From assembly GCA_001510135.1 (NCBI GenBank), contig LFER01000015.1, positions 1 through 64,000 of the forward strand: 64,000 nucleotides of DNA, read 5' to 3'. Both the position numbers and the translations under genes were made by a program. Within the stretch, counting starts at the first letter, position 1. Each line of letters begins with the position of its first letter. Below are positions 1 to 64,000 of the stretch, piece by piece. This DNA comes from Alphaproteobacteria bacterium casp-alpha6 (lineage in GTDB: Bacteria; Pseudomonadota; Alphaproteobacteria; Rhodobacterales; Rhodobacteraceae). Below the pieces are notes generated by a model. That model ran no database searches, was not told the DNA's origin, and saw only the letters and a list, made by a program, of their open reading frames with translations.

Positions 1-825
1 ATATCTTGGCCCGATACCTTCGATATGCCCACCATACATTGCTGACCGACTGAGATTTTTTTGGATAATCTCGTGCGTGGCTTCGTTTGTATGAGTGATC
101 CCGCAAGAGATTTGCCGCGCTGTTGGCCTGTCCGACATAAACGAAAACAAAACAGGGTCCTGATCGCCCGCCTGAACATCCAGTTTATCCCATTTTATGG
201 TTCTACCATCTAAGCGCGGCGGCGTACCTGTTTTCAATCGCCCAAAATCTAGACCAAACTCATCCATCTTTTTGGCAAGCTTGACAGAAGGATCGTCTCC
301 CATCCGTCCGCCTGAAAACTGTTTTTCGCCAATGTGGATAACACCGCGCAAGAATGTACCAGTCGTAAGAACAGTGTTTTTGGATAGGATTTCTGATCCA
401 TCGCCCAGAACCACGCCAGAAACAGATCGACCTGATCCCAAAAAATCAACTACTTCACCGATAATGATCTCTAGATTATCCTGCGCTTTAATTAACGAAG
501 AAATCGCTTTTTTATATAGCGCTCTATCGGCCTGTGCGCGCGGCCCCTGAACCGCCGGCCCCTTTTTCCTGTTCAAAAGCCTAAATTGAATTCCAGCCTT
601 GTCTGCGGCTTTTCCCATAATTCCATCTAGGGCGTCAATCTCTCTTACCAAATGCCCCTTACCAAGACCACCAATTGCCGGATTGCACGACATTGTCCCA
701 AGATCACGTTCACGAAGAGTGACAAGCGCTGTCTTTGCTCCCATCCGAGCGGACGCTGCTGCTGCTTCGCATCCAGCATGACCTCCACCTATAACCACAA
801 CGTCAAAATGTTTCACGTGAAACAC
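1..825 (-). CDS. mnmG: tRNA uridine-5-carboxymethylaminomethyl(34) synthesis enzyme MnmG (GidA), N-terminal part, truncated by window edge
   Basis: Minus-strand translation from GTG at 823-825: (V/M)[35 protein letters not shown]...; FAD GxGxxG motif; next to mnmE. Confidence 0.93.
809..824. promoter_or_regulatory. parS: parS-type ParB-binding site TGTTTCACGTGAAACA
   Basis: Exact 16-bp palindrome matching the widely conserved bacterial parS sequence, overlapping the mnmG start codon. Confidence 0.9.
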
Positions 826-828
826 TCC

Positions 829-2133
829 TCATTTTCCAAGACAAAAACTCGAAAATATTTCATCGAGAATATCTTCAACCCCAACCTGACCGATCAATGA
901 ATCCAACGCACCAATTGCCAATCGGACACCTTCCGCAAGAAGTTCCGTTTGATCACAACCATCCACAAGCATCAAGCGAACTGTCTCAATATGATCTATT
1001 GCTCTTGTCAAAGATGTCCTATGCCGATCCCTAGACGCAACACCGACAACCGCTGACTTTTCTTTCAAAAAATCAGAGATTTTATCGATCAATTCATCAA
1101 TCCCCGCTCCTGTCAGGACTGAAACCGCGTCCTTATTCCCAGTGAGGTCCCCTTTTGTAAACACAAAGATTTTATCTCCGATTTCATCAACGCCATCAGG
1201 TAAACCACCATCGTCGGTAAGAATAAGAGCCAGATCAGCTTTTACACCTCGTTCCAAGGCCCGTTCTATACCAAGCCCTTCAATCACATCATTTGTAGCA
1301 CGAATACCGGCTGTATCCAATAAGGTCACCGGCAAACCATTAAGATCCATCCGAACCTCTACGACATCACGCGTAGTTCCCTCTATTTCAGAGGTTATAG
1401 CTGCCTCTCTTCCTGCGAGCTTGTTTAAAAGGCTGGATTTTCCGACATTGGGCCTTCCGAGAATGACAACTTCAAATCCTGAACGAAGCCTTTCTGCAAA
1501 AACTGCGCCCTCTGCCTCCGCCTGCAAAACCTTGCAGGTGTCTGACAACAGCTCATTGACCTCGGGATACACATCTTCTGGAACCTCTTCATCGACGAAA
1601 TCTATCGTTGCTTCCAGCAAAGCTGCGGCACGGATCAAATCAGACCGCCACTCGCTCACTTTTCGCCCAAGCTCCCCCGATAAAACCCGTTGGGCCTGTT
1701 TTCGCTGCGCCTCCGTCTCAGAATTAATAAGGTCAGCCAGACCTTCTACCTGTGACAAATCAAGCTTATTATTATCCAGAGCACGACGTGTAAATTCACC
1801 CGGTTCAGCTAATCTCACAGTATCAAAATTAGATAAACTGTCACTTAGCGCGCCAATTACAGATACACTTCCATGAACATGAAGCTCTAGAACATCTTCA
1901 CCAGTGAAACTTGCAGGTGATTTAAAAAAAATTGCTATTCCTGTATCGATCAATTCCCCATTTTGATCATTTATTCTAACAAAAGACGCGTTTCGCTGCT
2001 TTGGACAAAAACCAAGCATAGACGTCGCTACATCCAAAACCTTTGGACCAGAGACACGCAAAACAGATACGCCAGCTTTGCCTGTCGCGCTGGCAAGAGC
2101 ATAAATCGTATCCATCATTTTTTCCTCTCCCAC
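829..2133 (-). CDS. mnmE: tRNA uridine-5-carboxymethylaminomethyl(34) synthesis GTPase MnmE
   Basis: 434 aa; MDTIYALASATGKAGVSVLRVSG, GRPNVGKSSLLNKLAG, DTAGIR, C-terminal FCLGK. Confidence 0.97.
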   Translation of the reverse strand: MGEEKMMDTIYALASATGKAGVSVLRVSGPKVLDVATSMLGFCPKQRNASFVRINDQNGELIDTGIAIFFKSPASFTGEDVLELHVHGSVSVIGALSDSLSNFDTVRLAEPGEFTRRALDNNKLDLSQVEGLADLINSETEAQRKQAQRVLSGELGRKVSEWRSDLIRAAALLEATIDFVDEEVPEDVYPEVNELLSDTCKVLQAEAEGAVFAERLRSGFEVVILGRPNVGKSSLLNKLAGREAAITSEIEGTTRDVVEVRMDLNGLPVTLLDTAGIRATNDVIEGLGIERALERGVKADLALILTDDGGLPDGVDEIGDKIFVFTKGDLTGNKDAVSVLTGAGIDELIDKISDFLKEKSAVVGVASRDRHRTSLTRAIDHIETVRLMLVDGCDQTELLAEGVRLAIGALDSLIGQVGVEDILDEIFSSFCLGK

Positions 2134-2144
2134 CCGACATCGGG

Positions 2145-3410
2145 TCAGGTATTCATGGAATCAAAGAATTCGGAATTTGTTTTTGTCTGCTTCAGTTTCG
2201 AGATTAAGAATTCAATCGCGTCAGTTGTCCCCATTGGATTCAAGATACGACGAAGAACAAAGGTTTTTTGCAAATCACCTTTATCGATTAACAAGTCTTC
2301 TTTCCGCGTTCCAGATTTAAGAATATCTATAGCTGGAAACACACGTTTATCCGCGACTTTACGATCGAGAATAATTTCCGAGTTCCCCGTACCCTTAAAT
2401 TCTTCGAAAATCACCTCATCCATCCGGCTTCCCGTATCGATCAGCGCTGTGGAGATAATCGTCAAAGATCCACCTTCTTCGATGTTACGCGCTGCTCCGA
2501 AAAACCGTTTAGGTCTTTGTAACGCATTTGCATCGACACCACCCGTTAACACCTTACCAGAGGATGGGATCACAGTGTTAAATGCCCTACCAAGCCTTGT
2601 TATTGAATCCAAAAGAATAACAACATCTCGTTTATGCTCAACCAGACGTTTGGCCTTTTCAATAACCATTTCTGAAACTGCCACATGCCGGGTGGCGGGT
2701 TCATCAAATGTAGAAGATATCACCTCCCCTTTCACTGATCTTTGCATATCCGTGACTTCTTCTGGTCGCTCATCAATCAAGAGCACGATCAAAAAACACT
2801 CCGGATGGTTTCTTTCAATGCTGGTTGCAATGTTTTGCAAAAGAACAGTTTTACCAGTTCGCGGGGGCGCTGTAATAAGCGACCTTTGGCCTTTTCCGAT
2901 AGGCGCAACCAGATCAATGATCCGTGCTGAGTGATCCTTAATCGTAGGATCCGCAATTTCCATTGTCATCCGCTCATCGGGATAAAGTGGCGTGAGGTTA
3001 TCGAAAGCTATTTTGTGACGCGCTTTTTCTGGATCTTCAAAATTGATCTTATCTACATTTGTCAAAGCGAAATAACGTTCTTGATCTTCAGGTGATTTAA
3101 TCAAACCTTCTATTGTATCCCCTGTCCGCAAAGAAAAGCGTCGAATCATATCAGGGGACACGTAAATATCATCTGGTCCTGGAAGATAGTTTGCTTCTGG
3201 CGATCTCAAAAATCCAAATCCATCCTGAAGAACCTCCAGAACGCCATCGCCCGAAATTTCCCAGCCATCATCTGCTCTCTCCCGCAGGATCTGAAACATC
3301 ATTTCGCCCTTACGCATGGTGGAGGCATTTTCAATTTCAAGCTCATCGGCCATAGCCAACAAATCTTTTGGGCTTTGTGCTTTAAGATCAGAGAGTTTTA
3401 GACGTTCCAT
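2145..3410 (-). CDS. rho: transcription termination factor Rho
   Basis: 421 aa; [51 protein letters not shown]. Confidence 0.98.
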
Positions 3411-3519
3411 AGCAACGCGCCCCTTCCACGGGTAAAAAGAACAAAAGTCAGACGGTGAATATGAACCAGAACAGGCCCTGTGCGCTCATAAGCAAAAAAC
3501 CAAAAGAAGTCAACGATCG

Positions 3520-3969
3520 CTAAAACTTTATGATCACAGAAAGGACGATTACGATCATCAAAATAGTCGGAACTTCGTTCATCAAACGATACTGACGACC
3601 TGTTAGGGAATTTTGGCCCATTTCGAAATCTTTACGACGAAGAGACAACCAATGGTGAAACCACGTCATGATCAGGACAGAACCACCCTTTAGCCAAGGC
3701 CAAACCATGGCCCAATCAACAATTCCAGGCGTCACAACAAGCAGACCGCCAAAAAACCACGTCGCAATCATTGCTGGATTCATAATCACCCGTAACAGCT
3801 TACTTTCCATAACTTGAAAAGTAACATCGAGAACATCGCCCGTAACTGCACGTTCAACGTGATACACCATCACTCTGGGAAGATAAAATAATCCCGCCAT
3901 CCATGATATGACCGCCATTATATGCAAAGCCTTTATCCAAGGATAGGCTATAAAGAGAAAATCGGTCAT
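3520..3969 (-). CDS. hemJ: protoporphyrinogen oxidase HemJ
   Basis: 149 aa; WIKALHIMAVISWMAGLFYLPRVMVYH typical of the HemJ/UPF0093 membrane family. Confidence 0.9.
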   Translation of the reverse strand: MTDFLFIAYPWIKALHIMAVISWMAGLFYLPRVMVYHVERAVTGDVLDVTFQVMESKLLRVIMNPAMIATWFFGGLLVVTPGIVDWAMVWPWLKGGSVLIMTWFHHWLSLRRKDFEMGQNSLTGRQYRLMNEVPTILMIVIVLSVIIKF

Positions 3970-4343
3970 CTAGATTACCACAGTTCAGCACATTCATTCA
4001 TAATATAATAATATATATAGAAAAAGATGATTATGAAGTAGGCTGATCGAAAGCTGTGGATTATTATTTATCCCATTTTTTATACACAGCCTACCATTTT
4101 TACAAAATAGAAAATTAAAAATTTCCTCCACACTATCAATAACCTACGGCAAAAAAAATCAAATTATAAAAGGATAAAATCTTATCCACCTTATCCACAC
4201 GAAAAAGGTAATCCTTATGAACAGTGGAAAAATCTGTCGGAATTTGCCAATCATTTAGGTCGTTTTACAATCGGTAAATTTGCTAGTGAATAAATTAAAC
4301 CGTACTCTTAACATATCAGTATCTTATCCTCGGAGTTATCAAC
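3970..4343. other. oriC: putative chromosomal replication origin (oriC)
   Basis: AT-rich intergenic gap between hemJ and maf with DnaA-box-like 9-mers: TGTGGATTA 4055-4063 (minus), TTATACACA 4080-4088, TTATCCACC 4182-4190, TTATCCACA 4191-4199, TTATCAACA 4336-4344; gene context matches known alphaproteobacterial origins. Confidence 0.75.
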
Positions 4344-4943
4344 ATGGCAGCGCAGGTAATTTTGGCTTCGGCGTCATCTATTCGGTCGCAAATGCTAAAC
4401 AATGTTGGTATCAATCACGAAATTTTTCCGGCAAGGATTGATGAAGAAGCCATAAAAGCATCACTTATTTCAGAGTTAACTGAAATCAGAGATATGGCAG
4501 ATATTCTAGCAGATTTGAAGGCAAAGAAAGTGTCTGCTCAACAACCTGACGCCTTTGTCATAGGTGCAGATCAAGTGCTGGAATTTGGAGATCAGGTTTA
4601 TTCAAAACCCAAGACACAGGATGATCTCAAAGGTCTTTTGCTAAAGCTAAATGGGCACGATCATATACTTTACTCCGCTGCTGTTATTTACAAGGAAGCA
4701 CGCCCGGTATGGCGACATGTGGGTAAAGTGACCTTGACAATGCGGGATCTTTCATCTGCCTATATCCATGATTATGTCGCTAAAGAATGGGATAACGTGA
4801 GGTTTTGCGTGGGGGGATATAAAATAGAAGAAAAAGGTCTGCGTCTTTTTGACAAAATTGACGGTGATTATTTTTCAATACTAGGATTACCTTTATTGGA
4901 TATCGTAAGATTCTTTGACGCAAATGGAGTATTAGAAAATTGA
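4344..4943 (+). CDS. maf: Maf family nucleoside triphosphate pyrophosphatase
   Basis: 199 aa; VILASASSIRSQMLNNVGI; IGADQVLEF. Confidence 0.92.
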   Translation: MAAQVILASASSIRSQMLNNVGINHEIFPARIDEEAIKASLISELTEIRDMADILADLKAKKVSAQQPDAFVIGADQVLEFGDQVYSKPKTQDDLKGLLLKLNGHDHILYSAAVIYKEARPVWRHVGKVTLTMRDLSSAYIHDYVAKEWDNVRFCVGGYKIEEKGLRLFDKIDGDYFSILGLPLLDIVRFFDANGVLEN

Positions 4944-5773
4944 CGGCAGAAAAAATACCTCTTGTCGCAGTCATGGGATCGCCAATCGCGCATTCAAAAT
5001 CTCCAATGTTGCATGGCTACTGGCTTCGCAAATACGGAATCAAAGGTCACTATATCCCCATAGATGTCGACCCGACGCATCTCAGTCAGGTGTTGGAAAC
5101 AATGTCAAAAATGGGGTTTGTTGGCGCAAATGTTACTATTCCACACAAGGAAAACATACTTAAGCTTGCTGATAAGATCTCTGATCGAGCAGCAATGATT
5201 GGCGCTGCAAATACGCTCAGCTTTAGCGCAAACGGGCAAATTTATGCTGATAATACCGACGGTTATGGATTCATTGAAAACATTCGTCAACACCAGCCCA
5301 CATGGAAGGCCTCAGAAGGCCCAGCGCTTATTTTAGGGGCAGGGGGGGCTGCCCGTGCTGTTGTTTCGTCCCTTCTGGAAAATGGAACTCCGGAACTCTG
5401 GATCACAAACCGTACCCGCGCGCGCGCGGAAAAAATCGCATCAGACTTTGGCGCAAGAGTAAAAGTGATCGATTGGTTTTCAGTGAACAAATATCTTTCT
5501 GGGGCAACGACAGTTGTGAACGCAACATCGCTAGGCATGATAGGAAAACCTGAAATGGCCATCGATTTGAAACCGCTCACAAAAAAATCCTTGGTAACAG
5601 ATCTTGTCTACACTCCTCTGCAGACACCTCTTTTAAGTCAGGCAGCTCAGAAAGGGTGTCGTACTGTAGATGGCATAGGAATGTTGATCCACCAAGCGGT
5701 TCCAGGGTTCACAAGGTGGTTCAAAACGCAGCCGATAGTGGACAAAGCTGTCCGTGAATTGCTTTTAACATGA
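4940..5773 (+). CDS. aroE: shikimate dehydrogenase
   Basis: 277 aa; VMGSPIAHSKSPMLHGYW, GANVTIPHKE, LGAGGAARAV. Confidence 0.96.
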   Translation: MTAEKIPLVAVMGSPIAHSKSPMLHGYWLRKYGIKGHYIPIDVDPTHLSQVLETMSKMGFVGANVTIPHKENILKLADKISDRAAMIGAANTLSFSANGQIYADNTDGYGFIENIRQHQPTWKASEGPALILGAGGAARAVVSSLLENGTPELWITNRTRARAEKIASDFGARVKVIDWFSVNKYLSGATTVVNATSLGMIGKPEMAIDLKPLTKKSLVTDLVYTPLQTPLLSQAAQKGCRTVDGIGMLIHQAVPGFTRWFKTQPIVDKAVRELLLT

Positions 5774-6363
5774 CGTTTCGACTTGGTTTGACAGGGTCGA
5801 TCGGGATAGGGAAATCGACCACCGCAGACATTTTTTCGGAGATGGGCTGCGAAGTTTGGGATGCTGATAGAGCGGTCCATCGGTTGTACAAGAAAGATGG
5901 AAAAGCAATAGATCCTCTATCAAATGCTTTTCCAACAGCTATTATCAATAACACGGTATCACGCGAAAAATTGAAAGAAATATTGGCTCAAAACCCAAGC
6001 GAATTTGAACGTCTTGAAGCAATTGTTCATCCTTTGGTCGCTCAAGACCGAGCCGATTTCATAAAAAATGCAAAAGCAGACATTTTGGTTTTTGACATTC
6101 CACTCTTATTTGAGACACGGGCTGATAAACAGATGGATGCCGTCGCATGTGTTTTTATCGATAAAGAGACACAAAAAAAACGCACACTCGCACGAGGTAC
6201 AATGACAGAGGCCCAATTTTCGCAAATACTTGCCAAACAAATGCCAATTGACGAAAAATGCGCATTATCTGATTTCGTTATTACGACAGATTCGATTGAG
6301 CATGCGCGCGAACAGGTAATCAAAATTCTTGAGGCCATCCGAACAAGGATAGATCATGCGTGA
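5770..6363 (+). CDS. coaE: dephospho-CoA kinase
   Basis: 197 aa; LGLTGSIGIGKSTTADIF; 4-nt overlap with aroE. Confidence 0.95.
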   Translation: MTFRLGLTGSIGIGKSTTADIFSEMGCEVWDADRAVHRLYKKDGKAIDPLSNAFPTAIINNTVSREKLKEILAQNPSEFERLEAIVHPLVAQDRADFIKNAKADILVFDIPLLFETRADKQMDAVACVFIDKETQKKRTLARGTMTEAQFSQILAKQMPIDEKCALSDFVITTDSIEHAREQVIKILEAIRTRIDHA

Positions 6364-7057
6364 AATAGTTTTAGACACGGAAACCACCGGTTTAGATCCG
6401 CATGAGGGGCATCGGATCGTAGAAATAGGGGCAGTTGAAATCTTTAATGGATTACCCAGCGGACGGACATATCACCAATATATTAACCCACAGCGCAATA
6501 TGCCTGCAGAAGCATTTGCCGTTCATGGCTTAGGCGACGATTTTCTGAAAGACAAACCAGTATTTGCTGACATCGCAAACGACTTCGTCACTTTTATCGG
6601 TGACGCACAGCTTGTTATCCATAATGCCAGTTTTGATATGAAATTTATCAACGCTGAGCTAAGCTGGATCAACAAAACGCCAATCCCCCTTAACAAGGCG
6701 ATTGATACGCTACAGATAGCGCGGAAAAAATTTCCAGGCTCACCAGCTTCACTGGATGCCCTTTGCCGGAGGTTCAACATAGACAATTCAGCGCGAACGC
6801 TCCACGGAGCTTTGCTAGATTCCGAAATATTGGCCGAAGTTTATCTGGAGCTTTCAGGCGGACGTCAGCCAGATTTTGAATTGTCTGCTCAGTCGGAAAA
6901 GCTGGAGACCCCTTTTGTCACGTCAAATACCAATGACCCGGTATCGCGCGTAAGACCATCAAAATTACCTCTTCGGATCACAGAAGAAGAAAAGGCCGCA
7001 CATGCGGCCTTTGTGGATAGTCTGGGCGACAGAACAATATGGCGCAAAGTTAATTGA
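6356..7057 (+). CDS. dnaQ: DNA polymerase III subunit epsilon
   Basis: 233 aa; MREIVLDTETTGLDPHEGHRIVEIGAVE exonuclease motif I. Confidence 0.96.
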   Translation: MREIVLDTETTGLDPHEGHRIVEIGAVEIFNGLPSGRTYHQYINPQRNMPAEAFAVHGLGDDFLKDKPVFADIANDFVTFIGDAQLVIHNASFDMKFINAELSWINKTPIPLNKAIDTLQIARKKFPGSPASLDALCRRFNIDNSARTLHGALLDSEILAEVYLELSGGRQPDFELSAQSEKLETPFVTSNTNDPVSRVRPSKLPLRITEEEKAAHAAFVDSLGDRTIWRKVN

Positions 7058-7568
7058 GCGGCGTTTTCGGCAGATCTTGCTCAGCCTTATTTTTTTGAGC
7101 TTCTTCCTGACGGCGCAAGATTTCACCTCTGTAAAGTTGAAGAAAATCAATGTTTTCAAGATTTAATGGGGGAAACCCGCCATCCCTCGTAACATCGCTA
7201 ACAACCCGTCGAATGAATGGAAATAACATTCGAGGACATTCAATTAACAAAAACGGATGAAGCTGATCATCAGGTACACCTGTTACCTGAAAAACCCCCC
7301 CGTACTCCAATTCCAAAACAAAGAGCGGCTCTCCTCCATTTTTGGATTTTGAGTCAACATTCAGTTTTATGGCTACTTCATACTGATTTTCGGCACTGCG
7401 CTTTTTTGCATCCAGATTGACCTGAACTTTTACTTCTGGCGCAACCTCACCGACGACACCCTTTTTCGCAAGTTCATTTTCAAACGACATATCCCTAATG
7501 TATTGCGCAAGTATATTCATCGATGGTTGTGCGGCCGTTTGTGCTTCTACAGTTGTGTCTTCCGCCAT
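7050..7568 (-). CDS. secB: protein-export chaperone SecB
   Basis: 172 aa; NILAQYIRDMSFEN, VLELEYGGVFQVTGVPDDQLHPFLLIECPRMLFPFIRRVVSDVTRDGGFPPL. Confidence 0.97.
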   Translation of the reverse strand: MAEDTTVEAQTAAQPSMNILAQYIRDMSFENELAKKGVVGEVAPEVKVQVNLDAKKRSAENQYEVAIKLNVDSKSKNGGEPLFVLELEYGGVFQVTGVPDDQLHPFLLIECPRMLFPFIRRVVSDVTRDGGFPPLNLENIDFLQLYRGEILRRQEEAQKNKAEQDLPKTPLN

Positions 7569-7638
7569 ATTTTACTCCTCAATAGAATTCCGTCTTCCGT
7601 TATCATCTGCACCAATTGGGCTCAAGAGAGCATATGTT

Positions 7639-8115
7639 TCAATCGTCTCGTTTGTTTGAATTGCGATTTTCATCGTGATATTCACCTTCAATTATTATCG
7701 GACCTCGGTCCTTTTTTGAGTAACGGTATTGTGATTGCTGATGCTCTGTACGAAACTGGGTCTTGCGTACCTGTATTTTACTTCTCATATAGTTATAAAG
7801 ATGCCCCCTGAACCACGGCGTCAGGAGAAGAAAACCGACAGCATCCGTGAAAAAACCAGGTGTCAGAAGAAGAGCACCGGCAAACAAAATCATCGCGCCT
7901 TCCGCCAGAGGTTCTGTAGGGTTTTGCAGTGTTTCAAGGCTTTCCCGCAGACTTCCGAATGTTGCGATAGCCTGAGAACGCACAAGATGGGTTCCCAGCG
8001 CAGCTGTAATAACTACGATTAATAATGTTGGCAAAAGACCCAACCAACCCCCAATTTGTATAAATAAAGCAATCTCAATGATAGGAACTGCCACAAAAAC
8101 GAAAAATAACCACAT
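7639..8115 (-). CDS. fxsA: FxsA family membrane protein
   Basis: 158 aa; PIIEIALFIQIGGWLGLLPTLLIVVITAALG; LLLTPGFFTDAVGFLLL. Confidence 0.88.
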   Translation of the reverse strand: MWLFFVFVAVPIIEIALFIQIGGWLGLLPTLLIVVITAALGTHLVRSQAIATFGSLRESLETLQNPTEPLAEGAMILFAGALLLTPGFFTDAVGFLLLTPWFRGHLYNYMRSKIQVRKTQFRTEHQQSQYRYSKKDRGPIIIEGEYHDENRNSNKRDD

Positions 8116-8226
8116 AAGAGTGTCTCCCTAAGTACCGCAGAATGTGGACTTGTTGTTCTTACTCACCTACATAGTAGAACTAGGCAGAACATTCTATAGG
8201 CCATAGGAAAGGGTCGAAGAAAACCT

Positions 8227-8871
8227 ATGAAATACGAACTTCTTATATTGTTGGGCATCGCACTATTTCTGATTTTTCGCTTGCGCAGCGTTCTTGGGAC
8301 ACGGGAGGGTTTTGAAAAATCTCCCACTCCAACGGTGACCTCTAAAAAATCACCTGATTTTAAGGTAATAGAAGGGGGGCCGGACTCTGACATTACCGAT
8401 CACGTTGATGCGGAGTCTGAAATGGTCGAAACATTGATGTCCATTAAGCGGGTGGACCCCGATTTTAAGCTTGCCGATTTTCTGAACGGGGCGCGTGCAG
8501 CTTATGAAATGATTTTAATGGGATTTGAACGCGGCGAAATTGACGATGTCCGCGCATTTCTGTCAGAAGAAGTCGCACAGACATTTGATGAAGTTGTGCA
8601 GCAACGACATGAGCGTGGAATCCGCGTAGAAGCAGAATTCGCCGGAATCCGCGAAATGAAATTACAGGCTGTCGCATTTGATAAATCGAATAATATCGCA
8701 GATCTCACGGTTTTGTTTGTCGGCGAAATGATGTCGGTGGCAAAAAATAAAGATGGCGATGTGATTGAAGGGGATGCAAAACAAGTCAAACGCCAAAAAG
8801 ATGTTTGGACATTTTCAAAGGATATGAGCCTGAATGATCCGAACTGGCAACTTGTTGCAACGGATGAATGA
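8227..8871 (+). CDS. Tim44/TimA family putative adaptor protein
   Basis: 214 aa; one N-terminal TM plus Tim44-like domain (FLNGARAAYEMILMGFERGEIDDVRAFLSEEV). Confidence 0.88.
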   Translation: MKYELLILLGIALFLIFRLRSVLGTREGFEKSPTPTVTSKKSPDFKVIEGGPDSDITDHVDAESEMVETLMSIKRVDPDFKLADFLNGARAAYEMILMGFERGEIDDVRAFLSEEVAQTFDEVVQQRHERGIRVEAEFAGIREMKLQAVAFDKSNNIADLTVLFVGEMMSVAKNKDGDVIEGDAKQVKRQKDVWTFSKDMSLNDPNWQLVATDE

Positions 8872-9889
8872 AACGGTACTTAGCTAGCCTATTTATTTTT
8901 ATTTTCCCATCTTTTTCGGTCGGCGACGTCCGAATCACGCATTTTGATTTTTCTGATCTTTTGGGCTGGTCGTCTGATAATCATGACTTGGCTCTTGATG
9001 TATTCAAGGAAACCTGCCCAGATCTAAAAGCCCCTGATTGGTCTTCCTTATGCGCCATTGCCCAGAACACAGATGCGTCTCGCGAGTTTTTGAAATTTTC
9101 TTTAAACCGGTTCACATATCTACGGGCGACGCGACGCTCTTTACGGGTTATTTTGAACCAGAGATAAATGGGTCCCGGATTAAAACAAATCGGTTTTCAT
9201 ATCCTGTTTATTCAATGCCTCCGGAGCTGCGTCAGGGGCAAACATGGTTGACGCGCGAAGAAATTGAAACATCGTCCACACTGCGAGAAAGAGGGTTAGA
9301 AATCGCTTGGGTCGATGACTTGGCAGATTTGTTTTTTCTTCAAATCCAAGGCTCCGGTCGCATCAAATTGGATGATGGCGGTGTTCTGCGGATTGGATAT
9401 GCTGGATCAAACAGCCGCCCTTTTAAATCTGTCGCTGAAGAGTTCATTCGCCTCGGCATTTTAGAAAAACACCAAGCGTCTGCAAAAATGATCAAGAGTT
9501 GGGTCCGGAAAAACCCGCAAGCGGGTTCAAAAATTTTGTGGCACAATGAATCTTATGTCTTTTTTCGTGTCGTCGAAAAACTGGCGTCTGACAAAGGTCC
9601 CGTGGGTGCGATGAACAGATCTCTCACGGCTTTACGATCGTTGGCAGTAGATCCGGATTACGTTCCTTTGGGTGCACCGGTCTGGATCAACAAAAAAGGG
9701 AACCCCCCTATGAGGAGGCTTATGATCGCGCAAGATACGGGCTCTGTGATCAAGGGATCCCAGCGCGCTGACATTTTTCTTGGATCAGGTGATATCGCCG
9801 GAGATAAGGCATCCCAGATCAAAGATGGAGGCTCGCTATTTGTATTACTTCCCTTTAAGAGAGCCATGTTGTTGTCTTCACACGAATGA
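8868..9889 (+). pseudogene. mltA: membrane-bound lytic murein transglycosylase A, apparent frameshift at T run 9087-9091
   Basis: ORF 8868-9167 carries the MltA N-terminus and ORF 9038-9889 the rest (LFTGYFEPEINGS...); one added T restores a continuous MltA. Confidence 0.85.
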
Positions 9890-9890
9890 T

Positions 9891-10466
9891 ATGGCCAGAC
9901 GGAAGCTTAGCAAAGACGAACAGGACCTTTGGAAGAAGGTTAAGGAAAGCGCAGTTCCGCTCTCCAAGCCCAAGGCCACGCCCATTGCGTCACAACTAAC
10001 CAAGAAAAAAGATAACACGCAGGATACGCGCCCGTTAAAAGCTTTCCAAATTCGTCCCGTTTCCAAGCCGTCCACGATCACTTTGTCGCCGCCTCACGGT
10101 AAGCCAGACCTGAAAATGGACCAAAAAGCTTTTGTCAGAATGACACGAGGGCGACTTGAACCAGAGGCAACTTTAGATCTTCACGGATATACACTCGCTC
10201 AGGCACATCCTCTTCTTTTACAGTTTATTCAAAGAAATTATCATGCAAACCGCCGCCTCGTTCTGGTCATCACTGGAAAGGGGGCAAAACAAAAACATCT
10301 TTCCGACGAAACCGAAGGATACGGTGTTCTGCGAAAACAGGCTCCCTTGTGGCTGGCATCGCCGCCATTCAAGTCAAAAATATTACAAGTCCACGAAGCG
10401 CATTCGAAACATGGCGGCTCAGGCGCGCTTTATGTGTACTTGACCAGAAATAGAGCGAAAACCTGA
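9891..10466 (+). CDS. Smr/MutS2-domain protein
   Basis: 191 aa from ATG 9891; LDLHGYTLAQAHPLLLQFIQ...RLVLVITGKG...HGGSGALYVYLTR. Confidence 0.9.
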   Translation: MARRKLSKDEQDLWKKVKESAVPLSKPKATPIASQLTKKKDNTQDTRPLKAFQIRPVSKPSTITLSPPHGKPDLKMDQKAFVRMTRGRLEPEATLDLHGYTLAQAHPLLLQFIQRNYHANRRLVLVITGKGAKQKHLSDETEGYGVLRKQAPLWLASPPFKSKILQVHEAHSKHGGSGALYVYLTRNRAKT

Positions 10467-10842
10467 TATGCCGGACAGCAGCAAATAAGTCAGGAACATA
10501 ACTCAAAGAAGTTCTTTCAAACCGCACCTTAGTTAAAATAACCCATCGAATTACCGGAAAAGGGCGTTTAATTTCAGAGGAAACGACTAAAGTATAAGAT
10601 GTAATGTACTTGTCTTCTGCGCATAAATGAAACTAAAATTTTATTTGGAACACTCTGACTCGCCCAACTGTTGAGAAAAGACTGTAAAAAAGGTCGTCTT
10701 ATGGTTGGCGCGTATTATTTGATAATCTCAGAGCGAAACAAAAAAGTTGGAAAAAGGGCGTCAGACGTAAAAGTGAAAATAAAAGACAACCAGCCTTACA
10801 ACTGACAAAAGTTAAATATCTTCGTATTAAAGGGAGGACCAA

Positions 10843-11328
10843 ATGACAAAAATAACAATGACCGTCAATGGCAAGTCTGCATCAGGCGATGTCGAAGGGC
10901 GGACGCTCTTGGTAGATTTTCTTAGAAATGATCTCCACCTTACAGGAACCCATGTGGGTTGTGACACGAGCCAATGTGGTGCCTGCACGGTCCATGTGAA
11001 TGGCAAAGCTGTAAAATCATGCACCATGTTTGCCGCAGATGCGGATGGCGCGGACGTTCAAACCATCGAAGGTCAGGCCAATGAAGACGGATCTTTGAAT
11101 GTCATTCAACAGGCCTTTCAGGATCATCATGGCCTTCAGTGCGGTTTCTGTACGCCCGGTATGGTTATGGCCGCTGCAGAACTGTTGAAAAACAATCCAA
11201 AACCGACAGAGGCTGACATCCGTCATCACCTTGAAGGAAATATCTGCCGCTGCACAGGATATCACAATATTGTGAAGTCCATCATGGCTGCTTCAGGTCA
11301 GGATGTGTCAGCCATCGCTGCAGAATAA
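10843..11328 (+). CDS. coxS: (2Fe-2S)-binding protein, CO dehydrogenase-like small subunit
   Basis: 161 aa; [38 protein letters not shown]. Confidence 0.93.
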
Positions 11329-11370
11329 CAATAACAAAAAGCCCAGCTTTATCAGCAAGGAGAATTTATT

Positions 11371-13737
11371 ATGCCAAAAGACAGCGGTATCGGCGCATCC
11401 AGCAAGCGTCGCGAAGACATAAGATTTTTAACTGGCACTGGCCAATACACAGACGATATCAACGTTCAAGGACAGGCCTATGTTCATTTCTTGCGCTCTT
11501 CTGTGGCGCATGGAAGGATCAACAGTGTCGACACAAGCACTGCGGCAACCATGCCCGGCGTTGTGCGCATTTTTACCGGTGCGGATTTTGAGGGTGTCGG
11601 CGGGCTTCCCTGCGGATGGCAGGTGACAGACCGTCACGGCCAGCCTATGCAAGAACCTGCGCATCCCGTTTTGGCGCAAGGCAAAGTGCGTCATGTAGGG
11701 GACCCCATTGCGGCGATTGTCGCCGATAGTGCATCGCAAGCCCGTGATGCTGCAGAAGCGATTGTTGTCGATATCGAAGAGCTTTCTGCAGTGATTGATA
11801 TGAAAGAAGCAGTCAAAGACGGCGCGACCAAGGTGCACGATGATCTGACATCTAACTTGTGCTATGACTGGGGCTTTGTCGAAGAAAACAAAGGTGCCGT
11901 TGACGAAGCTTTCGCAAATGCGGCGCATGTCACGACACTAGAACTTGTCAATCAGCGCTTGGTCGCCAACCCGATGGAACCAAGGGTGGCAATCGGTGAA
12001 TACAATCGCGCCAATGATGAAAGTACGCTTTATACAACTTCGCAGAACCCTCACGTGATCCGTCTTTTGATGGGAGCCTTCGTGCTGGGAATTCCAGAGC
12101 ACAAACTTCGCGTCGTTGCACCAGATGTTGGCGGTGGATTTGGAACAAAGATTTTCCACTACGCAGAAGAAGCGTTCTGTACGTTTGCTGCGCGCCAAAT
12201 CAATCGTGCGGTCAAATGGACTTCTTCACGCTCAGAATCCTTCATGTCTGATGCGCAAGGCCGTGACCATGTCACGAAAATTGAACTGGCGCTGGATGCC
12301 GACAATAATTTTATGGCGATCAGAACAGACACACTGGCGAATATGGGTGCGTATCTTAGCACCTTTGCCCCATCTGTTCCAACTTGGCTGCACGGAACCT
12401 TGATGGCGGGGAACTATAAAACGCCGCTTATCTATGTGAATGTTAAGGCTGTGTTTACCAACACCGTTGCCGTTGATGCCTATCGTGGTGCCGGCCGACC
12501 AGAGGCGACTTTTCAGTTGGAGCGCCTGATCGACAAGGCGGCACGGGAACTGGGTGTTGATCCCATTGCGTTGCGCCGTCAGAACTTTATCACACAGTTC
12601 CCATATGCAACGCCAGTTGCCGTTGAATATGACACTGGAAACTATGTCGCAACGATGGATAAACTGGAACAGATCGGTGATCTTGCAGGTTTTGAAGCAC
12701 GCCGTAAAAAATCCGAAGCGAATGGCAAGCTACGCGGTTTGGGCATAAATTGTTATATTGAAGCCTGCGGCATTGCCCCTTCTGCGCTTGTTGGTCAATT
12801 GGGTGCCCGTGCTGGTCTTTATGACGCGGCGACCGTTCGCGTGAATGCGACAGGAACAATCAGCGTGATGGTTGGCGCACATAGCCATGGACAGGGGCAT
12901 GAAACGGCATTCCCTCAAGTGGTGGCGGAAATGCTTGGCATTGACGAAAACATGATCGACATTGTGCACGGCGACAGCTCCAAAATACCGTTTGGGATGG
13001 GCACTTACGGATCCCGTTCGATTGCGGTTTGCGGATCAGCCATGGTTCGGGCCACCGAAAAAATCATCAATAAGGCCAAGAAAATCGCCTCTCACCTTCT
13101 GGAAGCATCAGAAGCAGACATTGAATTGAAAGATGGTCAATTTAGTGTGGTGGGGACCGATAAATCCTGCGCTTGGGGCGATGTGACACTGGCGGCCTAT
13201 GTGCCTCATAACTATCCGCTGGAAGAGATTGAGCCCGGGCTGGAAGAAACAGCCTTTTATGATCCTTCAAACTTCACCTATCCTGCTGGAGCATATGCCT
13301 GCGAAGTCGAAGTTGACACTGCAACAGGCAAGGTGACGATTGAAAGGTTCTCAGCTGCGGATGATTTTGGAAATGTCATCAACCCGATGATCGTGTCTGG
13401 ACAGGTCCACGGTGGGATAGGCCAGGGAATTGGTCAGGCGCTGTTGGAGAACACCGTTTACGATGAAAACGGGCAACTTCTTAGCGGATCGTATATGGAT
13501 TATGCGATGCCACGTGCGTCAGACGTACCATTCTTTACTGTCGATCATTCCTGCCAAACGCCCTGCACCCATAACCCACTAGGTGTTAAGGGCTGCGGAG
13601 AAGCGGGGGCTATCGGTACACCGCCAGCCGTCGTTAACGCGGTGATTGATGCGCTGCATTCGGGTGGTCACACCCACGTCACCCATATTGATATGCCGGT
13701 ATCCCCGTCACGGGTCTGGTCTGCAATCAACGGTTAA
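11371..13737 (+). CDS. coxL: xanthine dehydrogenase family molybdopterin-binding subunit, form II CODH-like large subunit
   Basis: 788 aa; active-site motif AYRGAGRPEA (form II type) rather than AYxCSFR (form I). Confidence 0.92.
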   Translation: MPKDSGIGASSKRREDIRFLTGTGQYTDDINVQGQAYVHFLRSSVAHGRINSVDTSTAATMPGVVRIFTGADFEGVGGLPCGWQVTDRHGQPMQEPAHPVLAQGKVRHVGDPIAAIVADSASQARDAAEAIVVDIEELSAVIDMKEAVKDGATKVHDDLTSNLCYDWGFVEENKGAVDEAFANAAHVTTLELVNQRLVANPMEPRVAIGEYNRANDESTLYTTSQNPHVIRLLMGAFVLGIPEHKLRVVAPDVGGGFGTKIFHYAEEAFCTFAARQINRAVKWTSSRSESFMSDAQGRDHVTKIELALDADNNFMAIRTDTLANMGAYLSTFAPSVPTWLHGTLMAGNYKTPLIYVNVKAVFTNTVAVDAYRGAGRPEATFQLERLIDKAARELGVDPIALRRQNFITQFPYATPVAVEYDTGNYVATMDKLEQIGDLAGFEARRKKSEANGKLRGLGINCYIEACGIAPSALVGQLGARAGLYDAATVRVNATGTISVMVGAHSHGQGHETAFPQVVAEMLGIDENMIDIVHGDSSKIPFGMGTYGSRSIAVCGSAMVRATEKIINKAKKIASHLLEASEADIELKDGQFSVVGTDKSCAWGDVTLAAYVPHNYPLEEIEPGLEETAFYDPSNFTYPAGAYACEVEVDTATGKVTIERFSAADDFGNVINPMIVSGQVHGGIGQGIGQALLENTVYDENGQLLSGSYMDYAMPRASDVPFFTVDHSCQTPCTHNPLGVKGCGEAGAIGTPPAVVNAVIDALHSGGHTHVTHIDMPVSPSRVWSAING

Positions 13738-13751
13738 TCGGAGGAGAAACC

Positions 13752-14534
13752 ATGTATAATTTTGAATTCGTAAAGCCTTCGAGTGTCGCAGACGCTGTTT
13801 CAGCGCTAAGTGCTGAAGGCGCGCAAGCGCTGGGGGGTGGTCAGACGCTTATCCCTACAATGAAGCAACGTCTTGCATCCCCGGATACGCTTGTGAGTTT
13901 GTCTGATATTGCAGAAATGCAGGGTGTGAGCAGCGCGGGTGGCAGCGTGACCATTGGGGGCGCAACAACACATGCAGATGTGGCGGCGGCGAATGCCTTT
14001 GCAGGTCTGACAACCCTTGCCGGCAATATCGGCGACCCGGCGGTACGCAATCGGGGGACAATTGGTGGATCATTAGCAAACAATGATCCCGCAGCCTGCT
14101 ATCCCGCAGCGGCACTGGCCACGGGTGCGACAATCACCACAAATGCACGTGATATCGCGGCGGATGATTATTTTCAGGGCATGTTCACCACTGCTTTGGA
14201 AGACGGCGAAATCATTACGTCTGTGACGATGCCTGTTCCAGAGGCCTCAAACTATCAAAAGTTTGAACAGCCTGCATCGCGTTTTGCATTGGTTGGCGTA
14301 TTTGTTGCCAAATATGCAGATGGTGTCCGTGTTGCGGTAACGGGTGCATCAGAAAACGGTGTGTTCCGTTGGAGCGAAGCCGAGGCAGCGCTGAACGGTA
14401 ATTTTTCAGCCGATGCAATCGCTGATCTGAGCATTGATGCCTCTGGCATGATCGAAGATCTGCATGGCAGCAAAGCTTACCGTGCAAACCTTGTTAAAGT
14501 TCTGACAGACCGGGCCGTCAGCGCAGCAAGCTAA
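13752..14534 (+). CDS. coxM: FAD-binding CO dehydrogenase-like medium subunit
   Basis: 260 aa; LGGGQTLIPTMKQRLASP, NRGTIGGSLANNDPAACYPAA. Confidence 0.93.
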   Translation: MYNFEFVKPSSVADAVSALSAEGAQALGGGQTLIPTMKQRLASPDTLVSLSDIAEMQGVSSAGGSVTIGGATTHADVAAANAFAGLTTLAGNIGDPAVRNRGTIGGSLANNDPAACYPAAALATGATITTNARDIAADDYFQGMFTTALEDGEIITSVTMPVPEASNYQKFEQPASRFALVGVFVAKYADGVRVAVTGASENGVFRWSEAEAALNGNFSADAIADLSIDASGMIEDLHGSKAYRANLVKVLTDRAVSAAS

Positions 14535-14552
14535 TAAACATACGAAACCTTA

Positions 14553-14580
14553 AAAAACCCCGCCACAGAGCGGGGTTTTT
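14553..14580 (+). terminator. Rho-independent terminator
   Basis: AAAAACCCCG-CCACAGAG-CGGGGTTTTT directly after coxM. Confidence 0.88.
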
Positions 14581-14665
14581 CTATTTTTGATATAGGGCGG
14601 GGCATTGTAAGCCAGAGATGCAATAGATATAGAGCGGTAATTTCAAAAATTGGGAGTACCGCGCA

Positions 14666-15493
14666 ATGTCCAATAGTCAATTAGAATCCGCGATCGAAGC
14701 CGCTTGGGACGCCAAAGATCAAATCAGCCCACAAACGACCGGCGAACAACGCGAAGCCATTGAAGATACTCTAAACGCATTGGACAGTGGAAAGTTGCGG
14801 GTTGCCGAACGTCAGGACGATGGTCATTGGCATGTCAATCAATGGGCAAAGAAAGCTGTGCTTCTGGGATTTCGGATCAAAGACATGGAAATTCAGGATG
14901 GTGGCCCCCAAGGATCCGGTTGGTGGGACAAAGTTGACAGTAAATTCAAAGGCTGGGGTGATAATCAATGGCGAGCGGCGGGATTTCGTGCTGTTCCAAA
15001 TTGTATTGTGCGAAAATCCGCATTTATCGCGCCCGGTGTGGTGTTGATGCCATCTTTTGTGAATCTTGGCGCCTATGTAGACGAGGGAACAATGGTTGAC
15101 ACTTGGGCCACGGTCGGAAGCTGTGCCCAGATTGGCAGAAATGTGCATCTTTCTGGAGGTGTTGGCATTGGTGGCGTTCTTGAACCCATGCAAGCCGGGC
15201 CAACCATTATCGAAGACAACTGTTTCATCGGGGCGCGTTCCGAAGTTGTTGAAGGCTGCATTGTGCGCGAAGGATCAGTGCTTGGCATGGGCGTTTACAT
15301 CGGTCAGTCCACAAAAATTGTTGATCGCGAAACCGGCGATGTGATGTATGGCGAAGTTCCCCCATATTCCGTCGTGGTATCTGGAAGCATGCCGTCCAAG
15401 AATGGTATTAACCTTTATTGTGCTGTTATCGTGAAGCGTGTGGATGAAAAAACGCGCAGTAAAACCGGAATAAACGAATTGTTGCGGGATTAA
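14666..15493 (+). CDS. dapD: 2,3,4,5-tetrahydropyridine-2,6-dicarboxylate N-succinyltransferase
   Basis: 275 aa; left-handed beta-helix hexapeptides; [32 protein letters not shown]. Confidence 0.97.
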
Positions 15494-15568
15494 TTCAGAT
15501 TTTTCGTAATATACCGACGGAAACAGATGGGCCCCGCGTTTAATGATTTCTTAGTAAGGGAGAATATC

Positions 15569-16330
15569 ATGAAATTTCGCGTTTTAATCATCTCAGGCGT
15601 CTGTGCATTGATATCATTTACTGCGCAGGCGCATGAAAATGAGGTATCGATCGCAGTCAAGGGAAACGAACGGTGCATTACATCAAACGGCTCTCCGACC
15701 CACGATATCGGAGAGTTCCCCAATTCTGGAAATCCGAACAGTTTTCGAAAACAAAAGGTCAGCGTCTGTATGGATGCAAGCCCTAAAAAAACTGGAACTG
15801 TGAATAGGCGGGCCAATGGGTCAGGTATTTCTATCACAGGGATAATATTCCGGCCCGGTACAGCTGACTGGTATGATGCGTCAACAAAACGTGGATTCAG
15901 TTGGGATCAATCAAGCGGCTGGAACCTAGAAGGCATGGGTCCTGGAAATAAACTGGGAATGGATCAGGAAAATGCCCATGTGGACAACCGCGGGCTTTAT
16001 CATTACCACGCCGTTTCACCTTCTTTGGCGGAGGATTTAAACGGAAGCCTGATTGGCTATGCTGCTGATGGATTTGAGATACACTATATCGGTGGACAAG
16101 CGGTTTCATCATGGAAACTGAAATCCGGAACGCGACCCACAGCACCTTACGGAACATATGACGGAACTTACAACGAAGATTATGAATATGTAGCCGGTTC
16201 TGGAAATCTTGATGAATGTAATGGCGCAATGTCAAATGGGGCCTATTATTATTTTGCAACAGAGACATATCCGTTCTTCCCACGGTGTTTTCTGGGAACG
16301 GTAAGCGATGACTTTTTAGGTCGTCCTTGA
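15569..16330 (+). CDS. YHYH domain-containing secreted protein
   Basis: Signal peptide MKFRVLIISGVCALISFTAQA; DNRGLYHYHAVSP motif. Confidence 0.8.
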   Translation: MKFRVLIISGVCALISFTAQAHENEVSIAVKGNERCITSNGSPTHDIGEFPNSGNPNSFRKQKVSVCMDASPKKTGTVNRRANGSGISITGIIFRPGTADWYDASTKRGFSWDQSSGWNLEGMGPGNKLGMDQENAHVDNRGLYHYHAVSPSLAEDLNGSLIGYAADGFEIHYIGGQAVSSWKLKSGTRPTAPYGTYDGTYNEDYEYVAGSGNLDECNGAMSNGAYYYFATETYPFFPRCFLGTVSDDFLGRP

Positions 16331-16394
16331 TTTATGGAAATATCTGCGCCCATTTAAGATGGACGCGTTATGTCAGAAAGGATGCGTTCCACGC

Positions 16395-16745
16395 ATGACA
16401 AAGAAGGTAAAACAACCAAAACACGAAGATGTGTTTACCCTTTTGGTTCAAGTGGGGCGCGCCAAGAATGACGGCCTTCCACCGACGAGCACTGGTGCCG
16501 GAATTTTATGCTATACTGCAGCCCAAACCGAAGATGAAGCAGTTCGTGAAACAGTCAGACTACTTAAGCAGGCCGATATGAACCCGTTGGATGTCACTGG
16601 TTACGGAACGATTGAGGAACGGGAATCCGATGGGCAGCTTTTGTCGGATGAAGAGAAGGATTTGATGGCGCAGGCAAAGGCAGAAAACTCTGTAATAATC
16701 GCGCAAATTACCCCATTTTTTGAAAATACTCTGGAAAATTCATGA
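16395..16745 (+). CDS. hypothetical protein
   Basis: ORF with downstream coupling (overlaps next CDS by 4 nt); MTKKVKQPKHEDVFTLLVQVGRAKNDGLPP. Confidence 0.7.
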   Translation: MTKKVKQPKHEDVFTLLVQVGRAKNDGLPPTSTGAGILCYTAAQTEDEAVRETVRLLKQADMNPLDVTGYGTIEERESDGQLLSDEEKDLMAQAKAENSVIIAQITPFFENTLENS

Positions 16746-17383
16746 AAACCGTATTTCTCGATCTTGACGGAACCTTGACTGACGCGGGACCGGGAATCTT
16801 AAATTCTGTTTCCTATGCCTTGGAAAAAATGGGATATGCTCCTTTTGAGGGGGACGGTTTTTGGATGGTCGGCCCTCCTTTGTGGGACAGTTTTCGCAGG
16901 CTTGGGGTTCCCGAGGACCGACTGGATGAGGCTGTGCAGCATTATCGTGATCGATATGCAGATGTGGGATGGTCAGAAAACAATCTTTACAAAGGTATTT
17001 TGACAGAACTCAGCACATTGAAATCCCAAGATTATCAGCTTTGCATCGCAACCTCAAAGCACAATACCTATGCTCGCAAAATCACCAAACATTTTGGAAT
17101 TGCTGACTTTATGGATTATGAATTTGGTTCAGAAAGTGATGGAACGCACGCGGATAAAACATCCCTCATCCGCTTTGGCATGGCCCAATCAAAGGCAAAG
17201 GCTGAACAGAGCATCATGGTGGGCGATCGTCATTACGATATCATAGGGGCGCAAAACAATGGTCTTCGCTCTGTCGGGGTGACCTATGGGTACGGTGGGC
17301 AGCAAGAGCTTGAAAAAGCAGGCGCAACCAAGATAATTTCAAGGCCAACTGATCTCGCCAATGCTGTTAAAGCGCTTTTATGA
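16742..17383 (+). CDS. HAD family hydrolase (phosphoglycolate phosphatase-like)
   Basis: 213 aa; VFLDLDGTLTDAGPGI; MVGDRHYDIIGA. Confidence 0.88.
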   Translation: MKTVFLDLDGTLTDAGPGILNSVSYALEKMGYAPFEGDGFWMVGPPLWDSFRRLGVPEDRLDEAVQHYRDRYADVGWSENNLYKGILTELSTLKSQDYQLCIATSKHNTYARKITKHFGIADFMDYEFGSESDGTHADKTSLIRFGMAQSKAKAEQSIMVGDRHYDIIGAQNNGLRSVGVTYGYGGQQELEKAGATKIISRPTDLANAVKALL

Positions 17384-17398
17384 TAAAGGATCATCTCC

Positions 17399-18544
17399 AT
17401 GCCGCCCATCGATCCGGTTGATCTTACTGCACAATTGATCCGCTGCCCCTCCGTTACCCCAAAAGAGGCAGGTGCACTCACGCTTTTGCAAGGCCTGTTG
17501 GAGCAGAATGGATTTAAATGCACGCGCATTCCCCGGGGCACCGTGGATAACCTCTTTGCAAGATGGGGTGAGGGCCGCAATGGGGCGAGCTTTGGTTTTA
17601 ACGGACATACGGATGTTGTTCCGATCGGAGATCTATCCGCATGGAGCGTCGATCCCTTTGGGGCGGAGCAAAAAGACGGTTTTATGTATGGTCGCGGGGC
17701 CGTAGATATGAAGTCAGGCGTTGCCGCCTTTGTCGCGGCAGCAATAGATTTTGCAAAAGACACGCCGCCTGATGGGTCCATCGTGATTGCGATCACAGGT
17801 GATGAAGAGGGCGACGCCGTTGATGGGACCACTGCGATTTTTGATTGGATGGCGCAAAACAATGAAAAAATTGATCATTGCATCGTTGGGGAGCCCACCT
17901 GCCCAGAGACATTTGGCGATATGATGAAAATAGGCCGGCGCGGATCACTCAGTGCCTTTTTCACAGCCAAAGGGATACAGGGCCATTCTGCTTATCCTCA
18001 TCGGGCGAAAAACCCACTTCCTGCTTTGGTCCGTTTAATGGACGTTTTTGCCAATCACGAATTGGATCAGGGGAGCGACCATTTTGGCCCCTCAAACCTT
18101 GCCATCACCACCATAGATACGGGCAACCCGGCCAACAATGTGATCCCAGCGCAGGCCAAAGCGACGATAAATATTCGATTTAACGATACACACACTGGTC
18201 AAAGCCTTAGCAGCTGGATCAAAGAACAAACGGATGTCATTTCTCGCGAAACCGGAATTGAGATCGGTGTTGAGATTAAAATCTCCGGCGAAAGCTTTGT
18301 GACCCCGCCAGGGCGTCTGTCTGACCTTGTGTCAAAGGTAGTGCAGGCTGAAACCGGTAAATTGCCAGAACTTTCAACAACCGGCGGAACGTCAGATGCC
18401 AGATTTGTCAAAGATCATTGCCCAGTCGTTGAATTTGGTTTGGTTGGAAAAACAATGCATGCGGTTGATGAACGCGTTGAGGTTGCACAAATACACCGGC
18501 TGAAATCGGTCTATACCCGTATCTTGCAAGACTACTTTGCTTAA
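17399..18544 (+). CDS. dapE: succinyl-diaminopimelate desuccinylase
   Basis: 381 aa; [45 protein letters not shown]. Confidence 0.95.
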
Positions 18545-19169
18545 TCCCTACGTGAAAAACCAACTCATTATCATGCTAAAAGAACCGCGCGCCGGACGGG
18601 TGAAAACCCGACTTGGAAAAGACATTGGGATGGTCCCTGCCGCTTGGTGGTTTCGGCATCAAAGCCGGCGCCTTCTTCGGGAACTTGAAGATCCGCGTTG
18701 GACCATCACCTTGGCGATCTCTCCAGATAAGGCTGCTTTTGGAAAACGTATCTGGCCCGCAGAGTTAACGCGGATCCCGCAGGGGCAGGGCGACCTTGGC
18801 CAAAGGATGCGACGTCAATTCGTGAACGCCCCTCGCGGCCCAGTATGTATCATCGGCGCGGATGTTCCCGATATTTCAAAGACTCACGTACAAACCGCCT
18901 TCAAGACACTTGCGTCCCATGACTGGGTTTTTGGTCCGGCGGCGGATGGAGGGTATTGGTTGATTGGAGCAAAACGCATATCGGCGCTTGCACCGCGCGT
19001 TTTTCAAAATGTGCGTTGGTCTACAAGACACGCTCTGGCAGATACGATCAAAACTTTGCCAGATGCGCGAATTGCATTGATCGATACCCTGCGCGATGTT
19101 GATACATTAAGCGATTTGAAGAAATTTAATCGCCACCGCCACATCCCGAAGGGTCATGACGCCTCTTAA
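18537..19169 (+). CDS. DUF2064 / TIGR04282-type glycosyltransferase-like protein
   Basis: [19 protein letters not shown]...IIGADVPDI...[12 protein letters not shown]. Confidence 0.83.
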
Positions 19170-19190
19170 TTTCCGTGCTACAGGGATCCT

Positions 19191-21437
19191 ATGACAAAAT
19201 TACCGCTCCGCGCTGAGATACTGGACTGGATTGCGCAGCATCCAACCCAAACCGCGAAAAGAGATTTGGCCAGAGCCTTTGGATTAAAAGGTGACGCGCG
19301 TATAGAGCTTAAGAGACTGCTCAAATCGCTCGAAGATGAAGGCGTGCTTCAAAAGGACAAGAAATCGTATCGAAATCCGGATCTCCTCCCTCCGGTGAGT
19401 ATGTTGCGCATTACCCGCCAGTCTTCTGATGGGGATCTATTTGCGGGCGCTGTTGAATGGAAAGGTGACTCTGCGGAACCTGAAATCCTTATGGTGCTGC
19501 GCCCAAATGATCCGACTTTGGGTGTCGGTGACCGGCTTCTTGCGCGGGTTGAGCTCACTCACGCTGAAAAAAACCAATACGAAGGACGCGTCATTCGTAA
19601 ATTGGGCAGCGCGGCAGCGCGCATTGTTGGCATTTTTCGCCGCGGCCCAGAGGGCGCACGCATTGTTCCAATTGAACGCAATGGTAAAGAATGGAGCGTC
19701 CAAGACGCCGACACGCATGGGGCCAAAGACGGCGAGCTGGTCGAAGCCGAACGCAAAGGACCATCGCGAACCATGGGATTGCCCAAAGCCCGTATAATTA
19801 CCCGACTTGGCGACCCATCGGCGCCAAAATCTATCTCTTTGATTGCGCTTCATCAGCATAATATACCTGACGAATTTCCGCCTGATGTATTGTTGGAGGC
19901 CGGAAAAAACTGGTCGATTGTTCTGGAGGGAAGAGAGGACCTTCGTTCCCTTCCTTTGATCACCATTGATCCCGCCGATGCGCGTGATCATGATGATGCC
20001 TGTTATGCAATTGCAGACGATGACCCTGAAAATTCTGGCGGGTATATCATCTGGGTCGCGATTGCGGATGTTGCCCATTATGTGAAATCTGGAACTGAAC
20101 TTGATAAAGAGGCTCTAAATAGGGGGAATTCGACCTATTTTCCTGATCGTGTGTCTCCAATGCTTCCTGAAAGTCTTTCTGGTGACCTATGCAGTTTGCA
20201 TGAAGGGGTTGATCGATATTGTGTTGCTGTTCGGATGAAGATCACGCCAGATGGTGAAAAACTATCCCATAGTTTCCATCGGGGATTGATGCGTTCCGCA
20301 GCCTCGCTGTCCTATGAACAGGTTCAATCGGCCTATGACGGGCAACCCAATGATGTGCCGGATGGACTTTTGGAAAATGTTATAAAACCGATTTATGCCG
20401 CCTATCATGCGCTTTCGGCGGCGCGGGACAAAAGACAGCCGCTTGCGCTTGATTTGCCGGAACGCCAGATCGAATTGGATGAAACGGGCCAAGTCGCTGC
20501 TGTCAAATTCAAAGATCGAATGGAATCAAACCGTTTGATCGAAGAATTTATGGTGCTGGCCAACGTTGCTGCTGCGGAAACTCTGATCGCTAAAAAGACA
20601 CCGCTCTTATTTCGTGTTCATGAAGAGCCCGCCAAAGAAAAGCTCGACGCGCTGCGCGAAACAGCACAATCGTCTGGTTTGAACTTGGCAAAGGGACAAG
20701 TTTTGAAAACTGCGCATATCAATGCGTTGCTTAATATGGCGCGGGATAGTGACCATTCGGAACTGATCAATATGTCCACTTTACGAGCTATGACGCAAGC
20801 CTATTACAGTCCGGATAACATCGGGCATTTTGGTTTGGCGCTTCGGTCTTATGCGCATTTTACCTCTCCTATCCGGCGATATGCCGACCTTATTGTCCAT
20901 CGCGGGCTTATCAGCGCGCACGGCTGGGGTGAGGATGGTTTGACTGATGCGGATTTGGACAATTTAAACCAAACAGCAGAACGCATTTCCAATACCGAAC
21001 GCCGATCGATGGCTGCAGAGCGCGACACAGTGGATCGCTATCTTGCTGCCTATCTGTCAGAACGAAAAGGAATTGAATTCACAGGCCGCATCAGCGGTGT
21101 TGTGAAATTTGGTGTCTTTGTCCGCTTGGATGAAACAGGTGCAGAGGGCCTTGTCCCTGTTCGCAGTATTTCGCGCGAATTTTTCCATTATGACAAATCG
21201 GTCAATACGCTAATGGGGTCTGAATCCGGATTTGTTTTGACACTTGGCCAGCGGGTTCTTGTGCGTCTGGCAGAGACTGCAGCAGAGTCGGGTGGGATCA
21301 CATTTGATCTGTTGGAGGTTGAAGGAGGCACCCTTCCTTCTGCCGTTGGATCCCGCCGCATGAATAGAAAACCCAAACGTGGAAAACCTAAAACAGGGCG
21401 CGTTAAAGTCAGTCGAAATCGTAAGAAAAGACACTGA
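19191..21437 (+). CDS. rnr: ribonuclease R
   Basis: 748 aa; ITIDPADARDHDDACYA; YAHFTSPIRRYADLIVHR; C-terminal S1 domain. Confidence 0.96.
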   Translation: MTKLPLRAEILDWIAQHPTQTAKRDLARAFGLKGDARIELKRLLKSLEDEGVLQKDKKSYRNPDLLPPVSMLRITRQSSDGDLFAGAVEWKGDSAEPEILMVLRPNDPTLGVGDRLLARVELTHAEKNQYEGRVIRKLGSAAARIVGIFRRGPEGARIVPIERNGKEWSVQDADTHGAKDGELVEAERKGPSRTMGLPKARIITRLGDPSAPKSISLIALHQHNIPDEFPPDVLLEAGKNWSIVLEGREDLRSLPLITIDPADARDHDDACYAIADDDPENSGGYIIWVAIADVAHYVKSGTELDKEALNRGNSTYFPDRVSPMLPESLSGDLCSLHEGVDRYCVAVRMKITPDGEKLSHSFHRGLMRSAASLSYEQVQSAYDGQPNDVPDGLLENVIKPIYAAYHALSAARDKRQPLALDLPERQIELDETGQVAAVKFKDRMESNRLIEEFMVLANVAAAETLIAKKTPLLFRVHEEPAKEKLDALRETAQSSGLNLAKGQVLKTAHINALLNMARDSDHSELINMSTLRAMTQAYYSPDNIGHFGLALRSYAHFTSPIRRYADLIVHRGLISAHGWGEDGLTDADLDNLNQTAERISNTERRSMAAERDTVDRYLAAYLSERKGIEFTGRISGVVKFGVFVRLDETGAEGLVPVRSISREFFHYDKSVNTLMGSESGFVLTLGQRVLVRLAETAAESGGITFDLLEVEGGTLPSAVGSRRMNRKPKRGKPKTGRVKVSRNRKKRH

Positions 21438-21438
21438 A

Positions 21439-22566
21439 ATGAGCCGAAACCAAACATTCGATGCGTGGTTGGGGGAATTTCGGGGCTCGCATTTGGGGCG
21501 GTATAGCGCTGATTTCTTGGACGGTGTTTTTTCGGATATAAATTTCCTTTCCGAGATACTTGAAAAAGATAGGAACCAAGCGGAAATGACTTTAAACACG
21601 GGGCAATATATCGAACGCCTCTTTTCTAGAGACCGCCTTATCAAAGGGCAAACAGCTTACACAAAGTGGTCAGATGTTTTGACAAAGGTCGAACAGGCCT
21701 ATGGTGTTGAGAGAAATGTTTTACTGGCCATCTGGGGGATTGAGACGTCATACGGAACGACACGCGGTGAAATTCCAACACTTTCTGCTTTGGCAACATT
21801 GGCCTTTGACGGGCGCCGTCGGCAGTTTTTTGAAGCAGAGCTTTCTGCCGCGATAGAAATCCTCCATGAATCTGCGAGATTTTCATCGCAATTCAAGGGA
21901 AGTTGGGCAGGCGCCATGGGGCATGTGCAATTCATGCCTTCGACATACCTAAATCATGCCGTTGATTTTGATGGCGATGGGATTGCAGACATCTGGTCAA
22001 ACAGTCCAATTGATGCGCTTGCTTCGGCGGCGTCCTATTTGTCATATCATGGATGGATCCCATCTTTGCCATGGGGATCCCTTGTCAAATTGCCACGTCA
22101 TTTTGACTATGCGCTTACAGCACCAAATATCCGAAAATCTGTCTCTGAATGGGTAGATATTGGCCTGAACAACCTTCCTGACAATCGTGATGCGATGGGG
22201 TCTTTAATCTTACCGATGGGCGCAACTGGTCCTGCATTTTGGATCAGTGACAATTTTGATGCCCTTAAACGGTATAATAATTCTAATTCATATGCACTTT
22301 CCGTTGGCCTACTGGGCAATGCGTTTACCACCAAGGAATATTGTCATTTCCAGTGGCCGACCAATATTAAAGCTCTGTCCAAAACTGACATGAAAACCCT
22401 GCAAACGCAGCTGACGAAACAGGGCTTTGACACCAAGGGCAGCGATGGGATTTTTGGCCCCAACACGGAACTGGCTATTCGCGCGTTTCAAAAACGCAGC
22501 GCTATGATTGAAGACGGATTTCCTAGCCTTGGTCTTTTGGAGCGCTTACGCAAAAACCAGCAGTGA
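21439..22566 (+). CDS. lytic murein transglycosylase (MltB-like) with C-terminal peptidoglycan-binding domain
   Basis: IWGIETSYGTTRGEIPTLSALATLAFDGRRRQFF; AGAMGHVQFMPSTYL; C-terminal PG-binding-1 repeat. Confidence 0.9.
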   Translation: MSRNQTFDAWLGEFRGSHLGRYSADFLDGVFSDINFLSEILEKDRNQAEMTLNTGQYIERLFSRDRLIKGQTAYTKWSDVLTKVEQAYGVERNVLLAIWGIETSYGTTRGEIPTLSALATLAFDGRRRQFFEAELSAAIEILHESARFSSQFKGSWAGAMGHVQFMPSTYLNHAVDFDGDGIADIWSNSPIDALASAASYLSYHGWIPSLPWGSLVKLPRHFDYALTAPNIRKSVSEWVDIGLNNLPDNRDAMGSLILPMGATGPAFWISDNFDALKRYNNSNSYALSVGLLGNAFTTKEYCHFQWPTNIKALSKTDMKTLQTQLTKQGFDTKGSDGIFGPNTELAIRAFQKRSAMIEDGFPSLGLLERLRKNQQ

Positions 22567-22572
22567 CAAACC

Positions 22573-24924
22573 TTATCCCTCCCCAAAGGGAATCCAGACG
22601 GTTTTAACTTCTGTCGCAGCGTCCAGAAACTCTTTTCCCTCTCCGGCCTCCCCCATCCAATCACGATCAACCCCGTAATTCACCCAAGCACGCTTCAGAT
22701 TCAAAGCCGCCCCAGTTTCGATGACTTTGGAGAGATCTTTTGACGAAAAGCTCCAAATCGCATCAAGGTTCATGTGCTTTGCCAGCGTGTCACAGAGTTC
22801 GCCATGCGCACCAGTCAAGATGCTAACGACCCCATTGGGCACATCCGAGGTATCCAAAATCTGATAAAATTCGGTCGCCACAAAAGGATAAGGTTCGGAG
22901 GCAACCATAATCATACGATTGCCCATGCTTAATCCTGCTGCCATTGTGGAAACGAGCCCAAGCAATGGCCAATCATCGGGACAGATAACTCCAATCTTTC
23001 CCACTGGTTCGTTCAGCTTTAACGCCAGTCCACGCATCGGAACATTTCTGACATCCCCGTCAAATTTATCTGCCCATGCGGCATAGGTGAACAGGCGGTC
23101 AATACTGGCCTCGACTTCTTTCCGTCCGTTTTTCCGTCCTGTCATTTGATTGATCGATTTTGCAAATTCTTCCCCGCGCGCAGACAGGTTTTCCGCGATA
23201 TAGTAAAGAATTTGCGCCCGCATATGCCCGTGTGTTGCTGACCAAGACGCTGCAGTATCGGCTGCCTCAAGCGCATTTCGAATGTCTTTACGGTTTGCCT
23301 GTGGAACATGTCCCATAAAATTCGATGATGCATCAAATACCGGATTTGAATACCCACTATCTGGGCGGGATTGTTTGCCCCCGATATAAAGCTTTGCAGT
23401 ACGGTCTAGGCCAGCTATCCCATCGTTTGTACCGCAATGTCCAACAATAGGCTCTAATTTTTTGAGAGTCTTGGCGCGGGGTTTGGTGTAGGCCTCAAGA
23501 CCTTCCCAACCACCTTCTCTTCCAAAACCGCTTTCCCGCATCCCCCCAAAACCCGCAGATGCGTCAAACATATTGGTACCGTTTATCCAAATGACGCCGG
23601 CTTTGATTTTTGGGGCAAGACCCAGACACAGGTTAACATTTTCACTCCAGATGGATGCCGCCAGGCCATAGCGCGTATCATTGGCCAATTTTGCGGCTTC
23701 GTCAGGTGTTCTAAAGGTCGTCGTAACCAAAACGGGGCCGAAAATTTCCTCTTGCATCAGGATGTCAGAGGTCCCAAGTCCTGAGATAAGGGTAGGGGGG
23801 AAATAACATCCTGTGTCTGGGATGCTTTCGCAGGATTGAAACATCTCACCCGCGGGGTTGTCAGACAGCATTTGGGAAATTCTGGATTTCTGCACAGGAT
23901 CGACAATCGCACCAATATCAATTGATTTGTCCATCGGGTCCCCAACGCGAAGTGTTTTCATGCGGGTTTTGATCTTGTTGAGAAATTTATCTGCGACACC
24001 TTCCTGAACCAAAAGCCGTGATCCCGCACAACAGACTTGACCCTGATTAAGCCATATGGCGTCAACAACGCCCTCTACTGCGCTGTCAAGATCGGCATCG
24101 TCAAAGACAATAAAAGGGGATTTTCCGCCAAGTTCCAGAGTCAGGGATTTACCAGTCCCCGCCGTCGCCTCTCTGATCTTGCGACCCACTTCTGTGGAGC
24201 CGGTAAAGGCGATTTTATCAATGTTGGGCTCAGAAACGATCAGCTCCCCGACACGTCCGTCCCCGGTAACAATGTTTACAACACCTTTCGGAACACCGGC
24301 TTGTTGGCAAATTTCTGCAAAAAGAAGCGCGCTAAGCGACGTGTATTCTGCCGGTTTAAGCACGACAGTATTGCCCATGGCGAGCGCGGGCGCAATTTTC
24401 CATGCCAACATCAAAATTGGGAAATTCCAAGGAATAATCTGACCACAGATTCCAACCGCCTGACGGTCTGGCAAGGATTTTTCCATCAATTGCGCCATGC
24501 CCGCATGATAATAAAAATGCCTTTGCGCCAAGGGAATATCTATATCGCGGCTTTCGCGTATGGGTTTACCGTTGTCCAACGTTTCCAGCGTCGCAAAAAG
24601 CCTGCTTTGTTTTTGCAAAAGCCGCGCGATGGCATAAAGCACTTTAGCGCGACCGTGACCGCCAAGTGCTTCCCATCCAGATTGCGCTGCAACTGCGGCC
24701 TTGACTGCGGCCGACACAGATTTTGCAGAGGCCTGACTGATCTGTGCCAGTTCTTCTGTCGTTGCCGGATTGATGGTGAGAAACAAATCTTCCGGTTTTG
24801 TGAATGCACCGTTGATGAAATGGCCAAACCTTCCTTTGTGCGACGCGATCCATTTCATCGCCTCTTCATTTGCTTCGGGTGCTTTTCCGTAGTCCATCGT
24901 TTCAAAAATCTGGCTGATGTTCAT
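22573..24924 (-). CDS. two-domain aldehyde dehydrogenase (ALDH16-like)
   Basis: 783 aa; full ALDH domain (TLELGGKSPFIVFDDADLD; NQGQVCCAGSRL) followed by a second ALDH-like domain lacking those motifs. Confidence 0.9.
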   Translation of the reverse strand: MNISQIFETMDYGKAPEANEEAMKWIASHKGRFGHFINGAFTKPEDLFLTINPATTEELAQISQASAKSVSAAVKAAVAAQSGWEALGGHGRAKVLYAIARLLQKQSRLFATLETLDNGKPIRESRDIDIPLAQRHFYYHAGMAQLMEKSLPDRQAVGICGQIIPWNFPILMLAWKIAPALAMGNTVVLKPAEYTSLSALLFAEICQQAGVPKGVVNIVTGDGRVGELIVSEPNIDKIAFTGSTEVGRKIREATAGTGKSLTLELGGKSPFIVFDDADLDSAVEGVVDAIWLNQGQVCCAGSRLLVQEGVADKFLNKIKTRMKTLRVGDPMDKSIDIGAIVDPVQKSRISQMLSDNPAGEMFQSCESIPDTGCYFPPTLISGLGTSDILMQEEIFGPVLVTTTFRTPDEAAKLANDTRYGLAASIWSENVNLCLGLAPKIKAGVIWINGTNMFDASAGFGGMRESGFGREGGWEGLEAYTKPRAKTLKKLEPIVGHCGTNDGIAGLDRTAKLYIGGKQSRPDSGYSNPVFDASSNFMGHVPQANRKDIRNALEAADTAASWSATHGHMRAQILYYIAENLSARGEEFAKSINQMTGRKNGRKEVEASIDRLFTYAAWADKFDGDVRNVPMRGLALKLNEPVGKIGVICPDDWPLLGLVSTMAAGLSMGNRMIMVASEPYPFVATEFYQILDTSDVPNGVVSILTGAHGELCDTLAKHMNLDAIWSFSSKDLSKVIETGAALNLKRAWVNYGVDRDWMGEAGEGKEFLDAATEVKTVWIPFGEG

Positions 24925-24944
24925 TGGGGTTCTCCGGAATGGGT

Positions 24945-25934
24945 CTAGGCCATCGGGTGACGGTGTGAAGCGGAATAGGCTCCGGTGACGAAATGTTCGA
25001 GTTGGCGTTCAATATCACCTAACAGCGATGATGCACCAAAGCGGAAGAGTTCAGGGTTCAGCCAGGAGTTTCCCAGCTCTTCTTTGATAAGCGACAGATA
25101 GGTCAGCGCATCTTTGGCTTTGGATATCCCTCCTGCGGGTTTATAACCAACCTTGAACCCCGTTTGTTCGTAATAATCCCGGATCGCACGCACCATCACC
25201 AAGGATACGGGAAGCGTTGCGTTCACACTTTCTTTTCCGGTGGAAGTTTTGATAAAATCCGCCCCAGCCATCATACAAATCAGTGACGCGCGCGCCACGT
25301 TGCGCAGGCTTCCCAATTCCCCTGTGGCCAAGATTGTTTTGAGATGGGCATCCCCGCAAGCGTCACGAAATCGTTTGACCTCATCATAAAGTGCGGCCCA
25401 GTTTTGAGTCAAAACATGGCGTCTTGAAATGACAATATCAATTTCCTCAGCACCGCAAGAAACGCTTTCCTTGATTTCGGCAATGCGCAGCTCAAGTGGG
25501 GACAATCCGGCAGGAAACCCAGTGGAGACAGCAGCGACAGGGATGCCGGAATCCTGTAAACGTGTCACAGCTGCCTTAATCATATCATGGTAAACACAGA
25601 CGGCCCCAACCCTGATCTTTGGAACATCCAGCTGACTGAGAATATCCTGACGTATCGGGTTTTTTGCCTTGTCGCATAACCGGTAAACACGGCCTTCGGT
25701 GTCATCCCCTGACAGGGTGGTAAGGTCGATGCATGAGACAGCACGAAGCAACCATGCCACTTGATGAGATTTTTTCACCGAACGTCGAGTGGAAAGAGTC
25801 GATGCGCGTCTTTCAATTGCTGATGTGTTTGCTTGGGCCGACATGACCCAGTCCAGGTTCAGCGCCTGACCGGGGTTGCGATCCAAATGATTTGAAACAG
25901 AACGCAGAGCAGTCGTCAAAGAGTGTGTTTCCAT
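24945..25934 (-). CDS. deoC: deoxyribose-phosphate aldolase
   Basis: 329 aa; ADFIKTSTGKESVNAT; VGYKPAGGISKAKDAL. Confidence 0.94.
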   Translation of the reverse strand: METHSLTTALRSVSNHLDRNPGQALNLDWVMSAQANTSAIERRASTLSTRRSVKKSHQVAWLLRAVSCIDLTTLSGDDTEGRVYRLCDKAKNPIRQDILSQLDVPKIRVGAVCVYHDMIKAAVTRLQDSGIPVAAVSTGFPAGLSPLELRIAEIKESVSCGAEEIDIVISRRHVLTQNWAALYDEVKRFRDACGDAHLKTILATGELGSLRNVARASLICMMAGADFIKTSTGKESVNATLPVSLVMVRAIRDYYEQTGFKVGYKPAGGISKAKDALTYLSLIKEELGNSWLNPELFRFGASSLLGDIERQLEHFVTGAYSASHRHPMA

Positions 25935-26010
25935 AGTATTACCAATTTTTCACATCATAAACCGTGACACGCTGGATAGTGAATGACAAGAATTTGTTCG
26001 GAAAATAAAT

Positions 26011-26025
26011 TGCGAATAATTCGCA
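26011..26025. promoter_or_regulatory. putative Fur-family (Mur/Fur-type) operator, box 1
   Basis: Perfect 7-1-7 inverted repeat TGCGAAT-A-ATTCGCA upstream of the metal ABC transporter. Confidence 0.6.
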
Positions 26026-26040
26026 TTTGCATTGACTTTT

Positions 26041-26055
26041 TGCAAATTATTCTCA
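26041..26055. promoter_or_regulatory. putative Fur-family operator, box 2
   Basis: TGCAAAT-T-ATTCTCA, imperfect 7-1-7 repeat exactly 30 bp downstream of box 1. Confidence 0.5.
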
Positions 26056-26082
26056 TTATCAAGTACAGAGGCTTTTTTAAAG

Positions 26083-27042
26083 ATGAAACGCAGAGACATT
26101 CTTTTAGGTTTGGGCGCTGGGCTGCTGGTTGTTCCACTGCGGGCGGCGGCGGTTGGCGCACCATTGAATGTTGTCGCCACCACGGGCATGATCTCTGATC
26201 TGATTTCCAATATAGGCGGATCAATTGTTGATGTGCTTGGGATCATGGGTCCGGGTGTGGATCCTCATTCCTATCGCCATACTCGTAGCGATATTTTAGC
26301 TATGACAAGGGCTGATGTCGTCTTTTACCACGGTCTTGACCTTGAAATTCAGATGATGGAATTTTTTCAACAACTGTCGCAAAAAAGTCCAGTCAAGGCA
26401 ATTGCCAACGCAATTGACCGGTCAAAGCTATTGAGTTCAGTTGTAAAGGGGAATTCTTTCGACCCGCACGTCTGGATGGATCCTATGATCTGGGCAGAAA
26501 CCATTGGTCCGGTTGTTGAAACCCTCCACCAAATCATGCCTGATAAATTGAATTTCCTAATGTCGAATGCAGACAATTACAGAAAGAAATTACAGGCGCT
26601 TGATGTTTATTCAAAGCAAGTCCTGACAAGTGTTCCAAGGCAAAGCGCAATTTTAATAACTGCGCATGATGCTTTTGCCTATTTTGGGGCCGCCTATGAT
26701 TTTGAAGTGATCGGCGTTCAGGGAATATCAACAAATTCAGAGGCAGGTCTGTATCGTATCGGGGAACTGGTCGACCTAATTGTGGATCGCAACGTGTCAG
26801 CGGTTTTTGTGGAAAGTTCTGTATCAGATCGAAACATGCGGGCGCTTATAGAAGGCGCAGCAGCCAAAGGCCACGCGGTGTCACTGGGCGGGGAATTGTT
26901 TTCTGATGCAATGGGTCCCGCTGGCAGTTACGAGGGTACCTATATTGGAATGATCGATCATAATGTGACAACGATTGCCAGAGCGCTCGGTGGAACGGTT
27001 CCGGAACGTGGATGGCAAAACAAGCTTGGATTGGGAACATGA
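26083..27042 (+). CDS. sitA: metal (Mn/Zn/Fe) ABC transporter substrate-binding protein
   Basis: MKRRDILLGLGAGLLVVPLRAAAVGAPLNVVATTGMISDLISNIGG...GPGVDPHSYRHTRSD; TroA/SitA/MntC fold motifs. Confidence 0.9.
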   Translation: MKRRDILLGLGAGLLVVPLRAAAVGAPLNVVATTGMISDLISNIGGSIVDVLGIMGPGVDPHSYRHTRSDILAMTRADVVFYHGLDLEIQMMEFFQQLSQKSPVKAIANAIDRSKLLSSVVKGNSFDPHVWMDPMIWAETIGPVVETLHQIMPDKLNFLMSNADNYRKKLQALDVYSKQVLTSVPRQSAILITAHDAFAYFGAAYDFEVIGVQGISTNSEAGLYRIGELVDLIVDRNVSAVFVESSVSDRNMRALIEGAAAKGHAVSLGGELFSDAMGPAGSYEGTYIGMIDHNVTTIARALGGTVPERGWQNKLGLGT

Positions 27043-27845
27043 TGGCAGGAGTTGCGCTGGTTTCAGATCAAGGAGTTCGGCTGGGCGAGGCCAGAGAGCC
27101 GGGGGAAGAGCCGCTTAATATACGCGGTTTGACGGTCTCTTATGGTCAGGTTCCCGCTGTGTATTCCATCGACTTTTCCGTAAAATCGGGATCTTTGATG
27201 GGAATAGTTGGACCGAATGGTGCGGGAAAATCGACAGTATTAAAGGCAGCAATGGGTATTTTGCCCCTTATTTCAGGACAGGTAACATTTTTTGGAAAAC
27301 CTCTTAAAGAGGCGCGCCACAGAGTTGCCTATGTCCCGCAACGTGCAAGCGTGGATTGGGATTTTCCGGCTACAGTCTATGATGTGGTTTTGATGGGCCT
27401 CTATCCGTCGCTGGGACTATTGCGTCGTGTATCAAAGGCGGACAAAGCCAAAGTGGCAGAAAGCCTCGCGAAAGTTGGGATGCAGGATTTCGTAGACCGT
27501 CAAATTGGACAATTGTCAGGCGGGCAACAACAAAGGGTCTTTCTTGCCCGATCACTTGTGCAACAGGCGGATGTTTTTCTTTTAGATGAACCTTTTGCAG
27601 GCGTTGATGCAGCAACGGAAACAGCGATCATGGGTGTTTTAAAGGGTCTGCAGGAAGACGGCAAAACCATTATTTCCGTTCATCACGATTTAAGTACAGT
27701 GAGCACCTATTTTGATCATCTGTTTTTGCTCAACCGAAAGGCAGTGGCCTACGGTCCAGTAGCGGAGGTGTTTACGAAAGAAAATCTTTCCATTGCCTAT
27801 GGTGGCAAACTTGCTGCAGCGCAGTTGGATACGATGGGACTTTAA
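27012..27845 (+). CDS. sitB: metal ABC transporter ATP-binding protein
   Basis: GIVGPNGAGKSTVLKAAMG; LSGGQQQRVFLARSL; LLDEPFAGVD. Confidence 0.93.
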   Translation: MAKQAWIGNMMAGVALVSDQGVRLGEAREPGEEPLNIRGLTVSYGQVPAVYSIDFSVKSGSLMGIVGPNGAGKSTVLKAAMGILPLISGQVTFFGKPLKEARHRVAYVPQRASVDWDFPATVYDVVLMGLYPSLGLLRRVSKADKAKVAESLAKVGMQDFVDRQIGQLSGGQQQRVFLARSLVQQADVFLLDEPFAGVDAATETAIMGVLKGLQEDGKTIISVHHDLSTVSTYFDHLFLLNRKAVAYGPVAEVFTKENLSIAYGGKLAAAQLDTMGL

Positions 27846-29056
27846 TGTTGTGGGCCGCGCTTTCCCTGTCATTGGGATATAACGCAACACTTGTGACACT
27901 TGGGGCAAGCCTGCTTGGAGCAGCAGCAGGAATGGCGGGAACATTCCTGTATCTAAGAAAAAATGCCCTTATTAGTGACGCAATTTCCCATGCAACATTA
28001 CCTGGGTTGGGTTTTGCCTTTCTGGTGGCGTTTGGTTTTGGAATAGATGGCCGTCAATTGTTGATCCTTCTGAGTGGCTCTGCACTCAGTGCGGCACTGG
28101 GGTTGTATTTTGTGAATTGGCTCACGCGGGAAACAAGACTGACGCAGGACACCGCAATCGGTTGCGTGCTTTCGGTGTTTTTTGCCTTTGGCGTCGTTCT
28201 TTTAACCATAATTCAAGTCATTCCAGCTGGCCGGAAGGCTGGGCTTGAAAGCTTTCTTTTGGGCTCAACAGCCGGCATGCTATATTCGGATGCTCTTTTG
28301 ATCCTTATCCTAAGTATCATCACGGCGCTGGTTCTATTTGTGTTTTTGCGCCCAATAAAACTTGTGGTGTTTGACCAAGGTTATAGTGAAACTCTTGGTA
28401 TTTCAGTGCGGCGTGTTGATTTTATTATTCTCATGGTCACTCTGGCCGTCACCGTTCTGGGAATGAAGATCGTTGGCCTTATTCTAATTGTGGCACTCTT
28501 GATCATTCCAGCGGTCAGCGCACGGTTTTGGAGCGAGAGGACCAATATCATACTTGTCACGGCAACTTTGTTTGGTGCGCTATCGGGGTATATCGGCTCT
28601 GCAATATCGGCTGTATCACCGGGATTACCCACAGGACCGATCATTGTTCTATGCTGTTTTGGATTGTTTTTGTTCTCGTTTCTTTTTGCACCAAAAAGGG
28701 GGGTTTTGGCGGTTGCACTGGATCACTACAGATTTCAAAAGGCTGTGCATCTTACGCAAGGGCTTTTGTCGATGGCTGCGGCGCAACCGATTTATGAACC
28801 AAAAACACAACGTTTGTTGCGCCGTTTGGGATATATCCGAGCTGATGGTGTTGCAACGGAGACAGGAAAATCCTTAGCGGCAAAGACGCTTTTGAATGAA
28901 AAACGATGGTCTTATTGGCAGGAAATATTGAAGGAAAGTGATCAGTTGGATGGTCAAGCCGTGTTCAATTTGATGGACATTGAAACCAAACTTACACCGG
29001 ATCAAATCAAGTCAATTGATCAAGGCTTGGCCTTAAAACAGGGGGAGCGCATGTGA
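27845..29056 (+). CDS. sitC: metal ABC transporter permease with C-terminal winged-helix-like extension
   Basis: 403 aa; ABC-3 permease plus about 120-aa soluble tail (LLRRLGYIRADGVATETGKSLAAKTLLNEKRWSYWQEIL). Confidence 0.9.
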   Translation: MLWAALSLSLGYNATLVTLGASLLGAAAGMAGTFLYLRKNALISDAISHATLPGLGFAFLVAFGFGIDGRQLLILLSGSALSAALGLYFVNWLTRETRLTQDTAIGCVLSVFFAFGVVLLTIIQVIPAGRKAGLESFLLGSTAGMLYSDALLILILSIITALVLFVFLRPIKLVVFDQGYSETLGISVRRVDFIILMVTLAVTVLGMKIVGLILIVALLIIPAVSARFWSERTNIILVTATLFGALSGYIGSAISAVSPGLPTGPIIVLCCFGLFLFSFLFAPKRGVLAVALDHYRFQKAVHLTQGLLSMAAAQPIYEPKTQRLLRRLGYIRADGVATETGKSLAAKTLLNEKRWSYWQEILKESDQLDGQAVFNLMDIETKLTPDQIKSIDQGLALKQGERM

Positions 29057-29967
29057 TGGGAAGCGAATTTGTTGCCCTTGGCCTGACGCCCGTATTGATC
29101 TCTGCTTTCGCGGGTATGGCTTGCGCACTGCCGGGTAATTTTTTGGTCCTGCGCAAGCAGGCGCTTATCGGTGATGCGATCAGCCATGTGGTTTTACCAG
29201 GGATTGTTGTTGCATATTTGCTGACGGGGCAGGTGTCTACATGGCCCATGATGTTGGGCGCGGCCGGAGCGGCGGTAATTTCAGTCGTTCTGATTGAGAT
29301 GATACGCCGTTTGGGTCGCATTGAATATGGTGCCGCTATGGGTGTAATATTCACCACCATGTTTGCGGCCGGTGTTTTGCTTTTGGAACAATCAGATACA
29401 AGCCGCGTACATTTGGACGTCGAGCATGCGCTTTTCGGAAATCTAGAGACCCTGATTTGGCTCCAATCTGATGGCTGGGGGTCATTGTTGGATCCTTTAT
29501 CTCTGGCCCAATTACCACCTCAGTTTTTTAGGATGGTGATCGCGTTTTTTGTGATTTCGGCCTTTACCTATATCTTTTGGCGTCCCTTGGTTCTGATTAG
29601 CTTTGACGAAGCTTATGCAAGGACCATCGGCACACAGGCGACAGTGGTTGGATTTCTTTTGGTTGTACTTGCGGCAATGGCGGCTGTGGCTGCCTTTGAT
29701 GCGGTGGGGTCTATTATCGTGATTGCGATGATCTTGTGCCCGCCGGCGACTGCGAGACTTTTGACCAATGACATAAAAACACAGGTCTTTTTAAGCCTGA
29801 TTTTAGCGCTTGGCGCGACGTTGATCGGATATGTGGTAGCGGGCTATCTTCCTCTTTGGTTGGGGTATTCCAACACATTAAGCGCAGCGGGGATGATCGC
29901 AACAGTCAGCGGCTTGCTTCTTGCTTCGTCTGCGATATACGGGCGTCATCGAAAAAGAGTGATCTGA
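29053..29967 (+). CDS. sitD: metal ABC transporter permease
   Basis: 304 aa; PGNFLVLRKQALIGDAISHVVLPGIVVAYLL. Confidence 0.92.
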   Translation: MMGSEFVALGLTPVLISAFAGMACALPGNFLVLRKQALIGDAISHVVLPGIVVAYLLTGQVSTWPMMLGAAGAAVISVVLIEMIRRLGRIEYGAAMGVIFTTMFAAGVLLLEQSDTSRVHLDVEHALFGNLETLIWLQSDGWGSLLDPLSLAQLPPQFFRMVIAFFVISAFTYIFWRPLVLISFDEAYARTIGTQATVVGFLLVVLAAMAAVAAFDAVGSIIVIAMILCPPATARLLTNDIKTQVFLSLILALGATLIGYVVAGYLPLWLGYSNTLSAAGMIATVSGLLLASSAIYGRHRKRVI

Positions 29968-29979
29968 AGGGACTAGGGT

Positions 29980-30498
29980 ATGGCGGGTGCAAGACCAGAA
30001 CAGGCGATATTGACGCGTGACACTGACATGACCAAAACGGCAGCCACACGTAGTGTGATTGAAAATATGGTTGATGGATTGAACGATCATCGCATTTCAG
30101 ACATCGGAGAGTTTTTTGCAGAAAGCTTCCGCTGGATCGGAAACCAAGGGTGCGGCACAAAAAACGGACTGCGCGCTTTTCAGGAAAATTGGCAAAAACC
30201 TTTTCAGGCAGCCTTTTCAGATAAGGTATGTATAGACGAAGCGCGTCTTTACATGGGCGAATGGGCGGCGGCCTTTGGTCGGCAAGAAGCCATCCATTCA
30301 GGTGAATTCATGGGCATTGCTCCGACTGGAAAGAAAGTTGAAATTCGCTACATGGATTTCTGGAAAGTCGAGGATGGCAAAATCACTGATAATTATGTGA
30401 TGGTTGATTTTCCCCATGTAATGGCGCAGCTTGGAAAAGACGCCTTTGATGGTCATGGGTGGGAAAAATTTGATGCTCGGGATTCGGGCAAAGGGTAA
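29980..30498 (+). CDS. SnoaL-like ester cyclase family protein
   Basis: FFAESFRWIGNQGCGTKNGLRAFQENW...GKKVEIRYMDFWKVEDGKITDNYVMVD. Confidence 0.8.
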   Translation: MAGARPEQAILTRDTDMTKTAATRSVIENMVDGLNDHRISDIGEFFAESFRWIGNQGCGTKNGLRAFQENWQKPFQAAFSDKVCIDEARLYMGEWAAAFGRQEAIHSGEFMGIAPTGKKVEIRYMDFWKVEDGKITDNYVMVDFPHVMAQLGKDAFDGHGWEKFDARDSGKG

Positions 30499-30538
30499 AC
30501 ATCTACGCCCTTCACAATCACAACATTGAATTCAGCTG

Positions 30539-31306
30539 TCACTGGCTATAATTGCTGCCCTCTTCGTCAAGGATTGCTTTGAGCTCTTCAAAGTGACGCT
30601 GGTCCTGTTCCGGATAGGTTTCAAGCTGATCAGCCACCTTTGATGCAACTTCATCCGAAAGCACGCGCAGCGGTTGTCCGGTTTGCAAAGCCCGAATGTA
30701 AGTTTCCGCGGCACGTTCAAAATAATAGAGCCTATTGAATGTATCAGCGACCGTTTCCCCAATCACCAAAACACCATGATTACCCATTATCATGACCTTT
30801 TTTTTGGGATCTTGCAGCATCGCGGCGCAACGTTCCCCTTCGTCTTCAAACGCAAGCCCGCCATAGTTGTCATCAATCACATAGCGATTGTAAAAAGTGG
30901 CACAGTTTTGATCGATTGGAAGAAGTCTGCTGTCTTTGAGGGATGCCAAAACTGTTGCGTGGATTGAATGCACATGCATCGCGCATCGCGCATGGGGGCA
31001 GTTGCGATGGAGAGAGCCATGCAACCCCCAGGCCGTTGGATCTGGCGCATCCGGCCCAGAAAGAGTATCGGGATTATTCGCATCAATTTCGATAATATCG
31101 CTGGCTTTGATGCGGGAAAAATGACTCTGACTTGGGTTCATCAGAAATCTGGTTCCATCTTCGTTGACGGCAAGCGAAAAATGATTGGCTACGGCTTCGT
31201 GATAATTTAACCGTGCGGTCCAACGAAATGCTGCCGCCAAATCCACACGTTCCTGCCAATTGTCCATATTTGGTCTTAAGTGCGTTACAGTCATCTTTCG
31301 CTCCAT
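30539..31306 (-). CDS. class II aldolase/adducin family protein
   Basis: 255 aa; NHFSLAV...HGSLHRNCPHARCAMHVHSIHATVLAS...MIMGNHGVLVIGET. Confidence 0.88.
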   Translation of the reverse strand: MERKMTVTHLRPNMDNWQERVDLAAAFRWTARLNYHEAVANHFSLAVNEDGTRFLMNPSQSHFSRIKASDIIEIDANNPDTLSGPDAPDPTAWGLHGSLHRNCPHARCAMHVHSIHATVLASLKDSRLLPIDQNCATFYNRYVIDDNYGGLAFEDEGERCAAMLQDPKKKVMIMGNHGVLVIGETVADTFNRLYYFERAAETYIRALQTGQPLRVLSDEVASKVADQLETYPEQDQRHFEELKAILDEEGSNYSQ

Positions 31307-31368
31307 CGGATTTTGCAGATGGTATTTCTACGTCAATACCCTTGGCTTAAACCATAGTTGTCACAAAT

Positions 31369-31794
31369 TCACTCTGCAAGTGGTCTAGATGGTATCCAGA
31401 CGTATCCATCATGGGATAGGATTGCGCATTCCCGAAGGCCGTGGGGCTTATCAAGGGGTGTATGCAGAATACTATCCCCTCGGACCACTGCTCTGCGATG
31501 ACATTCGTCGGGATCAGAATTATAGAGACGGATTTCGATACCGGCGCCGCGTGGTGGATTTTCAGGAAGAATCCCGAAAAGTGGATGACGACCATAGGTA
31601 TGATCTGCATGTAGCTGGAATATCTGATCGGTATATTTCAAAATAGCAAAGTCATTTGTCGCCCGAAATGCTTTCATGTCAAAATTATCTTTCAAAAAAG
31701 ATACATGGCGTGGGACATCCCGCACGATAAGGTTGAGGCCTAGTCCGGTTAACGTTTTCCCAAAAATGTCTGCTTTTATGTTGTCTAAAACCAT
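31369..31794 (-). CDS. VOC (glyoxalase/bleomycin-resistance) family protein
   Basis: 141 aa; GLNLIVRDVPRHVSFLKDNFDMKAFRATNDFAILKYTD...GYVWIPSRPL. Confidence 0.78.
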   Translation of the reverse strand: MVLDNIKADIFGKTLTGLGLNLIVRDVPRHVSFLKDNFDMKAFRATNDFAILKYTDQIFQLHADHTYGRHPLFGILPENPPRGAGIEIRLYNSDPDECHRRAVVRGDSILHTPLDKPHGLRECAILSHDGYVWIPSRPLAE

Positions 31795-31984
31795 TACAAA
31801 TATCCTGAGTGTTTATGAGGGTTACCTTGCACAATCTATTGCAGTGTGACATAATTTTTCATGGATATTACATCAAAACCTCCAGAAATCCCTAAGATAT
31901 GCGGCAGTGATATTTTTAGTCGCGACAAAGCACTGTATACAGAGACAGTCATACAAATGATTTTATGATGTGGCCTGAAAGACT

Positions 31985-33448
31985 ATGAAAATCGATCAAC
32001 CAGACTATTTTCCTCCCGCTGACTTCACGACCGCTGACGAAGCCGTTGACCGCCTTAAGCAGATTTATGACCTAAGCATTAGTTTTCTGAAAAATGCCTT
32101 TTCAGACATCACAACGTCAATGAAAGGTGGGATCAAATACCGCGCATTTTATCCTGAAATCAGTATAAAAATTGACCGATTTGCGCAGATTGACTCCCGA
32201 CTTAGTTTTGGTCACCTCACACAACCGGGGCATTATGCGACAACAATCACCCGCCCTGATTTGTTTGAAAACTATCTTAAGCAACAAATTGGTCTCCTGA
32301 TCCGAAATCATAATGTGCCTGTCACCATCGGTGTGTCTGACACCCCTATACCGCTCCATTTTGCGATACCTCAGGGTTTGGATGGTAATATTACTCAGGA
32401 TAGGGTGAGCCAGACATCTCTTCGAGATATGTTTGATGTCCCAGAGCTCTCGAATATGAATGACAATATTGTTGATGGGCTTTACGACAATCACGGCGGG
32501 ATGCCGCTTCCACTTGCACCGTTCACGGCGCAGCGCGTGGATTATTCTTTGGCGCGTTTGGCCCATTACACAGCCACCCGACCAGAGCATTTTCAAAACT
32601 ATGTTTTATTTACCAACTACCAGTTTTACGTATCTGCGTTTGAAATTTACGCCCGCGAACAATTGGCGCGAACTGATAGTGGTTACACAAGCTTTGTTGC
32701 TACGGGGGATCATGAAATTACGTCGTCGGACGCTGACATAGAGCAAAGCACAAAGACGCCGCAGATGCCGAGTTATCATTTAAAACGGGCAGATGGTAAT
32801 GGTATCACGCTGGTTAATATTGGCGTTGGCCCCTCAAACGCAAAAACGGCCACAGATCACATCGCGGTTTTGCGTCCCCATGCATGGTTGATGGTGGGGC
32901 ATTGCGCCGGGCTGCGCAGCAGTCAAAATCTGGGTGATTTTGTTCTTGCGCATGCTTATGTGCGGGAAGACAAAGTTCTAGACGATGATCTTCCTGTTTG
33001 GGTTCCCATCCCAGCCTTGGCCGAAGTGCAGGTTGCTTTGGAACAGGCGGTTGCCTCTGTAACCGAACTCCAAGGATTTGAGCTTAAGAAAATCATGCGG
33101 ACAGGAACTGTCGCAACACTGGATAATCGCAACTGGGAACTTCGTGATAATTCTGGCCCCGTGCGCAGGCTAAGCCAGTCGCGTGCCGTCGCTTTGGATA
33201 TGGAAAGTGCGACAATCGCGGCCAATGGGTTTCGGTTCAGGGTTCCCTATGGAACATTACTTTGCGTTTCCGATAAACCCCTTCACGGTGAACTAAAGCT
33301 ACCTGGAATGGCCTCGGAATTCTACAAATCACAAGTTTCACGGCATTTGATGATTGGCATCAAAGCGATGGAAAGCCTTCAAAATATGCCTCTTGAACGG
33401 CTCCATAGTCGGAAATTACGCAGTTTTGATCAGCCAGCCTTCCTATAA
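31985..33448 (+). CDS. amn: AMP nucleosidase
   Basis: 487 aa; PNP/UDP-like C-terminal domain (VGPSNAKTATDHIAVLRPHAWLMVGHCAGLR; VALDMESATIAANGFRFRVPYGTLLCVSDKPLHG). Confidence 0.93.
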   Translation: MKIDQPDYFPPADFTTADEAVDRLKQIYDLSISFLKNAFSDITTSMKGGIKYRAFYPEISIKIDRFAQIDSRLSFGHLTQPGHYATTITRPDLFENYLKQQIGLLIRNHNVPVTIGVSDTPIPLHFAIPQGLDGNITQDRVSQTSLRDMFDVPELSNMNDNIVDGLYDNHGGMPLPLAPFTAQRVDYSLARLAHYTATRPEHFQNYVLFTNYQFYVSAFEIYAREQLARTDSGYTSFVATGDHEITSSDADIEQSTKTPQMPSYHLKRADGNGITLVNIGVGPSNAKTATDHIAVLRPHAWLMVGHCAGLRSSQNLGDFVLAHAYVREDKVLDDDLPVWVPIPALAEVQVALEQAVASVTELQGFELKKIMRTGTVATLDNRNWELRDNSGPVRRLSQSRAVALDMESATIAANGFRFRVPYGTLLCVSDKPLHGELKLPGMASEFYKSQVSRHLMIGIKAMESLQNMPLERLHSRKLRSFDQPAFL

Positions 33449-33577
33449 TTTGTCTAAAGGTGGGAAAAAAGGATGTATTTTGAGGATTTTCCGCCACTAT
33501 TTATTGTATACGTCAACAATATAACGTTATTATCACACCGTGAGGATACAAGTCTTGGGCAGCTAAGGAGAACATAA

Positions 33578-33865
33578 ATGTCTAAACCAATGACAAAGAC
33601 ACAGCTGGTAGCAACACTCGCTGACGAAATGGGATCAGATAAGAAATCAGCTGGTGCGGCGCTGGACGCCATCTGCAGCATCATCACTAAGGAAGTATCT
33701 GGCGGTGGCGCAGTCACCCTGCCTGGTATCGGTAAGATTTCCTGCCGCGCGCGTCCAGAGCGCATGGTGAGAAACCCTGCAACTGGCGAACAGTTCAAGA
33801 AAGAAGCTGATAAGGTTGTTAAAATGACAATCGCCAAAGCGCTGAAGGACAGTGTGAACGGCTAA
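33578..33865 (+). CDS. hup: HU family DNA-binding protein
   Basis: 95 aa; KTQLVATLADEMGSDKKSAGAALDAI...LPGIGKISCRARPERMVRNPATGEQ. Confidence 0.95.
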   Translation: MSKPMTKTQLVATLADEMGSDKKSAGAALDAICSIITKEVSGGGAVTLPGIGKISCRARPERMVRNPATGEQFKKEADKVVKMTIAKALKDSVNG

Positions 33866-33888
33866 GTCAATTTTGACAGATATTTTTA

Positions 33889-33913
33889 GGGGGTCGCGAT
33901 TGCGGCCCTTTTC
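33889..33913 (+). terminator. Rho-independent terminator after hup
   Basis: GGGTCGC-GATT-GCGGCCC (one G:U pair) followed by TTTTC. Confidence 0.65.
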
Positions 33914-33966
33914 ATTTTATCGAAGACATGTCACCAATCATGACTGATATTGTGTAGGGATCAGTC

Positions 33967-34845
33967 ATGGATTTTCGAGCCATCTTATTGGGTGTTACTT
34001 TTGCGCTGATGTGGTCTTCTGCGTTTAGCTCGGCGCGGATAATTGTTGCCGTGGCTCCACCTTTGACCACACTGTCCATCCGTTTTTTTATTGCTGGATT
34101 AATCGGTGTCGCCATCGCCAAATTCCTTGGACAAACATTTAAGCTAACCAAAGGACAACGCAAATCCACTATTATTTTTGGCATTTTTCAGAATGCATTT
34201 TATCTTGGCTTGAATTTTATTGCGATGCAAACCGTCGAAGCATCCCTTGCTTCAATTATCGCGTCTTCTATGCCATTGATGGTGGCTTTTGCCGGTTGGG
34301 CTATCTTTCGTGAAAGACTGTCCTTACTTGCGGCATTTGGTCTGTGCCTAGGGTTTGTTGGGGTCGGCATGATTATGGGTCTTCGTATAAATGGGGGTGC
34401 AGACGGGTTTGGCGTATTTCTCTGTATTGTTGGGGCGGCAGCACTAGCTGTGGCAACACTGTCGGTGCACGGCGCAAGCGGTAGTGGCAACCTTATGATG
34501 GTGGTCGGGCTTCAGATGATCGTTGGCGCAATCTTTCTTGGAATTGCGGGCGTGCTGACTGAAGAGCTCAGGGTCGAATGGAGCTGGCTTTTTGTCTTTG
34601 CCTTTATATACACCACTTTGGTTCCGGGCCTAGCTGCAACGGTTATTTGGTTTTTACTTGTCAATCGGATTGGCACGGTAAAGGCTTCGACCTTTCATTT
34701 TCTGAACCCGTTTTTCGGGGTTGCCGTTGCGGCCGTCATTTTGGGCGAAGCGATGGGGCCATTTGACTTTGCCGGTGTCATCATCATCACAATTGGCATT
34801 TTGGCTGTTCAGCTATCGAAACAAAAAGACCCAATCAAAGGCTAA
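33967..34845 (+). CDS. DMT family (EamA) transporter
   Basis: 292 aa, about 10 TM; two EamA repeats. Confidence 0.9.
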   Translation: MDFRAILLGVTFALMWSSAFSSARIIVAVAPPLTTLSIRFFIAGLIGVAIAKFLGQTFKLTKGQRKSTIIFGIFQNAFYLGLNFIAMQTVEASLASIIASSMPLMVAFAGWAIFRERLSLLAAFGLCLGFVGVGMIMGLRINGGADGFGVFLCIVGAAALAVATLSVHGASGSGNLMMVVGLQMIVGAIFLGIAGVLTEELRVEWSWLFVFAFIYTTLVPGLAATVIWFLLVNRIGTVKASTFHFLNPFFGVAVAAVILGEAMGPFDFAGVIIITIGILAVQLSKQKDPIKG

Positions 34846-34859
34846 GATGCGCCTCATTT

Positions 34860-35966
34860 TCAGCCGATTTTACCGCCATTACCTTCCCCCATTTGTCCCC
34901 GATGTAACAATATGTGGTCAAGAAGAACGCAGGCCATCATCGCTTCACCAACAGGTACGGCGCGGATGCCAACGCAGGGGTCATGGCGTCCTTTGGTAAC
35001 AACCTCTATCGCATTCCCAGCTTTGGTGATCGATTGTCTCGGGGTCAGGATTGAAGATGTGGGTTTCACTGCAAATCTGACAACAACATCCTGACCTGTG
35101 GAAATTCCGCCTAAAATCCCTCCTGAGTGGTTTGACGAATATACAGGAAGGCGATCATTTCCCATGAATATCTCATCTGCATTTTCGGATCCGGTGAGGC
35201 TGGCTGAGGCCATGCCTTCCCCAATTTCCACGCCTTTGACAGCGTTTATTGACATCATTGCCGAGGCCAGATCAGAATCAAGCTTTGCATAGATAGGTGC
35301 GCCAAGTCCAACGGGGACACCTTTGGCCACGACTTCGATGACGGCACCAACGGAGTCATGAGATTTGCGAATATCATCAAGATAAGCTGCCCAATCTTTG
35401 GCAGCTTGTGCATCAGGTACCCAAAACGGATTTTTTTCGATCTCTGCCATATCAAAATTTTCGCGATCAATGTGGCGTTGCCCCATTTGCACCATATAGC
35501 CAGTTATGGTCAGGTTGGGGGCAAGAGAGTTTAATGCAGCGCGCGCGATACCGCTGGCAGCAACCCGCGCCGCAGTTTCGCGGGCCGAAGATCTTCCTCC
35601 ACCACGATAATCACGGATGCCGTATTTTTGCCAATACGTAATATCAGCATGTCCCGGACGAAATGTGTCTGCGATGTCGCCATAATCCTTTGAGCGCTGA
35701 TCTGTATTTCGGATCATCAGTTGGATCGGCGTTCCTGTGGTTTTTCCCTCAAAAATACCTGAAAGAATTTCTACTTCGTCTGCTTCGCGGCGCTGGGTTG
35801 TGAATTTATTTTGTCCGGGCTTTCGTTTGTCCAGCCAGTGTTGGATCATCGCTTCGTCCACACTGATCCCTGCTGGACAGCCGTCCACCGTCGCCCCAAG
35901 CGCAGGTCCATGGCTTTCGCCCCATGTGGTGACCCTAAATAAATGTCCGAAACTGTTCAGGCTCAT
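34860..35966 (-). CDS. aroC: chorismate synthase
   Basis: [62 protein letters not shown]. Confidence 0.97.
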
Positions 35967-36242
35967 CTCATCACTCCTTTGATCCAAGGCAATATAAGCC
36001 AGTGTTCAAAGAGACAAGATCAATCGTTTAATTGATGAATATTCAAAGCCTGAGTTTACGATATCCCTTAACAATATCTTAACGCTGCAATAGAATATGA
36101 TTATGTCGCAGGCACGCCGACGCCACAACAGGAGGGCAGAGCCAATATGCTTTGCTTTGAGCGGGTGGGAAGCTTAAATATTGTCAGTAACGTAATTCAG
36201 ACCTGAAACTCAAATTAACGGGATACAGAAAGGCACATTTTT

Positions 36243-36374
36243 GTGGTCAAAACTTCAAAAACGGAACTTCGCGATGATTTTGACCGTCACGGGTGGATGT
36301 CACCGTTGAACCATGACGCGGTCTGGGCTTTTTGGCGTGAGCTTGATCCAGACATGGAGGGCGATCTGGGCTGA
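36243..36374 (+). pseudogene. short ORF, possible N-terminal remnant of a phytanoyl-CoA-dioxygenase-like gene
   Basis: VVKTSKTELRDDFDRHGWMSPLNHDAVWAFWRELDPDMEGDLG*; DDFDRHGW resembles the start of PhyH-type proteins; truncated. Confidence 0.3.
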
Positions 36375-36435
36375 TTGAGTGTCGCCTTGTGACGCCAACC
36401 GATCAAAGTCCGTATGATTTGACCGCTTTGGCTTC

Positions 36436-37161
36436 TCACAGGCTCATTGCGCCAACACTTGCCCCGCCGCAGACATAAAGCGTTTGACCCGTCACAAAAC
36501 TGTTTTTGGGATCACAGAAAAACAAAAATGCGTTTGACACATCTTCGGGAGTGCCAAGTCGGCCGATCGGGATCCGTTTGGCCAATGCCGCCTCCTCGGG
36601 GCTGTCTTTTTTGATGATCCCCCAGAAATTATCGGTTTGAATGGGGCCGGGCGCCACCACATTGACGGTAATCCCAAAGGGGGCAAGTTCAAGCGCCCAA
36701 GTCCGCGCCATCCCGATGATCCCTGCTTTGGTCGCGCTATAGGCCGTACGGGTGGGTACGCCAAGGGCTGCGCGGGATCCGTTGAACATGATGCGACCGA
36801 ATTTGCGCGCCTTCATGGCGGGCAGGGCGGCTTGAGTCAGCGTCAGCGCGGATCCCAAATGCAATTGGGCAAGTCCGGCGATATCGCTTGGTTTTGCCTC
36901 TTCAATGAGATTTGGCCAGATCATGCCTGCGTTATGGATCACGTGGGAAATACTGTGGACGCCGGCAGCTTTTTTGGCTGCTTCGGCCACTTGGTCGGGC
37001 TCCAGTAAATCGACTTCGATGGAAAACAGGTTTTTATGCGTGATCTCTGGTGCGCGGCGCGCCATGGACACGACCTTATATCCCTGATCCAACAGGCGGG
37101 ATGCAAGGTCAGCGCCAATGCCTTTGTTTCCTCCGGTGATGAGGGCGGTAAATTCTGTCAT
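36436..37161 (-). CDS. SDR family oxidoreductase
   Basis: 241 aa; ITGGNKGIGADLA; NAG; YSATK. Confidence 0.92.
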   Translation of the reverse strand: MTEFTALITGGNKGIGADLASRLLDQGYKVVSMARRAPEITHKNLFSIEVDLLEPDQVAEAAKKAAGVHSISHVIHNAGMIWPNLIEEAKPSDIAGLAQLHLGSALTLTQAALPAMKARKFGRIMFNGSRAALGVPTRTAYSATKAGIIGMARTWALELAPFGITVNVVAPGPIQTDNFWGIIKKDSPEEAALAKRIPIGRLGTPEDVSNAFLFFCDPKNSFVTGQTLYVCGGASVGAMSL

Positions 37162-37946
37162 ATGTCATTTCCCTGAACGAGAGCCATCACACGCAGAGGG
37201 CTTCCGGTGCCATCCTTAATTTTCAACGGCGCGGCGAGTAAAATGGCACCCCTTGGCGGAAGCAGGTCCAAATTGGCAAGGCACTGCAGACCAAATTTTC
37301 CCGCCCCGTGCAGGTAAAAGTGTGCGGGGTAGGGGGGGGTGTAGTGGCTTCCCTGTCCGGCGTCTGTTCCCACAGTTTCTGTCCCAAACCCCCGGATATT
37401 GCGTTCATGGATTAAAAACCGGATGGCATCGGGTGTCGGCCCGGGGGAATGGGGACCGTCATCGCGCATATTGAGGTAATCCGCACCGGTTTTTTTTGAC
37501 CAATCCGTGCGCATCAGCACCCAGCTGTCTTTGGGTATTTCACCATGCTCTTCTTCCCATGCGAGGATCAGTTCCGGGGTGAGTTCAAAATCTTCATTTG
37601 TGGCGGAGCCTTCAGAACAATCGATGACCATAACAGGCCCCACGAAATTTGCGGGGTTGATCGTATCCACAGAATTATTGGGCAGGTCACGACCAGAAAT
37701 CCAATGTGCGGGTGCGTCAAAATGGGTGCCCGTGTGTTCTGAGAGTGTAATGTTATGCCATTTCCATGCCGGACCGCGGTGATCATAGGCGCTGATTTCT
37801 TCCATCCGGAACCGCGCACATTGGTTGAATTCTGGTGGCAGGATGATCACTGGGAAATCAGGGTCCAAGGTGTGGGTCAGATCAATGACTTTTATGCTTT
37901 GATCGCCCAAAGCTTTGGCAAGGTCGGAAAGAATGGTTTCACTCAT
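37158..37946 (-). CDS. cyclase family protein, probable isatin hydrolase
   Basis: 262 aa; metal motif HTGTHFDAPAHW (HxxxHxD); overall resemblance to the characterised Labrenzia isatin hydrolase as recalled. Confidence 0.75.
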   Translation of the reverse strand: MSETILSDLAKALGDQSIKVIDLTHTLDPDFPVIILPPEFNQCARFRMEEISAYDHRGPAWKWHNITLSEHTGTHFDAPAHWISGRDLPNNSVDTINPANFVGPVMVIDCSEGSATNEDFELTPELILAWEEEHGEIPKDSWVLMRTDWSKKTGADYLNMRDDGPHSPGPTPDAIRFLIHERNIRGFGTETVGTDAGQGSHYTPPYPAHFYLHGAGKFGLQCLANLDLLPPRGAILLAAPLKIKDGTGSPLRVMALVQGNDI

Positions 37947-39199
37947 GCGCCGTCTCCAGCCAATGTTGTTTCGCGTTCAAGGATCAGGGGGTTGTCTCTG
38001 AAACGTTCAAAAACGTCCTTTGCAACATCCCCGCAATAGGTTTCCTCAAGCCCGTTTTGCAATCCTGTGACCAATGTGCGCGCCACGGCTTGGGGTGTGA
38101 CTTTGGGAGGAGGAAGCGGTTGATACCACTCATCCTCTGTTGGGCCACAATAAAGGTTCATGACACGCAGGCCAGAGGCGCGAAATTCCGCCCGCAGCGA
38201 TTGGCTGAGGGACCGAGCGGCCGCATTTGAGGCGGAAAAGCACCCGAATTCTGGCTGTGACGAAAGCGCATGCACCGAGAGAATATTCACCCAAGCAACC
38301 GAGGCATTCACCCCATCTGCCGTGCGCGAGGCCATCACGGGACCAAAGGACTGTGCAAGCCGCATGAGGCCGAAATAATTGACCTCCATTTCCTCTTTGG
38401 CAAAAGACGTGTCAGACCGCGCCAAAACCCCACCGGGGCGTAAAAAACGCGCATTGTTGATCAGGATATCGGTTTTACCGCCAATGGCGCCAGCCAGTTT
38501 CTGCACAGAGTGCGTATCCGTCACATCCAGAGGCAGCACATCAACCTTATCCATGGCAGACAAGGCGTCCAACGTAGGGGAGGGGCGCCATGTTTCGCTC
38601 AGCCCGACAAAAATCATTGAAGCCCCCGCATCACTCAAAGCTCTGGCAATTTCCGATGTATTGGGATTACGCGCATCCGTGATCAGGATGCGGCGGTGTT
38701 TTGGATCGCTCGTCATGGCTCTCAGTTGCGGGTCGTCTTCCATGTGGGGGCTCCTCTGTGAGGGAAGGGCAAGCAAAACAGCCTGCCCCGATCTGTCCAA
38801 GCGGTTGATGATGTCTACACGACCATTTCGCACACAATCCCCGTGCAAATGGCAAATAATCACCGGTCCCGCATCCAACTGCACGCTGCCTGTGCGCCAA
38901 GGCGTGCGTTCGCGAAAATAGAGCTTGGTTGAGGTGTGGATCGTGGTTTCGGCAAGAAGCGTTCCCTTTGCATCCGTATCTTTCCAACGAAGCTCTGTTG
39001 AAAGACATCCGCTGCAGGCATCGCGCGGGGGATATTGCACTTTGCCGCATTCGTCGCAGTGTTGCAGCGCAAAACGCCCCTCTGCCGCCGCAGCACTAAG
39101 GCCAAGTGCGGCGCGGCTGCGCGCCTCGGGCGGTCGTGTGGGGGAAACCGTCCTGACCTGCGGATTTTTCTTGGGAGGGGGGGACAGCGGGTCTGTCAT
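37943..39199 (-). CDS. fusion: Zn-ribbon/OB-fold (DUF35) protein plus degenerate SDR domain
   Basis: 418 aa; CDECGKVQYPPRDACSGC Zn ribbon and OB-fold, then an SDR-like domain with FSASN in place of YxxxK. Confidence 0.85.
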   Translation of the reverse strand: MTDPLSPPPKKNPQVRTVSPTRPPEARSRAALGLSAAAAEGRFALQHCDECGKVQYPPRDACSGCLSTELRWKDTDAKGTLLAETTIHTSTKLYFRERTPWRTGSVQLDAGPVIICHLHGDCVRNGRVDIINRLDRSGQAVLLALPSQRSPHMEDDPQLRAMTSDPKHRRILITDARNPNTSEIARALSDAGASMIFVGLSETWRPSPTLDALSAMDKVDVLPLDVTDTHSVQKLAGAIGGKTDILINNARFLRPGGVLARSDTSFAKEEMEVNYFGLMRLAQSFGPVMASRTADGVNASVAWVNILSVHALSSQPEFGCFSASNAAARSLSQSLRAEFRASGLRVMNLYCGPTEDEWYQPLPPPKVTPQAVARTLVTGLQNGLEETYCGDVAKDVFERFRDNPLILERETTLAGDGA

Positions 39200-40368
39200 C
39201 GGGCACCCCCAGTGATCACCGCCGCCGCGGAACAGACGCCACGATCATAATTGATCATCCCAAATCCAGAGACGAGCGCAGATGACGCACCCGCAACCTG
39301 CGTTGGGCCTGCTTGCCCTGTGACCTGACGGATGGCTTCGACCAGTCCGATAAACCCGCCCGCCGCCCCCGCTTGACCGGCAGACAGCTGCCCGCCAGAG
39401 GTGTTATGGGGAAAATCGCCCTTTATCGTCATATCTTTGTCCCGCAAAAACGAAGGGGCCTCACCTTTGGGACAAAAGCCCAGATCTTCGATCTGCATGG
39501 CAGAAATCACCGGATAATCATCATAGGTTTGCACAAGGTCCATGTCCACGGGCGCACAGCCTGCCATATCCCAAAGTTCGTCAATATCAACGCTCCATCC
39601 GCCGCGCAGCTGGATGGGATCCTCGGCATGTGCATTATGCCGTTCAATCGCGCCTGAAATACGGGCATAGGGCAGGGCGCGCTTTGCCGCCTCTTCTTCG
39701 GACATAACCAGAAACGCCTCTGATCCGGCGCAGGGCATTACACAATCAAACAAGGCGATCGGGTCTGAAATCGGCTTAGCCGCCAAATATTGCTCTAACG
39801 TGAGCGGTTTTTTCATCACAGCGCCCGGATTGGACAGAGCGTTTTGGCGTTGGGCCACGCAGATTTTCCCGAAATCTTCGCGCGTTGCGCCAAATTCCTG
39901 CATATATCGGTCAGTCAAAAGCGCAAAATTCGCGTTTGGCCCGCCATAACCATAGGGGTATGACGCATCCGAGGCAAAGCGTGAAAAACTTGACAGCATC
40001 AGGCGGAAACTGTCGATATGGTTTGTATCGCCCGCGACACAGGCCACAATATCCGCATCCCCCGACTGAACCGCACGCGTGGCACGGCGCAGCGCGACAA
40101 CGCCGCTAGCGCCACCCATCGGAATATGGTCAAGCCATCTCGGAGACAGACCCAAATGCTGCGTCAACCCCACCGCCGTATCGGGAAAAAGCGTAAAGCT
40201 CGACACAGTAAACCCGTCAATTTCGCTTGGCCGCAGCCCTGCAAGATCAAGGCTGCCCTTCAGGGCGCGTGCAATCCACCAATGTGCGGTTTCAATGGAA
40301 TATCGTTGATAGGCTGTGGTGAAGGGGGCGCAAAGCACAACACCGTCATATGATTGCCGCATTCCCAT
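39196..40368 (-). CDS. thiolase-fold protein (SCP-x/Ltp2-like), predicted retro-aldolase rather than thiolase
   Basis: 390 aa; IPMGGASGVVALRRA at the position of the usual CxSG nucleophile; YDDYPV; GGQLSAGQAGAAGG. Confidence 0.85.
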   Translation of the reverse strand: MGMRQSYDGVVLCAPFTTAYQRYSIETAHWWIARALKGSLDLAGLRPSEIDGFTVSSFTLFPDTAVGLTQHLGLSPRWLDHIPMGGASGVVALRRATRAVQSGDADIVACVAGDTNHIDSFRLMLSSFSRFASDASYPYGYGGPNANFALLTDRYMQEFGATREDFGKICVAQRQNALSNPGAVMKKPLTLEQYLAAKPISDPIALFDCVMPCAGSEAFLVMSEEEAAKRALPYARISGAIERHNAHAEDPIQLRGGWSVDIDELWDMAGCAPVDMDLVQTYDDYPVISAMQIEDLGFCPKGEAPSFLRDKDMTIKGDFPHNTSGGQLSAGQAGAAGGFIGLVEAIRQVTGQAGPTQVAGASSALVSGFGMINYDRGVCSAAAVITGGAR

Positions 40369-41990
40369 CAGGCCACCTGCCGTTTTTTAAGATGACCGGT
40401 GTTGATCGTCTCTGGCGTATTGAGCAAGGCGCAAGCGCGGGTTTTCAATTCCGCGCGTTGGATTTTCTGGGTCGGGGTGAGGGGAAGCGCATCGACAAAG
40501 GCGATAAACCCCGGCGCTTTGTAATAGGCCATTTCCTGAAGGCACCATGCCGTGATGGCATGGGCGGTGTCTTTGGTCGGGCTGTCTGAGACGATGCAGG
40601 CAAAGACCTCATCGCCCCGAATGGGGTCCGGAACGGCGGTAACCCCCACGGCTTTGATGTCTGGATGGCGCATCAGCACTGATTCCACTTCTACCGCGGC
40701 GATATTTTCGCCAGAGCGTCGGATGACGTTTTTCTTGCGGTCCACAAAAAATATGTCACCCTTTGGGGATTGGCGGACAAGATCGCCGGTATGAAACCAT
40801 CCCCCCTCCCACGCTTCATAGGTGGCCTGCGGGTTTTTGTAATAGTGAGAGAAAAAACCATACTTCGGGTCACCTTTGGCGCGGCGTACCCAAAGTTCGC
40901 CCGGCGTGTCATGGGGCACCTCTTGCCCCGCTTCATTCACGATTTTGCAGGTGATGTCAGGCGCGGGTGTGCCAAGGCTGGATTGGCCGATCAGGCGGTC
41001 ACGGGTGTTGGCGGCGATGACAGCACCTGCGCCGGTTTCGGTCATAGCCCATGCTTCGACCAAGGGAATGGCAAAGCGGGTTTCAAAGGCCTGATGCAAT
41101 TTGGGATCGATCCCTGCACCAAAGCCAAACCTTACGGAATGGGTTTGGTCTTTGGGCGATGGGGGCGCGCGCATCAACATGGTGGGCATCACCCCAAGAT
41201 AGTGGAGACAGGTCGCGCCGGAGTTTCTGACATCTGACCACCATGTCGCGGGATGAAAACGATCCAGTGCAATAAGGCATCCGCCCACCGCAACCATCGC
41301 CATAAAGGAATAGGCCATCGCATTCATGTGAAAGACGGGGAGCGGAGTGATCATCCGTTCCCCCGTTTCGCTCAGGTCTGCAAGACCCCCAACGTTGCGG
41401 TACCATTCCCCCGCCAAGAGGAAATAGGTGTTGGGCAGAACACAACCTTTGGGATGTCCTGTGGTGCCTGACGTGTAGAGAAGGGCGGCTTCTTGTGCTT
41501 CCCCGTCCAGAACATCCGCGACGACCCCGCCGCCTTTGGGAACGGGGATGCTGTCACCCGGGCCAATGACGTCTACAGACAGGCCGGCGGATGTTGCCGC
41601 TTTGCGCAATTCTTCCTGACGGGCTGGGATGGCAATAACCAATGCTGGTTCTGAATGGCCGATCAGGTAGGTTTGTTCGCTTTGTCGCAGGTCCGGATTG
41701 ATTGGTACCACGGAGACGCCAAGCCGGTTCAGCGCCAACCAGATGAGAAAATAATCGGGCCGGTTTTCCAGCAAAACCGCGACGCGCATACCGCGTCGAT
41801 AGCCTGCGGCGTCAAAGGCCTCTGCGCGTGTAAGGCTCTCTTGATACGCCGTGTGATAGCTGATGGTGCCCGCAGGGATTCCGTAAACCGCTGCCGTGTC
41901 CGGCATCACCGTCAGAAAATCCCGTTCGGACCAGCGCAGGGTGGTCTGTTCAAAGGCGGCAAATACGGTTTCAGGGGGCATCTTGGTCAT
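40368..41990 (-). CDS. AMP-binding acyl/aryl-CoA ligase
   Basis: 540 aa; ALLYTSGTTGHPKGCVLPN; WFHTGDLVRQ; FVDRKKNVIRRSGENIAAVEVE. Confidence 0.92.
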   Translation of the reverse strand: MTKMPPETVFAAFEQTTLRWSERDFLTVMPDTAAVYGIPAGTISYHTAYQESLTRAEAFDAAGYRRGMRVAVLLENRPDYFLIWLALNRLGVSVVPINPDLRQSEQTYLIGHSEPALVIAIPARQEELRKAATSAGLSVDVIGPGDSIPVPKGGGVVADVLDGEAQEAALLYTSGTTGHPKGCVLPNTYFLLAGEWYRNVGGLADLSETGERMITPLPVFHMNAMAYSFMAMVAVGGCLIALDRFHPATWWSDVRNSGATCLHYLGVMPTMLMRAPPSPKDQTHSVRFGFGAGIDPKLHQAFETRFAIPLVEAWAMTETGAGAVIAANTRDRLIGQSSLGTPAPDITCKIVNEAGQEVPHDTPGELWVRRAKGDPKYGFFSHYYKNPQATYEAWEGGWFHTGDLVRQSPKGDIFFVDRKKNVIRRSGENIAAVEVESVLMRHPDIKAVGVTAVPDPIRGDEVFACIVSDSPTKDTAHAITAWCLQEMAYYKAPGFIAFVDALPLTPTQKIQRAELKTRACALLNTPETINTGHLKKRQVA

Positions 41991-42469
41991 GGAAGAAGCT
42001 GGATGTTTCCAAAGGCGGCGTCAGAATTCAAAAGATCGACCCGTTTGTTGGCGATCCGCAATTGCCCCTCGACATGTTTCAATTCATGCGTTGCCGTCAA
42101 TGCGAGCAGAAACTGGTCATCAAGGCGCGTTTCCACGTAGTGCATGGAGGTATTGGTGACATACCGCCCGGCCTCATGGTCCATCTCATCCACAAAGGGG
42201 CGTTGGATGACGTGGTGACATCGGCTTTTGGGTTTTTGGCTGAAGGTGCGCGCGCCGTTCAGCCGCTCCACCCTCAATTTCAGCATAAACATATCTTCGT
42301 ATAGGAGCGAAGTGACCAGATGCGGATCGCTTTGTTTATGGTCCAGCGGCATCCAGTAATGCCCGTCCGGAAGCCAAAGCGCGAGCCAATCGTCATAATG
42401 TCCTTCGTCCAGCAGTCGCGCCTCGGTGTAGATGAAATCAATCAGTTCTTCTTTGGTGACAGGGTTCAT
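41987..42469 (-). CDS. aromatic-ring-hydroxylating dioxygenase beta subunit
   Basis: 160 aa; LIDFIYTEARLLDEGHYDDWLALWLPDGHYWMPL. Confidence 0.9.
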   Translation of the reverse strand: MNPVTKEELIDFIYTEARLLDEGHYDDWLALWLPDGHYWMPLDHKQSDPHLVTSLLYEDMFMLKLRVERLNGARTFSQKPKSRCHHVIQRPFVDEMDHEAGRYVTNTSMHYVETRLDDQFLLALTATHELKHVEGQLRIANKRVDLLNSDAAFGNIQLLP

Positions 42470-43824
42470 TCTGCGGCCTCCGGCGTACCGATGGCGCAGT
42501 GCCTCATCGTGGCGGTCATGAATTTGCGCCAGGCGTCAAACTGGTTTCGCATCTGACGCTCTGTCGTGCCGTTTTCAACGGCTTCTTCGGAAAAATCCTC
42601 ACCGTCGACGGGGTAAAGCCGCTGCAGGTTCACCCATTCAAGCCCGTCCGACATCAATCCTTCTTGGGCACGTTCATACATTTCAAGATCATCATGTCCC
42701 ACGATAGAGGTCGGTGCATTGATCATCCGGTTATACATTGCTGTGCGCGCCAAAAGCTGGTCAGGTGCGTCCACAAGGCGGTAGATATAACTTTCCACCA
42801 GCGTTTTATCCGGACCAAGGGGGATAAAATTGCGCAGCTGCTGTATCGGGCCTTTGACCATGATAGAGGGAAAATAAATCGTGTTATGGCGGTTTTCGTC
42901 CAGAATCGCCTTGGCGCGGTCTTCGCCATAGGCGTCACACATCGCTTCAAAATATCCCGGGATTGCAGAATAATCGGAATGGATGGAATGGTGCACACCT
43001 GTGTGACCATGTCCGTTGGGCCATGTGCGAATGCCCATGTTTTCAAAAAATTCATAAGGCGACATGAAGGGCGCGATGATTTGCATCGCAGGCGGGCGGG
43101 GTTCCGGATTTCCCAGTTCTTCCCAGATTTTCACGGCCGTTCCGGCAGAGCTTTCATGGGCGACCATCGGATGACAGGTGTCGGTCTGGTTTTCGACCAG
43201 CATTTTCCAGTTGCATTTGTGCATATAGCGAAGCGGGGGGCCCGCGACCTCCAACCGGCCTGCAGGGGAGCGATCCACCATATTGTCAATCGAGGATAGG
43301 CTGTCGAGAAAGAAATCTTCAAAGCTGATGCCGTCTTCGGTCAGACGGGCGAAAATAAAACCGCGGTAGTTTTTCACCGCGCCAACCGGTTTCATCCCTT
43401 TGGCGTTGTCTGTATTTTCAAGCCCCGTGCCCTCATACCCTTTTTTCAACGGGATTGCCAAAAGACAGCCATCGGTTTTAAACGACCACGCGTGATAGGG
43501 GCAGCGGAAAAACTTTCCGGTGTTGCCTTCGCGGTCAATCGCGATTTTGGTGCCTTTATGGGGGCACCTGTTGTGAAGAACCTTGATCTCGCCATCGCTG
43601 TGGCGCACTTGAATTACGGGCTGATTACCGATCTGTGTGGTATAATAATCGCCTTTGTTGGGCGTCTGGCTGTCATGCCCTACAAAGACCCAAGTATTCG
43701 CAAAAAGGTGGCGCATTTCGAGGTCAAAGACCCTCTGACTGGTATAGACATCCCGATGCACCTGATGGCCCTCAATCATCGCATCAATATCTTCTGCACT
43801 TAGGGGATGATGCCGTTCAGACAT
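42466..43824 (-). CDS. aromatic ring-hydroxylating dioxygenase alpha subunit (Rieske)
   Basis: 452 aa; CPHKGTKIAIDREGNTGKFFRCPYHAW Rieske; mononuclear-Fe region DTCHPMVAH. Confidence 0.94.
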   Translation of the reverse strand: MSERHHPLSAEDIDAMIEGHQVHRDVYTSQRVFDLEMRHLFANTWVFVGHDSQTPNKGDYYTTQIGNQPVIQVRHSDGEIKVLHNRCPHKGTKIAIDREGNTGKFFRCPYHAWSFKTDGCLLAIPLKKGYEGTGLENTDNAKGMKPVGAVKNYRGFIFARLTEDGISFEDFFLDSLSSIDNMVDRSPAGRLEVAGPPLRYMHKCNWKMLVENQTDTCHPMVAHESSAGTAVKIWEELGNPEPRPPAMQIIAPFMSPYEFFENMGIRTWPNGHGHTGVHHSIHSDYSAIPGYFEAMCDAYGEDRAKAILDENRHNTIYFPSIMVKGPIQQLRNFIPLGPDKTLVESYIYRLVDAPDQLLARTAMYNRMINAPTSIVGHDDLEMYERAQEGLMSDGLEWVNLQRLYPVDGEDFSEEAVENGTTERQMRNQFDAWRKFMTATMRHCAIGTPEAAE

Positions 43825-43836
43825 GATTTTCCTCCG

Positions 43837-44781
43837 CTACAGATCCAGCACAAGGCGCGCCGATTTGGCCCGACTTACGCAGATTTGCATGACTTTGCCC
43901 GCTTGGCGGTCTGCCTCAGACAGCACAACATCGCGGTGATCAGGGACTCCGCTGATCACATCGGTCTGACAAATACCACAGTCACCACGTTGGCAGTCAT
44001 ATAGAATATCTTTGCCTTCTGTGCTCAGCACGTCAATGATCGATTGGCCTATGGGGATGGTGAACACTTCTCCGGTGCTGTGGATTTCCACTTCAAAGGG
44101 GGTATCTTCTGAACTGTCTTGAGGCGTTGAAAATAGCTCTACATGAATATTTTGGCTGCTATGTCCCGCAGCTTCTGCTGCGGTGCGCGCCGCCTCAATC
44201 ATGGCTTTGGGTCCACAGATATAAATCGCGCTTCCCGCTGGCTGATTTTGCATAAGGTCGGTCAAATCAAGGGGGATTTTGTCGTCAAAGTGGAAGGACA
44301 TCTGTGGTGCAAAAACCGCATCAAGTCTGTCTTTGAACGCCATGCGTTTTTCAGTGCGGGCGCTGTAGTGGAAACGAAAAGCGCGTTCCTCAAAGGCAAG
44401 CTGCGTTGCCATTGAAATCAGCGGTGTGACACCGATCCCTCCGGCGAGCAACAAGACTTCTGAGCGGTCTTTGATGAGTTCAAAATCGTTTTTGGGATGG
44501 CTGGCCTGCAAAATGGACCCGATTTCAAGCCGATGCATTGCCTTTGATCCGCCCGCTCCGTCGTCTTCACGCTGCACAGCGATTTGATAGGTACGGGGAT
44601 GCTTTTCTTCCAAAGCCCAATCAATGAGAGAGTAGGCACGCGCCCCAATCACATCCAGTTCAAAATCAATATGTGCTCCGGCACTATATGCTGGCAGGGC
44701 GTTGCCCGAAAAATTTTGGAATTCCAAAAGGCGCACCTGATCTGTTACGTCCTGCATTTCAATAAGCTGCAGATTAAGCAT
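43837..44781 (-). CDS. PDR/VanB family oxidoreductase (RHO reductase)
   Basis: 314 aa; FAD/NAD domains and C-terminal CQRGDCGICQTDVISGVPDHRD 2Fe-2S. Confidence 0.92.
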   Translation of the reverse strand: MLNLQLIEMQDVTDQVRLLEFQNFSGNALPAYSAGAHIDFELDVIGARAYSLIDWALEEKHPRTYQIAVQREDDGAGGSKAMHRLEIGSILQASHPKNDFELIKDRSEVLLLAGGIGVTPLISMATQLAFEERAFRFHYSARTEKRMAFKDRLDAVFAPQMSFHFDDKIPLDLTDLMQNQPAGSAIYICGPKAMIEAARTAAEAAGHSSQNIHVELFSTPQDSSEDTPFEVEIHSTGEVFTIPIGQSIIDVLSTEGKDILYDCQRGDCGICQTDVISGVPDHRDVVLSEADRQAGKVMQICVSRAKSARLVLDL

Positions 44782-44803
44782 GCTAAGAAACCTCCTTGAA
44801 AAA

Positions 44804-44823
44804 TTATATGAATTTTCATATAA
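44804..44823. promoter_or_regulatory. putative MarR-family operator
   Basis: Perfect 9-2-9 inverted repeat TTATATGAA-TT-TTCATATAA between the reductase gene and the divergent marR. Confidence 0.7.
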
Positions 44824-44896
44824 AAGGGCAAGCAGTTTTTTGATCTCTGTCGTCCTTGGGAGAGTACCTTAAAAAAACCAGATGATCGGAGGCCCA

Positions 44897-45340
44897 ATGA
44901 CACAAGCAGATCAAACTTCGGAAGCGTTTGTATCTTCCTACCTTTTGTACCTGCTTGCGGCGTCAAGTGATGCGGCAAGCGCGCAGTTTCACAAGATTGT
45001 CCGAGACAAGGGTTTGCGGGTTCCTGAATGGCGGGTCATTGCCTGTCTTTACGATCAGGACGGGCTGATGACCACAAAACTGGCGGATTACGCATTGATG
45101 GAACAATCGCGGCTGACGCGAATCCTGGACCAGATGGATCAAAAGGGCTGGGTGGAACGGCGCATTGATCCAGAGGATCGCCGCCGCGTTCGAGTGCATC
45201 TGACAGATACGGGCAAAGGGCTGGCAAAGTCATTGGTTGAAGACGCAAAAATACACGAACAAAAATTGCTGAGCATTCTCAAAGACACGGATGCCGCGCG
45301 GCTCAAACCCGCGCTGCAGGCGCTCTTGGCGCATCTGTAG
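44897..45340 (+). CDS. MarR family transcriptional regulator
   Basis: LRVPEWRVIACLYDQDGLMTTKLADYALMEQSRLTRILDQMDQKGWVERRIDPEDRRRVRVHLTDTG. Confidence 0.94.
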   Translation: MTQADQTSEAFVSSYLLYLLAASSDAASAQFHKIVRDKGLRVPEWRVIACLYDQDGLMTTKLADYALMEQSRLTRILDQMDQKGWVERRIDPEDRRRVRVHLTDTGKGLAKSLVEDAKIHEQKLLSILKDTDAARLKPALQALLAHL

Positions 45341-45480
45341 CGCAAGGGCATGTCGCCTTTTTTGTCAATGTGGCAAAATTAAATGCGTCCGGGCGGTTAA
45401 AGGTATCCATCCAGAGAAAACAAAACGCGCATCTTTGGCAGTGTTTGACATGTTGCAATCTGCGCTGGCAATCAACCAAG

Positions 45481-46476
45481 TCACATTTCTGGGCTTAAGA
45501 TGATTTTTGGCGTGGCAACGACCCCTGAGCGAATGTCGGAAAAGGCTTTTTGCCCATATTTCAGGGGTCTTTGTTCCGTCCAATCCAGTTGTCCGAGCCG
45601 TCCGTCAAAAATCGCCTCTGCCGTGTCGCGAAAATCCTCAGCCGTATAGGTATAGGTTCCCATAAACGTGATTTCCTGAAGCGTCATACGCCGCACATCC
45701 AATCCCCCTGCGTTTGATCCAAGTCCGATATGGGCAATTACCCCACCGGAGCGTGCATATTCAGAAGCAAGTTTTCTGGTGGCTTCATACCCGACACCAT
45801 CCACCACCAGATCGAATTCTGTCTGTGGGGGGATGGTCTGTGGTGTTGTTAAGCGTTGGGCGCAATGGGTTGAGATATACGCGCGCCGCAAATCATTCGG
45901 CTCCACGATCAGCACGTCTTTGATCCCTTGTGCGTGACAACTAAGCGCAGCGCCAAGGCCAATTGCCCCCCCTCCGATCACCAAAGCGCGAATATCGCGG
46001 TCTTTTCTGTTCAAAACGGCTTTGGCTTTGCGCACTGCGTGCCAGCCGCAGGCAATCGGTTCTGCCAGTGCCGCAACACTTAGCGCGATATCATCTGGTA
46101 CGGTGACAAGATTGCGCTCCGGCATGGTGATATATTCAGCAAAGCCGCCGTCGCGGGGGGCCATGGAAATGATCTGACGCGTGGTGCAAAGGTTGTCTTG
46201 TCTGGCGATGCAAAAAGGACAGGTGCCGCAGGTCACGAGAGGATTGACTGTGACGCGTGTGCCATCGCGCGGACCGCCCGTGATGGTTCCGGCCACTTCG
46301 TGACCAAGGATCAAAGGGGCAGGGCGGCGTTCATCATGGCCAAGGAATGCGTGCATGTCAGATCCGCAAATCCCCACACTGTCCACTTTGACCAGAACCT
46401 CACCGTCTTTGGGTGTTGGGTCGGGAACCTCGCGATGGTCCAATGCCTCTGGTCCGATGTAAACAAGCGCCTTCAT
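45481..46476 (-). CDS. zinc-dependent medium-chain alcohol dehydrogenase
   Basis: 331 aa; VGICGSDMHAFLG; GHEVAGTI; CGTCPFCIARQDNLC. Confidence 0.92.
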   Translation of the reverse strand: MKALVYIGPEALDHREVPDPTPKDGEVLVKVDSVGICGSDMHAFLGHDERRPAPLILGHEVAGTITGGPRDGTRVTVNPLVTCGTCPFCIARQDNLCTTRQIISMAPRDGGFAEYITMPERNLVTVPDDIALSVAALAEPIACGWHAVRKAKAVLNRKDRDIRALVIGGGAIGLGAALSCHAQGIKDVLIVEPNDLRRAYISTHCAQRLTTPQTIPPQTEFDLVVDGVGYEATRKLASEYARSGGVIAHIGLGSNAGGLDVRRMTLQEITFMGTYTYTAEDFRDTAEAIFDGRLGQLDWTEQRPLKYGQKAFSDIRSGVVATPKIILSPEM

Positions 46477-46512
46477 GTCGGAAAATCCAATATCTGACGC
46501 ATGGGGACCAGC

Positions 46513-47829
46513 TCAAACATCGCTTGCCACCCCGACGAGGTCAAAGTTTTCATGTGGAAAATACTTGGCGAGGCGCACGTCAGCCGCACGCGCATGGCCT
46601 TCCATGCCTTCCAGTCGGGATATACGCGCGGTGGCAAGTGCCACGGGTTTTGATCCTTCACGGGTGGCGCGCTGCCATGTGACAATCTTCATATATTTAT
46701 GGACAGATAATCCCCCGGTGTAGGACGCGGCGCCGGACGTGGGGAGCACGTGGTTTGTGCCGGAGGCTTTGTCTCCGTAGGATACGGTGGTTTCTTCGCC
46801 CAAGAAAAGCGATCCATAACAGCTGAGTCGGTCAAGCCACCAGTCAAGATCGTCTGCCTGAACCGTCAGGTGTTCGGGCGCGTATTCGTCTGACGTCGCT
46901 GCCATGTCTTCGCGATTTTCGCAAAGAATGACTTCTGCGTAGTCTCGCCACGCGGCAGAGGCGTTGTTGCGGTTCAACTCGGGCAGATCATCAATCAGTT
47001 TGGGCACAAGGGCGAGAACTTCTTCTGCCAAAGCCCGATTATCTGTCACCAACCAGACGGGCGAATTATATCCATGCTCTGCCTGACTGACGAGGTCGGT
47101 GGCCACAACAAAAGGATCTGCCTGTTCATCGGCAAGGATCAGACTGTCGGTTGGACCGGCAATCATATCAATCCCGACGCGACCAAAAAGCATCCGTTTG
47201 GCTTCGGCGACAAATTGATTGCCCGGACCCACAAGGATATTTGCCTTTGGTAAACCAAACAGCCCGTAGGTCATCGATGCAACCCCCTGCACCCCGCCCA
47301 TGGCGAGGATTTTATCCGCGCCGCATATATGGGCGGCATAGATGATGGCTGGTGCAATCCCGACCCCTGCACGTGGCGGGGAACAGGCAATGATTTTGTT
47401 GCACCCCGCCACTTTGGCGGTGGTCACTGTCATAATTGCGCTTGCTATATGATTGTAGCGACCGCCGGGGATATAACATCCCGCCGTATCCACGGGGATG
47501 GCTTTCTGTCCGGCGATGAGACCGGGAACAACTTCGACTTCGAAATTTGCAACTGTCGCCTTTTGTGCTTCAGCAAAGCGACGCACATTTTCATGTGCAA
47601 ATTGGATATCGGCCTTGAGTTTATCCGGCACCAGCGCAATTGCAGCCTCTATATCCGCTTCAGAAAGCAAAATAGGCCCGTCATACTGATCAAACTTAGC
47701 GGAATATTCCAGTGCTTTTGCGTCCCCGCCGGTCTCTATATCATCCAAAATCGCGCGCACGATGTCTTTGGTTTCGCTGGCATCAGATTTTGATTTCAAA
47801 GTCGCTTTTTTCAAATATTCACGACGCAT
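46513..47829 (-). CDS. HisD-family dehydrogenase, sulfopropanediol 3-dehydrogenase (HpsN)-like
   Basis: 438 aa; YIPGGRYNHIASAIMT, GPGNQFVAEAKRMLFGRVGIDMIAGPTDS; TRAP/ADH context rather than his genes. Confidence 0.8.
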   Translation of the reverse strand: MRREYLKKATLKSKSDASETKDIVRAILDDIETGGDAKALEYSAKFDQYDGPILLSEADIEAAIALVPDKLKADIQFAHENVRRFAEAQKATVANFEVEVVPGLIAGQKAIPVDTAGCYIPGGRYNHIASAIMTVTTAKVAGCNKIIACSPPRAGVGIAPAIIYAAHICGADKILAMGGVQGVASMTYGLFGLPKANILVGPGNQFVAEAKRMLFGRVGIDMIAGPTDSLILADEQADPFVVATDLVSQAEHGYNSPVWLVTDNRALAEEVLALVPKLIDDLPELNRNNASAAWRDYAEVILCENREDMAATSDEYAPEHLTVQADDLDWWLDRLSCYGSLFLGEETTVSYGDKASGTNHVLPTSGAASYTGGLSVHKYMKIVTWQRATREGSKPVALATARISRLEGMEGHARAADVRLAKYFPHENFDLVGVASDV

Positions 47830-47898
47830 GTTTACTCCATTTACAGTTTGATCGACTCGTCGGGTTTCAAGAGAAATCTGTTTTCTACTGGATGCTTA

Positions 47899-50361
47899 TC
47901 ATCCCGACAAAAATTTTGGCAACCACAGAACAAGTTGCGGGAAGGCAAACAACAGCGCCAACCCAACAAGTTGGATTACCATGAATTGCATCATACCAAA
48001 GTAGATATCTTTGAGGTCCCAGCTTGGCACAACACCCTTGAGGAAATACGCCGAAAGGGCAACAGGCGGGCTGAGCCAAGCCGTTTGCAGGTTAACCGCC
48101 ACCAGAATACCAAACCACACGAGCATATCGTAGGTGCTGTCAAAATACGCCAAGTCCAGTGCAATCACGGTCGGAAGCAGGATGGGCACAACAATCAGCA
48201 CGATGGGCACCCATTCGAGAGGCCAACCCAAAAGGAAAATGAGGGCCATAATCAGGATAAGAACCACATAAGGGGACATATCAAGCGACAATAAGGCCTC
48301 TGTCATCATTTTTGGCGTGCCAAGGCTCGAAAATTCAGCACCGAAAAAATTGGATGCGGCAACAAGGAACATGATTAGCACGGTGATTTCCAGCGCTTTG
48401 ATCATGCTTTCAAAAAATCCGCCAAGCGTGAATTTGCGGTATGCCAGCGAAAGAAGGATCGCACCAAAAGCCCCCATAGCCGCAGCTTCGGCGGGGGTGG
48501 CAAAGCCTAAAAGAATTGAGCCAAGCGCAAAAGAGATCAGGATAGTAGGCGGCATAAGCCCCGCAAAAAATTCGTCCCAAACATAGGAGAAATAAAAATC
48601 TGATGCCGCCTCTTTGCGATAAATAGGGGCGCCAAGCAGCGCCAAGAGCACCACAAAGCCGCAAAAGACAAACGTCCAAAGGCTCAAGCCAGAGTTTGCC
48701 ACGCTGACGCAGACATGGAAAATCACGGTGAGCGGGACAAGAAGCCGCAAAATGTTCAGATTTCGATAGGCCAGATAAGTCAGCCCAAGTGCCGCGGCGA
48801 GGACAAAAAACCCGCCAAAGGGCAGATAGGTTCCGAAAATTCCGCTCAGGCCAAGGCCAAAAATCCGACAGAGGGTTAGGATCCCCAATGACACAAGAGC
48901 AACTTCGGCACCATAGAATTTAGAGGTTTCAGGTTGATCTTCTTCGGATAGGATCGGGCCAAGCTCCGGATTGATCCAGCAGCGCACAAGTGTGTAAATC
49001 AGGTACAAACTCGCCAAAAGTGCGCCCGGAATAAATGCGCCACGAAAAAGATCCAGCGTGGATACTTCCAAAACGGGGCCCATCACGATCAACATGATGG
49101 AAGGCGGGATCAAAATACCAAGCGTTCCGCCGGCGGTAATGGTACCGGCTGCCAATTGGACATTATATTTTGCGCGGTTCATCGTGGCGCCGGCCATGAT
49201 GCCCAAAAGTGTGACGGACGCACCAACGATACCTGTGGCGGCGGCAAAAATCGTCGAAACAATCAATACGGCAATATACAGAGAGCCGCGCACCCGTGCC
49301 ATGATCATCTGAATGGATGCAAAGAGGCGTTCCATCAACCCCGCCGTTTCCATAACAATGCCCATTAATACGAATAAAGGAACCGCCATGAGCTGATCAT
49401 TGAGCATTGTGGAATTGGTGTTGAGCGTGAAAAGCAGCGTTGTCAGCTTAAAATTCGCGCCCCAAATGCCAAAGATAAAGGCCAGAAAAATGAGCGTGAA
49501 AGAAATCGGAAAACCGATGAAAATCACGAACAACATGGCGGTCAGCATGATTAAACCGATGGTGGGTTTGGACAGGCTGGGGCGGGCCTTCATCAGATCG
49601 GTAAACCATTCTCCACCCGGAACAAGATCAGGGGTAAAAACCGCAAGTACCAGCCAAAGCAGAACGATAACATAGATTGGCAACGCTCTGACAAAAAGCC
49701 GTTCGTGGTCCTTTCCCATTTTGTGGAGGGCACGGAAAATTTCGGGTATTCCCTGAATAAGCAGTAAAAATCCTCCGACTGGCATGGCCGTGCGGGCAGG
49801 CCAGAGAAGCGGACCCCAAGCGCTGTCGATTTGCATGGTTTCCGAGGTAGAATAGGCAAGCCACCAAAATTTTGCAGAGACGATGGTGAAAAAGATCATG
49901 GAGGGGATGAAAAACAACAGATAGAGGGTGGCATCCACCGTAGCTTGGGTTTTGTCAGACCAGTTTCGATAGAGAAAATCTGCGCGAATATGCACACCGC
50001 GCATCAATCCATATCCTGCGGCCCCCATGAAAAGCACGCCGCTGATCATGCGGCTTGTGTCATAGACCCAAAGCGTCGGTCCAAGTCCAAGCGCTTTGCC
50101 GAGCCATCCCATCTCTGCATCAATGAGCATGGCGTCGATATTTCGGGACAGGACTTCGTAGACCACCACTGCAATCAGCGGCACCATGAGAAGGGCAAAA
50201 AACTGACCGGCGCGATAATTGACCACATCGATAAAGGCAGTGATCGGACGTTGCCAAGGCGTCATGTCTTCGGGTGTTTCCCCCGGTTTTTCGGCCCGAC
50301 GTTCGGCGATCAGCTCATCCGCGATGTCAAGCTCTTGGGGATTTGGCGTATCGGCGGCCAT
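47899..50361 (-). CDS. fused TRAP transporter small + large permease (DctQM)
   Basis: 820 aa; N-terminal DctQ-like TMs then DctM (LMGIVMETAGLMERLF; GTLGILIPPSIMLIV). Confidence 0.9.
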   Translation of the reverse strand: MAADTPNPQELDIADELIAERRAEKPGETPEDMTPWQRPITAFIDVVNYRAGQFFALLMVPLIAVVVYEVLSRNIDAMLIDAEMGWLGKALGLGPTLWVYDTSRMISGVLFMGAAGYGLMRGVHIRADFLYRNWSDKTQATVDATLYLLFFIPSMIFFTIVSAKFWWLAYSTSETMQIDSAWGPLLWPARTAMPVGGFLLLIQGIPEIFRALHKMGKDHERLFVRALPIYVIVLLWLVLAVFTPDLVPGGEWFTDLMKARPSLSKPTIGLIMLTAMLFVIFIGFPISFTLIFLAFIFGIWGANFKLTTLLFTLNTNSTMLNDQLMAVPLFVLMGIVMETAGLMERLFASIQMIMARVRGSLYIAVLIVSTIFAAATGIVGASVTLLGIMAGATMNRAKYNVQLAAGTITAGGTLGILIPPSIMLIVMGPVLEVSTLDLFRGAFIPGALLASLYLIYTLVRCWINPELGPILSEEDQPETSKFYGAEVALVSLGILTLCRIFGLGLSGIFGTYLPFGGFFVLAAALGLTYLAYRNLNILRLLVPLTVIFHVCVSVANSGLSLWTFVFCGFVVLLALLGAPIYRKEAASDFYFSYVWDEFFAGLMPPTILISFALGSILLGFATPAEAAAMGAFGAILLSLAYRKFTLGGFFESMIKALEITVLIMFLVAASNFFGAEFSSLGTPKMMTEALLSLDMSPYVVLILIMALIFLLGWPLEWVPIVLIVVPILLPTVIALDLAYFDSTYDMLVWFGILVAVNLQTAWLSPPVALSAYFLKGVVPSWDLKDIYFGMMQFMVIQLVGLALLFAFPQLVLWLPKFLSG

Positions 50362-50441
50362 CCCAGTCCTCCCATTAAATTCTGCCCTTCTAGGCGTCTT
50401 TTTGGAAAAAGGCGATCTGTTTTGAGATCATGCGCCTTTGT

Positions 50442-50477
50442 CGAAAAAGACGTACGGGACCAAAAAGGCCCCGTACG
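50442..50477 (-). terminator. stem-loop between TRAP binding-protein gene and permease gene
   Basis: CGTACGGGaCC-AAAAA-GGcCCCGTACG; on the minus strand followed by TCTTTTTC. Confidence 0.65.
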
Positions 50478-50486
50478 AGGAGTGGA

Positions 50487-51596
50487 TTATTTTTTGAGCG
50501 TGTCGGCGTGTGCCTTACCCAATCCAGCGTTTGACGCCTGTGCACCGGCCCAGAAGGGAACAGCGACGTCTGCAAAGTCTTTTTGGGACTGCCAGACTTC
50601 TGCAAAAAACGCGTTTTCATCTGCGGCGGCCTGAAGCGCTTTCTTGGCGGCGGCCATATATTCGGTGAAATAATCTGCAGGCGTATCTTCGAGGATAACA
50701 CCGTGGTTGTCTGTGAGATCTTTCAACGCTTTGCCGTTTTCAATTATCCGGTAGGACATTGATTTTGACAAAGATGCGTTGGCCGCGACTTCGAGCGCTT
50801 TCTTTTCCAGATCCGTGAGGCTGTCATAAAAATCGCCGTTTACATACATATCGGCGTTCACAACCACTTGGTGAAGACCCTGGAGGTAGTAGTGTTTCAG
50901 CACTTTCTGAAAACCAAAGACAGAGTCTGGTTTAGGGCAGCACCATTCGGCGGCGTCGATTGTGCCTTTTTCAAGCGCAGGAAGGATATCCCCGCCACCC
51001 ATGGCAACGGCTGGAACACCGATGTCTGCATAGGCCGCACCGACCATACCGGGAGGTGCACGGAAGCGCATTTTACGGAAATCATCCATGGTTTTGTTAG
51101 GTTCTGGGAACCAACCCAGAGCTTCTGGACCTACAGGCTGCAGCATAAAGCCTTTGACGTTCACACCCATTTCATCCCACAGGCGGTCATAAAGCTCTTT
51201 CCCGCCGCCATATTGGAACCATGACAAGAACGCGAGCGCATCAAGACCAACACCGGCCCCAGCCACAGGCGCGCCAAAGAGGTTTGCGGCAACATGTTTA
51301 CCACCCCAGTAATGGGTCCAGCCAAATCCACCCTCGACAAGACCTGCATCCACGGCATCAATGATGTCCCTTGGGCCAACGACAGCTCCGGCAGGCAGCA
51401 CCTCAATGACCAAAGATCCATTTGTCAGCGCTGCAACATCCGCGCCAAAATCTTTGAGCATCACCACCTCATCAGCGGTGTTGGGCAAAACAGATTGGAT
51501 GCGCAATACCTTTTCCGCAAATGCGGCCGAGGCTGTGATCTAAAGACCCGCCGCGGTGAGAGCAGCGCCTTTCAGTAGCTTATTCAGTTTCAACAA
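50487..51596 (-). pseudogene. TRAP transporter substrate-binding protein (DctP), in-frame amber in signal peptide
   Basis: ORF 50487-51506 is mature DctP; upstream in-frame reading from TTG 51594: (M)LKLNKLLKGAALTAAGL*ITASAAFAEKVLRIQSV, stop at 51540-51542. Confidence 0.75.
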
Positions 51597-51720
51597 AGTT
51601 CATACTCCCTTTTATTGCCTTCTTAAGGTGTTCCACCGGCCATTCGAAGGCTTTATGGTGGTGGATTTCTGGGCTTCATGGGTTGCCCGAAACAGGTTTT
51701 CTCTTTTCCAGCGGATCGCG

Positions 51721-53334
51721 TCAGCCAGCGTTTTGCAAATCCTCCAGAATCATATCAGATGCTTTTTCGCCAATCATGATGGAAGGCGCATTGGTATTTC
51801 CAGAAGTGATGGTCGGCATGATTGATGCATCTGCCACACGCAATCCTTTGATACCGTGTACCCGCAGGCGGGCATCCACAACGCTCATCGGGTCGCTTCC
51901 CATTTTGCAGGTTCCCGTGGGGTGATAAATCGTCACGGATGTGTTGCGCGCCCATTCCAAGGTACCCGCCTCATCATCATGGGCAATTTCGCGTCCTGGC
52001 GCGTATTCTTCGGTTATGTGGGATTTCAACGGGTCAAGAGATGCGATTTTGCGCGCAATCTGGATGCCTTTGACAATGGTAGTTTGATCGGTCGTGGTGG
52101 AAAGATAATTCGGATGAATTGCGGGGTGAATTCGGCTGTCTGCGGATTTGAGTTTCAGGCATCCCGTGCTTTCAGGACGCAATTGCAGGACCGAGGCGGT
52201 AAACGCCGAAAATGGATGCGGGCCCTCCACTGCATTATTCGCGCTGAAGGGTTGGATATGAAATTGAATATCGGGGGTTTCAAGGTCAGGGTGGGTTTTC
52301 AAAAACCCAGTTCCCAGACTGGCAGCCATGGTCATGGGGCCGGTGCGTTTGAACGCATATTCAAGGCCCATCATGGCCCTTCTCGCCCAGCTTTTGATTT
52401 CCGTGTTGATGGTGCTGAGGTTTGTTTTGAAAATTGGGCGTGCCTGAAGATGATCCTGAAGGTTTTGTCCCACACCAGAAAGATCGCGTTCCACTGGTAT
52501 TCCCCAACTTGCCAGTTCCTGCCCCGGACCGATGCCCGAAACCATCAGAATATGTGGTGAACCGATTGCCCCCGCGGAAAGCACAACTTCGCGTTCCACG
52601 TCCAATGATATTTCCTGACCTTTGGATCTGGCCAATACCTGCACAACACGGCCCTCGCGCAGGACAAGTTTTTCGACCTGTGTGTCGGTGAGGACATGCA
52701 GATTTCTGCGATCCCGCGCGGGTTTGAGATAGGCCTTGGCCGAACTGCACCGTTGCCCCTGATGCAGGGTCAATTGAAAATATCCAACGCCCTCTTGGGT
52801 CTCGCCGTTATAATCTTCGTTCTGGTGATATCCTGCAGCGACAGCTGAATTTATCCAATAATCGACAATATCGCGTTTAGCGGCTGTGGGCGACACAGAC
52901 AGCGGCCCCTGCGCACCACGAAATGCATCGTTTGCGCCTTTGCCCCCATGCCAGGTTTCAAGGCGTTTAAAGACGGGCAAAACATCTTCCCATGCCCAGC
53001 CGATATTGCCAAGTTGACGCCAGTGATCGAAATCCTGCGGCTGACCGCGCACAAAAAGCAATCCGTTGATGGAACTTGACCCGCCAAGCACCCGACCACG
53101 GGGCCAGCGAATGGTGCGACCGTTCAACCCGTCATCGGGATCGGTCACATATTGCCAGTCTGATTTCGGATTCCCCATGGTTTTAAAATATCCCACCGGA
53201 ATATGGATCCATGGGTTGGTGTCTTTGGGGCCTGCTTCGAGTAAGGCAACACGATATTTACCGTTCTCGCTGAGACGCGAGGCGACAGCACATCCAGCTG
53301 ATCCAGCACCTATAACTACAAAATCAAACGTCAT
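51721..53334 (-). CDS. GMC family oxidoreductase (choline dehydrogenase-like)
   Basis: 537 aa; FVVIGAGSAGCAVASRLSE; RGRVLGGSSSINGLLFVRG; IYHPTGTCKMG. Confidence 0.94.
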   Translation of the reverse strand: MTFDFVVIGAGSAGCAVASRLSENGKYRVALLEAGPKDTNPWIHIPVGYFKTMGNPKSDWQYVTDPDDGLNGRTIRWPRGRVLGGSSSINGLLFVRGQPQDFDHWRQLGNIGWAWEDVLPVFKRLETWHGGKGANDAFRGAQGPLSVSPTAAKRDIVDYWINSAVAAGYHQNEDYNGETQEGVGYFQLTLHQGQRCSSAKAYLKPARDRRNLHVLTDTQVEKLVLREGRVVQVLARSKGQEISLDVEREVVLSAGAIGSPHILMVSGIGPGQELASWGIPVERDLSGVGQNLQDHLQARPIFKTNLSTINTEIKSWARRAMMGLEYAFKRTGPMTMAASLGTGFLKTHPDLETPDIQFHIQPFSANNAVEGPHPFSAFTASVLQLRPESTGCLKLKSADSRIHPAIHPNYLSTTTDQTTIVKGIQIARKIASLDPLKSHITEEYAPGREIAHDDEAGTLEWARNTSVTIYHPTGTCKMGSDPMSVVDARLRVHGIKGLRVADASIMPTITSGNTNAPSIMIGEKASDMILEDLQNAG

Positions 53335-53431
53335 TTTGTCAAAATTTTCAATTAATGAGATTTTTAGTCTCGTTTTTGCGTAAAAAATAGCCTAAGAGCT
53401 AAAGAAGGGTAAAAGCAAGAGGAAATTGAAA

Positions 53432-54190
53432 ATGTCTGAAAATTCTCGAATTGCCACGAATTTACGGACGCTCTTGCTTCTTGAGGTCTTTGCAAATTCT
53501 GGAAAGGCGCTTTCAGCCAAAGAGGTGCACGCGCATATTGATTTGCCTTATCAGACAATCCACCGGCTTTTGGTCGCATTGGAAGGCGAAGGGTTTCTTA
53601 TGCGGGATGCAAATGAGAAAAAATTCCGTGCGACGCGGCGGCTTCGCTCTATCGCCTCCGGCCTATTGAACATGTCGCATGTTCATATGGCACGCCATCA
53701 GATTTTGACGGATGTCGCGTCCAAGACCAGAGAAACGGTCAATTATGTTGTCCCGCAGGACACTGGTATGCATTATCTTGATCGTGTTGAAACAGACTGG
53801 GCATTTCGCGTGCAATTGCCACGGGGATCAAACGTGCCGTTTCATTGTACCGCAAGCGGTAAGATTTTTATGTCCAGTCTGAAAAAATCTGTTCGCACAG
53901 GTTTTGTGGACGCATTGCGCCTGACGCGTGAAACTGGAAATACCATTACAGAAAAAGATCATCTTCTAGAAGAACTGGCTTTGACAAAAAAACGGGGCTT
54001 TGCACTGGATAACGAAGAGTTCATGGAAGGGATGGTTGCCATCGCTGTGCCGGTGCATGATCCGCAGAACCGTTTTGTTGCCGCACTGGCGACCCATGGG
54101 CCGAAAAGTAGGATACCTTTAGAACGGCTGTTGGAATACCGGGAAATACTTTCCCAGGGGGCGAGCCAAATTGCAAAAACAGTCTTCTAA
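53432..54190 (+). CDS. IclR family transcriptional regulator
   Basis: LLLLEVFANSGKALSAKEVHAHIDLPYQTIHRLLVALEGEGFL; C-terminal IclR effector domain. Confidence 0.93.
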   Translation: MSENSRIATNLRTLLLLEVFANSGKALSAKEVHAHIDLPYQTIHRLLVALEGEGFLMRDANEKKFRATRRLRSIASGLLNMSHVHMARHQILTDVASKTRETVNYVVPQDTGMHYLDRVETDWAFRVQLPRGSNVPFHCTASGKIFMSSLKKSVRTGFVDALRLTRETGNTITEKDHLLEELALTKKRGFALDNEEFMEGMVAIAVPVHDPQNRFVAALATHGPKSRIPLERLLEYREILSQGASQIAKTVF

Positions 54191-54192
54191 AC

Positions 54193-54618
54193 AGGCGTAT
54201 CAATTCTCTTGGATTTCTATTTGGCAAAGATGACAGTGTCATGGCAGCACGCATATCAATTGGCGGTACGTTTGAGCATTCGGATTTTGATCTGTGTCTG
54301 AGACAACCGACATTGGTGCTTTGCGATATCGAAGGGGCTGAAGAGGCCTTGCTCGATCCGCTCAAATCACCCAGTTTAAAGGCGGCAGACATACTTGTTG
54401 AGGTGCATGATTGCTTTAATGACGGCCTCTCGGAAGAAATAGCCGCGCGCTTTAAAACCTCCCACAGCGTTGCCAAAATAAATCGCGATGTGGATATGTC
54501 TGCTTTACCCGACTGGATGGAGACACTGTCTGACATGGATCGATTGATGGCGCTTTGGGAGTGGCGCATCGGTCCAACACCTTGGCTGTGGATGCAGGCG
54601 CGCGACCGTATCTTGTGA
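54193..54618 (+). pseudogene. 3' fragment of a SAM-dependent methyltransferase-like gene
   Basis: RRINSLGFLFGKDDSVMAARISIGG...LVLCDIEGAEEALLDP...ILVEVHDCF; lacks the N-terminal SAM-binding half; abuts the iclR stop. Confidence 0.5.
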
Positions 54619-54625
54619 CACTGGT

Positions 54626-56176
54626 TTAAGCCGCCGGTTCAGGGGTGTTTGTAAAGGATCGGACAGTCTTTATCGCCCCATCCAGTTCTTGTCCCGCCTC
54701 ATCCTTGAGCGCAGCCGCGCGAAGGCGCGATATCCAGTCCGACGCGTCTTCTCTGCCGTGCAGTATTTCCGCTGAATCGAGAACTTTGGCAAATTTGGAG
54801 TGACCGCGAGCATGGGTGTCGGAATACCCTTTAACCAACCGCTGACAGGCCAAAATTTCCACGGCCAATGCGTAATCTTCCTTCACATATCCTGCGGCAG
54901 TGCCCAAAAGTTTTGACAGGTGCGCTTGCTCCTCTTGATGGCGATACAGCGCGCGGCGGTAGGGTTTTAAAATCCCCAGGAAGCGCAACAAGAGGTATCC
55001 GCGCAGACGGTCGGTTCGAATGCGCCGCCCGCGATTGACCAGCCGGTCAAGGCGGGCAAAGGCTTTGGGTCTGGCAAAAAACCAAGCGCCCAGTCGGGCG
55101 GGCAGGGTGGCGCAGATTTCTTCCCCGCGGGGATGAAAATATTCGGTAACTTCTGCGATTTCATCTTGGGAAAGCCCCTGTTCCTTGCGCAGCCGAGTGT
55201 TTCGACTGGCGCGCGTTTTAAGGTCGGCGACGCGGATAATATCATCATAGCACATCGCATTGGCGATATATTTTGCGGCCGTCTGGGTAAGTTTGAATTC
55301 ATAGTGTTCATCATCCTTGGCCTGCCAAGCAAAAAGATGATCAAGATATTCCGCCCCATAGGCGATATCCTGATAGTCCACCACTTTTCGAAGTCCGGCT
55401 CGTGCAATGTCGCGGGCAGGGGGGGCGATGGCATTCACACGTTTTGACAGATCTTCCCATGCCGCGATCAATGGGGCCGGGCCTGTGACAGAGGCTATCC
55501 CTTTCTTTGGCGATGCGGGGGGAGAGACTGTTTGGGTTTCTTCATAGTTCAGCGCCGCGCGAAAGGCTGCGAGGCTTTGATCCACCCCTCGCCCTGACGC
55601 TCGGATCACCTCTTCATAAAGGCTGGGATCAAAGGGTAAGGTTCTGCTTTTGGCTAATGCACCAAAAAGGCTTGAGGAAATGACACTTTTGGCCTGCAGG
55701 GCGATACTGTCCATATCAAAACAGACGCTGCGCAGCGCCGATTTTTGAATATCCTGTGCAAGAATATCCACATCGGATCGCCCGTCTCCGGGCACCATTT
55801 TTTCCGAAACTGCAAGAATGCGATGCGTTGAGGCAATCAGCGTGGTGCGATCAGGCGTTACAAAACCGCGCAAAACCGCGCGTCCCGCTTCGACCAGTTC
55901 GGCGGCAATCATAATATCCACATCGCCCGGTGCGGGGCTTTGGGCAAAAACGGGCCTGCGGTCGGATTTAGGGGCCATTTCGATGTAATACACAGTCGCC
56001 CCCGTACGTTGGGCAACCCCCGCAACGGAGGTGGTTTGCACATCATAGCCGCCTTTGGCCGCCAAATCCGCGGTCCAATTGGTCAAAACACCCCCCCCCT
56101 GTCCGCCCACGGCGAGGATGGCGATCTTGATCACATCTGAGAGGGTTGGATCAGGTGATGCTTGGTTTTGGTTCAT
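54626..56176 (-). CDS. iorB: indolepyruvate oxidoreductase subunit beta family protein with DUF6537-type C-terminus
   Basis: MNQNQASPDPTLSDVIKIAILAVGGQGGGVLTNWTADLAAKGGYDVQTTSVAGVAQRTGATVYYIEM. Confidence 0.88.
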   Translation of the reverse strand: MNQNQASPDPTLSDVIKIAILAVGGQGGGVLTNWTADLAAKGGYDVQTTSVAGVAQRTGATVYYIEMAPKSDRRPVFAQSPAPGDVDIMIAAELVEAGRAVLRGFVTPDRTTLIASTHRILAVSEKMVPGDGRSDVDILAQDIQKSALRSVCFDMDSIALQAKSVISSSLFGALAKSRTLPFDPSLYEEVIRASGRGVDQSLAAFRAALNYEETQTVSPPASPKKGIASVTGPAPLIAAWEDLSKRVNAIAPPARDIARAGLRKVVDYQDIAYGAEYLDHLFAWQAKDDEHYEFKLTQTAAKYIANAMCYDDIIRVADLKTRASRNTRLRKEQGLSQDEIAEVTEYFHPRGEEICATLPARLGAWFFARPKAFARLDRLVNRGRRIRTDRLRGYLLLRFLGILKPYRRALYRHQEEQAHLSKLLGTAAGYVKEDYALAVEILACQRLVKGYSDTHARGHSKFAKVLDSAEILHGREDASDWISRLRAAALKDEAGQELDGAIKTVRSFTNTPEPAA

Positions 56177-58338
56177 GCGTCTGATCCTGAAAACACCAAT
56201 CGCCGCTTGTCCTGACGATGTTGCATCCATGTGATGATGCTTTGGCGCAGCTGATGTTTTATTCGGTCCCAACGCGTAGGGTTTGAAACGACCTCTGCCT
56301 GATAAAACGATGGGCAAAGCACGGCCGCATCGGCAACTTCGCCACAATTGCCACAGCCGACACAATTTTCGTCGATATGAGCCACCGGATCATCGCGCAG
56401 CGGATCATCAAGCTGCTTGAGCGACAAAGATGGGCATCCCGACAGCCGGATACAGGCGTGATCGCCTGTACAAATATCTTCGTCCACGCCAAACCGGGTG
56501 CGCGTGATCCGACGGCCCTCTGCCACCGCTTTGGCGCGCAGAGGTTTTTCCCGCCTTTGGCGGTTTAACATACATTCAGAAGAGGCGATGATCACTTTGG
56601 GGCCGGTTTCGGGGGTGGTCAGCGCCTCTTTGAGAGTGGCCTGAACCTTGCCGACATCGTAGGTGTGGTCAATTTGGCGGACCCATTTGACCCCGATCCC
56701 CTCGATGGCCTGTTTGATCGGATGCTGGGTGGATTTTGTCGTATTCTCTGCACGAGATGACAGGATATCCTGTCCCCCTGTCGCCGCGGAATAATAATTA
56801 TCCACGATCACAATCACCCCGTCATTGTCATTAAAAACGGCGTTTCCCACCGAAGAGGTCAGTCCATTGTGCCAGAACCCCCCGTCGCCGATGAATGAAA
56901 TGGACCGGCGATTGGCTGTTTTGTCGTTAAAGGCCGCTGCAGAGGCGGCCCCAAGTCCATATCCCATCGTTGTTGCCCCGATATCAAAGGGAGCATTGAT
57001 GGAAAAAAGGTGACATCCGATGTCCCCTGCGATGTGATGTTGGCCCAGTTCCTGTTCAACAAGCTTTGTTGCCGCAAAAATGGGCCGTTCTGGGCAGCCG
57101 ACGCAGAAACTTGGGGGGCGGTTGGGAACCTGCGTTACGAGACGCGGCGGAGGTTGCTGAGCTGGCGCGTTGGGTGCCAGCGCTTGGTCCGGTAAAATTT
57201 CCGGTGCGCTGTCCTTGAGAAAGCTTCTGATGCCGTCATGCATCACCATCCCCGTCATTTCTCCAGCGGTCGGAAAAGGGTCTTTACCGCGCAATCGCGC
57301 AGGCACGCCGGCTTTGTGCAGAATTGCGCGAAGTTCTTGTTCGATGTAGTCGGGATATCCTTCTTCGATGACGAGAATATCGGTTTTGTCTTTAGCAAAT
57401 TCCAGAAATTCATCATCAATGAGTGGATAGGTCACGTTCAAGACATAAAGGGGGATATCTACATCGCCATAAAGGGAGCTCAGGCCCAAACGCTGTAGCG
57501 CACGGATTACTGTGTTATAAAGCCCGCCCTGACAGACAATCCCGATCCGTGACGCTTTGGGATTTGCCGCCTGAAAGACTTCGTTCAGCTTTTGCGTTTT
57601 GATAAACTCTATGGCGGCCGGGCGCCGCTTTGTCACCTTTTCCTGTTCATGCAAAAAAGAGGCAGGCGGCAAAACGATCCGGTTGATGTCGCGTTTCGGG
57701 GCTTCCAGCGCATCCTTGACGGTCATCTCTGGGCGGCGATTGTCGCGGGCTTCAAAGGTGCCGAGCATATGACAGGATTTGATGCGCAGCTGGAGCATGA
57801 CCGGCGTGTTCGACGCCTCTGATAAAGCAAAGGCATCGCCCACAGATTTTACAATCGAGGGCAGGTTTGGACGCGGATCGAGCAACCAAATCTGGCTTTT
57901 CATTGCGAATGCATGGCTGCGTTCCTGCATGATGGAAGAGCCTTCGCCATAATCCTCCCCAACAATTACGATGGCCCCTCCGGTCACGCCGCCAGAAGAC
58001 AGGTTTGCCAAAGCATCAGAGGCTACATTTGTCCCGACGGTGGATTTGAAGGTCACAGCCCCGCGAATGGGATAGTGGACGGAGGCGGCCAAAGTCGCAG
58101 CGGCGGTGGCCTCGGACGCGCTGGCTTCAAAATGGACGCCAAGGTCGGAAAGAATATCCTGCGCATCGGCCAAGACATCCATCAAATGGCTGATTGGGGA
58201 ACCCTGATATCCTGCAACATAGCCCACACCATTTTCCAAAAGAGCCTTTGTAATTGCCAGAATCCCTTCGCCACGAAAGGTTTCGCCTGCGCCGATTTTG
58301 AGATGTTCGACTTCTTTTACAAAGGACCTTTCCGCCAT
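56173..58338 (-). CDS. iorA: indolepyruvate ferredoxin oxidoreductase subunit alpha
   Basis: 721 aa; CVGCPERPIF; TPP motif GDGGFWHNGLTSSVGNAVFNDNDGVIVIVDN; two 4Fe-4S motifs. Confidence 0.92.
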   Translation of the reverse strand: MAERSFVKEVEHLKIGAGETFRGEGILAITKALLENGVGYVAGYQGSPISHLMDVLADAQDILSDLGVHFEASASEATAAATLAASVHYPIRGAVTFKSTVGTNVASDALANLSSGGVTGGAIVIVGEDYGEGSSIMQERSHAFAMKSQIWLLDPRPNLPSIVKSVGDAFALSEASNTPVMLQLRIKSCHMLGTFEARDNRRPEMTVKDALEAPKRDINRIVLPPASFLHEQEKVTKRRPAAIEFIKTQKLNEVFQAANPKASRIGIVCQGGLYNTVIRALQRLGLSSLYGDVDIPLYVLNVTYPLIDDEFLEFAKDKTDILVIEEGYPDYIEQELRAILHKAGVPARLRGKDPFPTAGEMTGMVMHDGIRSFLKDSAPEILPDQALAPNAPAQQPPPRLVTQVPNRPPSFCVGCPERPIFAATKLVEQELGQHHIAGDIGCHLFSINAPFDIGATTMGYGLGAASAAAFNDKTANRRSISFIGDGGFWHNGLTSSVGNAVFNDNDGVIVIVDNYYSAATGGQDILSSRAENTTKSTQHPIKQAIEGIGVKWVRQIDHTYDVGKVQATLKEALTTPETGPKVIIASSECMLNRQRREKPLRAKAVAEGRRITRTRFGVDEDICTGDHACIRLSGCPSLSLKQLDDPLRDDPVAHIDENCVGCGNCGEVADAAVLCPSFYQAEVVSNPTRWDRIKHQLRQSIITWMQHRQDKRRLVFSGSDA

Positions 58339-58390
58339 TCTTTGTCCGGCTCCCGTCTACCCGCCTTGAATAAGGCCTCGTTCGAAGATA

Positions 58391-58410
58391 AAATATGAAA
58401 TTTCATCTTT
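58391..58410. promoter_or_regulatory. putative operator related to the MarR site at 44804-44823
   Basis: AAATATGAAATTTCATCTTT; contains 12-bp palindrome ATGAAATTTCAT and shares ATATGAAnTTTCAT with TTATATGAATTTTCATATAA. Confidence 0.55.
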
Positions 58411-58491
58411 ATGCGCAGTATACCCCATCTTTTGTGTCTTGCAATGTTTGGATCGGGCTTCAGAGCGTCAGACGGAAAAGGGCGTTTCCGG

Positions 58492-59844
58492 CTAGAACAT
58501 CACCGATACCAGCCAAAGGGAGATCGTCGGAAAACTGATCAAAAGCGCAACGCGTAGTATATCGGTGATCAAGAATGGCAATACCCCATGATAGGTGCGC
58601 TGCATTGGAATATCCTTGGCCATGGAGTTGATGATAAAAAGATTCATGCCCACCGGCGGCGTAATCAGCCCAACTTCGACAACGATAAGAGCAAGGATGC
58701 CAAACCAGATTGCCGTGGCTTCGGCTGTCATGCCAAAATCAAGGCTTTCAATGATGGGAAAAAAGATGGGGATCGTCAAAAGGATCATGCTGAGCGAATC
58801 CATGACACATCCAAAGATCAGATATGTCAGCAACATCACCAGCAAAATTGTCATGGGTGAAAATCCGGAGGTGCCGATCCACTCTGCCAATGCGAGCGGC
58901 ATTTGTGTGATTGCAAGAAAAGAATTAAAGAGCTGCGCGCCAAGTAAAATAAGGAAAATCATCGCGGATGCGCTGGCAGTGGACAGGATGCATTCGACAA
59001 AGCTTTTTCGGTTCAAACCACCGGTCCAAAGCCCGTATAGTCCCGTCGCGACGACGCCCCATGCCGCCCCTTCGGTCGGGGTAAAAAGCGCTTGCACGCC
59101 ATCTTTTGACCAATTCCAGTCCCCTGCAATACCGCCCATGACAAGGCCAAAAATCACTACAACCGGCCAGATCCGCAGGAGCGATGCAAACCGTTGAGAA
59201 TAGGGCACCCGTGGAGAGGTGGTAGCGCTTTTGGGGTAGAGCCTGACATAAACCGAAACGGCCAGCATATATCCCAAGGCAGCCAAAATACCCGGAATGA
59301 AGGCCGCAAGAAACATTTTGACGATGTTTTGTTCCGTCAAAATCGCATAGATTACCAAAATCACAGATGGCGGAATAAGAATGCCCAATGTACCGCCCGC
59401 GGCTAAAACACCTGTGGACAGCGCATCAGAATACCCGCGTTTGCGCATTTCTGGCAGGGCCACCTGTCCCATGGTGGAGGCCGTCGCAAGAGAACTTCCG
59501 CAGACAGCTCCAAAGCCCGCGCAGGCACCCACCGCAGCCATTGCCACACCGCCTTTGCGATGACCAAGCCAGTCAGAAGCGGTTTCGAATAAGGCCTTTG
59601 ACATGCCAGATTTGGTTGCAAATTGTCCCATCAGGAGAAACATCGGCACAATCGACAAGGAATAGGATGAAAACATGTCATAAGACATGCTTTTCATTTG
59701 CGACAACACAGCCGTAGGGTTACCCCGAATGATCCAGCTTCCGACAAAACCTGCAACAGCCATGGCAATGGCAATGGGCATGCGCAGGAAAATTGCGCCA
59801 AGCATGAGGAAAAATCCCAAAAGCGCCAATTCAAAGCCTGTCAT
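58492..59844 (-). CDS. TRAP transporter large permease (DctM)
   Basis: 450 aa; MFSSYSLSIVPMFLLMGQFA; GGTLGILIPPSVILVIYAI. Confidence 0.94.
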   Translation of the reverse strand: MTGFELALLGFFLMLGAIFLRMPIAIAMAVAGFVGSWIIRGNPTAVLSQMKSMSYDMFSSYSLSIVPMFLLMGQFATKSGMSKALFETASDWLGHRKGGVAMAAVGACAGFGAVCGSSLATASTMGQVALPEMRKRGYSDALSTGVLAAGGTLGILIPPSVILVIYAILTEQNIVKMFLAAFIPGILAALGYMLAVSVYVRLYPKSATTSPRVPYSQRFASLLRIWPVVVIFGLVMGGIAGDWNWSKDGVQALFTPTEGAAWGVVATGLYGLWTGGLNRKSFVECILSTASASAMIFLILLGAQLFNSFLAITQMPLALAEWIGTSGFSPMTILLVMLLTYLIFGCVMDSLSMILLTIPIFFPIIESLDFGMTAEATAIWFGILALIVVEVGLITPPVGMNLFIINSMAKDIPMQRTYHGVLPFLITDILRVALLISFPTISLWLVSVMF

Positions 59845-60422
59845 TTGTCTCTTCCCAAAAGGTCATTCAGCGATCTCCACACGGTGAAGGCGCTGATCAG
59901 GGCAAAACAGAAGGCCCCTATAAAGCTGAGCAGATAGCTGTACCAAAAAGGCATGCCAAGAATGTAAGTGGTATTATTGGTAAAGGGTTTATAACCAAAT
60001 CCGATCAAGTCGCGGATCGGCTGGCTGAACCATGTGACTTGTTCGCCAAATCCCATCCAAAGCCGCCATGCTATTACAAAAGCGACGATGAAAATGAGGC
60101 TATTTCCAATAAGTATCAAGAGCGCGTTGGCACGCTGCCCAAACTGATTGGTGAAAATATCAACCGTAACATGCCCTTGGTTTAACTGGCACCAAGACAT
60201 AAAGCAAAACACTGACACAGCAGTTCCCGCTTCGACCAGCTCAAAATCGCCCGGTATCGGGCCCAAGCCGATTTGCAAACCGACAAAAGCCCGCCCGATC
60301 GTCGACAAAACGGTCATAAATGCAAGTGCTGTTAAGACAGCGCCCCCAAAAAAGACAAGCCCTTTGGACAGCTGGTTGGCAAAACGTTCAACCCGTTTTT
60401 CTGAGTTAACGGCGATACCCAT
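59841..60422 (-). CDS. TRAP transporter small permease (DctQ)
   Basis: 193 aa, 4 TM; 4-nt overlap with DctM gene. Confidence 0.9.
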   Translation of the reverse strand: MGIAVNSEKRVERFANQLSKGLVFFGGAVLTALAFMTVLSTIGRAFVGLQIGLGPIPGDFELVEAGTAVSVFCFMSWCQLNQGHVTVDIFTNQFGQRANALLILIGNSLIFIVAFVIAWRLWMGFGEQVTWFSQPIRDLIGFGYKPFTNNTTYILGMPFWYSYLLSFIGAFCFALISAFTVWRSLNDLLGRDK

Positions 60423-60446
60423 GTTATGCGCAGTCTTTCCTCAAAT

Positions 60447-60477
60447 CCGGCCCGCAGCATAAAATACGGCGGGCCGG
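60447..60477 (-). repeat. stem-loop between DctP and DctQ genes
   Basis: CCGGCCCGC-N13-GCGGGCCGG inverted repeat without a T run. Confidence 0.65.
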
Positions 60478-60485
60478 GAGTTTTA

Positions 60486-61517
60486 TCAATTATTGTATTT
60501 GGCAATCAATGCACGCGCATCGTCAAGCATGGCCTGACCCGGAAGACCCGCAGCATCCATCGCTTTCACCCATTCCTCAATTTGAGGGGCGGCAATCGCT
60601 TTTATTTCCGCGGTGGCTTCCTCAGACATCGTGATGATCGGATTATCGCCTTTAGAAATAACCGCCAATGCTTCGGAATCTCCGATATCCATAGCACGTC
60701 CGGCCCATGCAGATGTTTCAAGCCCTGAGTTTGCATCGATCACTGCCTTGAGATCGTCTGGAAGATTTGCATAACTCGTCTTGTTCATCGCCCAGATAAA
60801 GAAGGTGTTATACATCGCTGCATCGCCTGCAACTTCTGAATGGCCGTCCGTCAATTCATGGACTTTGAGCGGAAGAGTTATTTCCCAAGGGATCACGCCG
60901 CCTTCGACAACACCTTTCGAAAGGGCTTCTGGGAAGGCGGGAACAGGCATACCAACGGCGGTCGCGCCCATCGCTTCAAGCAGATTGTTGGCCGCACGCG
61001 ATGGACCGCGCAGTTTTTTGCCGGCAAAATCTGCTGGTCCCGTCACTGGGCCACCTTTGGTATGGACAATCCCCGATCCGTGTACATGCACGGCGATCAG
61101 ATGGACATCGGACATCCGCTCAAGCAAATATTTTTGTGCATATTCCCAAGCCGCCTGCGATGTTTTTTCCGCAGATTTTGAGGATACAAACGGTAATTCG
61201 AAGGCTTCGGATTCAGGGAACCGGCCGGGTGTATAGGCCGGCAGCGCCCAGCCTCCATCGATCACACCATCACGGATTTGATCATAAAGGGATGGGGGTG
61301 TTCCGCCCAATTGCATGGCAGGATAGAGTTCAATTTTCAGTCGCCCACCGGATTCTTCCATAACTTTGTCAGCCCATGGATACATGAAATGGGCCGGCAC
61401 CGCCGACTTAGGGCCTGTAAAAAACTGAAACCTCAGCGTGACGTCTTGGGCAAAAGCTGCGGACGCCGTAAGCGCAAGAGCAGCGAAGCCACCAAAGAGT
61501 GATTTAGAAAAAGACAT
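60486..61517 (-). CDS. TRAP transporter substrate-binding protein (DctP)
   Basis: MSFSKSLFGGFAALALTASAAFAQDVTLRFQFFTGPKSAVPAHFMYPWADKVMEESGGRLKIELYPAMQLGG. Confidence 0.93.
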   Translation of the reverse strand: MSFSKSLFGGFAALALTASAAFAQDVTLRFQFFTGPKSAVPAHFMYPWADKVMEESGGRLKIELYPAMQLGGTPPSLYDQIRDGVIDGGWALPAYTPGRFPESEAFELPFVSSKSAEKTSQAAWEYAQKYLLERMSDVHLIAVHVHGSGIVHTKGGPVTGPADFAGKKLRGPSRAANNLLEAMGATAVGMPVPAFPEALSKGVVEGGVIPWEITLPLKVHELTDGHSEVAGDAAMYNTFFIWAMNKTSYANLPDDLKAVIDANSGLETSAWAGRAMDIGDSEALAVISKGDNPIITMSEEATAEIKAIAAPQIEEWVKAMDAAGLPGQAMLDDARALIAKYNN

Positions 61518-61684
61518 TTTATTCCCTCCCATGCCTTTGTCGTTATGATTACACACAACATTTTTGTTCTGCAGACATCGATACGATATACAGATCCAAC
61601 CTGTCTAGCTTTGCAATAATGGGTTTTAATTTCAAGTGATGTTATTCTCTGGCGATTATTGGCGTTCGATGGGTGATTTTGGCA

Positions 61685-62119
61685 TTAAAATCCGAGCACT
61701 TCTTGAGTTGTACACCATTCATCCAAAATCTCTTTCACATCTTCAGGCCAAGAAATGGATGTATGTTTGTCAAGGTCACTCGCGGCAAGGACCTGAGAGC
61801 TTGACCATCTGACCTCTGAGCCGCAGCTGATCCGGTGCCGCAGGGTAACAGAGGATCGACCAACCCGCACAACGCCAAGTTCAAAAGACAATGTTTCTCC
61901 GAAAAAAGAGGGTTTGGAAAAGTCGCAGGACAGATGAACAGTCGGAGTGCCCCAGCGATCGTTCCAAATAATTTTATGCCAAGGGTAGCCAAGATAGGCC
62001 CAGAATTCTTCGTTCACTCCATTCAGGATATCCAAATAGGAGGGGAAATAGGCTGTACCCGAAATATCGCAGTCCCCAAAGCGTAAGGCGCGGTCTGTTC
62101 TGAAAATTTTTGCTGACAT
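61685..62119 (-). CDS. acyl-CoA thioesterase (4-hydroxybenzoyl-CoA thioesterase-like hotdog)
   Basis: 144 aa; RTDRALRFGDCDISGTAYFPSYLDILNGVNEEFW. Confidence 0.85.
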   Translation of the reverse strand: MSAKIFRTDRALRFGDCDISGTAYFPSYLDILNGVNEEFWAYLGYPWHKIIWNDRWGTPTVHLSCDFSKPSFFGETLSFELGVVRVGRSSVTLRHRISCGSEVRWSSSQVLAASDLDKHTSISWPEDVKEILDEWCTTQEVLGF

Positions 62120-62236
62120 CTATCCCCTTTCTGGCGGCACATCTCACATGGCAACTGGATGCACAGAATTTAGAACCTCGCCCATTTGGGTAGGATCGTC
62201 AATTGTTAAGCCGCATAAAAGATAACTTGTGAACGT

Positions 62237-62632
62237 TCATCCGAGATGCGCAGTGGCTTCGATTTCGACTTTGGCGCGGTCTTCGACAAGGCCGGCAACC
62301 ACAACCAAAGACATGGCCGGAAAATGCCGGCCAAAGACATCGCGGTAGGCGGCCCCAACTTCTTTTTGGGCGGCAAGATATTCTGCCTTGCTGGTGACGA
62401 ACCAAGTCAGGCGGGTGACATCCTCCACCTGACCGCCCGCGGTTTCAACAATTTGACGAATATTGCTGAGGGCTTGGCGCATCTGGTCGATGAAATCATC
62501 CGAAACGAATTCTTTGTTTCCGTCCCAACCGATCTGGCCGCCAATATGAAGAATACCGTCTTTGGTCAGGATGCCATTGGCATATCCTTTTGCAGGAAGC
62601 CAACTTTCAGGATGAATGGTTTTATGGGTCAT
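62237..62632 (-). CDS. RidA family protein
   Basis: 131 aa from ATG at 62632; HIGGQIGWDGNKEFVSDDFIDQMRQALSNIRQIVETAGGQVEDVTRLTWFVT. Confidence 0.9.
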   Translation of the reverse strand: MTHKTIHPESWLPAKGYANGILTKDGILHIGGQIGWDGNKEFVSDDFIDQMRQALSNIRQIVETAGGQVEDVTRLTWFVTSKAEYLAAQKEVGAAYRDVFGRHFPAMSLVVVAGLVEDRAKVEIEATAHLG

Positions 62633-62648
62633 TTCAAACCCCTTTCTT

Positions 62649-63809
62649 TTAAGAGTGCTGAGAGGCGTTTTGAAGAGTTCCAAGCGCTTGACGGGCAATG
62701 ATGACCTTTTGCACGTCACTTGCGCCCTCATAAATACGAAGCGCACGGATATCGCGGTAAAGCTGTTCGACCGGCATTCCGCTGCGCACCCCGTCGCCGC
62801 CAAACAGCTGAACGGCGGTATCGATGACCTTCTGGGCCTGCTCTGTGGAAAACAGTTTTGCCATAGCGGCTTCTTTGGTGATCCGCGCTGCGCCGCTGTC
62901 TTTGGCCCATGCGGCGCGGTAAACCAGCAAAGCGGCCGCATCAATATCAAGTGCCATATCCGCGATATGCCCTTGGACCATCTGAAGATCAAAAAGGGGC
63001 GCTCCCTGCACATGGCGTTCGCTCACGCGGGTGAGTGCCTCGTCAAAGGCCCGCCGCGCAAAGCCCAGTGCGGCCGCGGCAACAGTGGGGCGAAAGACAT
63101 CCAAGACGGACATCGCGATCTTAAATCCTTGCCCGGGGGCGCCAATCATTGCAGAGCTTGGCACGCGGCAGTCTTCAAACCGCAATGTGGCCAAAGGGTG
63201 GGGGGCGATGGTCTGAAGCCGTTCTTTGATGGTAAATCCCGAAAGATCCGGTGTGATTACAAAGGCCGAAAGACCGCGCGCGCCTGCGGCTTCGCCTGTG
63301 CGGGCAAACAGCGTGTAGATGTCGGCAATCCCGCCGTTGGAAATCCATGTTTTTTCGCCGTTCAGGATGTAGTCATCTCCATCCGGTATTGCCGTCATGG
63401 TGGAATTGGCCACATCCGACCCTGATCCAGGCTCTGTTAGGGCAAAGGCGGAAATAGCCTCACCCGAGCGAGTTTTGGGAAGCCAGCGGTTTTTCTGTGC
63501 TTGGCTGCCAAAAAGCGTCAAAGCCCCTGTTCCAAGTCCCTGCATGGCAAAGCTGAAATCGGCAAGTCCATCATGGCGGGCCAGAATATCGCGAGCAAGA
63601 CATAGCTTTCGGACATCAAATTTCCCTGTGTCGCTCGAGGTTGGGCCAAGAACGCCGCTTTGCCCCAAGGTCTGCACCAGATTTTGGCAGGCTGCGTCAA
63701 CGTCACTGTGATCGACCCTTAAACCTTTGGCGACTTCTTCAACCTTTTCTGACCATTCCCTGTGGTGATCATCAAAAAAGGGCCAGTTGAGATAGGTTCG
63801 ATCAGACAT
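62649..63809 (-). CDS. acyl-CoA dehydrogenase
   Basis: 386 aa; FALTEPGSGSDVANSTMTAI; QLFGGDGVRSGMPVEQLYRDIRALRIYEGASDVQKVIIAR. Confidence 0.94.
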   Translation of the reverse strand: MSDRTYLNWPFFDDHHREWSEKVEEVAKGLRVDHSDVDAACQNLVQTLGQSGVLGPTSSDTGKFDVRKLCLARDILARHDGLADFSFAMQGLGTGALTLFGSQAQKNRWLPKTRSGEAISAFALTEPGSGSDVANSTMTAIPDGDDYILNGEKTWISNGGIADIYTLFARTGEAAGARGLSAFVITPDLSGFTIKERLQTIAPHPLATLRFEDCRVPSSAMIGAPGQGFKIAMSVLDVFRPTVAAAALGFARRAFDEALTRVSERHVQGAPLFDLQMVQGHIADMALDIDAAALLVYRAAWAKDSGAARITKEAAMAKLFSTEQAQKVIDTAVQLFGGDGVRSGMPVEQLYRDIRALRIYEGASDVQKVIIARQALGTLQNASQHS

Positions 63810-64000
63810 CAGTTTCCCTCGAACACTGGTTTTTCTTTCGCGACAAAGGCGTCATAGGCACGCTGGAAATCCTTGCCCTGCATGCAGATGGCTTGCGCTT
63901 GGGCTTCTGCCTCAATGGCTTGCTCGATGCTCATCGACCATTCCTGCGCCAGCATGGTCTTGGTCATGGAATTTGCAAAAGTGGGGCCACTTGCGATCCG
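63809..64000 (-). CDS. enoyl-CoA hydratase/isomerase family protein, C-terminal part, truncated by window edge
   Basis: ...[63 protein letters not shown]. Confidence 0.85.

Follow-up and report, generated by a model that had tools for sequence, protein, structure and literature searches.

A predicted second IadR-type operator at iorAB in a split iad locus of an alphaproteobacterium

Described iad systems and the split locus

IadR is a MarR-family repressor of auxin degradation, a description that covers both the protein of Variovorax paradoxus and the Ruegeria pomeroyi protein of PDB entry 3CDH, whose Kd values for IAA are 0.41 µM and about 0.24 µM, respectively (PMC9613470). In Variovorax, IadR represses the locus and has its binding site between iadR and iadA, a site that it releases with IAA; homologues of IorA (COG4231) and IorB are iadA and iadB, which are exclusive markers of iad-like loci (PMC9613470). 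In Bradyrhizobium japonicum, iorB and iotA (bll3410 and bll3411), homologues of iorAB, are upregulated 7.6- and 30.7-fold with IAA (PMC3788728), and in Bradyrhizobium-type loci (L149 and L175) we find iorAB beside or inside the iad genes.

We analyzed a 64,000-nucleotide stretch of DNA (the window) from a marine bacterium of the Rhodobacteraceae type. When compared by regulator protein and gene layout, the window resembles the iad locus of V. paradoxus CL14 in that a MarR repressor with the same IAA contacts is encoded divergently from iad genes, a (here predicted) operator lies between iadR and the first iad operon, and iadA and iadB belong to the locus. Whereas a single locus with a single operator is described in CL14, the iadAB genes of the window (iorAB) stand apart and have a predicted operator of their own. 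The genes concerned are as follows.

44897-45340, plus strand: iadR, orthologue of the IAA-sensing MarR-family repressor (PDB matches, contact residues, tree)
43837-44781, minus strand: iadC, Rieske oxygenase reductase (domain match)
42466-43824, minus strand: iadD, Rieske oxygenase large subunit (domain match; gene order kept in relatives)
41987-42469, minus strand: iadE, Rieske oxygenase small subunit (gene order in relatives)
40368-41990, minus strand: acyl-CoA ligase of the iad core, IadF-like by order (domain match and order in relatives)
39196-40368, minus strand: thiolase-like protein of the iad core (domain match and order in relatives)
37943-39199, minus strand: ChsH2-type OB-fold domain fused to a short-chain dehydrogenase, iad core (domain match)
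37158-37946, minus strand: iadI, isatin hydrolase A orthologue (5NNB, 488 bits)
36436-37161, minus strand: short-chain dehydrogenase, final gene of the iad core (domain match and order in relatives)
45481-54187: cluster that looks unrelated, with a (R)-DHPS dehydrogenase orthologue, ADH, fused TRAP, GMC oxidoreductase, and IclR
54626-56179, minus strand: iorB, iadB homologue, beta subunit with POR and DUF6537 (PRK08312, 659.5 bits; cut-off 348)
56173-58338, minus strand: iorA, iadA homologue, thiamine-diphosphate 2-oxoacid:ferredoxin oxidoreductase alpha subunit, 721 aa
58492-61556, minus strand: TRAP transporter dctM-dctQ-dctP, upstream of iorA
61685-63809, minus strand: thioesterase, RidA, and acyl-CoA dehydrogenase, part of a putative 2-aminobenzoyl-CoA pathway cluster
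Contig C15 63.9-68.1 kb (L106:1-4199), just beyond the window end: ECH, MarR, SDR, and a 765-aa oxygenase/reductase, continuing the 61685-63809 cluster

Genes for IadC, IadD, and IadE, the isatin hydrolase-like IadI, the iadA/iadB homologues, and IadR thus all lie within 22 kb, interrupted by the cluster at 45481-54187. The HisD-like gene of that cluster encodes an orthologue of (R)-2,3-dihydroxypropane-1-sulfonate (DHPS) dehydrogenase (8WWE, 747 bits), and the cluster probably serves DHPS catabolism and appears unrelated to auxin. It splits iadAB from iadCDE, which are kept together in other bacteria. A first, sequence-only reading of this DNA had placed an unrelated IclR/TRAP cluster between two operons about 13.6 kb apart, and both the distance between the two operators (13,587 bp) and the DHPS-type genes agree with it. 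The genes from the thioesterase to the oxygenase, on the same strand as iorAB, probably form an aminobenzoyl-CoA degradation operon.

IadR and two predicted operators

The MarR protein of the window has 3CDH as its nearest PDB entry and closest solved relative (177 bits), and the structures 7KFO (75 bits) and 7KKI of Variovorax IadR (MarR_73) are also among its best PDB matches. All five IAA contacts (Tyr15, Ser28, His32, Trp45, and Arg46) are kept at the same positions, and the recognition helix is nearly identical to that of the Ruegeria protein (MEQSRMTRIVDQMD versus MEQSRLTRILDQMD). In a tree in which IadR, a paralogue that we call MarR2 (encoded near iorA in relatives), and abm-linked MarR proteins form three groups, the window protein falls into the IadR group (support 93/88). 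By these sequence criteria it is an IadR orthologue.

An IadR relative is present in 23 of the 298 genomes of the family that we searched, the window's own included. The iadC promoters of other genera carry ATATGAAATTTCATAT or close variants, and in 20 of 21 loci the sequence before iadC agrees with the palindrome ATATGAAwwTTCATAT at no fewer than 10 of 14 positions. Relatives also carry IadR-type sites 5′ of TRAP transporter genes (L071:7750, L089:14145, L091:3977, and L073:692), and some of these lie far from iadR, on a different contig in G093, about 53 kb away in G149, and about 10 kb away in G280; such sites indicate that multi-operon IadR regulons exist, and the TRAP systems behind them are candidate IAA uptake systems. 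Because relatives carry a site there we inspected the TRAP genes of the window, and no IadR operator was seen before them (dctP start 61556). Regulons of separate IadR operons are not unusual, and it is iorA as a member that is the special feature here. The predicted control elements of the window are these.

44804-44823, no strand: predicted IadR operator in the iadR/iadC divergent promoter, TTATATGAATTTTCATATAA
44803-44831, minus strand: iadC promoter, -35 TTGCCC at 44831-44826, 17 nt, -10 TATAAT at 44808-44803 (consensus match only)
58391-58410, core 58393-58408, no strand: predicted IadR-type operator of iorA, AAATATGAAATTTCATCTTT (core match and matrix score)
58417-58444, minus strand: sigma-70-like promoter of iorA, -35 TTGCAA at 58444-58439, 16 nt, -10 TATACT at 58422-58417 (consensus match only)

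The operator at 44804-44823 is a perfect 20-bp palindrome, and 18 of the 20 positions of that at 58391-58410 follow palindromic symmetry; as the sequence-only reading had pointed out, the two are identical at 14 of 20 positions and have ATATGAANTTTCAT in common. dctM and iorA are separated by 153 bp, and the iorA operator lies in this gap, 53-72 bp 5′ of the iorA start codon (ATG at 58338, minus strand). That reading had also proposed a genome-wide scan for the core. Our pattern scans, which covered the genome (an assembly of 2.98 Mb that is 86% complete), returned exactly two exact matches to ATATGAANTTTCAT, at 44806 and 58393, i.e. at the iadC and iorA promoters, and the reversed ATATGAANTTTCAT, used as a control, had no match in the 2.98 Mb even with one mismatch permitted. 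In a matrix scan covering the 64-kb window, with a matrix built exclusively from the iadC operators of other genera and with the window left out, the two sites ranked first and second, at 25.6 bits (44.8-kb site) and 22.5 bits (iorA site). Neither 30.6 Mb of simulated sequence nor 100,000 intergenic stretches simulated with the local composition yielded a match of at least 22.5 bits.

Short palindromes are common in AT-rich promoters, and of the two operators that of iorA is weaker, one of its arms reading AGAT instead of ATAT. It might be a functionless AT-rich palindrome in an AT-rich gap, and a comparable near-consensus palindrome is indeed found at C8:28260 (20.6 bits), apparently inside a folK-like frame, the single further place that matches the looser palindrome ATATGAANNTTCATAT with one mismatch. 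The simulations, the presence of exactly two exact matches in 3 Mb, the location of the iorA site at the expected transcription start, and the fact that iorA is a known partner in the same pathway all speak against chance, which we consider very improbable and have rejected on the simulation, the genome scan, and the position. Six one-mismatch places elsewhere in the genome were considered, together with their neighboring genes, as further members of the regulon; they score 12.5-20.6 bits, several of them in coding frames. The one that precedes a gene, for an enoyl-CoA hydratase on contig C42, scores only 15.0 bits.

Both operators overlap sigma-70-like promoters. The operator at 44804-44823 fills the spacer of the iadC promoter and overlaps its -10 element, and the iorA operator starts about 7 nt downstream of the -10 element, over the expected transcription start. 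The suggestion of the sequence-only reading that one MarR regulator co-controls both operons is supported by these promoter overlaps together with the common operator and the IadR orthologue. With the same repressor site at both gene groups, one auxin sensor probably switches on both, and we consider it likely from the sequence that IadR co-controls the iad core and iorAB through the two operators. When no IAA is present, we infer, an IadR dimer would sit on the iadC promoter, over spacer and -10 element, and another would cover the region of the iorA promoter where transcription starts, so that both promoters would be blocked; binding of IAA would free IadR, and the iad core (iadCDE, ligase, thiolase, short-chain dehydrogenases, and isatin hydrolase) and iorAB would be turned on together. 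No terminator was found in the dctM-iorA gap, and transcripts that run on from the TRAP operon could thus circumvent the iorA operator.

MarR2 and the operators of iorA in relatives

MarR2 is encoded no more than 1.5 kb from iorA in 79 of 114 distinct iorA loci. It forms its own clade, has N28, mostly R32, and mostly M45 at the IAA contact positions, and carries EQSTLSR in the recognition helix where IadR has EQSRLTR. The palindromes near MarR2 genes and near iorA in relatives read ATATGCAwwTGCATAT, with inner arms GCA/TGC as against GAA/TTC in the iorA site of the window.

The frequency of MarR2 beside iorA in relatives raises the possibility that another MarR protein, either MarR2 or the MarR encoded at 64609-65088 of contig C15, has its operator in the iorA palindrome, and that the likeness of this palindrome to the 44.8-kb site is one of MarR-operator family resemblance. 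Consistent with this possibility, the ATAT...ATAT frame is common to MarR operators in the family, iorA is preceded on its own strand, at a distance of about 6 kb, by a MarR gene, and the assembly is incomplete. However, the inner arms of the iorA site are GAA/TTC and not GCA/TGC, and the site scores 22.5 bits with the IadR matrix versus 9.9 bits with the MarR2 matrix, a separation that is partly by construction since the sites for both matrices were chosen by palindrome similarity. In addition, a search of this assembly did not find MarR2, the top match of a MarR2 query being IadR at 29% identity, although with the assembly 86% complete MarR2 could be absent from the assembly only; and the 64.6-kb MarR, as placed through its orthologues, falls in a distant clade. 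We therefore regard another MarR protein as an unlikely owner of the site, and MarR2 as its binder was rejected on operator class and absence from the assembly.

The failure to find MarR2, taken together with the IadR-type operator at iorA, suggests that IadR probably took over iorAB. In most relatives iorAB would be under a MarR paralogue of its own, with the other operator, and here the IadR operator would stand in its place; judged by sequence, the iorA site is probably a derived state, IadR having taken iorAB over after loss of MarR2. None of 111 other iorA upstream regions contains a comparably strong IadR-type site (best 16.9 bits), so the iorA site of the window is not backed by conservation. 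The gene iorA was found in none of six other genomes of the genus. A Hasllibacter MAG (L129/L192) has the same TRAP-iorAB order as the window, and no operator is present in its GC-rich TRAP-iorAB gap.

Two further arrangements were observed among the relatives. Loci L088, L113, and L190 contain a recurrent module of isatin hydrolase B, a 520-aa FAD oxidoreductase, MarR2, iorA, and iorB. The isatin hydrolase B/MarR2/iorAB module often occurs without iad core genes and is possibly a stand-alone route from isatin (or dioxindole) to aminobenzoyl-CoA. Bradyrhizobium differs from the window in both regulator and operator: the iorA promoters of L175, L178, and L189 contain a different palindrome, around TTTACATGTAAA or close variants, which suggests another operator code in that lineage.

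The identity and likely substrate of IorAB

Like the classical indolepyruvate ferredoxin oxidoreductase (IOR), IorAB consists of a thiamine-diphosphate alpha subunit and a POR-type beta subunit. Unlike the classical enzyme, it scores far below both curated cut-offs (IorA 287 bits against 650.9 for the alpha-subunit model TIGR03336; 41.5 bits against 206 for TIGR03334), its beta subunit carries DUF6537, and its genomic partners point to isatinate. IorB passes PRK08312 (indolepyruvate oxidoreductase subunit beta) at 659.5 versus 348 bits, a subfamily model that is silent on substrate.

The partners are those of the iad pathway. IadI of the window matches isatin hydrolase 5NNB at 488 bits and kynurenine formamidase at 26 bits, making it an isatin hydrolase orthologue, and the cyclase gene that adjoins iorA in relatives encodes an orthologue of isatin hydrolase B (529 bits to 4J0N). 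All 61 isatin-hydrolase genomes among the 298 have iorA (p = 8e-52, phylogeny being accounted for solely through the sampling of about one genome per genus), and an aminobenzoyl-CoA-type oxygenase is found in 62 of 73 iorA genomes. Among the 65 genomes with close iorA homologues, isatin hydrolase (some of whose matches are C-terminal parts of larger fusions) occurs in 61, and so does the 765-aa FAD-monooxygenase/OYE fusion; where only a divergent iorA is present, the counts are 0 of 8 for isatin hydrolase and 1 of 8 for the aminobenzoyl-CoA-type oxygenase. The protein encoded at 65.8-68.1 kb of C15 is such a fusion of an FAD monooxygenase to an OYE-type reductase (765 aa), which matches the NCBI salicylyl-CoA 5-hydroxylase/oxidoreductase model at 1291 bits (cut-off 1078) and which, from its architecture, we take to fit a 2-aminobenzoyl-CoA monooxygenase/reductase.

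One isatin hydrolase B homologue, encoded elsewhere in the genome of the window on contig C66 (L216:4516-6525), is the C-terminal part of a 669-aa fusion whose N-terminal part resembles another enzyme domain, and neither MarR2 nor iorA is encoded beside it. A frame of the same 669-aa type lies directly 5′ of iorA in G202 and G228.

The label of indolepyruvate oxidation, which the sequence-only reading had attached to iorAB, is made doubtful by the TIGR03336 score (287 versus 651 bits), by the homology to iadA/iadB, and by the isatin hydrolase and oxygenase partners. By the same evidence we are dealing with one auxin pathway that is split and not with two indole pathways, so that of the two-operon indole regulon proposed in that reading the shared MarR operator stands and the pair of pathways does not. 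Indolepyruvate is nevertheless the classical substrate of IOR, the family is named for it and IorAB matches TIGR03336 and PRK08312, and a common operator would also be expected if IorAB oxidized tryptophan-derived indolepyruvate to indoleacetyl-CoA and IadR co-controlled this feeder route with IAA degradation. Given that IorA is far under the curated IOR cut-off, and that across the 298 genomes the distribution of iorA follows that of isatin hydrolase and of the aminobenzoyl-CoA-type oxygenase, next to whose genes it sits, we think of this feeder route as possible and rather doubtful.

Isatinate (2-aminophenylglyoxylate) is more likely than indolepyruvate to be the substrate of IorAB. As isatinate is an aryl 2-oxoacid, a 2-oxoacid:ferredoxin oxidoreductase could make 2-aminobenzoyl-CoA from it, and we infer that this is the conversion carried out by IorAB, which would explain both the genome partners and the co-regulation. 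The phenylglyoxylate:acceptor oxidoreductase of anaerobic phenylalanine degraders converts an aryl 2-oxoacid and CoA to an aroyl-CoA and CO2; this is the same reaction type as the one proposed here and serves as a chemical precedent only. The likely biochemical reason for placing iorAB under IadR would then be that IorAB acts downstream of isatin hydrolase, with isatinate being oxidatively decarboxylated to 2-aminobenzoyl-CoA and this product feeding the neighboring oxygenase/beta-oxidation cluster. A literature search found no assignment of IorAB to isatinate. In Variovorax, the iadC-K2 region without iadAB suffices to make anthranilate, and thus IadAB is not essential for reaching that product; a compound of formula C8H7NO3, the formula of isatinate, accumulates when the iadC-K2 region is overexpressed (PMC12633357). 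The combined reading, in which IadAB/IorAB is an isatinate:ferredoxin oxidoreductase and its operon moved from MarR2 to IadR through a change of inner bases from GCA/TGC to GAA/TTC, is one for which we see about even chances.

The regulon is of a known type (iad/IadR), and what is new is a split locus with a second IadR-type operator at iorA. In an alphaproteobacterium from a marine lineage, an auxin-degradation pathway that is split in two is thereby tied to one auxin sensor through a predicted and easily tested operator code, and two paralogous MarR repressors emerge whose DNA codes can be told apart; one of the two repressors appears to have captured a target of the other. A specific substrate is also proposed here for an oxidoreductase that is widely misnamed. 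Our literature search found no gene assigned to the step between isatinate and anthranilate/aminobenzoyl-CoA; if the hypothesis is true, IadAB/IorAB would provide this step and so connect isatin hydrolase with the aminobenzoyl-CoA ring-attack pathway.
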